Assembly (NCBI GenBank): GCA_947568835.1
Contig: OX387608.1
Location: forward strand, 1,774,001-1,838,000
Direction of reading: 5' to 3'
Origin: Protonemura montana
Lineage: Eukaryota > Arthropoda > Insecta > Plecoptera > Nemouridae
DNA: 64,000 nt
Positions within the stretch are counted from its first letter, which is position 1. Each line of letters begins with the position of its first letter. The notes under the pieces are model-generated. The model saw only the letters and a program-made list of their open reading frames with translations, searched no databases and was not told the DNA's origin. Below are positions 1 through 64,000 of this stretch, in pieces. The position numbers and the translations under genes are program-made.

Positions 1-60
1 GCTGGGCCTTGCGCTGGGCCTTGCGCTGGATCTTGCGCTGGGTCTTGCCCCGGTCCCGAG
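1..60. repeat. 12-bp GC-rich tandem repeat at the window edge
   Basis: About four imperfect copies of a GCTGGGCCTTGC-like unit, cut by the window start. On the minus strand it stays open in phase with the possible TONSL exon 1-129 (Ala-Gln-Asp/Gly-Pro repeats), so it may be coding. This cannot be settled without the sequence to the left. Confidence 0.5.
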
Positions 61-3000
61 GTTGCCAGCGCGCTGGCGCCAAGCCTCGAGGTCGACTTCA
101 CTTGTAAACTCTCGTAACGACAACGTGGTCTGTGAACACGAGCCGTCGTAAAGACAAGTCGGCACTAAATCTTACAACACGAGATATGTGGATCCTGGTA
201 GCTTTGCTCGACAAGCGGATTTATTTGTTTTGCAAGTCTTTTATCGAAACAAAAATTTAAATGTGAAATTTAAAATTTGTTAGAGAAAACTGAAATGTAA
301 GTCAAGGAATAAATGTACCACACAATTTGTTATGATCTTATCTACTATCTATATACATATGTAAGCAGGGATGCATTCAAGACAAACCTCAAAATCTTCT
401 ACCTCTGAGAAGAGTTATATAATTTAGAAGATTTTTATAATAGAGATCATTAGGTTAGGGCGTGCTTGGGTAGACATATAAGTTATGTTAGACCGCTACG
501 GGCGACAATGTATATACATTGCAAAATGTACGAGAACAGCTAAAAAAATACAGATATATCTCGATCTATACAAAACTAACTTGCTATCTTATTGTCATGA
601 TCGATATGACCCTGCAATGCGCACCTGTCTGAAATCTTCCTACTGAACCCAAAGCTGGACGAGAGCAGAGACGGCTGTTGCAGCCTCGATTGTCTACTTT
701 CCAGCGGAGAGTTTGAAACAAGCTCCTCCCCTTCAAGCTCCTCCCCTTCGAGCTCCACGTCCATCAGGTCTACGCAAACTGTTTCTGCGGGTGAGGACGG
801 GATCGGACAGGTTCTGGTAGACGAAGCCGCTAGGTCATCGCCTGACGAAGGCGAATGAAGTCGGGTTCTGGCTGCGGCCGCAGGTTTGCTCGGAAAGTTG
901 ACTGATTTAGCTGGGGTTTGCAGCCGCAGACGATTGGCGGACTTTTGTGGTCCGCCGAGGAAGTCTTTGCTGTAATACAAACGGAAGATCGGACGTTAAC
1001 GACAGAACTGGCTTGAAGCTTGGTAAATCTCACCATACCAGCGCTCTCCTGGCTTTACTGATGTTTTGTAAGTTTAAAATTAGATACATACATAGGCTCG
1101 AGAAATAACGGTTTTTAGAGCCATGTCTACTTGATGTCAACTTAGCACTAGTTTTAACAATAACTATATTATATGGGTTTTGAATGCCAAGTAAAGAACA
1201 ACTAAATTTAACTCCTTTACTAAGCATTCAAAACCCGTTTAAAATAGTTTTTATTAACTCAAGAAATAAAAAAAAAAAAATCTTTGTTGATCAAACTAAG
1301 CCTGATGTTGGTGAATTTAACTCACCCAACGTTGCCATCGCCCTTGCGTCGCTTCAGATTGTTCACGCCCATATCGTCCTCCAGCCAATCATCGCCCACC
1401 TCATCATCGCCCATCAGCGCCGGTCGTTCTTCAGGCATCGTCACCCTCGACTGTTCCGGTTCTTGCACGCGGTGGCGGACGTTCTGCATTGTGCTGGCGT
1501 AGTCTTGCGCTGCAGGAACGGTCCGTTCCACGGAACGCAGTCGCGGCGGAGTAAGCAGCCCGTCGTCGTCCTCCATCGAAACCACCTGAACATATATACT
1601 TCCCACTGATGCTCTGTAGTTGAACATATAAACTTCCCACTGATGCTCTGTAGTTGAACATATATACTTCCCACTGATGCTCTGTAGTTGAACAAATATA
1701 CTTCCCACTGATGCTCTGTAGTTGAACATATATACTTCCCACTGATGTTCTGTAGTTGAACACATATACTTCCCACTGATGCTCTGTAGTTGAACATATA
1801 TACTTCCCACTGATGCTCTGTAGTTGAACATATATACTTCCCACTGATGCTCTGTAGTTGAACATATATACTTCCCACTGATGCTCTGTAGTTGAACATA
1901 TATACTTCCCACTGATGCTCTGTAGTTGAACATATATACTTCCCACTGATTCTCTGTAGTTGAACATATATACTTCCCACTGATGCTCTGTAGTTGAACA
2001 TATATACTTCCCACTGATGCTCTGTAGTTGAACATATATACTTCCCACTGATGCTCTGTAGTTGAACATATATACTTCCCACTGATGCTCTGTAGTTGAA
2101 CATATATACTTCCCACTGATGCTCTGTAGTTGAACATATATACTTCCCACCGATGCTCTGTAGTTGAACATATATACTTCCCACCGATGCTCTGTAGTTG
2201 AACATATATACTTCCCACTGATGCTCTGTAGTTGAACATATATACTTCCCACTGATGCTCTGTAGTTGAACATATATACTTCCCACTGATGCTCTGTAGT
2301 TGAACATATATACTTCCCACTGATGCTCTGTAGTTGAACATATATACTTCCCACTGATGCTCTGTAGTTGAACATATATACTTCCCACTGATGCTCTGTA
2401 GTTGAATATATATACTTCCCACTGATGCTCTGTAGTCGAACATATATACTTCCCACTGATGCTCTGTAGTTGAACATATATACTTCCCACTGATGCTCTG
2501 TAGTTAAATATGATAATGATAACGGTGACATCAAACCTGATTCTTGAGCTCGAAGTGAGGACTTATCGGTCGATATGCGTCATGCTCCGCCTCCGAGTCG
2601 GAGCTGTCGAGACGGTTGCGTAAAGTTCCGACGCCGCGTGAGTTCCGCGACGTTTCAATGCGCGGACGCTTTGCACGACGATTGGACGAGTTGGGCTTGC
2701 GAGGTTGTTCTGTGATTGGTGCACTGGGCTCGGAATCGATTGACATCGCTGGCAAGTCTTCCACAGCCACGCCCGCTGAGAAACGGTGGAATCAGTCAAC
2801 AATACAGCTTTTAGGCTTCAATTAATACCAAATTGTTTGATAAAGAAGAAGGATAATTGACACCTAAGGCCAGGTCCCAACTGCATGCTATATCAGTTGA
2901 AATGTTATTTAAATTACAAACGCTTGCAATTCGCGGGGTATTTTATTATTAAGAACATTATAACCGTCTCAAAATTGGATGTCCAAACGGGGACTCGACC

Positions 3001-6000
3001 CCTGATCACCACCTGTCGCGGGTGTTGCTCTAACCAATTGAGCTACTTGGACTTCATGGTTCTACTCCTTGGAGATCCGTCATTCGCTTGTCATTCAAAG
3101 CCCGCGTACAAATTTATTGCAAAGTTTACTATTTTACTATTTTTATTGTCGCCAAACTTCACAAAACATTGCTCTAATTAACAAATAAATAAATAAATAT
3201 AACCTCAAATTGTCTTCTGTGCCGCGGTATTTACCTTTGACTTGAGCTTTCCGAAGCTTGTGTTCGATCTGTTGGAAGCTCGTGATGAACTCCTGGGAAA
3301 GTCTGTTCTTCTGAGCGCGTGCAAACCAGCTCAACAAGTTGTCGAGAGCCGTCTCACCCTGGACACAGTACGAGTTAGGTTAGGTTAGGTTAAGTTAGGT
3401 TAGGTTAGGTTAGGTTAGGTTAGGTTAGGTTAGGTTAGGTTAGGTTGTGTTTGGTTTGGTTAGATTAGCTTAGGTTGGGTTAGGTTAGGTTCTGTCAGGT
3501 TTGGTTAGGTTAGGTTAGGTTAGGTTGTGTTTGGTTTGGTTAGATTAGCTTAGGTTAGGTTAGGTTAGGTTAGGTTAGTTTAGATAAGGTCACGTACAAA
3601 TTATCGCTATCAAATTTGTATTTACTGGCGAGATTTGGGCGTTGAAATACGGGCGGAGTTTTATACTCATTTTAACACAAATAAAAACAATAATTTTATT
3701 TGTAATTTGAAAAGTAAGATGTCTGAAAACTTGTTATTCTCTCAAGATTAGAATTGTTGATGTAATGAAAAATTACAAATCACTCAACTCCATTACTTCT
3801 TGGGAAACCGAAGGCGACAACAAAAAGTTTGTTTCCCGAGTTTCCCACAAATATTCTGCAGAACAATTGGTTGAGTATTTAATTAATGACATGCAAACAG
3901 ATTTGCTCTGATGTTGATTTTCACAGCCCATATGAAGTAACTTAACAAAGTTTTTGACCAATTTATAATATTTCTAATGTAACCATATAAATTATCAGAT
4001 ATTTTTAATGAATAATTTATTTTTAAATGACCATCTACCAAGTTAATTTACAATATAAACGCCTAATAAACAAATCATTAAAAAAACACAATAAAATGTT
4101 CGAAGGCTCTGATGGCAATTTTCATGTTCCATACGAACCACCTGAAGTTTGATGTTGCTTCCTGTTCTACTTACACATGTTCTTAAAGGGGCATTTACCC
4201 TTTACCATCGATTTGGAAGATTCAATAATGACATTTGGACTATTTAAAAAATCTCCTGTGTCCACGGCTGTCCGTGCAGAAATTTCCTAAGTCCGCGTTT
4301 TTCGGCTTTAGTGCTTAGAAAAAATACTCCCATAAGAAATAACCCGTAGTGCTTTTTCGACCCCTAGCACCTAGACAAACCTCTCATCAGATAAAATTCA
4401 AATAATTTGAGCAAAGTCCTCCATTCTTCTTCTGTGTTGAAATAATTTGGCTTTATGATAAGATTATTCATTTAGCCACGGTAAGCGAATTACCGCAGGT
4501 ATGTAATTAGCATGTCGCATATTTTCGTGCAGTACCGCTCCGAGCGGATAGGGGATAGGGTAGGGAGGGGACAGACTTTTGGCAACTTTGACAAACGGAG
4601 CGGCTGCAGGGAAAGACAGTACTCTACAAGAGAATCGTACTCAGCTCGCAGATCGCACCAAACGAAAAACGAAAAATCTTAAATAATTAATTGCAGAGCC
4701 ATTTTTTCTGAAAATTCTTTTAAATAGGTCAATTTCAATTCATACTCAAGTTACAAATCTATGGTAAAAAATAATTTTGAAGGGTAAATGCCCCTTTAAG
4801 AAAATGAAACCCATCGTAACTTAATCGGTTGATTAGAGTGACTTACGTTGCTGTTTTTCGCCAGCGTGTTGGCGCCCCTGTCGATGAGAAGCCGAGCCGT
4901 GTCGAGATGTCCGTTGCAGCAAGCGTCGATGAGGGGCGTGACTCCGTCGCAGTGGGCGTCGCCGGGATCGTCAAGCCACGCCCCTCGATCGAGCAGCAAC
5001 TCGGCGATGTCGGTTCGATCGAAGCTGCAAGCCTCGTGCAGCGGCAGCCAGCCGGCGTTGTCGCGGACGTTGACTGGATGACCCTGCCACGCAGCACACA
5101 AACACATTACAACACCCTCCAATGTACAGCTCGTAGTTGAATTAATAACATAACACTTATAGATGAAATCTGATTGAAATTGCAAACGCTTGCAATGCGC
5201 GGTTATTTTATTATTATCAACACTATAACCGCCTATAACTTTATAACTCATTGGAGATCCGTCATTCTCATCAAATACACTAAAATCGTCTCAAAAAGCC
5301 AGTGTCCAAGTAGCTCAATTGGCTAGAGCAACACCCGCGACAGGTGGACATCAGGGTTCTCGTATCTAACTACGTACCTTGATCTTATGGAATTTCTTGT
5401 GGATGAAAGAAAAGAAAGAATAAATAGCAATAAATGAGTTTGAAATTTTGGAATTTCTAGCAAACCCAGAGTCACTGGATCCAGCACAGAGTCACTGGAT
5501 CCAGCTCAGAGTCACTGGATCCAGCCCAGAGCCACTGGATTCAGCACAGAGTGGATAATATGCTTGTGTAAACGTGTACCTGATCTAGAAGTGACCGTGC
5601 TCGTCCCAGGTTCCCCTCGATGCACGCTCGGTGGAGCGGAGTCTCTCCCTTCTCGTTGCGCGTGACCTTGAGTGTCCGACCTCGCTGTCGTTCCGTCCGA
5701 CTGCCGTCCTCGCAGTCTGACGAGTCAAGGTCAACGTCCTGCGTGTCTCGATCCTGCGACGTTGAGTCTGAGTCGGAGTCAGAGTCGCTGGACAACGCAG
5801 CCAGCTCGCGGAGGGAGTCGGCTGTAACACAGCGGGGACAAGACTTTATCATCTCTGGCGACTTTATACTTTATTATTATTATCAAAACTATAACCGTCT
5901 CAAAAATTGATGCCAAAACGGGGACTCAAACCCCAGTCTCCACCTGACCCATCCAATTTTTGAGACGGTTATAGTGTTCATAATAATAAAATACCCCACT

Positions 6001-9000
6001 TATTGCAAGCGTTTGCAATTTAAATCAGATTTCATCTAAAAACTTTATCCTGTTATTTTAAAATAGAAACTAAACAAGGCTTAAAATGTAGGGAAAAATT
6101 GATGCCCAAACGGGGATCATCGTTTGGCCATCAATTTTTGAGACGGTTATGGTGTTCATAATAATTAAACAGGGATTTTCATTTTTCTTGTGATATATGA
6201 GGACTTCAAAACACACACTATAAAATAATCTAAGATTTCTAGTATCCGAAAGATTACTAATGATAGGAAGCTAAATCGATTGAAAATTCAACAAATTGCG
6301 ACAAAGTTACAAGAGAGTATCATAAGGAAATGTTTCCGACACAAATTATAATGCAATGTGGTCGTGTTTCCTAACCTGCCAGTCCGTCGAGTTTGGCGGC
6401 TGTCTGCAGATCAACAAGATGTCTCAACGCGTTGCTTAGCAACCGATTGTTCCCCGCCCGTCGTGCCAGGCGCTTGGCCTGCGCGTAGTGCTCCTCAACT
6501 TCGTGGTAAGCGCAGCCGGCTTTCTCCAGCGCCAGACCCAAGTTGAGAGACGTGCGACAAGCCTGGAGTTGAACATATGTTTATATACTTTCCACTGACC
6601 AGCTAGAATAAATCATATAGATTGCGAGAAAGTGTTTATATGTTTTTTTCAACCTTGTCAAAACCACAGCGAAAGTCGTGTTTATTATTAGTTGAAATCT
6701 GATTTAAATTGCAAACGCTTGCAATGCTCGGGGTATTTTATTATTAGGAACACTATAACCAGCTCAAAAATCGATGCCCAAACGGGGACTCGAACCCCGA
6801 TCTCCATCTATCGCGGGTGTTGCTCTAACCAATTGAGCTACTTGGACACTTAAGTTTTGAGACGATTTAAGTGTATTTGATGAGAATGACAGATCTCCAA
6901 GAAGTAGAACCAAGAGGCTGTGAATACTCACAGTCACTCTGATTCTAGTGACGCTATATCACGTCACAACCTGTCAATCTCAAGTAACTACAATTTGACG
7001 TTGGATGCGTTGTATTGTGTGAAATCCGGTTGAATGCCCATCAGTTTTTGAGACGGTTATAGTGTTCATAATAATAAAATTGGGAGAAAGTGTTTATATA
7101 TTTTTTCAAACCTTGTCAAAACCTCAGAAAAATCATGTTGAATACAATAACAAAAACAAAACTCACCTCCTCCGCATCGTCCCCGATCTCCTCCAGCTCC
7201 CGGCGGTAAAACTCTGCCGCTCGCGCATACTGCTTGTCGTCCATGTACGTTGCCGCTAGCGACACGTACGCGGGCAGCAGCTGTTTCCCCAAGTCTCCGC
7301 CGCACTCCGCGTTGTTTAGCATGTTCTCGTAGGAAGCAAGCGCCAGCGTGAACAGCCCCATGGAGCTCAGCACGTCACCGCTGTGTTCGAATAGAGCCTT
7401 GCGGACGGCGTACTCGTCGAGTGGAGTGCGTTGCAGTTCACGTTGAAGGCGGCACAGCGTGTTGGCTGCCGGGGATCAGATCCATTTATATCCATATGCT
7501 AACACAGATATTCCATCCTTATGAGGCAAAGAATACCACAGATAAAGGTTGCACAGATATTCCATCCTTACGAGGCAAAGACTACCACAGATAAAGCTTG
7601 CACAGATATTCCATCCTTACGAGGCAAAGACTACCACAGATAAAAATTGCACAGATATTCCATCCTTATGAGGCAAAGACTACCACGGATAAAGCTTGGA
7701 CAGATATTCCATCCTTATGGGGCAAAGACTACCACAGATAAAGCTTTCACAGATATTCCATCCTTATGAGGCAAAGACTACCATAGATAAAGCTTGCACA
7801 GATATTCCATCCATATGGGGCAAAGACTATCACAGATAAAGCTTGCACAGATATTCCATCCTTATGAGGCAAAGACTACCACAGATAAAGCTTACTCAGA
7901 TATTCCATCCTTATGAAGCAAAGACTACCACAGATAAAGCTTACACAGATATTCCATCCTTATGAGGCAAAGACTACCACAGATAAAGCTTACACAGATA
8001 TTCCATCCTTATGAGGCAAAGATTACCACAGATAAAGCTTGCACAGATATTCCATCCTTATGAGGCAAAGACTAGCACAGATAATGCTTGCACAGATATT
8101 CCATCCTTATGAGGCAAAGACTACCACAGATAAAGCTTACTCAGATATTCCATCCTCATGGGGCAAAGACTACCACGGATAAAGCTTGCACAGATATTCC
8201 ATCCTTATGAGGCAAAGACTACCACAGATAAAGCTTGGACAGATATTCCATCCTTATGGGGCAAAGACTACCACAGATAAAGCTTACACAGATATTCCAT
8301 CCTTATGAGGCAAAGACTACCATAGATAAAGCTTGCACAGATATTCCATCCTTATGGGGCAAAGACTATCACAGATAAAGCTTGCACAGATATTCCATCC
8401 TTATGAGGCAAAGACTAACACAGATAAAGCTTGCACAGATATTCCATCCTTATGAGGCAAAGACTACCACAGATAAAGCTTGCACAGATATTCCATCCTT
8501 ATGAGGCAAAGACTATCACAGATAAAGCTTGCACAGATATTCCATCCTTATGAGGCAAAGACTAACACAGATAAAGCTTGCACAGATATTCCATCCTTAT
8601 GAGGCAAAGACTACCACAGATAAAGCTTGCACAGATATTCCATCCTTATGAGGCAAAGACTATCACAGATAAAGCTTGCACAGATATTCCATCCTTATGA
8701 GACAAAGACTACCACAGATGAAGCTTGCACAGATATTCCATCCTTATGAGGCAAAGACTAACACAGATAAAGCGTGCACAGATATTCCATCCTTATGAGG
8801 CAAAGACTAACACAGATAAAGCGTGCACAGATATTCCATCCTTATGAGGGGTCATTCCATATCAAGCGCCCATCACTCAAAACCTTCACTATCTTAGAAT
8901 TTGAAGAAATTTTCAGCAGGTTTAAATGAACGGGAATTAAAATTCCTTTTTTTAATGTTTTTACCATATGCTTAGCGGTTTGCCCGTGGCAAGGGATGGA

Positions 9001-12000
9001 AAAACCAAATATTTTACTAATTGCCCCGCACGGCCATTCACTACATTCACTCTAGCGTTTGAACAAATAAACTTAAAAGAATGGGACTGGTTCTAAAATG
9101 ATAATCGTGCTTTGATTAACAAGAAAAATACATGAATTGCTCACTGATCAAGTTTAGGGTGGAAAAAATCCACCCTTAAATTTTAACCCTTAATAACTTG
9201 GGACGTGTTTCCTAAGCATCTCCTGCTTATCATCTCTACATAAAGAAATGAATAATTAACAGCCAAACGATCAGAAGTTATAATTGTTTTATTGGATAAA
9301 TGTGTGTGCATTTAGTTGTGTTTCTGCTGCACGTCTATTAGCATCTTATTATCTTATTATCTTATTATCTTACTAACATCTTATTAGCATCTTATTATCT
9401 TATTATCTTACTAACATCTTATTAGCATCTTATTATCTTATTATCTTACTAACATCTTATTAGCATCTTATTATCTTATTATCTTACTAACATCTTATTA
9501 GCATCTTATTATCTTACTAACATCTTATTATCTTATTATCTTATTATCTTACTAACATCTTATTATCTTATTATCTTACTTACATCTTATTAGCATCTTA
9601 TTAGCATCTTATTATCTTACTAACATCTTATTAGCATCTTATTATCTTATTATCTTACTAACATCTTATTATCTTATTATCTTATTATCTTATTATCTTA
9701 CTAACATCTTATTATCTTACTAACATCTTATTATCTTATTATCTTATTATCTTACTAACATCTTATTAGCATCTTATTAGCATCTTATTATCTTACTAAC
9801 ATCTTATTAGCATCTTATTAGCATCTTATTATCTTACTAACATCTTATTAGCATCTTATTATCTTATTATCTTACTAACATCTTATTAGCATCTTATTAT
9901 CTTATTATCTTACTAACATCTTATTATCTTATTATCTTATTATCTTATTATCTTACTAACATCTTATTATCTTATTATCTTACTAACATCTTATTAGCAT
10001 CTTATTATCTTATTATCTTACTAACATCTTATTAGCATGGTCCATGCAAATCACCCGTTAATTGATATTTCATTTAAAAATCTAAAAATTGTTTGTGCTT
10101 CAAAGATCTTGTTTAATCACTCATTTTTTCGTGTCTCTCGGACCTATCACCCTTGAAAATAAAAATTTTGAAAAGCCCCAGTTTTATTTGATGGATATTT
10201 CAATGGTTTAGGAAAGTTAAATCTAAGAACTACCATAGCAGATTTTAGATTTTAATGACTCCTATCATGTTTTGATAGACCGAACTTCATCTGAAGTTGA
10301 GAATGCAATTCCCCGAGCGCATAGATTCGAGTTATTGCTCATCCAGGGAAACATACCTCGTTTTAAGTTCAACTTGACTTCTCTTCTCAGAGATTCCGAG
10401 TGAATTCGAAGCTTGTTCGCTCGCGTCAACTCGCTCTGCGCCTGCAGGTGCTCGCCCATCTTGAAGTAGATCTAAAACAAGATCAACACGTGAGGGTCAA
10501 AGATTGTCACAAAAAATCTAAGGACAGGAATCATGAAATAGTATTATAATTGCAAATGCATCAATTTTTGAGAGGTTATTATTGTTCCTAAGTATAAAAT
10601 ACTTGGTGCATTGCAAGCGTTTGCAATTTTAACCTGATTTTAAACGCATCCAACGTCAAATTGGAGTTATTCGAGTTTGACAGGTTGTGACGTGATATAG
10701 CGTCACTAGAATCAGAGTGACTGTGAGTATTCACAGCCTCTTGGTTCTACTCCTTGGAGATCCGTCATTCAAATACACTAAAATCCTCTCAAAAAGCCAG
10801 TGTCCAAGTAGCTAAATTGGTTAGAACAACAACTGCAACAGGTGGAGATCAGGGTTCGAGCCCCCGTTTGGGCATCAATTTTTAGAGCTTTTTACTAAAA
10901 ACATGAACTTGTCACGTACCTTTGCCTTGTCAATTCTTGAGTTGGCAATCTTTTCATCCTTATCGCCGAGCCGCTCGGCAGTGCTGATCGATAGGCTCAG
11001 GTAGTTGACCGCTTTGTTATAATCGAGCCGGTTTGCGTGGAAAGCTCCGAGAGAAATGTAGCAGTTGTACAAAGTGTCGTGCATGTCATATTTCAAACAA
11101 ACTGACGAAGCCTGGAAAACGAAACGGTCGTGAAGGTTTCGCTGATTTCGACCACCAAGCCAAAGAATGCACATTTATGCCAACCGTGAGTGGAAATTCA
11201 AAATAATGCAAAATTACGCTTTCAAATTTCTTCAGGGCTTCGTCGTTCCGCTGTTGGAGTTCATAATTCAAACCGATGTTCAGCAACGCTACTGCTATCA
11301 TCTCTTGAATTTCTTTCTTGGGAACATTTTTTATTCTGTGCAAAGATAAACCATAATAGACAACATTTGCAAATACACTACCAATAGCTAGTAGGAGTAA
11401 GTTTAAAGAAATAATTAATAAATTTATATATTTAAAAGAAAATTTAAAATATAAAAGTTTTGTTAAATATGTAACCTACTTGGTAATTAAGCGCAAGCTT
11501 TTATCAAGCATATCTTCTGATTTCTTGGCTAGCGTGTGGCCCTCCGTACAATCACTATCCTCAGTCAGCAGAGTTGATGCGTGAGTGAAGTAAATCCTTC
11601 CCAGAGTCAACACAGCTCGCTGCTGTTCAACAACGTTTTCTTCCTCTTTAGATAATTGGTAGAATAGTTTTGCGTGTTCAGCAGCTTTGACAAACTCGCA
11701 GACTTGCAGGCGAATCTCTGAAATCATCCGGTGGCAGAGCGCCATCTTCAGTCTGTCCCCCAGTTTCTTATTTGCTTCGAGTTCATCTAAGTATTCTGAC
11801 AACGCTGACTCAAAGTTGTCTTCTTCAAAATAGTAACGAGCAAGTTTGTTGCACGCAGTGGCGAATAGTTTCAGATTCCCCGTCGTGCTTGCATGCGACT
11901 TGGCAATCATGAGCTCTACATGGAAAAAAATGTATCAGAAATCGACAAAAATCATTAATGATGATTATACCTAATGCCTCATATTTAGATCGTATTCCGT

Positions 12001-12104
12001 AGTTTTCATTGTGTTTAGACGCCTCAAACCATTAACCTATAAAAAAATCTTAAAACTAACTCGAACTCAAAAAAACTCTTACTTCTCTTGTTTTCGATCT
12101 CCAT
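1..12104 (-). CDS. TONSL: Tonsoku-like protein (TONSL), 5' and central part; 3' end lies beyond the left edge
   Basis: TONSL acts with MMS22L in homologous-recombination repair of stalled forks and reads unmodified H4K20 on new chromatin (family knowledge). Exons, in transcript order: 12083-12104, 11480-11915, 11218-11335, 10920-11111, 10357-10471, 7167-7465, 6376-6562, 5580-5821, 4847-5083, 3235-3358, 2537-2775, 1326-1585, 625-969, and possibly 1-129. Phases fit at every junction and give about 938 aa, or about 981 with the last exon; human TONSL is about 1378. The first seven exons encode TPR-type helices. Exons at 5580-5821 and 4847-5083 encode an acidic Ser/Asp tract followed by ankyrin repeats (GETPLHRACIEG, AGWLPLHEAC, GVTPLIDACCNGHLD), the TONSL signature order. 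1326-1585 contains DDWLEDD, as in TONSL. The UBL and LRR parts are not in the window. Least certain are the 22-bp first exon and the exon at 1-129, which reads into a 12-bp repeat. Confidence 0.88.
1588..2510 (-). repeat. 34-bp minisatellite, about 27 copies, in a TONSL intron
   Basis: Near-perfect head-to-tail copies with the core ATATGTTCAACTACAGAG on the minus strand, between exons 2537-2775 and 1326-1585. The unit contains no stop in any of the three minus-strand frames. Because 34 is not a multiple of 3, each frame reads the same 34-residue peptide repeat. The 3' splice site of exon 1326-1585 (TTCAG at the array edge) lies inside the last unit. A second array of the same unit lies at 43905-44215 and a lone degenerate unit at about 6564-6596. 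Confidence 0.95.
2895..3100 (-). repeat. tRNA-like dispersed element, copy 1
   Basis: In a TONSL intron. Read on the minus strand it has a tRNA-like head with an A box (TAGCTCAATTGG) and the family tail TTGCAAGCGTTTG in slightly diverged form. It belongs to the family described at 6690-7090. Confidence 0.75.
3373..3585. repeat. Interstitial TTAGG (arthropod-type telomeric) repeat array
   Basis: About 210 bp of mostly perfect TTAGG units on the plus strand, broken twice by the same variant block (TTGTGTTTGGTTTGG). It ends about 15 bp from the 3' splice site of TONSL exon 3235-3358. In TONSL sense it reads CCTAA repeats, which contain many CTAAC pentamers. Confidence 0.9.
5165..5365 (+). repeat. 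tRNA-like dispersed element, copy 2
   Basis: The tail module (GCAAACGCTTGCAA, minus orientation) is followed by the tRNA-like head in plus orientation (GTCCAAGTAGCTCAATTGG, about 5308-5360). The two parts are joined in opposite order from copy 1, so the copy is rearranged. It lies in the TONSL intron between exons 5580-5821 and 4847-5083. Confidence 0.7.
5467..5552. repeat. 20-bp tandem repeat, about four copies
   Basis: Units of CAGAGTCACTGGATCCAGC plus one variable base, next to the 5' splice site of TONSL exon 5580-5821. Confidence 0.9.
5862..6050. repeat. tRNA-like foldback element, short palindromic form
   Basis: Inverted arms carrying CCGTCTCAAAAATTGATG and its complement surround a truncated tRNA-like core (about 5915-5960), then the tail with GCAAGCGTTTGCAATTTAAA. 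A further palindromic scrap of the same family is at 6090-6170. Confidence 0.75.
6690..7090 (-). repeat. tRNA-like dispersed element, longest copy, with tRNA-like core at 6775-6847
   Basis: The minus-strand core at 6775-6847 folds as a tRNA-like cloverleaf. GTCCAAG pairs with TTTGGGC for the acceptor, the D arm is GCTC/GAGC, and the T arm is CGGGG TTCGAGT CCCCG. A box TAGCTCAATTGG and B box GGTTCGAGTCC are intact, and a T5 run follows as a possible Pol III terminator. Position 33 is G rather than U and one anticodon-stem pair is mismatched, so a working tRNA is unlikely. The two ends (about 6735-6775 and 7045-7080) are inverted repeats of CCGTCTCAAAAA type. TONSL intron. Confidence 0.8.
7492..8850. 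repeat. 49-bp tandem array, about 27-28 copies
   Basis: The unit begins GCACAGATATTCCATCCTTA and ends in AGATAAAGCTT. Variants (GGGGCAAAG versus GAGGCAAAG, CTATCACAG versus CTACCACAG) recur in the same order in blocks, for example around 7680-7850 and 8170-8360, which points to segmental amplification. It lies in the large TONSL intron between exons 10357-10471 and 7167-7465. Confidence 0.95.
8850..9330. other. Intronic DNA starting with a MITE-like end
   Basis: The first bases, GGGGTCATTCCAT, match the terminus of the element at 15696-16070 and abut the last 49-bp unit directly. I found no matching right end before 10600. Nothing else recognisable. Confidence 0.4.
9338..10037. repeat. ATCTTATT-type compound simple repeat
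   Basis: About 700 bp built only from short blocks such as ATCTTATT, AGCATCTTATT and ACTAACATCTTATT in changing order. Located in the same TONSL intron as the 49-bp array. Confidence 0.95.
10552..10895 (+). repeat. tRNA-like dispersed element, plus-strand copy, core at 10802-10874
   Basis: The tail module (TTTTTGAGAGG ... GCAAGCGTTTGCAA) comes first, then a spacer shared with the copy at 6690-7090 (GTGACGTGATATAGCGTCAC), then the tRNA-like core with B box GGTTCGAGCCC and a following T5. It ends about 25 bp from TONSL exon 10920-11111. Confidence 0.8.
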
Positions 12105-13868
12105 TGAAACGATGTGTTCTCAAACGGGTTCAAGTTAACCTAACTGAACCATTAATATGCCATGTCAGTTAATAATAAACTAAAAATGCATGTGCTTTTG
12201 AACGAAACTCTTCTTGACATACTCAAAAGAGCGCCATTTAGAGGAGAGCGGTGTACGTCGCGGAAAATACTGCAGCAAGAACGTCGAGTATACATACTTT
12301 ATACAAACATCTTCCAGGTGACAAACCATAACTAAATCCATCACAAAATACCGCAAATTCCTTTAAAACGTAACAGTTCCTTTCTTCGATGACGACTAGA
12401 ATCCAGTCTAAGATGTATCTTATTAATTAACTGACAAATAAAACAGTTCAGCGTTTCTTCCAATCATCGAGGGAAGTACAGTCCTGCTTGACTAAAATCT
12501 TGTGCGTGATGTTTTTAGACGCACTTTACCTTACCCTGTGCATGCGACGTTTTTACTGCACATTTTATAACGCGGTTCTGGTGCTAGTTTGGGTCTGGTC
12601 GTGTCACGTGCGCCTTCTGACAGGAAAAAAAGGCTGCGGTCCACAATTCAAATTAAAAATAGGTTGCATTTCACAGGCTACCGACAAAACCTGCTCGTGC
12701 AAGGTAAAACAAGAAACTTGTAAATCAATGCACCTTTCTCTAATTTCGAGGAATTCTTTCAATGAAACAAATGATTGTTAAAACTTAAACAAAATTGTAT
12801 TTCTCTTTTAGCCACAATAAATGCTCGAGTAAAATGTTTGTCGGTCACTGAAAATGTAGCCCAGAGTAGATGATGATCCACGTAACCTATCAACAAACAA
12901 AAAGTCCTCGAGGTTAATTACAACATCACAACACTATACCAGTTGCGGCATTTGTTTTGTACATAGAATTGCTGACAAGGGATATACGTACAAAATTGCA
13001 TGCGTTCTAAGGTTTCATATACTACGCTGAGGCGATAACAATACAGTGCAAGAACTTAAGGCTTAAGTTGCAATGAAACCATTGCCAAAATTCATCGAGA
13101 TCAACTTATATACATTTTAGTACGCTTTCGAATGGTTGTTATCGCAAGTTGTATCTGGAAAGGCAATTAAGTTTCTTTCCGATGCGACTGCCGCAATCAA
13201 TACTTTCAAGATTTTGAGAGCGCTCTTGCTTGGAGCCAATGCAAATCCAGTGAAGAGCTTGACCAAGGCAGGCCAGTCGGAAACACAGTAAGATTTCCAT
13301 CGACTTGCTGCTACGCTCATCTGTTTCAAATATGTTTCAACACAGTTCAAAAGCAAAGCCAAGTGTTTCAACAGGTGGCTTGCAAACCATTGTCCTAGAG
13401 GATGGTTTGTTGATCTGCAAACTTATAGCATGGTTTCTTTTCTTCCTAAATTCTTTATTTATCTTTGGTATAAGAGTGGGGCATGCCCTCCAACCCCCTT
13501 CTTATACCCTAATACTTTCTTCAGCAATTTTGGTCCACCAAAAATTTGTAGAATTTAGAACTGTAAATAATTTGACATAGACATTTTGCTAGCACAATTG
13601 AGCCTAGCAATGTGTCTGGATTTTCAGATGAAAATTTTGGTAAATGATACATGGTGAGCAAACATTCTGGCCGATTTAACTGAAAATCACAGCAGGTCAA
13701 AGGTCAGAACAGAAAATAACATGTTGAAAATTTCATCAAAATCTAATCAGGTATTTGGCCAAACGATCGTAATAAAAGACAATAAACAACAAAACAAGAT
13801 ATAAAAACATGCTGGCCCTTAATTTGAGTGGATGAAGAAATTGATGAGTAACGTCGCTGATCAATTAA
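12105..13868. other. Intergenic region between TONSL (5' end) and RAB5IF (3' end)
   Basis: It should hold the TONSL promoter and the RAB5IF 3' UTR, but I see no clear TATA box or known element. Short open frames at 12488-12781 (+) and 13117-13371 (-) resemble no family I know and lack splice or start support. Confidence 0.4.
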
Positions 13869-14451
13869 TTAAGTTTTAAGTATTCGAGGAACTCTACTGA
13901 CCAGAAAACCAGCAAATGATGTCATGAAGCCTTCTTTTGTCAGCTCCCACGCACCTCCAAATTCTTCTTCATCGATATTTTGAAAGTTGGCAAAGTAGAA
14001 GTAGACGATACCTGCGTTCACCAACGCAAACCTAAAAGAACATTTAGGAAACGTAAGCTTCCAGCAGGAAATTAAACTCCTAGTGCTTGCCAATAGTTCG
14101 ATAGTTACTCACAAAGCAAGCGCAACGACGCCTTTCAGAGGAAACAGACCCCATAGCAAGCCGAGAATGATACCAATTGCTTGCCGGGACCAGTAGATTA
14201 CGTCCAGAAATTCCTCCTGCCGAAAGAAAACCCAGAGTTAACTTTGCTTAAAGTATTGAAGCTCCAAGGTATAGCATATCTGCAACCCCATCATTCAGAC
14301 GTGGACAAAAAAGGTAGAAAATTAAGTAAATCGGTTATTTCCTAACCTTATCTGGCCATTCTGAGTTGGAAGTCATTGCCCTCGACCATATCGAGTCAGT
14401 AACTGAGCTCTTCGAGCCGGCCGATCCATTAACTGCCTTTTGCTTGTTCAT
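13869..14451 (-). CDS. RAB5IF: RAB5-interacting factor (RAB5IF/OPTI, C20orf24 family)
   Basis: A small ER membrane protein. In vertebrates it is the partner of TMCO1 in the GEL complex of the multipass translocon. Exons: 14347-14451, 14113-14216, 13869-14031 (phases 0 and 2 fit), giving 123 aa; human is about 129-137. Visible family blocks are EEFLDVIYWSRQ, two hydrophobic segments (about residues 46-62 and 68-83), FQNIDEEEFGG and WELTKEGFMTSFAGF. The divergent end after FAGFLV (SRVPRILKT) may be readthrough of a weak donor (GTCAGT) at about 13906, with a further short exon I could not locate. The start codon opposes ATMIN across 258 bp. Confidence 0.88.
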
Positions 14452-14709
14452 ATTTGTGTTAGAATTTTCTGTTCAAGTTTCAAGATGATTATCTATTCAG
14501 CATAATTGCCCTGTTAACACTTTCTACTATAATTCGGGCGACAAAATCAGCTGATTAATTGATCGCTCTCAAACACTGTAACTGTAAAGTGCCAGTTCGG
14601 CCGTCGTGCGTCACGCACACGTTTTGAACTTTATTAGACATTTGACAGTTAGCCGAAAATGTGATTAAATTTCCAAGATCACTCTTCGGAACAAGTAAGC
14701 GAGATAAAA
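14452..14709. promoter_or_regulatory. Putative bidirectional promoter of RAB5IF and ATMIN
   Basis: The two start codons diverge across 258 bp with no gene or repeat between. No TATA box is evident. The promoter call rests on geometry only. Confidence 0.5.
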
Positions 14710-17700
14710 ATGTGTGAAACAATCAAAAGTAAACCAACAAAGATCACTCCCAGTATATCTGAACTGTGCATGGTGAACAACTCACTCTCTTGTCCCGAAT
14801 GTTCCGCCACATTCTCCAGCTCCTCCAATCTAGACCTGCACCTAGTAAAACGTCACAAGCTAGGTAGCTTGCCGAAGCCGATAGCTTCCGTGCAGTACCA
14901 CTGCCCAGTAGCCGGCTGCATCTATGAGAGCCAGCGACACTTTGCCAAGCGCAAGTACGTCAAGCAGCATTACTTGAAGGTGCACGCAGCCAAGAGCTTT
15001 GCGTGCAACGGTTGCAAATGCAGCTATTCGACGGCTGCTGCTCTGAAGAAACACATGTCAGTTTGCGGCAGGCAGTTCCAGTGTCCGTGTGGACTGTCGT
15101 TCAACAGTCTAGAGGCGCTGGCCAATCACAAGCGCCGGCTTGGGCATCGAAAGTTTGGTTTCTGCAGTGACGATCCGGCCAAGGGAGTCAGGTATGATTG
15201 GCTTATATTGAAAATACTGGCTTAACTAACGTTTACTGATCTTGGTGTTGACTGGATGGATGACTATCTGCCTCCCAGAACTTTCTTCTGACAAATCTAA
15301 CAACAGCTTTTACAGCTGCGTTTGCAGATCAAGGCATGATACGATTTTGTGTGATAACGGAATTGATTTCGGTTGAACCCCAGTATGGTTTCAATATTCA
15401 CGGCTTAACTAGGACTAGAAAAATAATTGAATTTTAATTTTTACTTACTAAACCAATCACTGTGCTTGGAAAAGACATGACTTGAGCTTTTAGCATATTT
15501 TGATTTTTTTCAGCTTTTGAGAGCCATTGCTTGATGATTTTTGTGATTTTGTAGTTTTGTAGTTTGGAATTTGGGATCTGTTAGGAAATTAAGTCCTCTT
15601 AAGTGCAACAAAACCCGCATAAAAGAACCTAACCTTTAAACAACAAATACTGCTCATATCTGACGTATAGATATATATTACATATGGAACCATATGGTCA
15701 TTCCATGTGAAATAGGACCACTTAAAATGAATTTTGACCTTCACCGACTCAGAATAATTTGGCACACTTGTTAAGAATGTTGGTTTGGGTAAAGGCCTAT
15801 ATATTTTTTCTTTTCTTACTGAAAGACTTTAAAACTTATAGTGGGTTGAAGTTGGGGTATTTCACCCCCCGCGCGTGTCTGACAGTCACATTATATACCT
15901 TATTTAGGGTTGTATGACAGCTACAGAGTTCCAGGAGAGCTCATCTGAAAGCTAATTAAATTCTCTACTTGAATATATAATAATTAATAATAGTATGTGC
16001 CACTTGGTAGACAGCAATTGTACCTTAATTTTCTACATCTGCATCTTCAAGAAACGCCACTGGAATGACCCCAAAACATATTTTGCTTTTTGCAAAGGCT
16101 TTGGTATTATGTTGATCATTATGACATGACGATCATGAAGTCAACGTTCCTCTCGCAGATCACTGCCGCCCGCGCCCGTCATCCTCGCCGCCGTCGCGTT
16201 GTCCGAGCTTTCGTTCAGATCGCGACGCGACAACGCAGCGCAGACAGAGGCTGATCGCGGCGTGCCGATGTCGGCGCAGACCGAGTCTCCGTGGCAACGA
16301 GGGGCGGCAACGCAGACGGCGCGTAGAATCAGCGCCACCACGCAGACACCGCCGCGACGACCAATCAAACCCAAGCACGAGGAGCGAGGGGGAGGAGCCA
16401 AGGTGAGATCGATCAGGGGAAAAGTGACTTTCCTAGGGTCCCTATTTATCCATCCGGTGATATTCATCAATCGGGACTCGACCGTAATGCTGTGAAACTT
16501 TTAAAAGCTCTTCCTAAAGAATTAACATGTTTAGAATCTTTTGATGTTTTTTAAATGAATGCAAAGCATTATCTGTTGGACAAGGAGTTTTCTAATATTA
16601 ACGAACTATTATATAAGTTTTGAACAACAATGTATTATCCAGATGAAACATAACGTGAAAATAAGTATTCTGTGAATAAATTATTATTATTATTTCGATG
16701 AAAAAAGCCTGCTTTAAAAGAATAAAATCCTGCCATCTTTAGGTAGGAAGACCGAGCAAGGTAATTGTTTACATTGTTGTCGGTCCAGCGATGTAGAAAC
16801 AGGCATCAGTTTCAAAACATCGGGAAAATTAGTTGTTCTCTACTCAACGTTCAAAATCCTAGTTTTAAAAGTAAGTTGGCATTCAAAACTAGTGCTACGG
16901 TTGGAGGAAGTAGTCACAGCGTGAAGTACACTTGAGTACCGAGCCGAATCTTACGAGGAAAGATTTCTGCATTTCTGTTCAGTTGTGTTTATTTCACTCA
17001 CACTTTGTCCAGCCCTGACAATGGAGTCAGGGTCGATTAATTATTTCTGACACGTTTCAATTTAATGGAGGACAAAGTCACAAGATGGCAGTGAAAGTGT
17101 CAGGAAACAGAACAAGAGAATTTACCTGGTTTTTTTTGTTTCGAACATTTATTTACCTTACCTTGCAAGCTATCCTGAACTTGCAAGCTATCCTGAACTT
17201 GCAAGCTATCCTGAACTTGCAAGCTATCCTGAACTTGCAGGCTATCCTGAACTTGCAAGCTATCCTGAACTTTGCAGGCTATCCTGAACTTGCAAGCTAT
17301 CCTGAACTTGCAAGCTATCCTGAACTTCAGCTATCCTGAACTTGCAGCTTTGGCCGTCACATGGCCGAGCTTTTCAACCGTCTCTCGTTTATTCCAGACA
17401 ACGCAGTCTTCGCGGTCCCCTCCGGCCTCGAGAAAACGCAAGTCCGCACAAACCCAGACAAACTCACCGAACAAACGTCGCCGCCAAGATCCAGCCAATC
17501 AGAGCCAAGCCACGCCCCTCGCAGAGCCGGCCCACGAGGTGGACGCCCTGTTCTCGGAGGGGGCGGAGCTTCTGGACGCGTTGTGGGCGGGGCAACTGGA
17601 CTGTCAGACGCAGACAGAGCCCGAGCCGAGCCTCCTAGATCAGCTGTTAGACTGCGAGACTCAAACGGAGGGGGAAGTTGATTCGTTGGACGGGTCATAT

Positions 17701-17787
17701 TGCAACTCAACAACGCAGACCTGCGACCATTTCCTGTTCCCCGAGCTCGGATGCTGTCACGACATGCATACACAGACCGATGTTTAG
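14710..17787 (+). CDS. ATMIN: ATMIN/ASCIZ-like zinc-finger transcription factor with TQT (LC8-binding) repeats
   Basis: ASCIZ activates the dynein light chain LC8 gene and is restrained by binding many LC8 dimers; in vertebrates it also works with ATM (family knowledge). Exons: 14710-15191, 16159-16402, 17398-17787, phases fit, 371 aa. Exon 1 encodes four C2H2/C2HC fingers: CPEC...HLVKRH, CPVAGC...HYLKVH, CNGCKC...HMSVC, CPCGLSF...HKRRLGH. Exons 2 and 3 hold seven TQT motifs (ATQT, TTQT, two QTQT, ETQT, TTQT, HTQT) plus two AQTE variants. The last TQT is three residues from the C-terminus. The size matches fly ASCIZ rather than the 823-aa human protein. Intron 1 holds a MITE and intron 2 an 18-bp tandem array. 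Confidence 0.93.
15696..16070. mobile_element. MITE-like element with short inverted ends, ATMIN intron 1
   Basis: 375 bp bounded by GGTCATTCCA on the left and TGGAATGACC on the right, perfect inverted termini with no coding capacity. A copy of the same terminus sits at 8850-8859. Target-site duplication not resolved. Confidence 0.6.
17163..17346. repeat. 18-bp tandem repeat, about 10 copies
   Basis: Unit GCAAGCTATCCTGAACTT, one stretch with small indels. It ends about 50 bp before ATMIN exon 3. The frame through it is open (Leu-Gln-Ala-Ile-Leu-Asn repeats), but the exon 3 acceptor at 17397/17398 keeps phase with exon 2 without it. Confidence 0.92.
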
Positions 17788-18327
17788 ACTCCTCCCACAT
17801 TTGTAGGCGGAGCTATGCCCTATGTTCTATAACACTCTCTAACATGGTAAGACATTCTGTTGATATTATTATTCTGTAATTTAATTAAAGTTACTGTTAA
17901 ACGTTGCTATTTTTCATTTCTGGAATTCTTGATGTTTTCAACAATATTTTGCCTTTGTGCCTGTCAGAGTCCCATGCTTGCCATGCGACTGTCAAAAAGG
18001 AAAACGACTGAGTTTCGAGGAAGCGAAGTCGACAGCGAAGAGCTACAATGATCTGTGCAGTTTATTTGTACACGTCACACATCTAAGAGTAATGTATTTA
18101 CAAGTTATCGGCCAATCACGACCGAGTCGCGACGGAAAGGGGGACGATCTAACAAACAATACGTTTATAAATGCCCAGTCACACAAATAATTTTTTTAAA
18201 TTACCAAAGATTGAACAAAAAAATTAATTGTTTTACAGAGCATTCAAAAATTAAGTTTTTAAAGCAACATTTTTTCCGAACGAATCAGACGAGCTGCATT
18301 ATCAAACATTTTCTTTATCTTAAGGTC
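17788..18327. other. ATMIN 3' flank
   Basis: Presumed ATMIN 3' UTR and spacer. Nothing recognisable in it. Confidence 0.4.
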
Positions 18328-18686
18328 AACCTGGGGCATAGGATCCAGCCAGCTGATCTCAAATAACCTGAATAGAGCATAGGATCCAGCCAACTGATCT
18401 AAAATAACCTGGATAGAGAATAGGATCCAGCCAGCTGATCTCAAATAACCTGGATAGAGCATAGGATCCAACCAACTGATCTAAAATAACCTGGATAGAG
18501 CATAGAATCCAGCCAGTTGATCTCAAATAACCTGGATAGAGCATAGGATCCGGCCAGCTGATCTCAAATAACCTGGATAGAGCATACGATCCAGCCAGCT
18601 GATCTCAAATAACCTGGATAGAGCATAGGATCCAGTCAGCTGATCTCAAATAACCTAGATAGAGCATAGGATCCAGCCAGCTGATA
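18328..18686. repeat. 41-bp tandem array, about 8.5 copies
   Basis: The unit contains GGATCCAGCCAGCTGATCTC followed by AAATAACCTGGATAGAGCATA, with scattered substitutions. It lies between the ATMIN and ENTR1 3' ends. Confidence 0.93.
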
Positions 18687-18754
18687 AAAATTGAAGTTAG
18701 GCAATCCATTGTTAGCAACAGGTAGGAATCCCTATGATTTCAATGCTTATTTCA

Positions 18755-18925
18755 GAGTTTTTAAAACAAGTTTTCAACCAGTTTTGACCATTAAAGCGTT
18801 AAAAAACCACAAATACTAGTGATGAAAACACTTGAAATAGCACGGTCTCTTTGAGAGAAGTGAAAATCAGGGACTCTCAAGATGGCGGCCTTGGCTTCAA
18901 AGTATCTCCATGGTAACCACTATCA
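18755..18925 (+). repeat. Dispersed repeat of about 170 bp, copy 1
   Basis: Shares GGGACTCTCAAGATGGCGGC and the preceding AAAACAAGTTTTCAACCAGT-type block with 43687-43860; the first half also matches the minus strand of 28195-28305. No coding capacity. Confidence 0.75.
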
Positions 18926-19267
18926 AGGTTATTTGAGATCGATGACTCAAAGCACCAGCACTATTAACGAGTTGACAAGGCAACGTAAACGATGTTAAAT
19001 TGAGGAAAGAAAATAAAAATGCAGTGACGCTATCACAGCCAATGGGAGGCTTCGACGGTTACCGAGGCAGAGTTTTTATTTTCCGATAAAAAAATGTGAT
19101 GTGCTCGGCGGATCCGTTCCGTCGGTTAACAAGACTGACAACACGACAACAAAATATCACAAGGGTTGCCAAGGCGCACAAAGCCAAACGAAACAACAAC
19201 GCAGCTCATTTCGTCGTGGGCAACACGTTTGTTTGAAGGAACAACAGAGAACAAACTCAAGTTGCAA

Positions 19268-19552
19268 AAAGTTTTTTTATTATTATGAAAAGTATAACCG
19301 TCTCAAAAATTGATGCCCAAACGGGGACTCGGACCCTGATCTCCACCTGTCGCGGAAGTTGCTCTGAACCATTGAGCTACTTGGACACAGGCTTTTAGAG
19401 ACGATTTTAGTGTACACCTGCGACAGGTGGAGATCGGGGTTCAAGTCCCCGTTTGGACATCAATTTTTAAGACGGTTATAGTGTTCATAATAAGAAATAC
19501 CCCTCGCATTCCAAGCGCTTGCAATTTCAATCAGATTTCAACTGAATTGCAA
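19268..19552. repeat. tRNA-like foldback element with two opposed tRNA halves
   Basis: A minus-oriented tRNA-like core (about 19315-19386) is followed by a plus-oriented partial core (about 19415-19462), enclosed by CCGTCTCAAAAATTGATG-type inverted ends. The tail TTGCAATTTCAATCAGATTT follows. It lies close to the 3' end of ENTR1. Confidence 0.78.
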
Positions 19553-19726
19553 AAAGTTTGTTCTTAAATTAACATAGGAAACCCAGTTCATAAATAGTTT
19601 ATATTAAAACTAGCTCTAAGGTTAGATTAAGTTGTTTCAAAACTGTAAAGGCGCAGCCGCGGTTACCACAGCAACTCGTTGACCTCAAGAATAAGAAAAT
19701 GTTTGTCGAAGTTGAGCTTTGTCGGT

Positions 19727-22700
19727 CTATCGCGGGGGGCGTGTCTCGGGGGCGTGTTCCAACGTGTCCGCGATCACCCGCAACTCGGCCACGCCCCCAA
19801 GCAGCGTGCGCAGCGCCGCCTCCGCGGTAGACGCAGCCTGACGGAGATCCCGAGCGGTCGAAGGTGTGGCTCGGGCACCGCCTCCCGAAACCTCGGCCTG
19901 GATGCACAACGAGGGGGCTGTGAGATCGTAACATGCGGTTGTCTTGGACAACTGTTTAAAGGCGCTGGGGAATGATAGGGTGACGATGAGGACGATGACG
20001 AACCTAACCTAGCCTAGAAGTGTACTTGTTGCGAAATTTCTACAAGTGTCGAGAGTTTTAATGTTATGTCGCGTTGTCTATGTCATCGTTGAAGAAGTTT
20101 CCGCATCTATTTCCTTCTCCACCGCAACTTGCATCTGTCAGCTTAAGACTTACCGTCAGCGACTTGATTTCCAGCTTGAGATTCGAGACCATGTTCTCGG
20201 CAATCACCGCTCTCCGCTAAAACAAACAAGTCCCGGTCAGAGAATCTGTACGTTGCCCACGGAACACCATATGTGAGACTCCATGTCCATATGTTCCATG
20301 TCCAAATGCAAAGGCAAACAGGTTTAATTTATTTAATTTGTGGGGTTTAACGACGCATTGTTTTGACAACGTCTCATGTGGCACTGAGCTAATGGCGTCG
20401 GTAAATGAGTGGATGATGATGAACCTAACCTAGCCTAGAAGGGAGGAGAGGAAAACCGGTGCCGGCACGTAGCCTACTCCTGTCGAAGACCAAGGGGACC
20501 ACCGGCTTAACGTCCCTTCCGAAGGACGGTACAACGCGAACAACAGGATTCCTCCACAAATCCATGCTGTCGAGAGGTTGATAAGCAAGGCGAGTGAAGT
20601 TGCTGTACTAACTTTCATCCCTCCAACCTCTCTCCCAAACAGAACTGGTCATGTGAATGATGGTCACCCATCCAATACCTGACTCAGCGCAGTGTTGCTT
20701 AACTTTCATCCCTCCAACCTCTCTCCCGAACAGAACTGGTCATGTGTATGATGGTCACCCATCCAATACCTGATCCAGCGCAGTGCTGCTTAACTTTCAT
20801 CCCTCCAACCTTTCTCCCGAACAGAACTGGTCATGTGTATGATGGTCACCCATCCAATACCTGACCCAGCGCAGTGTTGCCTAACTTCGGTGATCTAACA
20901 GGTTCAAGATAAGCTGTCGCTACTGCCATAAATGATTTTGGTGCCGAATGAAAAGAAATAATAAAATTCAGCTTAATAAAGTGAAGAGATGACCCAAACT
21001 CGGAGTAAATATGACGACTGTAATCTCGCGCTAGTTCCAAGTCCACTCACCGTAGAACGCTTGAGGTTGTCTTCCGCCTGTTCCATGGCCTTCTGTAACG
21101 CGTTCAGCTCCCTGCGTTCCGCCGCACGCAGCGTCCGCAGTTCCTGTTCCAGCGCAGAAGTGCGGCTAGCCTGGGCCGCTAGCGCACTGGGGATAGAAAG
21201 ATCATAATACGACCGGTGGTATTATATAACCCCGACCTAGAGCGGTCATTTGGCAGTGCTACCATGGTGCTACATAATACGACCGGTGGTATTATATAAC
21301 CCCGACCTAGAGCGGTCATTTGGCGGTGCTACCATGGCGCTACATAATACGACCGGTGGTATTATATAACCCCGACCTAGAGCAGTCATTTGGCGGTTCT
21401 ACCATGGTGCTGCATAATACGACCGGTGGTATTATATAACCCCAACCTAGAGCAGTCATTTGGCGGTGCTACCATGGTGCTACATAATACGACCGGTGGT
21501 ATTATATAACCCCAACCTAGAGCAGTCATTTGGCGGTGCTACCATGGTGCTGCATAATACGACCGGTGGTATTATATAACCCCCACCTAGAGCGGTATTT
21601 GGCGATGCTACCATGGCGCTACATAATACGACCGGTGGTATTATATAACCCCGACCTAGAGCGGTCATTTGGCGGTGCTACCACGGTGCTTCATAATACG
21701 ATTGGTGGTATTACATAACCCCGACCTAGAGCGGTCATTTGGCAGTGCTACCATGGTGCTACATAATACGACCGGTGGTATTATATAACCCCGACCTAAA
21801 GCGGTCATTTGGCAGTGCTACCATGGTGCTACATAATACGACCGGTGGTATTATATAACCCCAACCTAGAGCAGTCATTTGGCGGTGCTACCATGGTACT
21901 ACATAATACGACCGGTGGTATTATATAACCCCAACCTAGAGCAGTCATTTGGCGGTGCTACCATGGTGCTACATAATACGACCGGTGGTATTATATAACC
22001 CCAACCTAGAGCAGTCATTTACCATGGAGCTGCATAATACGACCGGTGGTATTATATAACCCCAACCTAGAGCAGTCATTTGGCGGTGCTACCATGGTGC
22101 TACATAATACGACCGGTGGTATTATATAACCCCAACCTAGAGCAGTCATTTGGTGGTGCTACCATGGAGCTGCATAATACGACCGGTGGTATTATATAAC
22201 CCCAACCTAGAGCAGTCATTTGGTGGTGCTACCATGGTGCTGCATAATACGACCGGTGGTATTATATAACCCCAACCTAGAGCAGTCATTTGGCGGTGCT
22301 ACCATGGTGCTGCATAATACGACCGGTGGTATTATATAACCCCCACCTAGAGCGGTATTTGGCGATGCTACCATGGCGCTACATAATACGACCGGTGGTA
22401 TTATATAACCCCGACCTAGAGCGGTCATTTGGCGGTGCTACCACGGTGCTTCATAATACGATTGGTGGTATTACATAACCCCGACCTAGAGCGGTCATTT
22501 GGCAGTGCTACCATGGTGCTACATAATACGACCGGTGGTATTATATAACCCCGACCTAAAGCGGTCATTTGGCAGTGCTACCATGGTGCTACATAATACG
22601 ACCGGTGGTATTATATAACCCCGACCTAGAGCGGTCTTTTGGCGGTGCTACCACGGTGCTTCATAATACGATTGGTGGTATTACATAACCCAAACCTAGA

Positions 22701-23978
22701 GTGGTCATCTTAAGGCTAATAATAAAGTAACCCTTGTGAGGTGGAGTAGATCGAACCTGTTTCAAAACTCCACTCGATCTAGGTATATACCAAGTACATA
22801 CCAGTTACATAAAGTGGACATTTGCATATGAGCTTGGTTGTAATGCAAACACAAGGCCAAGTCTGCTTCATATCTTGGTAAAAAGCTGGGAAACAGCAAG
22901 TCAAGTAATGAGCTTCATTGCAGGAAACATTGCTGTGACTTATGTACCTTCCTACCTGACGACGATCATAATTGCTTTAGATTATATTTGTGCTCATCGC
23001 ACGATGGAGTAAGTCTGCCCCCCCCCCCCCTCATTCCTGTGACAGACACATAACCACAAAGATATGTCCGATACCGCACCAAATCCTATAAATACCATCA
23101 GATAAATACTGGTTGGTACACTGGTTGTTAATGCTCAGAGTTAATATCGCATCACGAAGCTTACCGCCTTGTGGAGTCCAGCTCTCTTCGCAGCATTTCA
23201 ATCTCTGTGGGCGGCTCGGACCGATGCAGCAGGAAATCTGGCAAGGCTCCGACCATTTCCGTTTCGGGAGCCGTTTCTTCCGGTCGCTCTGTTCTCGGAG
23301 TGAAGTCGGGCAGTGCGTCCGACCGGGGGGTGAAATTGGGCAATGTGTCAGAACGGGGGGTGAAGTCGGGCAACGCATCCGAGCGGGTGAAGTCGGGAAG
23401 CTGCTGGTTGCCGAGCGCAAAGCACTGTTCGAGTCCGGCGTGTTCTCCGGAGCTCAGAGCAAAGTCAGGCAGCTGCTCCAGTCGTTGGGCAAAGTCCGGC
23501 AGCTGCTCTTGGTGACCGAAACACTGCTCCACTACCAAATGGTCTTGCACAAAGTCGGGCAGGGCTGAGGCGAGCTCGGGGGCATAGATGTCGGGATCCG
23601 GAACGTAGCTGCGTGACGAAGAGCCGCTTGGGTACACCTTCCGTCTCGCTCCTGTGGAGCTGCTACTCGTCTCTCGACGTAAAAAGTGTTTGAACGAGAA
23701 GGGGTTTTCTTCTCTCTTTGGAAGGTCTGCTGAAAACGAGAGCCATGGCATGAGATTAGAGACGATTGACGCAGCAGTGAAAGGATGAAGATCGAATTTG
23801 AGGTTAGGTCAACCGTGGTACCTGAGGTTTCTGGTCGCCTCTCGAAGCTTGGCTGCTCTCCCAGACCTAAGTCTGGCTTGAGGACATCGCTTTCTTCGTC
23901 ACTGTTCTCCCGCGAGGTCCTCGGGGAATTCGGCCGCGGCGAGAACGACTCGTCGCAGTCGCGATTACTCTCTGCCAT
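19727..23978 (-). CDS. ENTR1: Endosome-associated trafficking regulator 1-like (ENTR1/SDCCAG3)
   Basis: ENTR1 is a coiled-coil adaptor on recycling endosomes linked to retromer, receptor recycling and cytokinesis (family knowledge). Exons: 23822-23978, 23165-23729, 21051-21186, 20154-20216, 19727-19951; phases fit, 381 aa (human about 435). Exon 2 has the family block ENPFSFKHFLRR, then a Ser-rich stretch, SYVPDPD and ALPDFVQDHLVVEQ. Eight LPDF/LPNF motifs follow across about 125 residues, the last four or so as a tandem SDALPDFTPR-like repeat. Exons 3 and 4 encode coiled coil (EQELRTLRAAERRELNALQK). The last exon has the conserved helical end (TAEAALRTLLGGVAELRVIA). The 70-bp satellite fills intron 2 and 5S-like repeats lie in intron 3. 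Homology is called from memory of the family. Confidence 0.82.
20380..20605 (-). repeat. Dispersed repeat with a CCGTCCTTCGGAAGGGACG hairpin, copy 1
   Basis: Read on the minus strand: GGATTTGTGGAGGAATCCTG, the hairpin, then GTTAAGCCGGTGGTCCCC. It matches 25848-26060 (plus) and shorter copies at 52105-52200 and 56406-56500. Probably the 3' part of a retroelement. Lies in ENTR1 intron 3. Confidence 0.75.
20608..20908 (-). repeat. 5S rRNA-derived 91-bp tandem repeat, about 3 copies (ENTR1 intron 3)
   Basis: The minus strand of each unit carries AAGTTAAGCAACACTGCG then AGGTATTGGATGGGTGACC, the 3' half of 5S rRNA including its C-box region. The outermost unit extends further into 5S sequence (TTAGATCACCGAAG). 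Confidence 0.85.
21203..22712. repeat. 70-bp satellite array, about 21 copies, with an 11-unit higher-order duplication
   Basis: The unit starts CATAATACGACCGGTGGTAT and ends GGTGCTACCATGGTGCTA. A block at about 21530-21830 reappears at about 22290-22590 with the same private variants, including a one-base loss in AGCGGTATTT. The offset of 760 bp equals 11 units minus a 10-bp deletion at 22021. ENTR1 intron 2. Confidence 0.95.
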
Positions 23979-25271
23979 TTGCGTATCGCTGGCTTGACAG
24001 GCGCCCGAAGAGTGTCAAAATCCTGTCACAGCTGCCATCACCGCTGCCATATTGGAATTCAGTGGCGGGGGTATTCCATTTGTATTTAATGATTTATTGG
24101 CTTGGTTAGGTACAATATAATGAGTTCTATACCTAGCTATAAAAGTTTACTTTATTTTAGTATACTAGCAGTACTTATTATATTATACTATACTTTATTT
24201 ATTTTAGATTTAATGAATTTATTACCTCCTATCCATAAATTCTGCTTGTAAGAAAGATGTAAAGTAACTATCAAATGACATTGTCTGAAAAAATATGCAT
24301 CTGTTAGGAAACAGATAGCTTTTAACAGTTATTTCTATGCTATTAGCCAAAGCTTTCAAGAACCTATGCAGCAAACTACAATGACATGATCATGCGAATA
24401 CATCGCATAGTGGAATATATTTGTAAAACCATTTCCTAGAACTTGTGACATTCATCATCCCTTTTTCTTTCATGCCACCATCACATTCAACTGTTCAGTA
24501 CTTCTTTCTATAATACTCATCACTTTCATTCCTCATTTTCTAGGGAAGGTAGTTCCATAGACATCAACTTGTGTATGGCAACTGTAAGGTGGTCCTGCCA
24601 AGTTCACACAGACAACAAACTATACGACCGCAAGCGCCTTATTGTACCAGACTCGCATCCTTTTTAAAAGTATGCATCGAGCTTAACGCCAAAAAGGAAA
24701 TCTACAATAAATCAGACACACATTATCTTTGGGCATTTTTTTCAAACTAATAACTAATAAGCCAATGCAAGGAACAGAAAGAACATGGCACTGGAAGGTA
24801 AATAAAAACACAATTGTCAAGTTATAGAAATCACATTCCTATTTTTGTTCAATCAAATATTTGCTCTTCCAGCAATCAGAGCACTACAGTTGTAAACAAG
24901 CCAACCCTACACGGCGGCCATCACACACACCACAACAACCAAACTCTAACACGATCGATGTTTCGTAACCGCATTTGCCAACCTTTCAATTCGTAACCAG
25001 CAGTCGATGCAATATGTCAACATGATAAACCAACGCTGCAACAATCAGAGTTGAAGCCACAAACTTCTTTGCAGAAACTCTGACAGAAAGATCTGCTATG
25101 CACTGAAATAACAAAACAATGAATTTAAACAGAAATGTCAGTAAAGTATTTTGATGGTACGAACACGAGTAAAATGCAATGCAAGACTTTGGATTCTCTC
25201 TGTCCGTGTTTACGCAGAGCAGCTTGAAATGTTCGCCAAGAGAAGCACGAAACCGTGGAGTCGACGCCAGC
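23979..25271. other. Spacer between ENTR1 (5' end) and GTPBP4 (3' end)
   Basis: AT-rich, presumed ENTR1 promoter and GTPBP4 3' UTR. No coding exon, tRNA or clear repeat seen. Confidence 0.4.
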
Positions 25272-28200
25272 CTAGCGACGATCTGTCTTGCCCGAACCAC
25301 GTTTCCCGGAGAACAAGTGTTTGGGCATTTTTGTTCCGATGAAACGATCCGCCTCTCCCTTCATTCCCTTGCGAGCAATCTTGTGCTTCAGCGCTTTGTG
25401 CGCTATGTTCTTCAGCTTGCCCTTCATCTGCAAGTCAGAGAAACAAAGATGTCAGCAAACCAGAGATACAATGACAGCTGATTGTATATTTCAAAGAGAT
25501 TAGAAAGCGATAGAAATTAATACGAAGGAAATATGCCAATCGAATCGTCGTGCAAACAAACTTTGAAACCAGTGACTTTGAAATGGAGTCCGTCTGTTTG
25601 TCTGTCTGTATTTAAGTGGATATGTCAATAGCAACAAATCAATCCAATTTGTACATCACGGCTGATAGCGAAGGGGAAACAAAAAATATTGTGTACTGCC
25701 AGGTCCTCAAATAAAACTATATTATCAATTACTAAATTTTGTGCGTCAGATAATTCGATATATTTATGTTAAATAGTTTAACTTAACATTAGTTTTAATA
25801 AAAATTGTCCAAGTTCGAGCGAAGCCGGGTAGGAATACTAGTATGATATGCAATTATGATTGGATTTGTGGAGGAATCCTGTTGTTCGCGTTGTACCGTC
25901 CTTCGGAAGGGACGTTAAGCCAGTGGTCCCCTTGGTCTTCGGCAGGAGTAGGCTACGTGCCGGCACCGGGTTTCCCCTCCTCCCTTCTAACTATGTTAGG
26001 TTCATCATCATCCACTCATTCACTGACGCCATTAGACCCGTGCCACATGACCAGATGTCAAAACAGTGCGTCGTTAAACACCAGTAACCAGTCATTAAAA
26101 CAAGTTGTGTTCTAACCTCACTATCCTTGACGCCCTGTTCATCGCGCGGCGGGGCAGAAAGGCTCCGCGTGCGCGAGTGCTTTGACTCGTCGCGACGCGC
26201 TCGCTTAGCCGACGGATCTCGCGACGCGGCGCGCGCCTTGATTGGTGTCTTCGTGAAGTGGGCCTGTAACCATGGCAACAAAACATTCAGCAACTAAACA
26301 AACACAAGTGTCAAGCGGTTTCAGATCATTTCCAACATACAACATGTCAAGCCATTGTTTGGTAGATTTAAACTGTCAGATGAAATCTTAATAAAATTGC
26401 AAACGCTTCCAATGCGCGAGGTATTTTATTATTATGAACACTATAACCGTCTCAAAAATTGATGTTCAAACGGGGACTCAAACCCCGATCTCCACCTGTC
26501 GCGGGTGTTGCTCTAACCCATTGAGCTACTTGGACCCCGATCTCCACCTGTCGCGGGTGTTGCTCTAACCCATTGAGCTACTTGGACACTGGCTTTTTGA
26601 GACGATTTTAGTGTATTTGGGCATCAATTTTTGAGACGGTTATAGAACCACAGCTATTATTCAAGATCAGGCAAGAATGCCATGTCATGGATTTTCAAGA
26701 CAAACAGAATTGCCAGGACAGAATTGCAAAAAACAGTATTTTCATGACAGAGATGGCAATGATAGGATTGTCAGGACAGGGACAAGTTGCTTACGTCCTC
26801 AGTGTCCTCCATGTCAACTCCGAGTCCCTCCATCTCTTGACGGAGTCTCGTGGTGCTTCGACCGCGAGCCTTGGCCGGAGCCGTTCTCGGCACGACGGGC
26901 TTCGTAGACTTCTTGCCGATCGCAGACTCGATCCTCATCAACTTCTTCTTGTCCTGGATCTGCTTGGCCAGCGCACGGATCTGAAGACCAACAATGAGAG
27001 AATAAACCACCAGCACCTAGTGCATTGGACTGCTTGGATAAACATGGCCCATAAGAATAACACAGAGACATTGTTCAACCACTAGCACCTAGTACATTGG
27101 ACTGCTTGGAAAAACATGGCCCATTAGAATAACACGGAGACATTTTTCAACCACTAGCACCTTGTACATTGGACTGCTTGGATAAAACATGGCCCATAAG
27201 AATAACACAGAGACATTTTTCAACCACTAGCACCTAGTACATTGGACTGCTTGGAAAAACATGGCCCATAAGAATAACACAGAGACATTTTTCAACCACT
27301 AGCACCTAGTACATTGGACTGCTTGGATAAAACATGGCCCATAAGAATAACACAGAGACATTTTTCAACCACTAGCACCTAGTTCATTGGACTGCTTGGA
27401 AAAACATGGCCCATTAGAATAACACAGAGACATTTTTCAACCACTAGCACCTAGTACATTGGACTGCTTGGATAAAACATGGCCCACAATATTTAGCTTT
27501 GCTAGCTACTCACGTCCAACAAAGTCTGGCTGGTATCCTGTTCCGGGATGTCATAAAAGCCGGACTCGACCAGCATCTGTTCCTCGCGTACGAGCCGCTC
27601 AAACTTGGCGACGATGTCCACGTCGACGAAGTCCGCGATGTTATGCCCCTCCCACAGCTCGGGTATGACGTCGTACTTCCATTCATCGGGGAGGTCGTAG
27701 CTCTTCTGGAGGTCGAGCACGTAGTCGTCGCCCTGTTCGTCGAGGATGTCCTTCTCCAGCTTACGTTTCCTCGTCCTCGGCTGACCAGCGGCAAGTCGAG
27801 CCTTGCGTTCCAGCACGGACGCTGCCGCGGAGAGATAAAAAAATTCAATTAGACCCGGTTTTATTTACATGATAGACATTTAAAATTTGTGCTATCTTTA
27901 AGATGGATTTTAGACTCATGTCTACTTGATTTATCCTTGGCTATCTTTAGTTAGCTTGTATATGAGAGGTCGATTTCACTATAAGACGTTTAAATCTTGC
28001 TCTAAATCGGCGTTTAAGGAAGGTTTTAGGGCACATTATTGCTCACTGTTTAGCCGACATTTTGAAAGATTTGAAAGAGAATGTTTAGATAAACACACAA
28101 ATTGTTTTTTTTTTATTTAAATTTGAATTTGGTGATGCTTTAGGAAGGCTTTGTCCTGTCACATAAAAGAAATTTAATTTAGCAGCCGTCACTATTTTCC

Positions 28201-31200
28201 CTCTGTTCAAAGAGACCGTGGTCTTTCAAGTGTTTTCATCGGTAGTTAAGTGGTTTTCAACTATTAAATGGTCAAAATTAGTTGTGTTTTAAAAACTCTG
28301 GAATAAGCTTGGAAATCATGGGAATTGACTCCTCACCGGGAATGGTGACCGGCCGCTCCCGGTTGTCCCGCTTGACCGGCATCGCGACGTGTAGCCGCCC
28401 AAGGATGTCGCCCGAACGCTTGGAACGCATCTTGTTCTCGACTCGGAAAGCGAGCAGTCGTTCGCACGCCTCGTTCTTCGCCTCCATGACCCCGGTCTCT
28501 AGCAACGTCGACATCTGCAGGACCGGCACTTGGTCGGCCTCCAGCGGCGCCAGGGATAACTTCGTGGCCTCGGAGATCGAATCCAACGGAGTCAAGTCGC
28601 TCTTGTTCATCACCACCAGCAGCGGCTGGGAGACAAAGACAACAAGTTGAGGTTAGAACGCTTTGAAGCAAGACACGATACACATTCTGTTCAACAATGT
28701 GCTACCAGCACTCAAAGACCCACGAGGAACTAACCAATCTAAGACTGCTCTAAAGAAATGATCTACGCCCGTACAACCTCAATGACTTACATATTAACAC
28801 AATTGTATTTATTTTTAATGCAAACAATTGACTTTGCCTTTAATACAATTGTTGTAATATAACATATTCTCTAACAAACAATGTCACGTACACATTTCTT
28901 AGTTCCTAGATTGAAAATAATTATTTTCAATTATTATTAATTGGCTAGTTAGAAAAAAAAACACCTGTTTTAGGAATGTTTGATAGATAACTAGTAGACC
29001 CACCCGCTGCGTACGCAGCTGCCTTGTGTTAGGTGACAGATAAGAGTGATTTATAAATTTGAGTTGATTTCAGCAATCTCAGAACATCAGTTCAGCAATT
29101 TTAGTTCCTCAGAAAAGATTTTTTTTCTCACTCCCAAACAGAACTGGTCATGTGTATGATGGTCACCCATCCAATACCTGACCCAGCGCAGTGTTACTTA
29201 ACTTTCATCCCTCCAAACTCTCTCCCAAACAGAACTGGTCATGTGTATGATAGTTACCCATCCAATACCTGACCCAGCGCAGTGTTGCTTAACTTTCATC
29301 TCTCCAACCTCTCTCCCGAACAGAACTGGTCATGTGTATGATAGTTACCCATCCAATACCTGACCCAGCGCAGTGTTGCTTAACTTTCATCCCTCCAACC
29401 TCTCTCCCGAACAGAACTGGTCATGTGTATGATGGTCACCCATCCAATACCTGACTCAGCGCAGTGTTGCTTAACTTCCATCCCTCCAAGCTCTCTCCCG
29501 AACAGAACTGGTCATGTGTATGATGGTCGCTCATCCAATACCTGACTCAGCACAGTGTTGCTTAACTTTCATCCCTCCAACCTCTCTCCCAAACAGAACT
29601 GGTCATGTGTATGATGGTCACCCATCCAATACCTGACTCAGCGCAGTGTTGCTTAACTTCCATCCCTCCAAGCTCTCTCCCGAACAGAACTGGTCATGTG
29701 TATAATGGTGACCCATCCAATACCTGATCCAGCAAAGTGTTGCTTAACTTTTATCCCTCCAACCTCTCTCCCGAACAGAACTGGTCATGTGTATGATGGT
29801 CACCCATCCAATACCTGACCCAGCGCAGTGTTGCTCAACTTTCATCCCTCCAACCTCTCTCCCGAACAGAACTGGTCATGTGTATGATGGTCACGCTAGT
29901 GCTAAGATTAGAACATGAGTTTAGTTTGAGGTTAGAACGCACCTTGTTTGCAAACAGTGGCTTGATGGACAGGTAGAGCGCCACTTGTTGATCGACGGTT
30001 TGTCCACACGTCTCCGAGAGATCCATGAAGTAGAGGACAGCCGCTCGCAGATGAGCCAACGCGGTCACCGCTTGCATCTCGATCACGTTGCGTTCCTCCA
30101 GCGGATGATCCAAGATGCCGGGAGTGTCGATCACTTGCCTGAGAAATTGTGCGGGAACCATAACGATTGAAAATCAACGAAAAAGTCCTCGCTGTTTGTT
30201 ATTTATATCAAGTCCCTGTTTGGGAATCAATTTTTGAGACGGTTGTAGTGTTCATAAGAATAAAATACCCTGCGCATTGCAAGCGTTTGCAATTTAAATC
30301 AGATTTAGCATATCGCCATTGAGTGTGATATTTCTCGTAGGTTAACTCCCTTTTGAAACTTTTCATGCTTGAAAAATCTCCATCAATGTTTACCTCAACG
30401 ATTGATAAACACGTAACGATATTCAAAAGCGAGTAACCTAAGAGAAATATCTATATTAAATTTCATACGACAGTGGCTCCACTTAACGTGATGTTCCGGT
30501 ACTCTGCATTTTTTTCGGTAAAGTAGTCATTTGTTGGCTATCTTTCACGCAGAAAGTTTAACATTGACGTTCTGTCTCTACCTAGAACCTGCACACTCAA
30601 CGGTTTAACATTAACGTTCTGTCTCTACCTAGAACCTGCACACTCAACGGTTTAACATTAACGTTCTGTCTCTACCTAGAACCTGCACACTCAACGATAC
30701 CGCACAGTATGTTTTAGGTTAGGTCAGACGTGCATGCAACAGGTGAGTACGCACCAACGCAGGTACTTGTAGTCCGTGTGTCCGACGTAGAGGGACTTGG
30801 TGGTGAATGCGTACGGCTGCACCTCGACGTCGGCCCGCGTGACCTTGTTCACGAAGCTCGACTTGCCGACGTTGGGGAAGCCGCAAATCAGCAGCGTTCG
30901 CGTGTACGGATCGATGCTCGGCAATCGAGCGAGATGCTGACGTACCTGCTCCAGGTACTGCAGGTTGGCCCCTTGTCGCTTGATTATTGTCACCATTCTG
31001 CAGAACGACGCAAAGTTTCAATGGTGGACCATACAAGTCGTGCAAGAGCTAGGCTTCAAGGACTTAATTTGGGTAACAACATTGAGATAAAGACAATTTA
31101 CCTTCCCAAAGAGGCTTTTTTCAAGCATTTGCAGCGATATAGCGAATCAGCAAACTTCAGAAGTCGCAGATAGTCTTTAGCCACACTGGAACAAGAATAG

Positions 31201-31739
31201 TTTGTGTTATTTATTGGAACTTTAACCCTCATGATATGCCTCATGGCTTCCCACGTGACAGCTCACATTACGATTGCACAACACGACTCACTTGTCAATC
31301 AGATGTCTAGCCGTGTTCAGCTGGCCCAACGCGAGCTTGTAATGGTCCTTGTCGTAAAGCACGTTCATCAAGTCGGCGTAAAAAGGATGGATGTCGTCAA
31401 GTTTCGGAAACTCCTGGATGATTCGGGATAGCCGATCGTGGAAACTTTGCATCGTGAACTTCACCTTGCGCATATAGAACTGGCGAATCCGAGTTATTTT
31501 GTAACTTTTGTGTACAACGGTTGGTGTTTTGCGTTGCGTCTTCGACAGCATGATATCTACGAAGTCCTGCAAAGAAAAGTTGAAATATTAGATCCATTGT
31601 GAACACGTGGTGTTAGAGAACTCAGGTTGGGACAGGTTGGACCACGTTAGTCACCAAATGGTTAAAACTACTGCTGTTTCTACAGTACCTTCGATGTCGG
31701 CACCACCGCGATCTTTTTAAAGTTATAAAGCGACGTCAT
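25272..31739 (-). CDS. GTPBP4: Nucleolar GTP-binding protein 1 (NOG1/GTPBP4)
   Basis: A conserved OBG-family GTPase needed for late nucleolar/nucleoplasmic 60S subunit maturation. Ten exons: 31689-31739, 31292-31566, 31102-31185, 30755-30997, 29943-30138, 28337-28625, 27514-27821, 26795-26980, 26117-26263, 25272-25427. All phases fit, giving 644 aa against 634 in human. The start reads [17 protein letters not shown], as in NOG1 proteins. The G1 loop GFPNVGKS is in exon 4, G3 [14 protein letters not shown] in exon 5 and G4 NKSD in exon 6. Exon 7 carries GDDYVLDLQ and [12 protein letters not shown]. The last exon is the basic nucleolar tail ending SGKTDRR. Introns hold 73-bp, 91-bp 5S-like and 47-bp tandem repeats. 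No sign of decay. Confidence 0.97.
25848..26060 (+). repeat. Dispersed repeat with a CCGTCCTTCGGAAGGGACG hairpin, copy 2
   Basis: About 200 bp matching 20380-20605 in the opposite orientation, including GGAATCCTGTTGTTCGCG and GTGCCGGCACCGG. Lies in the last GTPBP4 intron, between exons 26117-26263 and 25272-25427. Confidence 0.75.
26380..26648. repeat. tRNA-like foldback element with duplicated core
   Basis: Two tandem minus-oriented tRNA-like stretches share GATCTCCACCTGTCGCGGGT; the second is truncated. CCGTCTCAAAAATTGATG and TTTTTGAGACGGTTATAG form the inverted ends. GTPBP4 intron. Confidence 0.8.
27003..27487. repeat. 73-bp tandem array, about 6.7 copies, filling a GTPBP4 intron
   Basis: Units contain CAACCACTAGCACCTAGTAC and GGACTGCTTGGATAAAACAT. 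The array takes up almost the whole 533-bp intron between exons 27514-27821 and 26795-26980, leaving about 25 bp on each side. Confidence 0.93.
28195..28305 (-). repeat. Dispersed repeat of about 170 bp, truncated minus-strand copy
   Basis: Reverse complement shares the TTTAAAACACAACTAATTTTGACC-like block and TCTCTTTGA end of the family at 18755-18925 and 43687-43860. Just downstream of GTPBP4 exon 28337-28625. Confidence 0.55.
29115..29895 (-). repeat. 5S rRNA-derived 91-bp tandem repeat, about 8.6 copies (GTPBP4 intron)
   Basis: Same unit as at 20608-20908, with AGGTATTGGATGGGTGACC on the minus strand. The longest array of the four, ending about 50 bp from exon 29943-30138. Confidence 0.88.
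30205..30312 (+). repeat. tRNA-like element, 3' part only
   Basis: Ends of the tRNA T arm (AAGTCCCTGTTTGGG), then TTTTTGAGACGG and the tail GCAAGCGTTTGCAATTTAAA. GTPBP4 intron. Confidence 0.7.
30555..30698. repeat. 47-bp tandem repeat, about 3 copies
   Basis: Unit contains ACGTTCTGTCTCTACCTAGA and CCTGCACACTCAACGG. Located just downstream (in gene sense) of GTPBP4 exon 30755-30997. Confidence 0.9.
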
Positions 31740-32984
31740 TTTGAAGGTTTATTTGTTTCAATAACTAGTTATTATTGAAATAAACGCAGGCAAAACACGA
31801 TCAGACAGCCACGCAATGGCCGCCGATCAATGAAGGCTGATGGTATGGGCTAAATGACAAGAATGTGTACCAAAGTTGTGCTGCCCTCTAGACGCAATGT
31901 TCAAACTAACACACCGTTCATGGATAAAATTGCGGTGAAAATGAAAAGTCGATTGTTTCGGTGTAAAAATATCGTTTGGTCTATCAAAAGCCTGACGAAG
32001 TTCAGATGAATTTACTAGCATATCGTTAAAATCACTTAAATAGATCTAAATGATCCACGCAAATTATTTTGGGTGTTCTTGAGGTCAGTTCGTGACCTTT
32101 TAATAATTTTTTTGGCAAAAGGTACACAATTTGTCTGTTCGATTTTGGTGTCATATGGCTGTAAGTATTTAATAGTGTCATTGCCCTTGCACATAAAGCT
32201 TATATCGACTTGACTTTGAGTGAATTTGGGATATTTTTACTGGTCCTATTGATGTGTTTTCTATTTATTAGCTCTTGTAAAGATTTCTACAATCTGCAAA
32301 TGTGTACTTAGGTCACGAACGTAACTTTATTACCGGTTGTGAACTTGTAAATATTTATAAATTTGTATTGACATATCTTTGGTTTAAGTACATCACAATA
32401 TACTTGGCTTTATATTGATTTTATTGACGTGTGAGCGAACACATTAGTACTTTTAAAGGTGTTTGAAACACGAAATGATATTTGTCTTTGATATCCCTAC
32501 CTATAGTCCTTACCCTATCTATAGTCTTTGATAGGGACTATAGGTTTTTAATTTCACCGCGCTTTTATTCATTTAATCCACTTTAGTTTGCTCTTTACGG
32601 TACAGAGGGCAGAACAATCGAGAGTACATATTCTTTACAAAACCGTCGAAAGACCACTTGAGGAATGTGTACCAACTTTAGAACAAGTAGATTGGCAACA
32701 TGTTGTACAAGTGGCGCGTCAAAGTCAGTATTACAAAACATTAGGTTTTGTTTTAATTTATTTTTACATTCATTATCATATAACATTATCATATTTGAAG
32801 GTTCGATTGTCATATTTAGTTGATTTATTCATAAAAAATTCACACTCAAGTCGTCATATATCAATAATCAGGGCAAACGACTAGTTGTCATAGTAACAAG
32901 GCAATTGTTTACATGCTGTCACTGGCAAAGTTGTGACAAAAAGAGGTAGGTAATTCACTAACTCGTACGCCAAATCAACTCAAA
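31740..32984. promoter_or_regulatory. Divergent intergenic region GTPBP4-RIBC2
   Basis: The two start codons point away from each other across about 1.2 kb, so promoters for both should lie here. AT-rich; no TATA box, repeat or further exon that I can support. Confidence 0.4.
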
Positions 32985-35618
32985 ATGATGAAGTTACCGG
33001 AAGATTACAAGCTTGCTGCAGCAGTGGAACGTCGCCGAAGAATGGAGGAAGAACGCAAGTGTCGCATTTTTAACCGACGCCAGCTCGTGGTGGGCATCGA
33101 CAAGGCAGCGCTGGAGATACAAATCGAAGAGAAGCGAAACAAAGAGAGCGAGGAACGAGAGAAGGAGCGAGCTTTTGCCCGTCAGACGCTTGAAACGGCG
33201 AGGATGGGGATCCTCGCAGACTCGGCCGTCCGCGAGGCAAAGCGTGAGCTCGATCGCGAGATCGAAACGTTTCGTAAGATCTACCAGCGCAAGGAGCAGA
33301 GTCGAGACTTTGATCTGAACGATCCCGATGAACTGAAGAAAGCACTTCCTGCTCGACTGAAGGACGACGACCCACGGTTAGTAGATTCTGTCGTTAGTTG
33401 CATTGAGCAAAGTGCTCATCTTCAGTCAGGACAAATGCATATTATGAAACAAGACAAGCAAATAAATTTAAGTTACAAAAAGCAAATCTTCTCATTTATA
33501 AGAACGGACCTTCATATGCAGGCTGCCTATCTTACATTGTACTAATACTAGAACAGAAAGATAAGAATGGATATGATTTTAAAAGCAGACTAAAGAATTA
33601 TCTCATTGAACGTTGTTTTTACACCATTAGCGAGTTTTAAAACGCCCATAAAAACGTCAAATGACAATTCCGTAAAGCACGATGTGTTTCTGTGGAAATA
33701 AAATAATAAAAAATATATATATTTATGTATAATGAAATTACCTTCCCATTAAGTTCACTTGTTTGCCCTCTAAGCTTTGGACCAATTAACAATATTTCTT
33801 AACAATACTTGAGAGGTTATTACTAATTGTTCCTAATAAAGAAACACTTCGCGCATTGCAAGCGTTTGCAATTTAAACACGATTTCATCTAGCATCAATT
33901 AATTTTGTGATTTCACTGCTTAGAATAAATATTTTATTATTAGCAATACTTTATTAGATTTCACACCAAACGCCCGAGCTTATCAAATCGGCTGCTTGCA
34001 GCTGCGGCCTCGCCTCAGCACAGAAATTCGAGGGCGAGGACCTGAGCTCCACGCAACGCGCGCGATTCTTGAACGCGGAGATAACGGCCGCGCTGGCCGC
34101 GCAGTCCGAGGAACGGCGCTGCCAGCGCGAAGAAGAACACGCCGCGAGACTCGCACAGGACGCCGCTGCCCTGGCACGCGACGCGCGCGCCGTGCAGTTG
34201 GCGGCAATGGAGGAAGACCTCCGACGCAGAATCAGGATCGCCAACCAGAGCTATAACATCGTAGGAATGCTTCTGACCTAACCTCTACTTGTTGCATGCC
34301 TGAAGTTTAAAGAGTCGAGTGTTTTCGAGCTTGTTAGGTTGGTTGCGCTTGCAGGCGCTGACGGAAGAGGCGGCGGCGCTGACCAGCGAGCGTCGGGTGC
34401 TCGACGCAGAGAGCAGCCGGCAAGAGATTGTCACGGCGATGACAAGTGACATGCTCACCGAGAACGCAGAGGGCCCGGTCTACCGCGGTGAGCTCATAAC
34501 AACCTGTTGCTTGACTTTCATCACTCCAACCTCTCTCCCGAACAGAACTGGTCATGTGTATGATGGTCACCCATCCAATACCTGACTCAGCGCAGTGTTG
34601 CTTAACTTTCTTCCCTCCAACCTCTCTCCCGAACAGAACTGGTCATGTGTATGATGGTCACCCATCCAATACCTGACCCAGCGCAGTGTTGCTTAACTTT
34701 CATCCCTCCAACCTCTCTCCCGAACAGAACTGGTCATGTGTATGATGGTCACCCATCCAATACCTGACTCAGCGCAGTGTTGCTTAACTTTCTTCCCTCC
34801 AACCTCTCTCCCGAAGAGAACTGGTCATGTGTATGATGGTCATCCATCCCACACGCCGAACTGTTCGGTTTCATCTCTTGGTTTGCCGACAGGAATGTCT
34901 CCCGAGCAAGTGCGAGCGATCTACGAGTACCGAGAAGTTCAGATTGAGGAAAAACGGAACCGCGACTCTGAGGATGCCGCACGGGATGCAACAATCGCGC
35001 GGCAACTTAACATGCTGGCGCGTTGCAGGTAACCTTGCAACCAGGGCTCGAAGATGTAATACCCTGGTATGACCTGGATACAGATATATCATGTGACGGT
35101 CGTGCAAGTATATGGTAATTTAGGTCCTGTCCTGTCAGGTTACTTACTGTTTCAACTTGCTAGGAATTAAGTTAGATGGTAATTTACTTATCATATTTCT
35201 GTAAGAGAAGTGCTTGCTCAGAACACGTCTGTTTATTTGATTTTAATGCCTATCGATACATTTTGAGGGGTTATTCATGTTCCTAAATACTCTGCGCACT
35301 GCAAGCGTTTGCAATTTAAATCTGATTCCACAATTAACCTATATTTTTCTATCCAGACTAATAAAATCACCATTAAATCACCGTCATCTTCTCTGATTCA
35401 CTGAGAACCGAGATGTTATGTTCTTGATTTGGGTCGGCAGCGAAATGTCCGCTGCCCAGCACGAGGCCGCTCGGCGGGAGGAAGAGCAACGTGTAGCGCA
35501 GACAAACCTGATGCTGGCTGAACAGCAAGCCAGCCAGAAGCGGTACATGGACAAAGTTGTCTACACGAACGTCCCGACGGCGAGCTTCTACGAACAGTTC
35601 AATGCTTCTACACGATAA
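32985..35618 (+). CDS. RIBC2: RIB43A-like with coiled-coils protein 2 (RIBC2)
   Basis: RIB43A proteins are filamentous microtubule inner proteins of ciliary doublets, so the host builds motile cilia or flagella (for example sperm). Exons: 32985-33376, 34002-34260, 34355-34487, 34893-35028, 35441-35618; phases fit, 365 aa against about 380 in human. Nearly all coiled coil rich in Glu/Arg. Family blocks are FNRRQLVVGIDKAALEIQI (near residue 30), FDLNDPD, GEDLSSTQR, GMSPEQVRAIYE and the C-terminal KRYMDKVVYTNVPTASFYEQF, which matches the conserved RIB43A end. The first ATG of two adjacent Met codons is used. Intron 3 contains the 5S-derived 91-bp array. Confidence 0.96.
33805..33895 (+). repeat. 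tRNA-like element family, tail fragment
   Basis: GCAAGCGTTTGCAATTTAAA with the GAGAGGTTATT block before it; no tRNA core. RIBC2 intron 1. A similar tail fragment lies at 35250-35335 in intron 4. Confidence 0.65.
34505..34855 (-). repeat. 5S rRNA-derived 91-bp tandem repeat, about 3.9 copies (RIBC2 intron 3)
   Basis: The 5S-like sense is on the minus strand, antisense to RIBC2. Exact spacing of 91 bp between successive GAACAGAACTGG blocks (34540, 34631). Confidence 0.88.
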
Positions 35619-36553
35619 ATCGTTTCATTTCACATTTATATTCACAACTGTGTCCTAGTCATGTTCGCAAATTTGTTGTTAACACCTATTTTTGTCATCA
35701 ATATATTTGTGAGTTCTTTTGAAAAGCTAAGTAAAGATTTTCTTGTATTTTATCTCGTCGATTGCATGGGAATTTTGAGGTTATCACGTGAGAGTGACGT
35801 TTGAAAATTGTTGCTCGAATACTTTTGTTGGTTACGATTACCAAGAGAATAAAAGATCAATTTAACAGCCACTTAAATGATACATTCCTAAACGTCGCTC
35901 GGTGGCTATTTGATTGTTTCAATGGATCGCGATTGAGACACGTCCAATCCTTTATCTCTGGTCACATGTTTTCGTACGTGCATTGCCTGCTGGTATAAAA
36001 TGGTACCAACGATGGTACTTAAAAATATTTCAAATGTGCCATTCGAAATGCCCTTCCTGGACCTGCTAATAAAATAGAATGATTAGACCACAAATTAGGA
36101 AATCAATTAAATACACATTCACAAATTTACTGAGAACATTCCGCCTCATTAAATATGCGAAGTGAGTGACAAAAAATACACAATTAACAAACAGGAGCAA
36201 ATGTAAAGTCACAGGTTTAATGTTCACGTGCTAATAACCTCAAGTTATTGTACTATTTTACTAAATTTTTCAATAATTGTACTGAAAAAATACTGCGGTG
36301 CTTTTGATCAATTTAAAAAAGGTGTACTGCCACGTAAAATTATACTGCAGCGGCAATACAATCCATCGAATTAACGAGTGGAAAAGAAGAATGGCAATAA
36401 CAAAGATGAATGCACGAGATCCCGTCCCTTGCCCCCTCGCGTCGCCCTCGCAGTAACGGTAAAGACGGGTTCACGGCGGCGTCGTCTCGGTGAAAGGCGA
36501 TTCACTTGAGAGTTGAGCAAGCGAGAGGCGACAACTGAGTCAGAGACTGCAAA
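35619..36553. other. Spacer between RIBC2 3' end and the chitinase start
   Basis: RIBC2 3' UTR and the presumed chitinase promoter. A TATA-like GGTATAAAAT sits at about 35992, far (about 560 bp) upstream of the chitinase ATG. No exon or repeat seen. Confidence 0.4.
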
Positions 36554-39500
36554 ATGGAGCAGAAATACACCCTGACATCGTTACTATGCGCTGTGTTGGC
36601 GATATCTCTGGCTGTCGCCGCTTCTGTCAACGTCTCCAAGTCGAAAGAGTTGGAGAAAACAGGTGAGTGTTTGTTGCAAGGTGTCTCGGCCACCTGCCAC
36701 ACTGGCCACAAAACAACACTCGATGTGGCCTGCTGTCAGAAACAAAAGAAACACGCACTAAGCTCCTAGGATTATGGTACAAGATCAAGATGTTGATTAG
36801 ACTGAACAACCCCAAACCTCCAACTTCTTCCAACGGCACCTGTATGTTGGCGCGTGAGGGACGCCGGAGGGGTCTGGTCACAGATCGAATTTGCACAAAA
36901 ACTAACATGACCTTTAGAAAGAGACTAGGTTCAAAGTAGGTTTGCAACCTTGTAAGACCTTGGAAATATTGGCGCCGATGCTGTTTTTGGTTGCTTATGT
37001 TGACATTGACTTGAACTTTGTAGAAGACTTTAAAAATGAAGACATTATATTCAAAATAGGACCTTAAATATATTATATATATATATAATATAATATTATA
37101 ATATAATATATAATATAATATAATATTATATATATATTACTCCCCAAGATGGCGTCAGGAGCAGTCACAAAAACGGCAAGCTCCCAAAATATATTAATTA
37201 ACTGTAAAAAGTGCAACAAAAAAGTGACAAATGGTGTTTCATGCGACAAATGCGGAGTCAATTTTCACTTTAAATGTGCTGGATTGAATCGTGGAGAAAC
37301 GAAAAGTAGCGTAAACAGTGATTATCGGTGGGAATGTGTGGACTGTGACGTTGTCGTGGACTGCGACAAGCAAGCCAAAGGTTATTCAACTGTACCAACT
37401 CTAGCATGGGTATGTCAAGCAAAATTCTACAAGACGATTGTAGATAACCTTGCTATTTTAAACAGCAAAGTGGAAAAAATGCAATTGGAAATTGAGAAAC
37501 TGCGATCAGAAAATAATCAGTTAAAAAAAAAAGGGGGAGTAACACCAAGCGTAGAAGTACATTTCGAGCGATCCCGTCCAGAGGGTAGCACTACCCAAAC
37601 GGAAGGCAACCTCTCAGCGCGCAAAAATTCAAAGTCTGACCAGAAAATGTCGTACAAAGACGCCATTTCTAATCACAAAAATATGGTCGTAATATCTAAA
37701 AAAGACAGGGGAAATAAAAACGACATTATCAAAGCAATGAAGGAAGCTGTTAAACCTTCTGAACTAGGACTCAGCATATTAAGTGTTAAACAAGTGAATG
37801 GTGAAGTGGTGATCGGATGCGAAAATGAAAATGACGCAAGTGAATTAATAAAAAAAACGGAAGAAAAGATGGGCGAGTGTTTCAACATAAGAAGGAATAT
37901 GAAAAAAGAATTTTGCAAAATAGTTATCATTGGCGTAGACAGCGAAGACCAAAAAGAACACTATGAAGAGTGGGAAGAAGAAATAATGAAGCAAAACAAC
38001 ATGGAAAAGATAAGGATTACATACACAAAAAAAAACTATATGAGTAAATCGGTAAACTTAATAGCAGAAGTTAGAACTGAGGATAGAGATAGACTTGTAA
38101 AAGAAGGAATTAAAATGAATTGGAGGAGGTGTAAAGTTATGGATAGCGTATGGGTTAAACGGTGCTACAAATGCTGTGGATATGGGCATAGTAGCAATCA
38201 ATGTAGAAACGAGCTGGCATGTGGTTACTGTGCTGGAAAACACCGGTACGATGAATGCTTGGGGGACGTAGAGCAATGTATAAACTGTATAAAAGCAAAC
38301 ACTAAATTTAACTTAAAATGGAGTACAAATCACGAATCCAGGGACCCAAATTGTCCCTGTTATATCAGAGTTTTTAATGATGCAAAAAGACAGGGTGAAA
38401 TAGGCTATGATATGCCAAATAAAAAATAGCAATTAAAAGAGAATGGATACACAGATGGAAATATATACTGTAGTAAATTAATACATTTAAATGCACAGAG
38501 CCTAATCAAACACATGGATGAGATTAGGGAGTTTATAAGCAAACACAGGCCCTATATAGCGGCAATGACGGAAACACACGTAAGCGATAAAATCTACGAT
38601 AAGGAAATTGAGATAGACGGATTTAAAACAGTTCGTTGCAATTCTCACTCTAGGCACACTGGAGGAGTATGCCTATACATAGATGAAAGAACTAAATATA
38701 AAATAAAATGTAACGAAAGCCTAAAAGACATAGGACTTTGGGTGCTAGGAGCCAAAGTATGGATGAATGGTGAAACTATAAATATTTAGGTAATATATGT
38801 TTCTCCAAATGGGAAGAAGAAAGAGGTGCTAAAAAAGCTAAAACGTATCTTTGAAAATGAAGCCTACAAAAGGGAACGAGTGATTATAATGGGTGACATG
38901 AATTTTGACTGGCTTGGAAACTCACCGTTGACAAGGAAACTAAAAGAATTGGTACTAAAATATGAACTGAGACAATTAATAATGAGCCCAACTAGAATAA
39001 CAAAGGACAGCAGTACTCTAATTGACATTGTAATTTCAAATGATGAATCAATCAGTGCAAAAACAATAGATGGAATCAGCATAACAGATCACGAGGTACT
39101 AGAAATAAAAGTGTGTAATAGGAACAAAACTAAAGAATTAACAGAAAAAATTAAAATTAAAACAATCGAAAACTGGGACAAATATGAAAAAGAAGAATAT
39201 CAAAACAAACTGTATGGATGTTCTTGGATAAGAGACGAAAAGGATATAAATGAAATGTTTAAAAATATGGAGGGAAATATTTTAAAATGTAAGGAAGAGT
39301 TTGTAAAAAAAGAGGCACGAAAGGTAAACTACAAAAGTAGTAAACCATGGTTTAATGATGAATGCAAGAAAAGTGTGCTAAATAGAAATTACTGGTACAA
39401 AAGATCAAAAATGTCCAGGAAGGTGAACGATTGGATCAGATATAAAAATGAAAGAAACATGACGACGAATGCTCTAAGATGGGCTGAAAAGAATTATTAT

Positions 39501-42500
39501 GAGGAAAAGATTGACAATGTCAAATATGATGGAGAAAAAATGTGGAGGACACTTAAAAAAATAGTACAAACACATAATACTGAAAAAAATAAAAATGAAA
39601 TAATAAACTCGGACCAAAAAATGTTAAATAATGACCTAGAAATAGCAGATCATTTTAACAAATATTTTATTGATAGCATAAATGATATCCTAAAAACTAT
39701 TGAGATCGAAGTAGAAAATAATAACGTAGAAAACAACATAGGAAAACTCAACCTGGACAACATTCAGAAATATGAAAGAGAAAAAGACTGCAAATTTATA
39801 GAGTTCAACAAGATCTCGATTGGAGAAATGGATAAAGTAATTAGGGAACTAAGAAATAAAAAGGGTGATATGGATGGTATATCTGTGAAACTGTTCAAAG
39901 ACTCGTACCCTGTTATAAAATACTACCTATTAGACCTAATAAATGCCTCGCTTCAGAGTGGAATTTTTCCCTCAAAACTTAAAATATCTCAAATAATACC
40001 AGTACCTAAAGTTCGGGGTTCAATAAAAATAAATGAATATAGACCAATAAATATGCTTTCAGTGATGGACAAAATCATAGAAAAATTAGTATATCAACAA
40101 CTTACAAGCTATCTAGAAACAAATAATTTACTATACGAAAATCAATCGGGCTTTAGAAATGGTTTCTCATGTGAAACTGCGATTCAAAATTTAATATCAA
40201 ATTTCTACAGTGAGAAAGAAAAAGGAACTAAAATAATAGCCGTTTTTCTTGACCTAAAAAGAGCTTTCGAGACAATAAACAGAGAAAGACTACTTCTCAA
40301 ACTACAAACTATGTATGGCATCACTGAAAAAGCTCTTGCATGGATAAATGACTACCTCACAAATAGATTTCAAAGAGTGAAGTACGGAAAAGAACAATCG
40401 GACCTCATAGAATGCACCCAAGGAGTACCTCAAGGATCTATTTTGGGCCCCCTTCTCTTTATACTCTATATTAATGACGCGTATAAGTGTTTATCATATA
40501 GTCAGCTAAATATGTATGCCGACGACATGGTAATATGGACGAGTGGGCGAAATATTGACGATGTCGCAGACAAACTAAATTATGATGTAAATATAATGTC
40601 CAAATGGCTAAATGTAAATAAACTTAAACTAAACGAAACCAAGTCCAAAATAATGTATGTAAACAAAGGTGTATCACAAGAAAGTCACCAGAAAAATAAA
40701 ATAGTCATAAAGGGGACTGATATTGAAACTGTTAGTGAAATCAAGTACCTAGGAGTGATTATAGATAATAAATTAAATTTCAAGGACCATATAAAATCAG
40801 TAACAAATAAAATCGATAAAAAATTAGGATACTTGTACAGAGTAAGCAGACAACTTTCAATGTGGACAAAATCAATCATCTTCAATACCATCATTAAACC
40901 ACATTTTAAATACTGTAGCACAATACTAGCAATAGCAAACGAAAATGAATGTAAGAAACTACAAAAACTCCAAAACAGGGCAGCTAGAATAATATTAAAA
41001 GAAAGTTGGCTCTCTGACCAAAGAGAAATGCTAAATAAACTTCAATGGAAAAATGTTAAAGAAAATTTTGAAATAGATGTATGTACTTTTATATTTAAGA
41101 TCCTACATGGTCAAATGCCTATGTACTTAGAAAATAGACTAAATATTAAAGATCATGAACATAATACTAGATCAGAAAGAAATTCGTATGTAGAAGGCAA
41201 GTCTAATAATAGTATATTTTATAGAGGAGTAAGAAAATATTATGCACTTCCTGCAAACATCAAAGGCGAGGAAGATTTTGTTAAGTTTAGTAAAAAATTA
41301 GAAAGTTTTGTTAGTATCTAAGTAAAACTTTAAGCTAAGAAATTACAAAAATGTAAAATGTACTGTAAATAGCATTTTTTTGCTAAATAAACAACTTCAA
41401 ACAAACAAATGTTCATGCCCTATCTGCTATGTCCCAGCGCTGTATCAACGGTAGCCTATGTTTAAATCTGAGTACCAACAACCAACTGACCAATCGACTT
41501 CAGTCGACCAAGAAGAATAATGCCAGCTTTTAACTTACGCCCAAATATATTTATTTTCATATTCGGAATGCTGTCAAACTGGTTGGTAACTATTGATAAC
41601 ATAGCAACAAGTTTTCTTTCATCTACCAGGGAAAACTTGTAGCTATTTTATTTTTAGGAACACTAATAACCTCTCAAAAATTGATGCCCAAACGGGGACC
41701 GGACCTCCACCTGTTGCGGGTGTTGCTCTAACCAATTGAGCTATTTGGACATCCGGCATTTGTTGACAGGGTTTTAGTGCATTTGATGAGAATGACGGAT
41801 CACCAAGGAGTAGAACCACGAGTGTTCCTAATAATAAAATACCCCGTGCAATTAAAATCAGATTCCAAACGTTGCTTCTTGACGTCGACAGCGCTGGGCG
41901 ACAAGGTGCTGGTTTGCTACGTCTCGTCGTGGGCCCGTTATCGTCACGGGAACGGCTCGTTCCAGATCGACGACGTGAACCCGAAGCTTTGTACGCATCT
42001 CGTGTACGCGTTTGCTGGTCTCAACACAACGACCTTTGCGCTGCGCAGTCTTGACCCTTTCAACGACCTTGAAGAAGACTACGGCAGAGGTAAGTCCACG
42101 TCGAGCCAATCTTTGCCACTTTCTAATTCTGTACCTCGTACCGATAGGGCGACGGCCGCTAAATAAAATTTCTTCCATGTGATGGATCAAAACCACCTTA
42201 ATTTAGAGCTAAATTCTTATTTTTTTGTATTTATGTAAACATCTTCCGGTGAAATCAGCCTTCATGACCATAGTTGGGGAAAATCGTTTTAAAAACGATC
42301 TTTTAAAAAGATCGAAAATCGCGATCGTTTTTTATAAATTTAAATTCGTTTCAAGAAAAGATTGAGTTCATTTAAAAGATCGTTTTCTAAAAAAAATCAT
42401 GTGATCATTGGAAAAAAAACATAATTTTTAGCACCTTTAGGTGCTGGGAAATTTAATATTAATATAGAAATAGTAGGAACACAATGGGACGAGGACTATG

Positions 42501-45500
42501 ACTTATTGTCAAGAATACAAGAAGATAATTAACAGTCTGTTAACACTTAACAGTCTGTTAACACTTAACAAGAACAATGATGCCTTGCAATTTGAAACAC
42601 GTTAAACACAATCTTTTCAAAAGGATCGTGGAAAATCCGAGCGCGATCGAATAAAAAGATTGTGGAATACAAAAAAGATGGCAATCAGTTCAAAGATCAC
42701 GATCCCGTTTTTTTTAAAAGATCTTTTTCTAATTATGATCATGCCAGTGAACGTACCTAAATGTTTGTAAAGCTTAAAGTAGAGACATTGTTAAGTTAGC
42801 TTCGAGCTTCTCTCAAAGCTAGCCATTCCAAGTCTAGATCACTTCAACACTTCACGTGTTAACTCCGCCTCCCTCGGCAGGTTCCTACAAGCGTCTGACT
42901 GCATTCCGCAGAGATTACCCGGCGGTGAAGGTCACGCTGGCCGTGGGAGGTTGGAACGAAGGTTCAGCCAACTACTCTCGGATGGCGTCAAGTGCGGCCA
43001 ATCGGCAGCGCTTCGTCGACAGCGCCGTGGACTTCGTGAGGTGCGTTCGGTGGTCGCCCATCCAATACCTGACCCAGCACAGTGTTGCTTAAGTTTCATC
43101 CCTACCTCTCTCCCAAACAGAACTGGTCATGTGTTAGATGGTCACCCACACAATACCTGATCCAGCGCAGTGTTGCTTAACTTAGATCCCTCTCACCACT
43201 CTCCCAAACAGAACTGGTCATGTGTATGATGGTCACCCATCCAATACCTGACCCAGCACAGTGTTGCTTAACTTTGGTGATCTGACGAGGATCACTATGC
43301 TGTGGAGGCCGTACCTATTTGTACTTTGCAAGATAAAGATTGCAAAAATAAAAACTATATCCTCAACACTTGTATTGAACTTGGAATGTTCCAGACGGTT
43401 CAACTTCGATGGCCTGGACCTCGACTGGGAGTTCCCGGGGAAGAGGGACGGGAAGCCGGAAGACAAGGACAACTTCCTGTCGCTGGTCAAGGTAAGGAGG
43501 ACGTCAGGACGTGTCTGCAGGGTTCTGGTCGTGAGAAGAAGATCGACACAATGTCTTGCAGCCTGGGAGCTTCAATTACTGGAGGAGTGATAATAAGAAT
43601 CATATACAACCAAACCTAAAAGGGAGGAGGAAATACCCGATTCCGGTAGAACTGCAGAACTCATCCATCCAATACCTGACCAATTTCACAGTTTTTACAA
43701 AACACGTTTTCAACCAATTTTGACCATAAAAGTGGTGAAAAAAACGAAAACTGCCAACGTAAACACTTTAAATAGCTCGGGCTCTTTGAGAGAACTCTAA
43801 ATCAGGGACTCTCAAGATGGCGGCCTTGGCTTCAGAGTCTCTCCATGACACCAACTATCCAGGTGGAAATAAGTTTTCCCACTTTTCAAATCGCTGTGTA
43901 ATTTATTGGGATATATATGTTCAACTACAGATCATCAGTGGGAAGTATATATGTTCAACTACAGAGCATCAGTGGGAAGTATATATGTTCAACTACAGAG
44001 CATCAGTGGGAAGTATATATGTTCAACTACAGAGCATCAGTGGGAAGTATATATGTTCAACTACAGAGCATCAGTGGGAAGTATATATGTTCAACTACAG
44101 AGTATCAGTGGGAAGTATATATGTTCAACTACAGAGCATCAGTGGGAAGTATATATGTTCAACTACAGAGCATAAGTGGGAAGTATATATGTTCAACTAC
44201 AGAACATCAGTGGGTGATCTATCAATGATATTTTTCTAAAATACTGACTCTGTGTGCTCCGCTTTCAGGAGCTTCGCGCAGCTTTTGCTCCGCATGGCTG
44301 GCTCCTCACAGCCGCGTTGGGGGCGGGGCCAGATAAAATCGAGGCCGCGTATCACGTGGCGGCGTTGTCGGAGCATCTCGACTTCCTCCACGCGATGTGC
44401 TACGACTACCACGGAGCTTGGGACAAGTACACGGGATCCAACACGCCGCTGAAGAAGCAGGACGACAAGTTCTCCGTGGTGAGCGGTCGGTGGAATTACA
44501 GCGAACAGAACGGAGGATTGATCATTGATGGGTTTTCATCATGTGTTTTTTTTGTTGGCAATCTAGCGTCCAAAGGCCAGCTTTGATTTGAACGAAAATT
44601 TCCGACCACATTTCTGTATTCTTAACTTAGACCCCCTGCGATTTTCAGCAAAATTGGTCTGACAGCTTAGTAACTATTCAAAATTACAAAAAAATATTGA
44701 GATTTTCATGAGCTTTTTGGTGTTTTACCACCAAGTTTTGCTTCTATTTTCTTTACCAAACTTTGCAGAGATGTGAAATACACCTAATATTAAGAAGCCT
44801 CATCATTGTTGAGCCCGTATATGTTTTCCGACCATTTCACGATGTCTATTTCTATCTCACGATGACCAGTCTCCGCGGCCAGCTAGCTCCTCCCACCACA
44901 AGCTTGTGTTTTGTTTTGCAGGAAGACAGCATCGAGTTACTTCTGTCGCTCGGAGCAGCTCCCGAGAAACTCGTGCTCGGCTTGGCGATGTACGGCCGAT
45001 CTTTCATAACCACGGCACCTGCGACCTCGGCGCTGAGAGCTAAAGCCAGCGCCGTCGGGTTCAAGGGACCTTACACCGGCGAGGACGGATTTCTGGGATA
45101 CAACGAGGTAGGCTCGGTGACAAGGCTGGATATCAGTTCAGACGCTGTAGTCGAGCAATATCAAAGCATCGTCAGATAAGAAATTTTGCTTTTTCGGCGG
45201 TAAAACAAGTTGAAAATATGACCAAATCTGTCCAATAATGTAACGAACGTGTGGTAAAAAACAAGGACAAAAAAATATCATCGGAAAACCCCTAAAAAAT
45301 TAGGGATTCTAAATTTTTACTAAAAAATAAATTAACTTTAGAGCTTCAGTAGCACCATGGTAGCACCGCCAAATGACCGCTCTAGGTCGAGGCCCGCGTC
45401 CAGTTGTTAGGTTATGTTTCTCTGCTCCAGATCTGTCTCGAGCTGGGCAAGCTGGATGCCGAGGGCAATCAGGTCTGGCTCCAGCTCTGGGACAACGAGA

Positions 45501-46642
45501 CCGACACTCCGTTCGCGGTCAACGGCAACAAAGTCATTAGCTTCGAGAATGCAGTCAGCATCGGCAAGAAGGTAAAACGATCGGAAAAACAGGTCGGGGG
45601 CGACGTGGCTTGCGCTTGTAATTGTAATTGTAGCTTTGTAAAAGCACTTTGAGTTGCGTTGTGGGATGAGCGTAGCAATATTTAGGGTTGATAAAATGTG
45701 AAGCCGATCCATTGTATTGTATTTTGTATTTATTGTTTCCTCTTACAATTGTACATTATTGCACTGTGGTAAGGTAAAACATTTAATTTAATATTTAAAT
45801 AGAGGTTTACATACATCGTTAGTCTTAGGGTTCCATTAATTAGTAGGTACTAGGAACTTATTTAACTTAGTATTTATCAGTTTTTTAGTCTTGTTTTACT
45901 TATTTTCTTAGGCTAAGACTTTGGCTTAAGACTAAGACTGAGTTGGACTAAAGATCTTTACAAAATTATGTCAGAAATTTGTGAATAAAAAGAGACAAAA
46001 ATCCTACAGACTCGAAAACTTCACAGCTACTTGATTGTGATAGATTTCACATCTTTGCAAAGTTTGGTGAAAAAATATCAAACACTTTTGGCGGTACAAC
46101 TCCAAAACGGTGGTACAAAATCTGAAAACTTTTGTAAATTTTGAATAGTTTAAAAACTGTTTGACCGATTTTGTTGAAAATAGCAAGGGGTCTAAGCTGA
46201 GAATACAAAAATATGCTCTGCAAATTTGATTCAAATCAAAGCAGGCGATTGGTTGCTAGAGCGCAAACAAAAATTAAATAGAAAACACAACTGACTCTTT
46301 TGAATTATTGATTTAGTTTGGAGGCACGTCAACCTACTGATTATTTTGCTGAGGTAATTGAAAATTCATCAATCCAACACGTGTTTGAATGACGTATTCT
46401 CGCTGCAGGTTGAGTTTGCCATGTCCAAGCGGTTGGCAGGCCTGATGGTCTGGGCGATGGACAACGACGACTTCCGAAACGACTGCAACGAAGGTCGCTA
46501 CCCGCTCCTGCACGCGATCCGCAAGACTGTGGCTTCCGCGAGACATTCGCACGGAAAACCTCCGGCTACCGGTGCGGGAAGCGCCAACCTCGCAGCCATG
46601 TGGCTCGTGGTGGCAGCGCTGGGCCTGGCGTACACGCGATAG
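36554..46642 (+). CDS. GH18 chitinase, secreted and probably GPI-anchored
   Basis: Hydrolyses chitin outside the cell. Exons: 36554-36662, 41892-42089, 42881-43040, 43395-43491, 44269-44478, 44922-45107, 45431-45571, 46409-46642; all phases fit, 444 aa. Exon 1 is a signal peptide (hydrophobic [15 protein letters not shown]). Exon 2 begins the barrel ([24 protein letters not shown]). Exon 3 has [13 protein letters not shown]. Exon 4 has the catalytic [10 protein letters not shown] motif with the acid Glu. Later exons add [20 protein letters not shown] and [12 protein letters not shown], so all main GH18 motifs are intact. No chitin-binding domain follows; the protein ends in a short Ser/Gly linker and a hydrophobic tail ([16 protein letters not shown]), which suggests a GPI signal. 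Intron 1 carries a LINE in sense. Confidence 0.95.
37069..37141. repeat. AT/TATA simple repeat at the LINE 5' boundary
   Basis: About 70 bp of TA-rich dinucleotide-type sequence directly upstream of the LINE ORF1 start. It could be the insertion target or 5' slippage at integration. Confidence 0.85.
37149..38429 (+). CDS. LINE ORF1 protein, 426 aa, with PHD-like finger and CCHC knuckle
   Basis: A nucleic-acid-binding chaperone-type ORF1. Near residues 18-70 is a Cys/His zinc cluster of PHD type ([25 protein letters not shown]). A coiled-coil stretch follows at about 98-125 ([18 protein letters not shown]). The central part (about 170-320) has the spacing of an RRM-like domain. At about 338 comes a zinc knuckle, [14 protein letters not shown], with a second [13 protein letters not shown] cluster. 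It ends at a TAG that shares its frame with ORF2. Confidence 0.88.
   Translation: MASGAVTKTASSQNILINCKKCNKKVTNGVSCDKCGVNFHFKCAGLNRGETKSSVNSDYRWECVDCDVVVDCDKQAKGYSTVPTLAWVCQAKFYKTIVDNLAILNSKVEKMQLEIEKLRSENNQLKKKGGVTPSVEVHFERSRPEGSTTQTEGNLSARKNSKSDQKMSYKDAISNHKNMVVISKKDRGNKNDIIKAMKEAVKPSELGLSILSVKQVNGEVVIGCENENDASELIKKTEEKMGECFNIRRNMKKEFCKIVIIGVDSEDQKEHYEEWEEEIMKQNNMEKIRITYTKKNYMSKSVNLIAEVRTEDRDRLVKEGIKMNWRRCKVMDSVWVKRCYKCCGYGHSSNQCRNELACGYCAGKHRYDECLGDVEQCINCIKANTKFNLKWSTNHESRDPNCPCYIRVFNDAKRQGEIGYDMPNKK
38430..41321 (+). pseudogene. LINE ORF2 (endonuclease/reverse transcriptase) with one internal TAG
   Basis: Follows ORF1 in the same frame, directly after its TAG. The APE-type endonuclease region shows [22 protein letters not shown] and SITDHEVL. 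The reverse transcriptase shows [38 protein letters not shown] (motif A), [10 protein letters not shown] (motif B) and YADDMVIW (motif C). A C-terminal region typical of CR1/Jockey elements follows ([24 protein letters not shown]). One in-frame TAG at 38787-38789 cuts the endonuclease domain; otherwise about 963 codons are open. Because of that stop the copy is probably not autonomous. Confidence 0.9.
41640..41872 (-). repeat. tRNA-like dispersed element next to chitinase exon 2
   Basis: The core at about 41685-41752 is a minus-oriented tRNA-like sequence with A-box TAGCTCAATTGG and a shortened T arm. It ends about 20 bp before the exon 2 acceptor. Confidence 0.75.
42270..42745. mobile_element. 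Palindromic GATC-rich element, possibly a DNA-transposon remnant
   Basis: Begins GTTGGGGAAAATCGTTTTAA and carries many inverted GATCTTTTAAAAAGATC-type blocks on both sides of a short open stretch (about 42430-42530) ending in ..[16 protein letters not shown]. Reminiscent of hAT-like remnants, but I cannot prove the family. Chitinase intron 2. Confidence 0.4.
43045..43298 (-). repeat. 5S rRNA-derived 91-bp tandem repeat, about 2.7 copies (chitinase intron 3)
   Basis: The last unit extends furthest into 5S rRNA: on the minus strand GATCCTCGTCAGATCACC precedes AAGTTAAGCAACACTG. It begins within 10 bp of the exon 3 donor. Confidence 0.88.
43687..43860 (+). repeat. Dispersed repeat of about 170 bp, copy 2
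   Basis: Matches 18755-18925 over the whole block, including CTCAAGATGGCGGCCTTGGC. Lies in chitinase intron 4, just before the 34-bp minisatellite. Confidence 0.78.
43905..44215 (+). repeat. 34-bp minisatellite, about 9 copies, in chitinase intron 4
   Basis: Same unit as the TONSL array at 1588-2510, with ATATGTTCAACTACAGAG on the plus strand, in sense with the chitinase. Open in all three plus-strand frames. Confidence 0.95.
44555..44795 (+). repeat. Inverted-repeat partner, left copy (chitinase intron 5)
   Basis: About 240 bp whose reverse complement matches 46025-46270, with shared blocks such as ACCAAACTTTGCA and TTAGACCCC. Confidence 0.7.
45349..45391 (-). repeat. Orphan inverted fragment of the 70-bp satellite
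   Basis: About 41 bp matching the reverse complement of the satellite unit at 21203-22712 (TAGCACCGCCAAATGACCGC). It sits 40 bp before chitinase exon 7. Confidence 0.85.
46025..46270 (-). repeat. Inverted-repeat partner, right copy (chitinase intron 7)
   Basis: Diverged reverse-complement copy of 44555-44795 in the same pre-mRNA, about 1.2 kb apart. Confidence 0.7.
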
Positions 46643-48679
46643 CACCGAGATCCCGGCTCAAGTGCAGTTCATGATAGACACAAATGTTATTCAGAGTTTG
46701 TAGGTTAGGTCAGAGTCACAGCGCTAATGTTAAACTTGCTGCCGAGCAAACGAGGCCTCTTGACAGTCTCAATCTCAACGGTATAACCTACAAATACGAT
46801 TGTTTTTTAAAGTCTATAGCTAGGGCTTTTTTAAGTTCGTTATGCTTAATAGATTCATTGTTCAATTATTTTCGAAGCTCAATGCCAATAAGCTGACGCA
46901 TCGTTAAACCGAAATAATCACAACTAATTATTAAACAACACCGACAAAGTAAACAAATCCGAATCAACGGGGAATCCCACGAATAATTCTGTGTCGAGAT
47001 CTCTAAATGGCTGGGTCTCGGCGATCGAGATTGCGCTCGATCGTCATCTGCGGTTCACTGTCTCAGAATCGCACGACAACTATTGGTCGATAACCTTGCT
47101 AGTTCTCGATCTCTAGCTAGATGTCGACATCGACAAACAATCCTAGAATCGCCGAGCTGCTGTGAATGGCATGTAATGTTTCTTTATTACATGTATATAT
47201 CTGCATCATGTCTACAGACATCTATTAATAAGATATCGCAAGGTACTTGTTCCAACTTCTTCTGAAACTTTTAAGAATTTTAAATGTACACTGGATATTT
47301 TTAGATAAAACACTTTGTTACTGATATTTTTACCTGTTTTTATTATACGTGATTTTACTGTGGTTTTTATACGAGTGGATAGAGAAATAAAAAGATAATG
47401 CGGAGGTTGTTGAATTGCTTATTGTTGGTGTTTGTCCCTTCCTACGGTTGACGCTGAGGTAAAGATTGGACCTGAGTTGGAGATAAAGTTTTTACAACTT
47501 TTCGGTATTTTTACAAAATTGGCCTCGCACGAGATTCTATCTCGTATCTTCAGTGAATTACAGTCGGATTAAACTGCCAAAATCTCCAAACAGACAAACA
47601 ATAGAAGGTTTCTGATCAAATCTTATTTCACTGGGTTTAATTCAGTGTCAAACCCAGAACAACAATCATGTATGCAGATTGTTTGAGTCGAGTTGGGTAA
47701 ATATTGGAATAACAGGCTAAGATTTCTATTTTGCCCTTTGCTTTTGGCATCATTAGGTGGGTTTTTGAGGTATTTATGTACTAAGTTAAAACTGTAAACT
47801 TTCCAATGTTTTAGTTCCAATTCAATTAAAAATTAGAACCTCTATTTTGTTTCTTTCTCATATTTTCCGCACTAGACCTGACATGTTTTTATCAACTGTC
47901 AAATATCTCGACAAAAGATGACAGGTAAGGAAACAAACAAATTAATATATGCAAATTAATCGGGTTTTAGGAATGGGGTCTCGTGTGAAACTGCTATCCT
48001 AAACTTAATGTCCAATTTCTACAGCGAGAAAGAATAAAGGGAACACAACAAAAGCTGTTTTTCTAGACTTAAAGAGAGCTTTTAAAAAACTCAGCACTCG
48101 GATTGGAGAACTTGCATCAAGGGTTAGTAGTTTTTGCAAGGACACGTTGCACAAGTTTTATCAGGGTTCTGAGGAAACAACGGTAACTTTGATTAGTCAG
48201 ATAACATATTTCATTGTTTGCTTTCCGAACAATCTTTGGGACATCAAGCATCACTTGCGTTTAGGAAGCTTGAACTTGGTAATTTTGATAAAATTATGTG
48301 GTTCTTTTGTTAACGGAAAATTGTCAGAACTGCTCTTACCGTTGAAGAAGTAACTAGTACATCTTACAAAACGTCAAGTAATTAAGATGTCCTTTACTTA
48401 GCATTTAAAACACATTTCAAAAAGTTATTATTAATCTTTGGGTCATTCCTTGCTGGACAAAAGATAAAGTTGACTGAAGTGACAATGTCAACGAACCAAC
48501 AATTAAGCTTTTCAATGGGATATCAAGAATATAAAAGTAGCAAAAGAAACAATTAAATTCATGAATTTTAACAATAACTAAACAACGTTGTTGCCACGAT
48601 AACTAATTTCTTCTACTTGAACAGTTTTGCTGATAGTGATCACTTCACGCTAAGTAAAAAAGTTCGTAATTCTGTTAAA
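46643..48679. other. Spacer between the chitinase and the exon-cassette gene
   Basis: Chitinase 3' UTR, a LINE fragment at 47950-48090 and the presumed promoter of the next gene. No other exon seen. Confidence 0.45.
47950..48090 (+). mobile_element. Short fragment of a LINE related to 37142-41400
   Basis: About 140 bp aligning with the RT stretch that encodes [13 protein letters not shown] and FLDLKRAF in the LINE at 40140-40265, but with a stop after FYSEKE. Both ends truncated. Confidence 0.8.
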
Positions 48680-51600
48680 ATGTCAGTCTCGAAGAATGAC
48701 ATGGATATCAATGGTGTTTCTGGGGGTATGTACTTTCAAATACAAAAAAATTTCATAAAAATTCCATAGAAAAATAACTACTCATTAGCTTTGTTAATCA
48801 TCAGAGATTTCAACTTCGATACTGTCTCGCTGAGCATCGGGCAGTAAGAGTAATCTACAGTAACAGTAACCTTTGTAATTGGAACACTTTGTATAGAAGC
48901 CCCAGTATTCATTCCCAAAACAATCTGCTTCTATTTGTAGCTCAGGAAATTGCCATCCAACGTCACTTTAAATAAAAATAACAAAATGTCTCACATAAAA
49001 TTGCGTCAGTACACCCACTGTGGTCTCAATGATCAAATAAGCAGCCTAAAACTCAGAAAGTTTATTTTAAAAAGAACACTTCCAAAACATTTGAGACTAG
49101 TAGCGCGATACAGATCAGTAATGAATGTTATGTTTTCAGATGGCCCAGACGAGGAGCACGTGGACTCCGACGGCTTTGCCTCTGATTTTGTAGGTCGAGA
49201 CAAGATAAGAGCTCTCATGGGTAAGTTTAACTCAAAAACTTTCACTCGAAGAAAGCAAAAACTCTTTGAAAGAGACATTAAGCCGATGGTCCTCTAGGTG
49301 CTCTTCAACAATAGTACACTGTTTGTCGGCCCCAGGATTTTGTAGCTTCACTTCAAGACTTGGTTAGGTCTAAAATCATCCTCATAGCAAGGGCTTTGCA
49401 AATGCAAATAGAGTTGTTAAGAAAGATAAGTGTAGCGATATTTTGTGATAATTAAATGTAAAGCCAAACATGAGGTACACGCGTCCATATTTCTATCTTT
49501 TCTGTCAGTGTAATTTTCCTTGAAACTTGTAGGTAGTGTAACATGTTGCCGGGGAAATCGTATTTGCAAATTAGCTTTGCTTACTACGCTCATCGTTGTC
49601 CCACTCAATAAAATTTGCCAGAAGATTATTCTTACAGCACCCAAAGTCAAACAGTGCACTGTTAAACATTGCAATTTATTCCATCGATCCTGCTTCCCTG
49701 ACGTTTATTTTGATGTGTTTTTATCTTGGAGATATCAATGCCTATTATTATTATAACCAATGGTTGTATGAAGTAAAGCTGGAAATAATTGCTGTTCAGG
49801 TTTTTTTTTATTACCTGCATCACTCATATTTACAGAACGGTGTATTTTCGATACATTCTTAACAACTTGACTGGGTGATGATTGGAATAATTTTACCTTG
49901 TACTTATTGCACGATCTCAGAGTTTGGTTCTTCAGATGAGATGAACACTGAAGTTGCTGGTTAATATTACCGTAGTCTACAATAAGGTAACACTTTGTCC
50001 TGATTCTAGAAATGGAGCCCAACTTACAGCTGTCAGGGGACATCAATGATGTTGCGGAGATGTGCCTGAGAAATTTCTTCGAGTACAATGGTCCTGCGAA
50101 TGCTGGAGAGGATATCCAGCAAAAACCTTGTGGGAGTGGTGAGTGAATTCCATTCATTTCATGAGCTCAGTTAAATGCCCACTGAACATATCCACCCCTT
50201 AGAGCTCTTTTCGTTGGAAAATAAGCCTCAATAGAAACTTCCTAGTTGTATTTCAATCAGTCATTATATCAGCCGTTTATAGTTTAGCCTTCGGTCAAGA
50301 CCATTCAGAGGGTCGCGAAAGTCACCACACAGAATTCTGTTTGTGTCTTTGATGGTAGCAGAGACCGTAACCTAGTAACCTGGTTACGTTTGGACAAGAA
50401 CCTAGACGTGGTTCTTTTTTTCTCGGAAAATTGACAGGACTGCTTAAACTAGGAGAAGGAAACGTGGTTGCAACTTCTGGTAACATAAAGATGACAGTTA
50501 CGATAGCATCCCCTCTTTCATTGCCAGAGTCCAAACCTGACTTTGATTCTATCACTGATTGTGTCGGGGATACCCCAACGCCTCTCAGTAACACAGGCAT
50601 CACTTTCAGTCAGTGAATCAAACCGGTTCTTGTAGCTTTTTAGTTTATTGACTTGACATTTGGTTGACATGTGATGTAAACGTGTGGAGCTAAAATACCA
50701 GGTTCCAATCAGGTAACAATTTGTCTTTATCGCAGACAACGAAACATCCGGCGACACGGTGCTTCCTGCTGAGGAGTCAATCTGTGACATCGTGGAAGAC
50801 AGAGATCTGCCGGTAGATTTGGACACATTGGATCAAGAAGCTCAAACAAGCAGTGAGTGATTTGCAAAACTTTCAATACCCCTTGTGTCATTGAAAAGGA
50901 AGTTACTTATGGACAGTTATCAGCTGATTTTTATCAGTCATTACATCTGTTTCCTTTCATTCCGATATAAATGCAAATCCGCATTACGCGATGGGGAATA
51001 AGGTCGCCTTATTGCTTTTGAAATGCTACCTTTATGATTGAGGAGGTCTGTAGTGGAGGAATGTTTTTCCATTGTTTGCAGAATAACTTGTGATATTGCT
51101 ATATCGTTGAAGGTTTCGAACGGTGTTTTTTGAAGTATGGTCTAGTCGATACTTTTAGGCAGGCAATTGTGGACATTTAGGGTGTTTCAAAGAACAGAGT
51201 AAATTATGTGGTGGTGATGTAAAGGAGCAGGAAAATGGTATTTTAAAAACTTAAACAGTTCCTGGCATTTGTCAGAAATTAAGAAATTAGTAATTTCGTA
51301 CTTGGGTTATGGAAAAAGATTTTTTTTTTTTGGTGGTTTAATTTTTTGGTAAAATTTGGCCATTTTTTAAACTCGGGCCGAAAACCCAAACTCTTTTCAA
51401 CTGCAAAACTCCACAACCAAAAAGAAAGTCGACAATGGTGTCTGCTTGTGTCTTAAGGTTGTTAAACTAACCAAGAACAACAAACAACTGAACAATTTTT
51501 TTCAGCTGCACAGGCGGAAAAATATGCACAGGAATTGGCACTCCTCGATGATTTAGGACGTGAAGCCTACAGCCGATGTGTAGCAAAAAAGTTTTCGGAA

Positions 51601-54600
51601 GTCTTTGCTGGTGAGTAAAAAAATCAGAGGGAGGTAGAATGGTGCATCAGTCAATTTGTGGTTGACACAGCTCTTGTCATTGGTCACTGGTTTAATATTG
51701 TATATTCCTGAACTGATTGTAATTATTAGAAGAAGTTGTGTCAACGCTTTGTGAAAACATAAAAACATAAACTGTCCCTACTGTAGGACTTTGCAACTCA
51801 AACAAATGTTAGTTTAGATAACAGAAAGACAATTTAGAGAAAACTTTTTTTTTAATCTAAAACGTTTGAGACTGGTAGCACGAAACCGATCAGTAATGAA
51901 TGTTACGTTTTCAGATGTCCCTGACAATGACAACAAAGACTCGGACTTCTGCGACTCCGACGTCGTGGGTGGGGACATGTTAAAAGCTCTCATGGGTGAG
52001 TTTAACTCAAAAACTTAGACTCGAAAAAAGCAGAAACTTTTCGTGTTCCACCTTAAGATGAGGATACATCCTTTGGTCCATGCTTCTTCACTGGCCTTGC
52101 TAATCAACCTCTCGACAGCATGGATTTGTGATGGAATCCTGTTGTTCGCGTTGTACCGTCCTTCAGAAGGGACATTAAGCCGATGGTCCTCTAGGTGCTC
52201 TTCAACAATAGTACACTGCTTGTCGGCACCAGGTTTTTGTAACCTCACTTCAAGACTTGGTTAGGTCTAAAATCATCCTCATAGCAAGGGCTTTGCAAAT
52301 GCAAATAGAGTTGTTTAGAAAGATGAGTGTAGTGATATTTTGTGATGATACAATGTAAAACATGAGGTACACGTGTGCCTATTTCGATCTTTACTGTTCG
52401 TTAAATTTTCGTTGAAACTTGTAGCTAGTGTTACATGTTGTCGTGGAAATCGTATTTGCAAATAAGAGCGAACTACGCTCATCGTCGTCCCACTCATTAA
52501 TATTTGCCAGAAGACTATTCTTACAGCACCCGAAGTCAAGCAGTGCACTGTTAAACATTGCAATTTATTCCATCAATCCTGCTCATCATATCAGCCGTTT
52601 TACAGTTAAGTTGGTCAAGACCATTCAGAGGGTCGCGAAAGTCACCACACAGAATTCTGTTTGTGTCTTTAATGGTAGCAGAGACCGTTACCTAGTAACC
52701 TGGTTACGTTTGGACAAGAACCTAGACCAAGCATCCCAAATGATTTTAACTGAAATCAAAATGCATATAGGATGCTTGAATGAGGTAGTTGGTAAAAGTT
52801 TGTGTGGTTCTTTAATAATAATAATATGTTTTGATTGTCATATGGGATCAAATTACAGTTGATATATAGACAGTCATTTGATCTAAAAATTAGACACAAG
52901 GTAGAGCGTTTCTTTGAAAATGTACATTCACATAAATTGTCATAGGTTAAATACAATACAGACTAATACTATAATGACTAAAACTAATGACTAAATTATA
53001 TATTATCACAAAACTCGTAGACACTATAAAAACATTCCACAAGTTAATAAGATTTGAGAGTGGATTTGAACTTATCTTTTTTGCAGTCTTTTATATTCTT
53101 TGGTAAAGTGTGGTAAAGTTTTATTCCAGAATTTATCGGATTTTTTTTTTTTGAGATGGATTTAGAGTATCTTTTGGACTCAGTAATATAGTGTCGCCTA
53201 TCATGCGCATGTTTTTGTTGTTGTGTCCATGATGTGATTATTTTCTACCGCGAATATGATGCAATTGTATATATAGAGACAAGGTAGTGTCCTGGAGCTG
53301 AAATCGACGAAACAGTGTTTTACATGAATCTTTCATGAATGTGACAGCTGTCGGGTTGTAGCTTGTCTTAGCCATAAATCGAATTGATTTTTTTTGTAAG
53401 GTGAATATCTGGGCTGCATTTTTGGATCTTCCCCAGAATAGTATCCCATATTGGAGTCTGGATTGTATGTATGCATAATAGACTAGTTTTGCAGTTTGCA
53501 CGTTTGTCACATTTACAATTCTCTTAATGAGATAGAATCCCCCTGACACTTTGATGCATGTGTTTTGAATATGTGCTGTCCAGTTTAATTTGTTATCTAC
53601 AATAATGCCCATAAATTTCGTTTCATTCGTCCCAGTGATAGTTTTGTTGTCTAATTTGATTAGAGAGCTGCTTTCAACTTTGGTAAATTTGTGGTAATTT
53701 GCATGAAAACAGTTTTAGTTTTATTTATTGTAAGGTGGTTATTTGAGCACCAAGTATGCATTTGGTAGGCTGCTTCATTGGCTCTGACACCCAAGCTTTC
53801 ATTATCGTAGTCTATAATTAAATGTGTAGGTAGTGTCATATGCGCAGAGCGTGAGTTCACCTGTATTTACCTCTATAGGCAGGTCATATGTAAAAAGGGT
53901 AAAAAGCAGCGGAGCGATTATTGACCCCTGGGGCAGTCCAACATTAATTGTTGATTCCTTTGACCTAATTTCGTTCGTCTCTGTTCTAATATATACGGTT
54001 TGCTTGTGATCTTTTAAGTAGGATCTAATCCACTCGTTTGCTACACCAGATATACCAATTTGCTTCATTTTTATCAGCAATGACTTGTGGTCAACAGAAT
54101 CAAACGCTCTGCTAAAGTCGTAAAATATCCCCAATACGTTTTTTTTTTATCAATAGCGTCTATGGTTTCTGTGATGAAGTTGGCTATGGCAGTAGTAGAA
54201 GATCTTTTTTTAGTGATTTAGTTGATTTAGTGAGATCTTTCTCTCTTTTTCTCGGAAAATTGATAGGACTGCTAAATCTAGGAAAAGGAAACGTGTTTGC
54301 AACTTCTGGTAACATAAAGATGACAGTAACGATAGAATCCCCTCGTTTATTGCCAGAGTCCAAACCTGACTTTGATTTTATCACTGATTGTGTCGGGGAT
54401 ACCCGAACGCCTCTCAGTAACACAGGCATCAATTCCAGTCAGTGAATCAAACCGGTTCTTGTAGCTTTTTAGTTTATTGACTTGACATTTGGTTCACATG
54501 CGATGTAAACGTGTGGAGCTTAAATACCAGGTTCTAACTCATTAGCATTTGACAAAGTCAGAAACCATTTGCATGCCACCCCAAGATAAGGATTTCTCCT

Positions 54601-57600
54601 CTTGTTTGTTATTATTTACTCGCCTTGCTTTGCAACTTCTCAACAGCATGGATTTGTTGACGAATCCTGTTATTTGCATTGTACCATCCTATAGAAGGGA
54701 CAATAAAGCCCGGGAAATCCCAGGTTCGTATCCCGGTTCGGTTGCAAATTTTTTCAGTCTAGCTTCCTTTCCAAAGCGGTAATTGTCTATGTGCACATTG
54801 ACATGAGTAAGATTAGTGTATAAAGATTATCTAGGTTTATCTAGTTTTACCCTGCTTAAAATGTATCCTTATTTTGAGAATAGCCCACTCATACACACCA
54901 GTTTGTGTACACTTAATTCTTGATGACTGGACACCGTCATGTTTTAAATAAGCTATCCTTGTAAATATTGAACAATCTCGGAGTGTAATTCCTGGGATGA
55001 GAATCTGTCCACAATCAGGTAACAATTTGTCTTTATCGCAGACAACGAAAAATCTGGCGACACGGTGCTTCGTGCTAAAAAGTCAATCTGTGACATCGTG
55101 GAAGTTAACGATCTGCAGCTAGAATTGGAATTGGCTCAAACAAGCAGTAAGTGATTTGCATAACTTTCAATACCCCTTGTGTCGTTGAAAAGGAAGTTAC
55201 TTATGGACAGTTATCAGCTGATTTTTATCAGTCATTACATCTGTTTCCTTTCATTCCGATATAAATGCAAATCCGCATTACGCGATGGGGAATAAGGTCG
55301 CCTTATTGCTTTTGAAATGCTACCTTTATGATTGAGGAGGTCTGTAGTGGAGGAATGTTTTTCCATTGTTTGCAGAATAACTTGTGATATTGCTATATCA
55401 TTGAAGGTTTCGAACGGTGTTTTTTGAAGTATGGTCTAGTCGATACTTTTAGGCAGGCAATTGTGGACATTTAGGGTGTTTCAAAGAACAGAGTAAAAAC
55501 ATTGCTTATGTGGTGGTGATGTAAAGGAGCAGGAAAATGGTATTTTAAAAACTTAAACAGTTCCTGGCATTTGTCAGAAATTAAGAAATTAGTAATTTCG
55601 TACTTGGGTTATGGAAAAAGATTTTTTTTTTTGGGTGGTTTAATTTTTTGGTAAAATTTGGCCATTTTTTAAACTCGGGCCGAAAACCCAAACGCCTTTC
55701 AACTGCAAAACTCCACAACCAAAAAGAAAGTCGACAATGGTGTCTGCTTGTGTCTTAAGGTTGTTAAACTAACCAAGAACAACAAACAACTGAACAATTT
55801 TTTTCAGCTGCACAGGCGGAAAAATATGCACAGGAATTGGCACTCCTCGATGATTTAGGACGTGAAGCCTACAGCCGATGTGTAGCAAAAAAGTTTTCGG
55901 AAGTCTTTGCTGGTGAGTAAAAAAATCAGAGGGAGGTAGAATGGTGCATCAGTCAATTTGTGGTTGACACAGCTCTTGTCATTGGTCACTGGTTTAATAT
56001 TGTATATTCCTGAACTGATTGTGATTATTAGAAGAAGTTGTGTCAACGCTTTGTGATAACATAAAAACATTAACTGTCCCTACTGTAGGACTTTGCAACT
56101 CAAACAAATGTTAGTTTAGATAACAGAAAGACAATTTAGAGAAAACTTTTTTTTTATCAAAGACATTTGTGACTGGTAGCACGAAACCGATCAGTAATGA
56201 ATGTTACGTTTTCAGATGTCCCAGACAATGACAACAAAGACTCGGACTTCTGCGACTCCGACGTCGTGGGTGGGGACATGTTAAAAGCTCTCATGGGTGA
56301 GTTTAACTCAAAAACTTAGACTCGAAAAAAGCAGAAACTTTTCGTGTTCCACCTTAAGATGAGGATACATCCTTTGGTCCATGCTTCTTCACTGGCCTTG
56401 CTAATCAACCTCTCGACAGCATGGATTTGTGATGGAATCCTGTTGTTCGCGTTGTACCGTCCTTCAGAAGGGACATTAAGCCGATGGTCCTCTAGGTGCT
56501 CTTCAACAATAGTACACTGCTTGTCGGCACCAGGTTTTTGTAACCTCACTTCAAGACTTGGTTAGGTCTAAAATCATCCTCATAGCAAGGGCTTTGCAAA
56601 TGCAAATAGAGTTGTTTAGAAAGATGAGTGTAGTGATATTTTGTGATGATACAATGTAAAACATGAGGTACACGTGTGCCTATTTCGATCTTTACTGTTC
56701 GTTAAATTTTCGTTGAAACTTGTAGCTAGTGTTACATGTTGTCGTGGAAATCGTATTTGCAAATAAGAGCGAACTACGCTCATCGTCGTCCCACTCATTA
56801 ATATTTGCCAGAAGACTATTCTTACAGCACCCGAAGTCAAGCAGTGCACTGTTAAACATTGCAATTTATTCCATCAATCCTGCTCATCATATCAGCCGTT
56901 TTACAGTTAAGTTGGTCAAGACCATTCAGAGGGTCGCGAAAGTCACCACACAGAATTCTGTTTGTGTCTTTAATGGTAGCAGAGACCGTTACCTAGTAAC
57001 CTGGTTACGTTTGGACAAGAACCTAGACCAAGCATCCCAAATGATTTTAACTGAAATCAAAATGCATATAGGATGCTTGAATGAGGTAGTTGGTAAAAGT
57101 TTGTGTGGTTCTTTAATAATAATAATATGTTTTGATTGTCATATGGGATCAAATTACAGTTGATATATAGACAGTCATTTGATCTAAAAATTAGACACAA
57201 GGTAGAGCGTTTCTTTGAAAATGTACATTCACATAAATTGTCATAGGTTAAATACAATACAGACTAATACTATAATGACTAAAACTAATGACTAAATTAT
57301 ATATTATCACAAAACTCGTAGACACTATAAAAACATTCCACAAGTTAATAAGATTTGAGAGTGGATTTGAACTTATCTTTTTTGCAGTCTTTTATATTCT
57401 TTGGTAAAGTGTGGTAAAGTTTTATTCCAGAATTTATCGGATTTTTTTTTTTTGAGATGGATTTAGAGTATCTTTTGGACTCAGTAATATAGTGTCGCCT
57501 ATCATGCGCATGTTTTTGTTGTTGTGTCCATGATGTGATTATTTTCTACCGCGAATATGATGCAATTGTATATATAGAGACAAGGTAGTGTCCTGGAGCT

Positions 57601-60600
57601 GAAATCGACGAAACAGTGTTTTACATGAATCTTTCATGAATGTGACAGCTGTCGGGTTGTAGCTTGTCTTAGCCATAAATCGAATTGATTTTTTTTGTAA
57701 GGTGAATATCTGGGCTGCATTTTTGGATCTTCCCCAGAATAGTATCCCATATTGGAGTCTGGATTGTATGTATGCATAATAGACTAGTTTTGCAGTTTGC
57801 ACGTTTGTCACATTTACAATTCTCTTAATGAGATAGAATCCCCCTGACACTTTGATGCATGTGTTTTGAATATGTGCTGTCCAGTTTAATTTGTTATCTA
57901 CAATAATGCCCATAAATTTCGTTTCATTCGTCCCAGTGATAGTTTTGTTGTCTAATTTGATTAGAGAGCTGCTTTCAACTTTGGTAAATTTGTGGTAATT
58001 TGCATGAAAACAGTTTTAGTTTTATTTATTGTAAGGTGGTTATTTGAGCACCAAGTATGCATTTGGTAGGCTGCTTCATTGGCTCTGACACCCAAGCTTT
58101 CATTATCGTAGTCTATAATTAAATGTGTAGGTAGTGTCATATGCGCAGAGCGTGAGTTCACCTGTATTTACCTCTATAGGCAGGTCATATGTAAAAAGGG
58201 TAAAAAGCAGCGGAGCGATTATTGACCCCTGGGGCAGTCCAACATTAATTGTTGATTCCTTTGACCTAATTTCGTTCGTCTCTGTTCTAATATATACGGT
58301 TTGCTTGTGATCTTTTAAGTAGGATCTAATCCACTCGTTTGCTACACCAGATATACCAATTTGCTTCATTTTTATCAGCAATGACTTGTGGTCAACAGAA
58401 TCAAACGCTCTGCTAAAGTCGTAAAATATCCCCAATACGTTTTTTTTTTATCAATAGCGTCTATGGTTTCTGTGATGAAGTTGGCTATGGCAGTAGTAGA
58501 AGATCTTTTTTTAGTGATTTAGTTGATTTAGTGAGATCTTTCTCTCTTTTTCTCGGAAAATTGATAGGACTGCTAAATCTAGGAAAAGGAAACGTGTTTG
58601 CAACTTCTGGTAACATAAAGATGACAGTAACGATAGAATCCCCTCGTTTATTGCCAGAGTCCAAACCTGACTTTGATTTTATCACTGATTGTGTCGGGGA
58701 TACCCGAACGCCTCTCAGTAACACAGGCATCAATTCCAGTCAGTGAATCAAACCGGTTCTTGTAGCTTTTTAGTTTATTGACTTGACATTTGGTTCACAT
58801 GCGATGTAAACGTGTGGAGCTTAAATACCAGGTTCTAACTCATTAGCATTTGACAAAGTCAGAAACCATTTGCATGCCACCCCAAGATAAGGATTTCTCC
58901 TCTTGTTTGTTATTATTTACTCGCCTTGCTTTGCAACTTCTCAACAGCATGGATTTGTTGACGAATCCTGTTATTTGCATTGTACCATCCTATAGAAGGG
59001 ACAATAAAGCCCGGGAAATCCCAGGTTCGTATCCCGGTTCGGTTGCAAATTTTTTCAGTCTAGCTTCCTTTCCAAAGCGGTAATTGTCTATGTGCACATT
59101 GACATGAGTAAGATTAGTGTATAAAGATTATCTAGGTTTATCTAGTTTTACCCTGCTTAAAATGTATCCTTATTTTGAGAATAGCCCACTCATACACACC
59201 AGTTTGTGTACACTTAATTCTTGATGACTGGACACCGTCATGTTTTAAATAAGCTATCCTTGTAAATATTGAACAATCTCGGAGTGTAATTCCTGGGATG
59301 AGAATCTGTCCACAATCAGGTAACAATTTGTCTTTATCGCAGACAACGAAAAATCTGGCGACACGGTGCTTCGTGCTAAAAAGTCAATCTGTGACATCGT
59401 GGAAGTTAACGATCTGCAGCTAGAATTGGAATTGGCTCAAACAAGCAGTAAGTGATTTGCATAACTTTCAATACCCCTTGTGTCGTTGAAAAGGAAGTTA
59501 CTTATGGACAGTTATCAGCTGATTTTTATCAGTCATTACATCTGTTTCCTTTCATTCCGATATAAATGCAAATCCGCATTACGCGATGGGGAATAAGGTC
59601 GCCTTATTGCTTTTGAAATGCTACCTTTATGATTGAGGAGGTCTGTAGTGGAGGAATGTTTTTCCATTGTTTGCAGAATAACTTGTGATATTGCTATATC
59701 ATTGAAGGTTTCGAACGGTGTTTTTTGAAGTATGGTCTAGTCGATACTTTTAGGCAGGCAATTGTGGACATTTAGGGTGTTTCAAAGAACAGAGTAAAAA
59801 CATTGCTTATGTGGTGGTGATGTAAAGGAGCAGGAAAATGGTATTTTAAAAACTTAAACAGTTCCTGGCATTTGTCAGAAATTAAGAAATTAGTAATTTC
59901 GTACTTGGGTTATGGAAAAAGATTTTTTTTTTTGGGTGGTTTAATTTTTTGGTAAAATTTGGCCATTTTTTAAACTCGGGCCGAAAACCCAAACGCCTTT
60001 CAACTGCAAAACTCCACAACCAAAAAGAAAGTCGACAATGGTGTCTGCTTGTGTCTTAAGGTTGTTAAACTAACCAAGAACAACAAACAACTGAACAATT
60101 TTTTTCAGCTGCACAGGCGGAAAAATATGCACAGGAATTGGCACTCCTCGATGATTTAGGACGTGAAGCCTACAGCCGATGTGTAGCAAAAAAGTTTTCG
60201 GAAGTCTTTGCTGGTGAGTAAAAAAATCAGAGGGAGGTAGAATGGTGCATCAGTCAATTTGTGGTTGACACAGCTCTTGTCATTGGTCACTGGTTTAATA
60301 TTGTATATTCCTGAACTGATTGTGATTATTAGAAGAAGTTGTGTCAACGCTTTGTGATAACATAAAAACATTAACTGTCCCTACTGTAGGACTTTGCAAC
60401 TCAAACAAATGCTAGTTTAGATAACAGAAAGACAATTTAAAGAAAACTTTTTTTTTATCAAAGACATTTGTGACTGGTAGCACGAAACCGATCAGTAATG
60501 AATGTTACGTTTTCAGATGTCCCAGACAATGACAACAAAGACTCGGACTTCTGCGGCTCCCACGTTGTGGGTGACGACAAGTTAAGAGCTCTCATGGGTG

Positions 60601-61391
60601 AGTCTTACTTAACATTTTTGACTCGTAGAAAGCAGAAACTCTTTGTGTTCCACCTTAAGATGAGGATTCATCCTTTGGTGCATTCTTCTTCACTCACCTT
60701 GCCTATCAACCTCTTGACAGCATGGATTTGTGATGGAATCCTGTTGTTACAGTGTTGTTCCAATGAACCAGTAGGCGGATTGATTGCTTCACTGTTAAGT
60801 TTTCTGGTACCACAGCTAAATGTGAACACAAGTTGAAATATATTAAGGAGCTTGACGTTCAGACAGGATCTAGTTGATTATTGAGTCAGAGCGGCAAAAC
60901 ATCGGAAGTAGGTATGAATGCAATGCGTGAAAATCTGTAAATTGACAAACCCAGACAAGTAACTCAAAATAACACGCGTCACCGGGGCAGTGAAAGTTGT
61001 TGCTTTTTATAATTGACTTTTATTTCATGACCTGACCAAGCTTTGGTACGGATCACAGAGTTTAGTTCGACTGTCGCATGGCACAAATTTCAAAGCTAAT
61101 GGATGAAAAAATCAGACGCTTGTAGTGGCACTGGACGTGGCTTTTCTCACCCATTCTGTTTTTCTAATGACAGGTCTGGAGAGTGACGTCAATGAACACA
61201 CCCAAGAACTCCAAAAGACAGGTCAACAGGTGATGAGCCTAGAAGTTACTCAGGTTGAAAATGAAATCAATCTTATTGAGGAAAGTGGAAATCAAGCTCG
61301 AAAGAAAAAGGGATGCACATTTGGTAGATGGGTCGTTAAAAATCTACGCAGATGTATATTTTGCGGGGGAAAGAAAAACAACGCAGCCTAA
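48680..61391 (+). CDS. Unrecognised 13-exon gene built from repeated phase-1 exon cassettes
   Basis: Predicted exons: 48680-48725 (start MSVSKNDMD), alpha0 49140-49220, delta 50010-50138, beta1 50736-50852, gamma1 51506-51610, alpha1 51915-51995, beta2 55042-55146, gamma2 55808-55912, alpha2 56216-56296, beta3 59343-59447, gamma3 60109-60213, alpha3 60517-60597, last 61174-61391. Every internal exon is phase 1 at both ends, with good AG and GT sites, and the whole chain is open: 452 aa. Alpha (27 aa) is acidic (DNDNKDSDFCDSD) and ends KALMG or RALMG. Beta (35-39 aa) has SGDTVL and SICDIVE. Gamma (35 aa) is probably helical (AEKYAQELALLDDLGREAY). The last exon ends basic and Cys-rich (GCTFGRWVVKNLRRCIFCGG). 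No signal peptide or known domain. I do not recognise the family. Exon 1 and delta are the least certain. Confidence 0.7.
52105..52200 (+). repeat. Short copy of the CCGTCCTTC hairpin repeat
   Basis: GCATGGATTTGTGATGGAAT then CCTGTTGTTCGCG and the hairpin, related to 20380-20605 and 25848-26060. Recurs in unit C at 56406-56500 and as a stump at about 60718-60748. A more diverged copy lies at about 54640-54710 and 58941-59011. Confidence 0.7.
52735..54235 (-). mobile_element. Degenerate non-LTR retrotransposon fragment in unit B
   Basis: Minus-strand RT pieces in broken frames: 53802-54134 (FYDFSRAFDSVDH, GLPQGSIIAPLLF), 53660-53860, and 53238-53612 (IIVDNKLNWTAHI). The active-site box is degenerate (CAYDTTY). 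It is absent from unit A, where the flanks join at about 50395-50415, so it inserted before B and C separated. Different family from the LINE at 37142. Confidence 0.88.
57036..58536 (-). mobile_element. Degenerate non-LTR retrotransposon fragment in unit C
   Basis: Copy of 52735-54235 at an offset of 4301 bp, with the same frame breaks and degenerate active site. It was duplicated with the cassette rather than inserted independently. Confidence 0.88.
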
Positions 61392-61767
61392 AAACCACGT
61401 CTTGGGTTAGGAGACCGAAACACACAACGCTAAAGCTGACTAAAATTACACTACTATCTTCCAAATTTCAACCTATATATCACTAATAAAATAGAAATAG
61501 ATCAATAACTGTTATTATTCAAGTATCACATCTTCCAAATTTCAACTGTCACTTTTAAAATAGCAAATTATCAGTAACCTCCATTATTAAACCCCCAAAC
61601 CCACACAAAGTCTTAAGAAAGGAGATTCTAGCTACACAGTCACTCACACGTGGGACATTTCACTTCAAACCAGAATATTCCTAGAACAAATTTTGACCTT
61701 TACTTTCTGATCATTTTCAAAATTCCAAGTTGGGTTTTTACCTATGTCGTCACATGTGCATAAGAGA
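61392..61767. other. 3' flank of the exon-cassette gene
   Basis: AATAAA at 61485-61490, 94 bp after the stop, is a good polyadenylation signal for the cassette gene. Nothing else recognisable. Confidence 0.6.
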
Positions 61768-62256
61768 TGCACAGTTTGGCAATGCGTTAAGTTGACAGTT
61801 CTTAAGAGCAATTGCCACCGTGTAGGCGTATTACTACGCTCTATGTCCAAATAATTAGCTAAAACTTTTAGGATGGCATGCTCTTGTTTTTATAAGTATT
61901 TTTTTGTTTTATATTGTATTTTTTGCAGTCAACAAGTTTTTAATTTTCAAGTTTTTAGTTTTAAAGTTTTGTAGTTTTTAGTTTAGTAGTTTTAAAGTTT
62001 TGTAGTTTTTAGTTTTGTAGTTTTAAAGTTTTGTAGTTTTTAAGTTTTGTAGGTTTTTAGTTTTTTCAGTTTTTAGTTCTTCAAGTTTTTAGTTCTGAAG
62101 TTTTAGTTATTCGGAGAAGTAGTACTCATACTTACTAGAGCATGTGTTTCTGAGAGTTGTAGTTAATTATTTGAACATAGAGCGTAGTGATGCACTTGCA
62201 CGGTGGCAATTGCAATAAAGAACTGTCAACTTAACGCATTGCAAAACTGTGTTAAA
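61768..62256. mobile_element. Foldback MITE with about 95-bp inverted arms
   Basis: The left arm (61768-61866: CACAGTTTGGCAATGCGTTA ... CTACGCTCTATGTCC) is the near-perfect reverse complement of the right arm (62155-62254). The loop (about 61870-62150) is low-complexity TTTTAGTTTTGTAG repeats. No coding capacity. Confidence 0.82.
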
Positions 62257-64000
62257 CTTCATGTTGAAATAATGGTATCTATGGTATCTAACAATCTCTA
62301 GAGGTTGTTGCAAACCTTTCCAAATTTTCCGGAACTATTTTCTAAGCTTTTTTATTAACGTTGTTTCAAAAAATTTCCTAATCAACTATCCAAACTTTTG
62401 TCTAGACTATTTTCAAATGTTGCCCAGCTTTTCTCAAACCTTTTCTCAAAAAAATATTAAGCAACCTATTCTCCTAGTTATTTTTTCCAACAATTTTTAA
62501 ATTTAAATTTTTTTTCTCAGTTCCTCTAAAAAATCTCCCATATAAGTGAGTGTCAGTTTTTTCCTGGCTTTTCGATGCTCTTGTCCCTTGGGACCTAAGA
62601 CAAAAGGGCATTTGTATCTTGCTCCCTTTCACCTTTCTCCATCTCAAGACTTCCTCATCCTCCACCTGCTTTCTCCTTTCTCGAGGCTTTGTGTGGGAAC
62701 AAAAACAGAGCACTTCACACAAACCAAAGTCCACAAATTCCAAATTTCCTTTTTGAACGTCTCCTAATCCAAGAACGTGGAAACAGCTGAATACCGGAAG
62801 CTTTCCTTTCAATTCAAGAAATCGGTAACTTCACGCGGTAATTCCTCGTATTCAAGATGACTATTCTTGAAAAATAAATAGCAACGTTGAAAATGTTAAT
62901 AAATATAGCTTCTTATTTATGATGCCTCATCCTGATTGTGAAAATGTTACAAACATAGGAGTGCACAGGGTTCCAAATTAGGTAGGGCACCCAATGTGAA
63001 GGGTGAATAGTTGGTAGATAATGGTACTTCGTCAGTCGGTCTCACTATCAATTATATACTAGAATTTACAATTCACTGTTGCAGAAAATGTTTTATTTTG
63101 TATTATGGAAACCGTTCAGAATATCTAAAATATTTGAGGTGTGCAAACTGATTTTAGCTATAGTAAAGGTTTAATAAGTATGCTTATTAAAATTACCATT
63201 AAATTTGATTATTTATTCAATTAGGATTGGTGACATTCTTGGAAATTAGCTAGCAAATCTGACAGCTGGCTGATAAAAAACGTACTTAACACTCAGAATA
63301 CTGGAAAACCACCGCATCGTTTGGGGCTAGGAAACGGCCTTGCTCCAGGGGCGTCGCTAGAGATTTCAGTGAGGGGATGCTCAGCATTCCACAAAATTGC
63401 ACCTCGTCATACTCATACCTCACTCCTGGTTATAGGTCTTCCCGACGAGCCCACGTGAATTTTGGTCGAAACTCAAAACGCTAGAAAATTGATTACTGGG
63501 GAGGAGTGGGGACGTACCTAATAATAAAATTGGATAATAATAACATTAATAATTAATATTACTAATTACTGTGGCTGTTCGTTTGGAGTTGAACATATTT
63601 ATTTTGTTAAGAAATTATACATTGATGACTTATGTGTTGATGTTTAGATGACAATACATAATTGAAAATAAAAAGAATTTCCTAATAGGTATAACGAAAT
63701 CGATTACAAAAGATTACAAGATTGGGTATAACACATTTTTTATAAGAAATTACACATTTTCAAAGCGCATGAAAAAGCATCTCAAAGAATTGTCAAAGCA
63801 TATGTGCTAGCATGAAATTGAAATCATTCTTTAGAAGAAGATGGTAGAATCAATGAAGTTCGTCTGTTAGTTGCCATGGCAAATTTGTCGATCATAGTAT
63901 CGGTATCAATTTTCAACAAAACGTCCCGTTCGATCTCCAAAATAGCTAAAGAAGAAAGACGTTCCTGTTTCATAGTTGACCGTAAGTATGTGAGAATGCG
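62257..64000. other. AT-rich right flank, no gene recognised
   Basis: A 112-codon minus-strand open frame at 62474-62812 has no family resemblance and no splice context. CAGGGGCGTCGCTAGAG at about 63347 resembles the end of a DNA transposon, but no partner end was found. Confidence 0.4.

What the first reader, a model, noticed from the sequence alone, without database searches (positions are those of the whole stretch)
48680..61391. An undescribed modular gene grown by exon-cassette duplication
Thirteen exons chain into one 452-aa frame, all phase 1/phase 1, which is the symmetry that lets exons be copied without a frameshift. One alpha exon comes before three beta-gamma-alpha cassettes, and a unique basic Cys-rich exon ends the protein. 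The exons stay open and spliceable although the introns carry dead LINEs, which argues for coding constraint. I recognise no domain. It looks like a lineage-restricted repeat protein caught while lengthening.
Basis: partly seen in the sequence, partly recalled or inferred. Interest (0 to 1): 0.9.

Follow-up and report, generated by a model that had tools for sequence, protein, structure and literature searches.

The report
Exon-cassette gene family that changes length
A real-looking invertebrate gene, one of three intact-looking relatives in its genome, is built from small interchangeable exons whose number changes by recombination between similar cassettes; its job is unknown, and similar gene growth has been described in other organisms.

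Summary
The 13-exon, 452-aa model at 48680-61391 is exact: 12 of 12 introns are GT-AG and phase 1, with no stop. It is not alone. The genome holds two more intact-looking genes (C11, 421 aa, inverted 12.7 kb away; C12, 427 aa), a C2 copy with a stop in exon 1, and fragments. Both sisters read E1-A-U-BGA-BGA-BA-T; this gene reads BGA-BGA-BGA. Its cassettes 2 and 3 are identical over 4,188 bp, cassette 1 joins that near-identity just 3' of its beta exon, and its last alpha is a mosaic. So cassettes are gained, lost and homogenised; the third could still be an assembly error. Coding is supported (no stops; 2 of 2 exon length differences in threes; tail dN/dS 0.36), moderately. Beta exons exceed introns in comparisons with the C12 gene but not with the C11 gene; intron homogenisation may explain part. 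No homologue was found, but a control found only one, so lineage restriction is untestable. An X-box-like site 77 bp before the ATG is a weak lead. No transcript data.

The parts
48590..48603 (+). X-box-like (RFX-type) site GTTGCCACGATAAC, one mismatch to GTTRCCNNRGYAAC, 77-90 bp 5' of the ATG
   Evidence: 11 matches at 6 sites in the window, 1.22 matches expected; identical in P39, P40 and both C2 arms. The motif consensus is recalled
48680..48725 (+). Exon 1 (E1), ATG start, MSVSKNDMDINGVSG, ends phase 1
   Evidence: identical peptide in P39, 2 replacements in P40
49140..49220 (+). Exon 2, first alpha (A0)
50010..50138 (+). Exon 3, single-copy U exon
   Evidence: U-like exons also at C11:914k and C2:7.702/7.709 Mb
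50736..50852 (+). Exon 4, beta 1 (Ba)
51506..51610 (+). Exon 5, gamma 1 (Ga), identical to gamma 2 and 3
51915..51995 (+). Exon 6, alpha (Aa); the exact 4,301-bp-period identity starts inside it at 51923, after a longer near-identical stretch that begins near 50.93 kb
51923..60411 (.). Exact tandem array of period 4301 bp (51923-56110 = 56224-60411, 4,188 bp without a mismatch)
53238..53714 (-). LINE reverse-transcriptase remnant inside the Aa-Bb intron (identical second copy 57539-58015)
55042..55146 (+). Exon 7, beta 2 (Bb), 12 nt shorter than beta 1, in frame
55808..55912 (+). Exon 8, gamma 2 (Gb)
56216..56296 (+). Exon 9, alpha (Ab)
59343..59447 (+). Exon 10, beta 3 (Bc), identical to Bb
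60109..60213 (+). Exon 11, gamma 3 (Gc), identical to Gb
60517..60597 (+). Exon 12, last alpha (Ac), 7 of 81 differences from Ab; mosaic: left part as Ab, right part as the sister genes' later alphas
61174..61391 (+). Exon 13, terminal exon (T) with basic tail KKKGCTFGRWVVKNLRRCIFCGGKKNNAA, stop
61485..61490 (+). AATAAA, 94 nt after the stop codon, possible poly(A) signal

Best explanation
A genuine protein-coding gene, one of a small family in an invertebrate genome. Its middle is an array of symmetric phase-1 exon cassettes that gain, lose and homogenise copies by unequal recombination or conversion between cassettes; one junction lies inside the last alpha exon, the other just 3' of the first beta exon. 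A leader (E1, A0, U) and a basic Cys-containing tail (T) frame an acidic cassette region (pI of the whole 4.26). SHOWN: exon chain, sister genes, cassette-number differences, exact and near-exact repeats, mosaic alpha, a constrained tail. INFERRED: that the protein is made; that it is intracellular (hydropathy shows no signal peptide or membrane span); that the repeated acidic modules act as a variable multivalent binding region anchored through the basic tail.
For: Exon chain and splice sites; same exons, frame and splice sites in P39 and P40. The two exon length differences among the three intact genes are multiples of three (12 and 6 nt), against 1 of 19 (W-P40) and 2 of 20 (P39-P40) intron indels. 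dN/dS 0.49, 0.70 and 0.58. Leader+tail in P39-P40: replacement below silent (p 0.017) and below intron rate (p 0.027). Terminal exon against the C2 copy: dN/dS 0.36, p 0.013. Cassette change: exact 4,188-bp repeat with period equal to the alpha-to-alpha distance; W cassette 1 against 2 differ by 7 of 653 in the beta-gamma intron and 0 of 105 in gamma, while W and P39 cassette 1 differ by 47 of 653 and 9 of 105; mosaic last alpha.
Against: No transcript or protein evidence. Replacement versus silent contrast is weak for the whole gene (p 0.05, 0.13, 0.02 for W-P39, W-P40, P39-P40). Leader+tail in W-P39 shows few changes of either kind (replacement 3.0/367.8, silent 1.0/94.2, p 1), with an intron only 0.7% different beside the tail, so that comparison shows recent sharing, not constraint; in W-P40 the contrasts are not significant (p 0.26 against silent, 0.10 against introns). 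Silent sites in cassette exons exceed introns. The C2 copy has a stop in E1. Structure prediction of the tail was uninformative (pLDDT 55). The molecular role is a guess.
Confidence: 0.7

Rival explanations
1. The locus and its sisters are recent pseudogenes: copies of a once-coding gene that have not had time to break.
For: The family leaves many relics: six beta-bearing sites on C11 without E1 or T among the listed places, a C2 copy with a stop in E1, a U exon on C2 cut off before its end. The C11 fragments also still have open exons. Overall dN/dS is only moderately below 1.
Against: Chance of no stop 0.016-0.13; 2 of 2 exon length differences in threes; tail dN/dS 0.36 against C2; leader+tail constrained in P39-P40; splice dinucleotides kept at every intron of the three genes.
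Confidence: 0.15
2. The third cassette is an assembly error: one 4.3-kb unit written twice.
For: 4,188 bp without one mismatch, in a family where sister introns differ by 3.6-6%; both sister genes lack the extra unit.
Against: The last alpha and its 5' flank differ from Ab at several sites and carry a mosaic, which a simple duplication error would not create, though it could sit beside one. Cassette 1 is also close to cassette 2 outside beta (7 of 653, 0 of 105, 7 of 303), so real homogenisation goes on here.
Confidence: 0.2
3. The exon-over-intron divergence reflects gene conversion (introns homogenised, exon patches exchanged) or mutation bias in GC-richer exons rather than selection for diversity.
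For: Silent sites of cassette exons exceed introns too (p 0.0007, 0.006, 0.0006). Within this gene the beta-gamma intron and gamma are homogenised while beta 1 and 2 keep 16 of 105 differences. Exons 47% GC, introns 37%. In W-P39 beta exons are not fast (replacement 2.0/168.1). Gamma variability does not exceed the intron significantly (p 0.34).
Against: Beta excess persists without CpG sites (21 of 99 against 66 of 629, no test made). Four fragments show no beta excess (5 of 117 against 30 of 657), although the gene-versus-fragment difference is not significant (p 0.12, 0.46).
Confidence: 0.5
4. The gene is cargo or a component of a mobile element.
For: Pieces are dispersed on three contigs (C2, C11, C12); repeats of at least 2.9 kb at C11:15.92 Mb and C2:7.69 and 10.87 Mb (94-97% alike) carry about 170 bp of the promoter and exon 1.
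Against: Those repeats share only that piece with this gene in the stretch compared; no transposase or reverse-transcriptase family matched the protein; the intron LINE piece lies on the other strand. Whether the three intact copies sit in a common element was not tested.
Confidence: 0.07

Closest known systems
[quoted passage not shown] passages including part of the abstract seen)
   Same: Arrays of small exons separated by introns of one single phase; exon number differs between close paralogues; unequal crossing over between exons proposed; LINE-like elements adjacent.
   Different: Theirs are exactly 90 bp, phase 2, with leucine-rich repeats, and species have more than a thousand LRR genes; here 81/105/117 bp in a three-exon cassette, phase 1, no LRR match, three intact-looking genes.
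Aphid bicycle genes (PMC9168663; passages seen)
   Same: Rapidly evolving genes of many small internal exons almost all starting at codon position 2, as here.
   Different: Salivary-gland effector candidates with about 17 exons on average; no cassette order in the passages read; this protein has no signal-peptide-like start by hydropathy.
Viperid three-finger toxin genes with accelerated segment switch in exons (PMC2474615; passages including part of the abstract seen)
   Same: Segments of exons change faster than the introns between them; here only in part of the comparisons.
   Different: Venom proteins; change is switching within exons, not cassette number; no relationship implied.
Schistosome micro-exon genes (search listing only; details recalled)
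   Same: Genes of small symmetric exons, fast evolving.
   Different: Shorter exons and secreted products (recalled); no sequence comparison was made.

Membership tests
Functional protein-coding gene family | Open reading frame with GT-AG introns | tested here: met
   3 of 3 intact-looking genes
Functional protein-coding gene family | Purifying selection somewhere in the protein | tested here: met
   Tail against C2 dN/dS 0.36, p 0.013; leader+tail in P39-P40 p 0.017; not significant in W-P39 (p 1) or W-P40 (p 0.26)
Functional protein-coding gene family | Spliced transcripts | not testable with these tools
   no RNA data held
Tetrahymena-type LRR exon-array genes | Leucine-rich repeats | tested here: not met
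   Pfam scan lists no LRR family
Tetrahymena-type LRR exon-array genes | Exactly 90-bp exons, phase-2 introns | tested here: not met
   internal exons 81-129 bp, phase 1
Tetrahymena-type LRR exon-array genes | Exon number differs between close paralogues, with signs of unequal exchange | tested here: met
Bicycle genes | Internal exons start at codon position 2 | tested here: met
   11 of 11
Bicycle genes | Signal peptide (recalled) | tested here: not met
   best 9-residue hydropathy mean among the first 30 residues -0.17; no dedicated predictor was available
Lineage-restricted (orphan) gene | No homologue outside the lineage | tested here: inconclusive
   0 hits, but the control RIB43A exon found 1 relative, so the database looks poor in eukaryotes
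RFX-regulated ciliary gene | X-box close to the start of the gene | tested here: inconclusive
   one-mismatch site 77 bp upstream of the ATG; motif picked by eye before testing
RFX-regulated ciliary gene | Expression in ciliated cells or sperm | not testable with these tools
   none

The most novel reading that the evidence does not exclude
A previously unknown protein family in which recombination between cassettes, with junctions at or inside coding exons, adds and deletes beta-gamma-alpha units and homogenises introns and gamma, while different beta exons are kept apart by diversifying selection: a repertoire-making gene, possibly RFX-driven and used in sperm or other ciliated cells. (Odds lowered from 0.15 to 0.12 after one search showed that alpha exons are not the only junction.)
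Probability: 0.12. Interest if true: 0.68.

Novelty: new member of a known kind. Interest (0 to 1): 0.42.

Why it matters
It is a clean snapshot of a gene changing length exon by exon: two sister genes keep one arrangement and the third differs by an exact cassette copy plus a missing unit, with a mosaic readable inside an exon. If expressed, it allows a direct test of how new repeat proteins grow without losing their frame, and of whether the variable beta exons are selected. If it is only a set of decaying copies, it is a caution that same-phase exons can stay open for some time by default.

Tried and rejected
Domain searches led nowhere: Pfam gave only sub-threshold matches (0 of 11 over cut-off) and PDB by sequence one match at E 1.6. 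Because the control found so little, absence of homologues is not counted as evidence of lineage restriction. Rfam found nothing in 46-64 kb, so the conserved beta-gamma intron is not a listed RNA. AlphaFold of the tail with 3 sequences: mean pLDDT 55, one long helix, not used and not searched against fold libraries.

Considered and rejected: that the pieces on C11 (330-914 kb) are further genes. They have no E1 or T among the places listed (such lists are lower bounds), and three stop at the same point in the alpha flank; three sites (337, 387 and 835 kb) do carry A0- and U-like exons. That the first-exon matches are all genes: four of nine match only 1-118 of the query; three of these four were fetched (L006-L008) and are repeats with the promoter piece; the fourth was not fetched.

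Limits of the statistics: Fisher tests treat sites as independent; the three pairwise comparisons share branches; 67 tests (54, 11, 2) were not corrected. Rows set aside: one search kept tblastn pieces of 20 bits or more on the plus strand of the chosen orientation. Searches left out W cassette 3 (its beta and gamma exons equal cassette 2). Searches cut P39_3, P40_3, F330 and F673 to the beta part because no gamma follows at the usual distance. One search left out Bc for comparisons with W, whose last beta has no positional counterpart.
Full report
WHAT IS THERE. Thirteen exons from 48680 to 61391 splice into a 452-aa frame; 12 of 12 introns are GT-AG and phase 1, and 11 of 11 internal exons are multiples of three. 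A possible poly(A) signal lies 94 nt past the stop. The protein is acidic (pI 4.26), with no hydrophobic start or membrane span by hydropathy, and a basic tail of 30 residues with charge about +10. Nothing in Pfam reaches its cut-off and nothing clearly similar is in the PDB by sequence (one match at E 1.6).

WHERE IT IS. The window lies at C11:1774001-1838000 of a 258-Mb, 34-contig genome. The COX1 gene on a 15,885-base contig reads best under the invertebrate mitochondrial code, with ATA falling on Met and AGA on Ser at positions where I recall those residues, so the host is probably a protostome. That placement is an inference, and the species is unknown.

SISTER GENES. Searches of the same genome (lists are lower bounds) find the terminal exon at five places: this gene, an inverted copy at C11:1848-1857 kb (P39, tail to tail, 12.7 kb apart), one on C12 (P40), one on C2, and a short C2 piece. 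P39 (421 aa) and P40 (427 aa) are complete and open with GT-AG introns of the same phase. The C2 copy is part of an inverted pair about 97% alike, with stops in E1, although its beta, gamma and terminal exons are open. Beta exons occur at 17 places (17 of 25 rows; the other eight match only upstream intron): three in each intact gene, two in C2 and six on C11 at 330-835 kb in pieces that show no E1 or T. Three C11 sites also carry A0- and U-like exons. U-like exons lie at C11:914 kb and on C2 at 7.702 and 7.709 Mb; the last is cut off inside the exon, the one before it keeps a GT donor.

HOW THE LENGTH CHANGES. P39 and P40 both read E1-A-U-BGA-BGA-BA-T; this gene reads E1-A-U-BGA-BGA-BGA-T. 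The shared arrangement is most likely the older one. Here 51923-56110 equals 56224-60411 without a mismatch over 4,188 bp, and the period of 4301 bp is the alpha-to-alpha distance. Near-identity reaches further left: from about 50.93 kb, just past the first beta exon, cassettes 1 and 2 differ by 7 of 653 in the beta-gamma intron, 0 of 105 in gamma and 7 of 303 in the gamma-alpha intron, while cassette 1 here and in P39 differ by 47 of 653 and 9 of 105 in the first two (8 of 303 in the third). On the right the identity fades in the last alpha, a mosaic whose left part follows Ab and whose right part and downstream flank follow the later alphas of P39. So unequal recombination or conversion has added or overwritten cassettes and a BA unit is gone. 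The exact copy is far younger than the split from P39 (introns 3.6% apart), or it is an assembly error; reads are needed to tell. 'Caught while lengthening' is fair for one step; the wider pattern is gain, loss and homogenisation. The LINE piece lies in an intron that aligns closely with P39 (2,766 aligned bases, 62 differences) and largely with P40 (2,562 aligned, 84 differences), and it was copied along with the cassette.

IS IT CODING? For: no stop among the substitutions separating three genes (neutral chance 0.016-0.13); the two exon length differences are multiples of three while only 1 of 19 and 2 of 20 intron indels are; dN/dS 0.49, 0.70 and 0.58; the terminal exon against C2 gives dN/dS 0.36 (p 0.013), and its extra stretches there keep the frame; leader plus tail in P39-P40 have fewer replacement than silent changes (p 0.017). 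Against: for the whole gene that contrast is marginal (p 0.05, 0.13, 0.02); for leader plus tail it is absent in W-P39 (p 1, both kinds rare; the intron beside the tail is 0.7% different) and not significant in W-P40 (p 0.26); fragments that look unable to make the protein also have open exons. Cassettes 2 and 3 carry no information. No RNA was available.

UNEVEN RATES. Exons as a whole differ as much as or more than introns: 3.8 vs 3.6%, 7.5 vs 6.0% and 7.1 vs 5.4% for W-P39, W-P40 and P39-P40. Beta exons are fast in the two comparisons with P40 (replacement 16.0 and 12.4%, p 7e-6 and 2e-5 against introns) but not in W-P39 (1.2%), where beta 1 and beta 2 keep their own sequence by position (4 of 117 and 1 of 105 differences). 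Across eight cassettes of the intact genes 30 of 117 beta sites vary against 26 of 165 in the near flanks (p 0.049); across six, 27 of 117 against 79 of 661 in the adjacent intron (p 0.003), and 46 of 117 against 138 of 662 with C2 added (p 5e-5); gamma shows no significant excess (p 0.34). Four fragments show 5 of 117 against 30 of 657; the gene-fragment contrast is not itself significant (p 0.12 and 0.46). Silent sites of cassette exons are also high, and introns and gamma are homogenised inside this gene while beta is not, so conversion may explain much of the pattern. Selection to keep beta exons different is possible, not shown.

FUNCTION. A guess must be labelled as one. The layout (leader, variable acidic repeats, constrained basic Cys-bearing tail) suits a multivalent binding protein whose reach is set by cassette number. 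One lead on where it acts: an RFX-type X-box with one mismatch lies 77-90 bp before the ATG, in the better-kept 60 columns of the promoter alignment (50 of 60 invariant in eight copies); it is identical in the five gene copies, and in the three repeat copies two bases differ, again one mismatch from the consensus. Another such site lies about 90-100 bp before the first Met of the open RIB43A frame. The motif was noticed by eye first, so its statistics are only indicative.

WHAT IS KNOWN. [quoted passage not shown] Bicycle genes share the exon phase and fast evolution (PMC9168663, passages), and exon segments outpacing introns are described for viperid toxins (PMC2474615, passages). No direct sequence comparison with those genes was made beyond the Pfam, PDB and protein searches above. 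Five literature searches listed nothing recognisable as this family; with the species unknown, that is a weak negative. Verdict: a real, probably coding, new example of a known way of building genes.

Noticed in passing
L006, L007, L008 (C11:15.92 Mb, C2:7.69 and 10.87 Mb): Repeats of at least 2.9 kb, 94-97% alike, each carry about 170 bp of this family's promoter and first exon (with a stop in the exon-1 frame), as if a mobile element had picked it up.
   Followed up: partly
L043 (C2:2083001-2088500): The C2 copy is an inverted pair with arms about 97% alike and an axis near 2085853 (worked out from places); the terminal exon sits at the axis. Real palindrome or assembly fold-back not decided.
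   Followed up: partly
window 32884-32897: X-box-like site 40 bp before an open RIB43A (ciliary doublet protein) frame at 32937; six such sites in the window, 11 matches against 1.22 expected.
   Followed up: no
window 37119-41321: LINE with an open 436-aa frame (weak PHD-like match) and an open 843-aa endonuclease/reverse-transcriptase frame, possibly young.
   Followed up: no
window 1322-2579 and 43790-44239: Reading frames made of the same short repeated peptide at two sites about 41 kb apart, on opposite strands; at 44002-44239 the DNA unit is 34 bp.
   Followed up: no
window 61770-61898 and 62123-62251: Inverted repeat with 129-nt arms, 82% complementary, just after the gene; could be a small inverted-repeat element.
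   Followed up: no
L071 (C4:5760925-5762262): A COX1 copy on C4 scores the same as the one on the 15.9-kb contig, with further pieces elsewhere on C4: a recent mitochondrial insertion or misassembly.
   Followed up: no
beta-gamma intron, window 55147-55807: 661 bp in cassette 2 of W, P39 and P40 without any length change, and about 12% different from C2 (cassette 1 intron) while silent sites of beta, gamma and terminal exons differ from C2 by about 30%; no Rfam match.
   Followed up: partly
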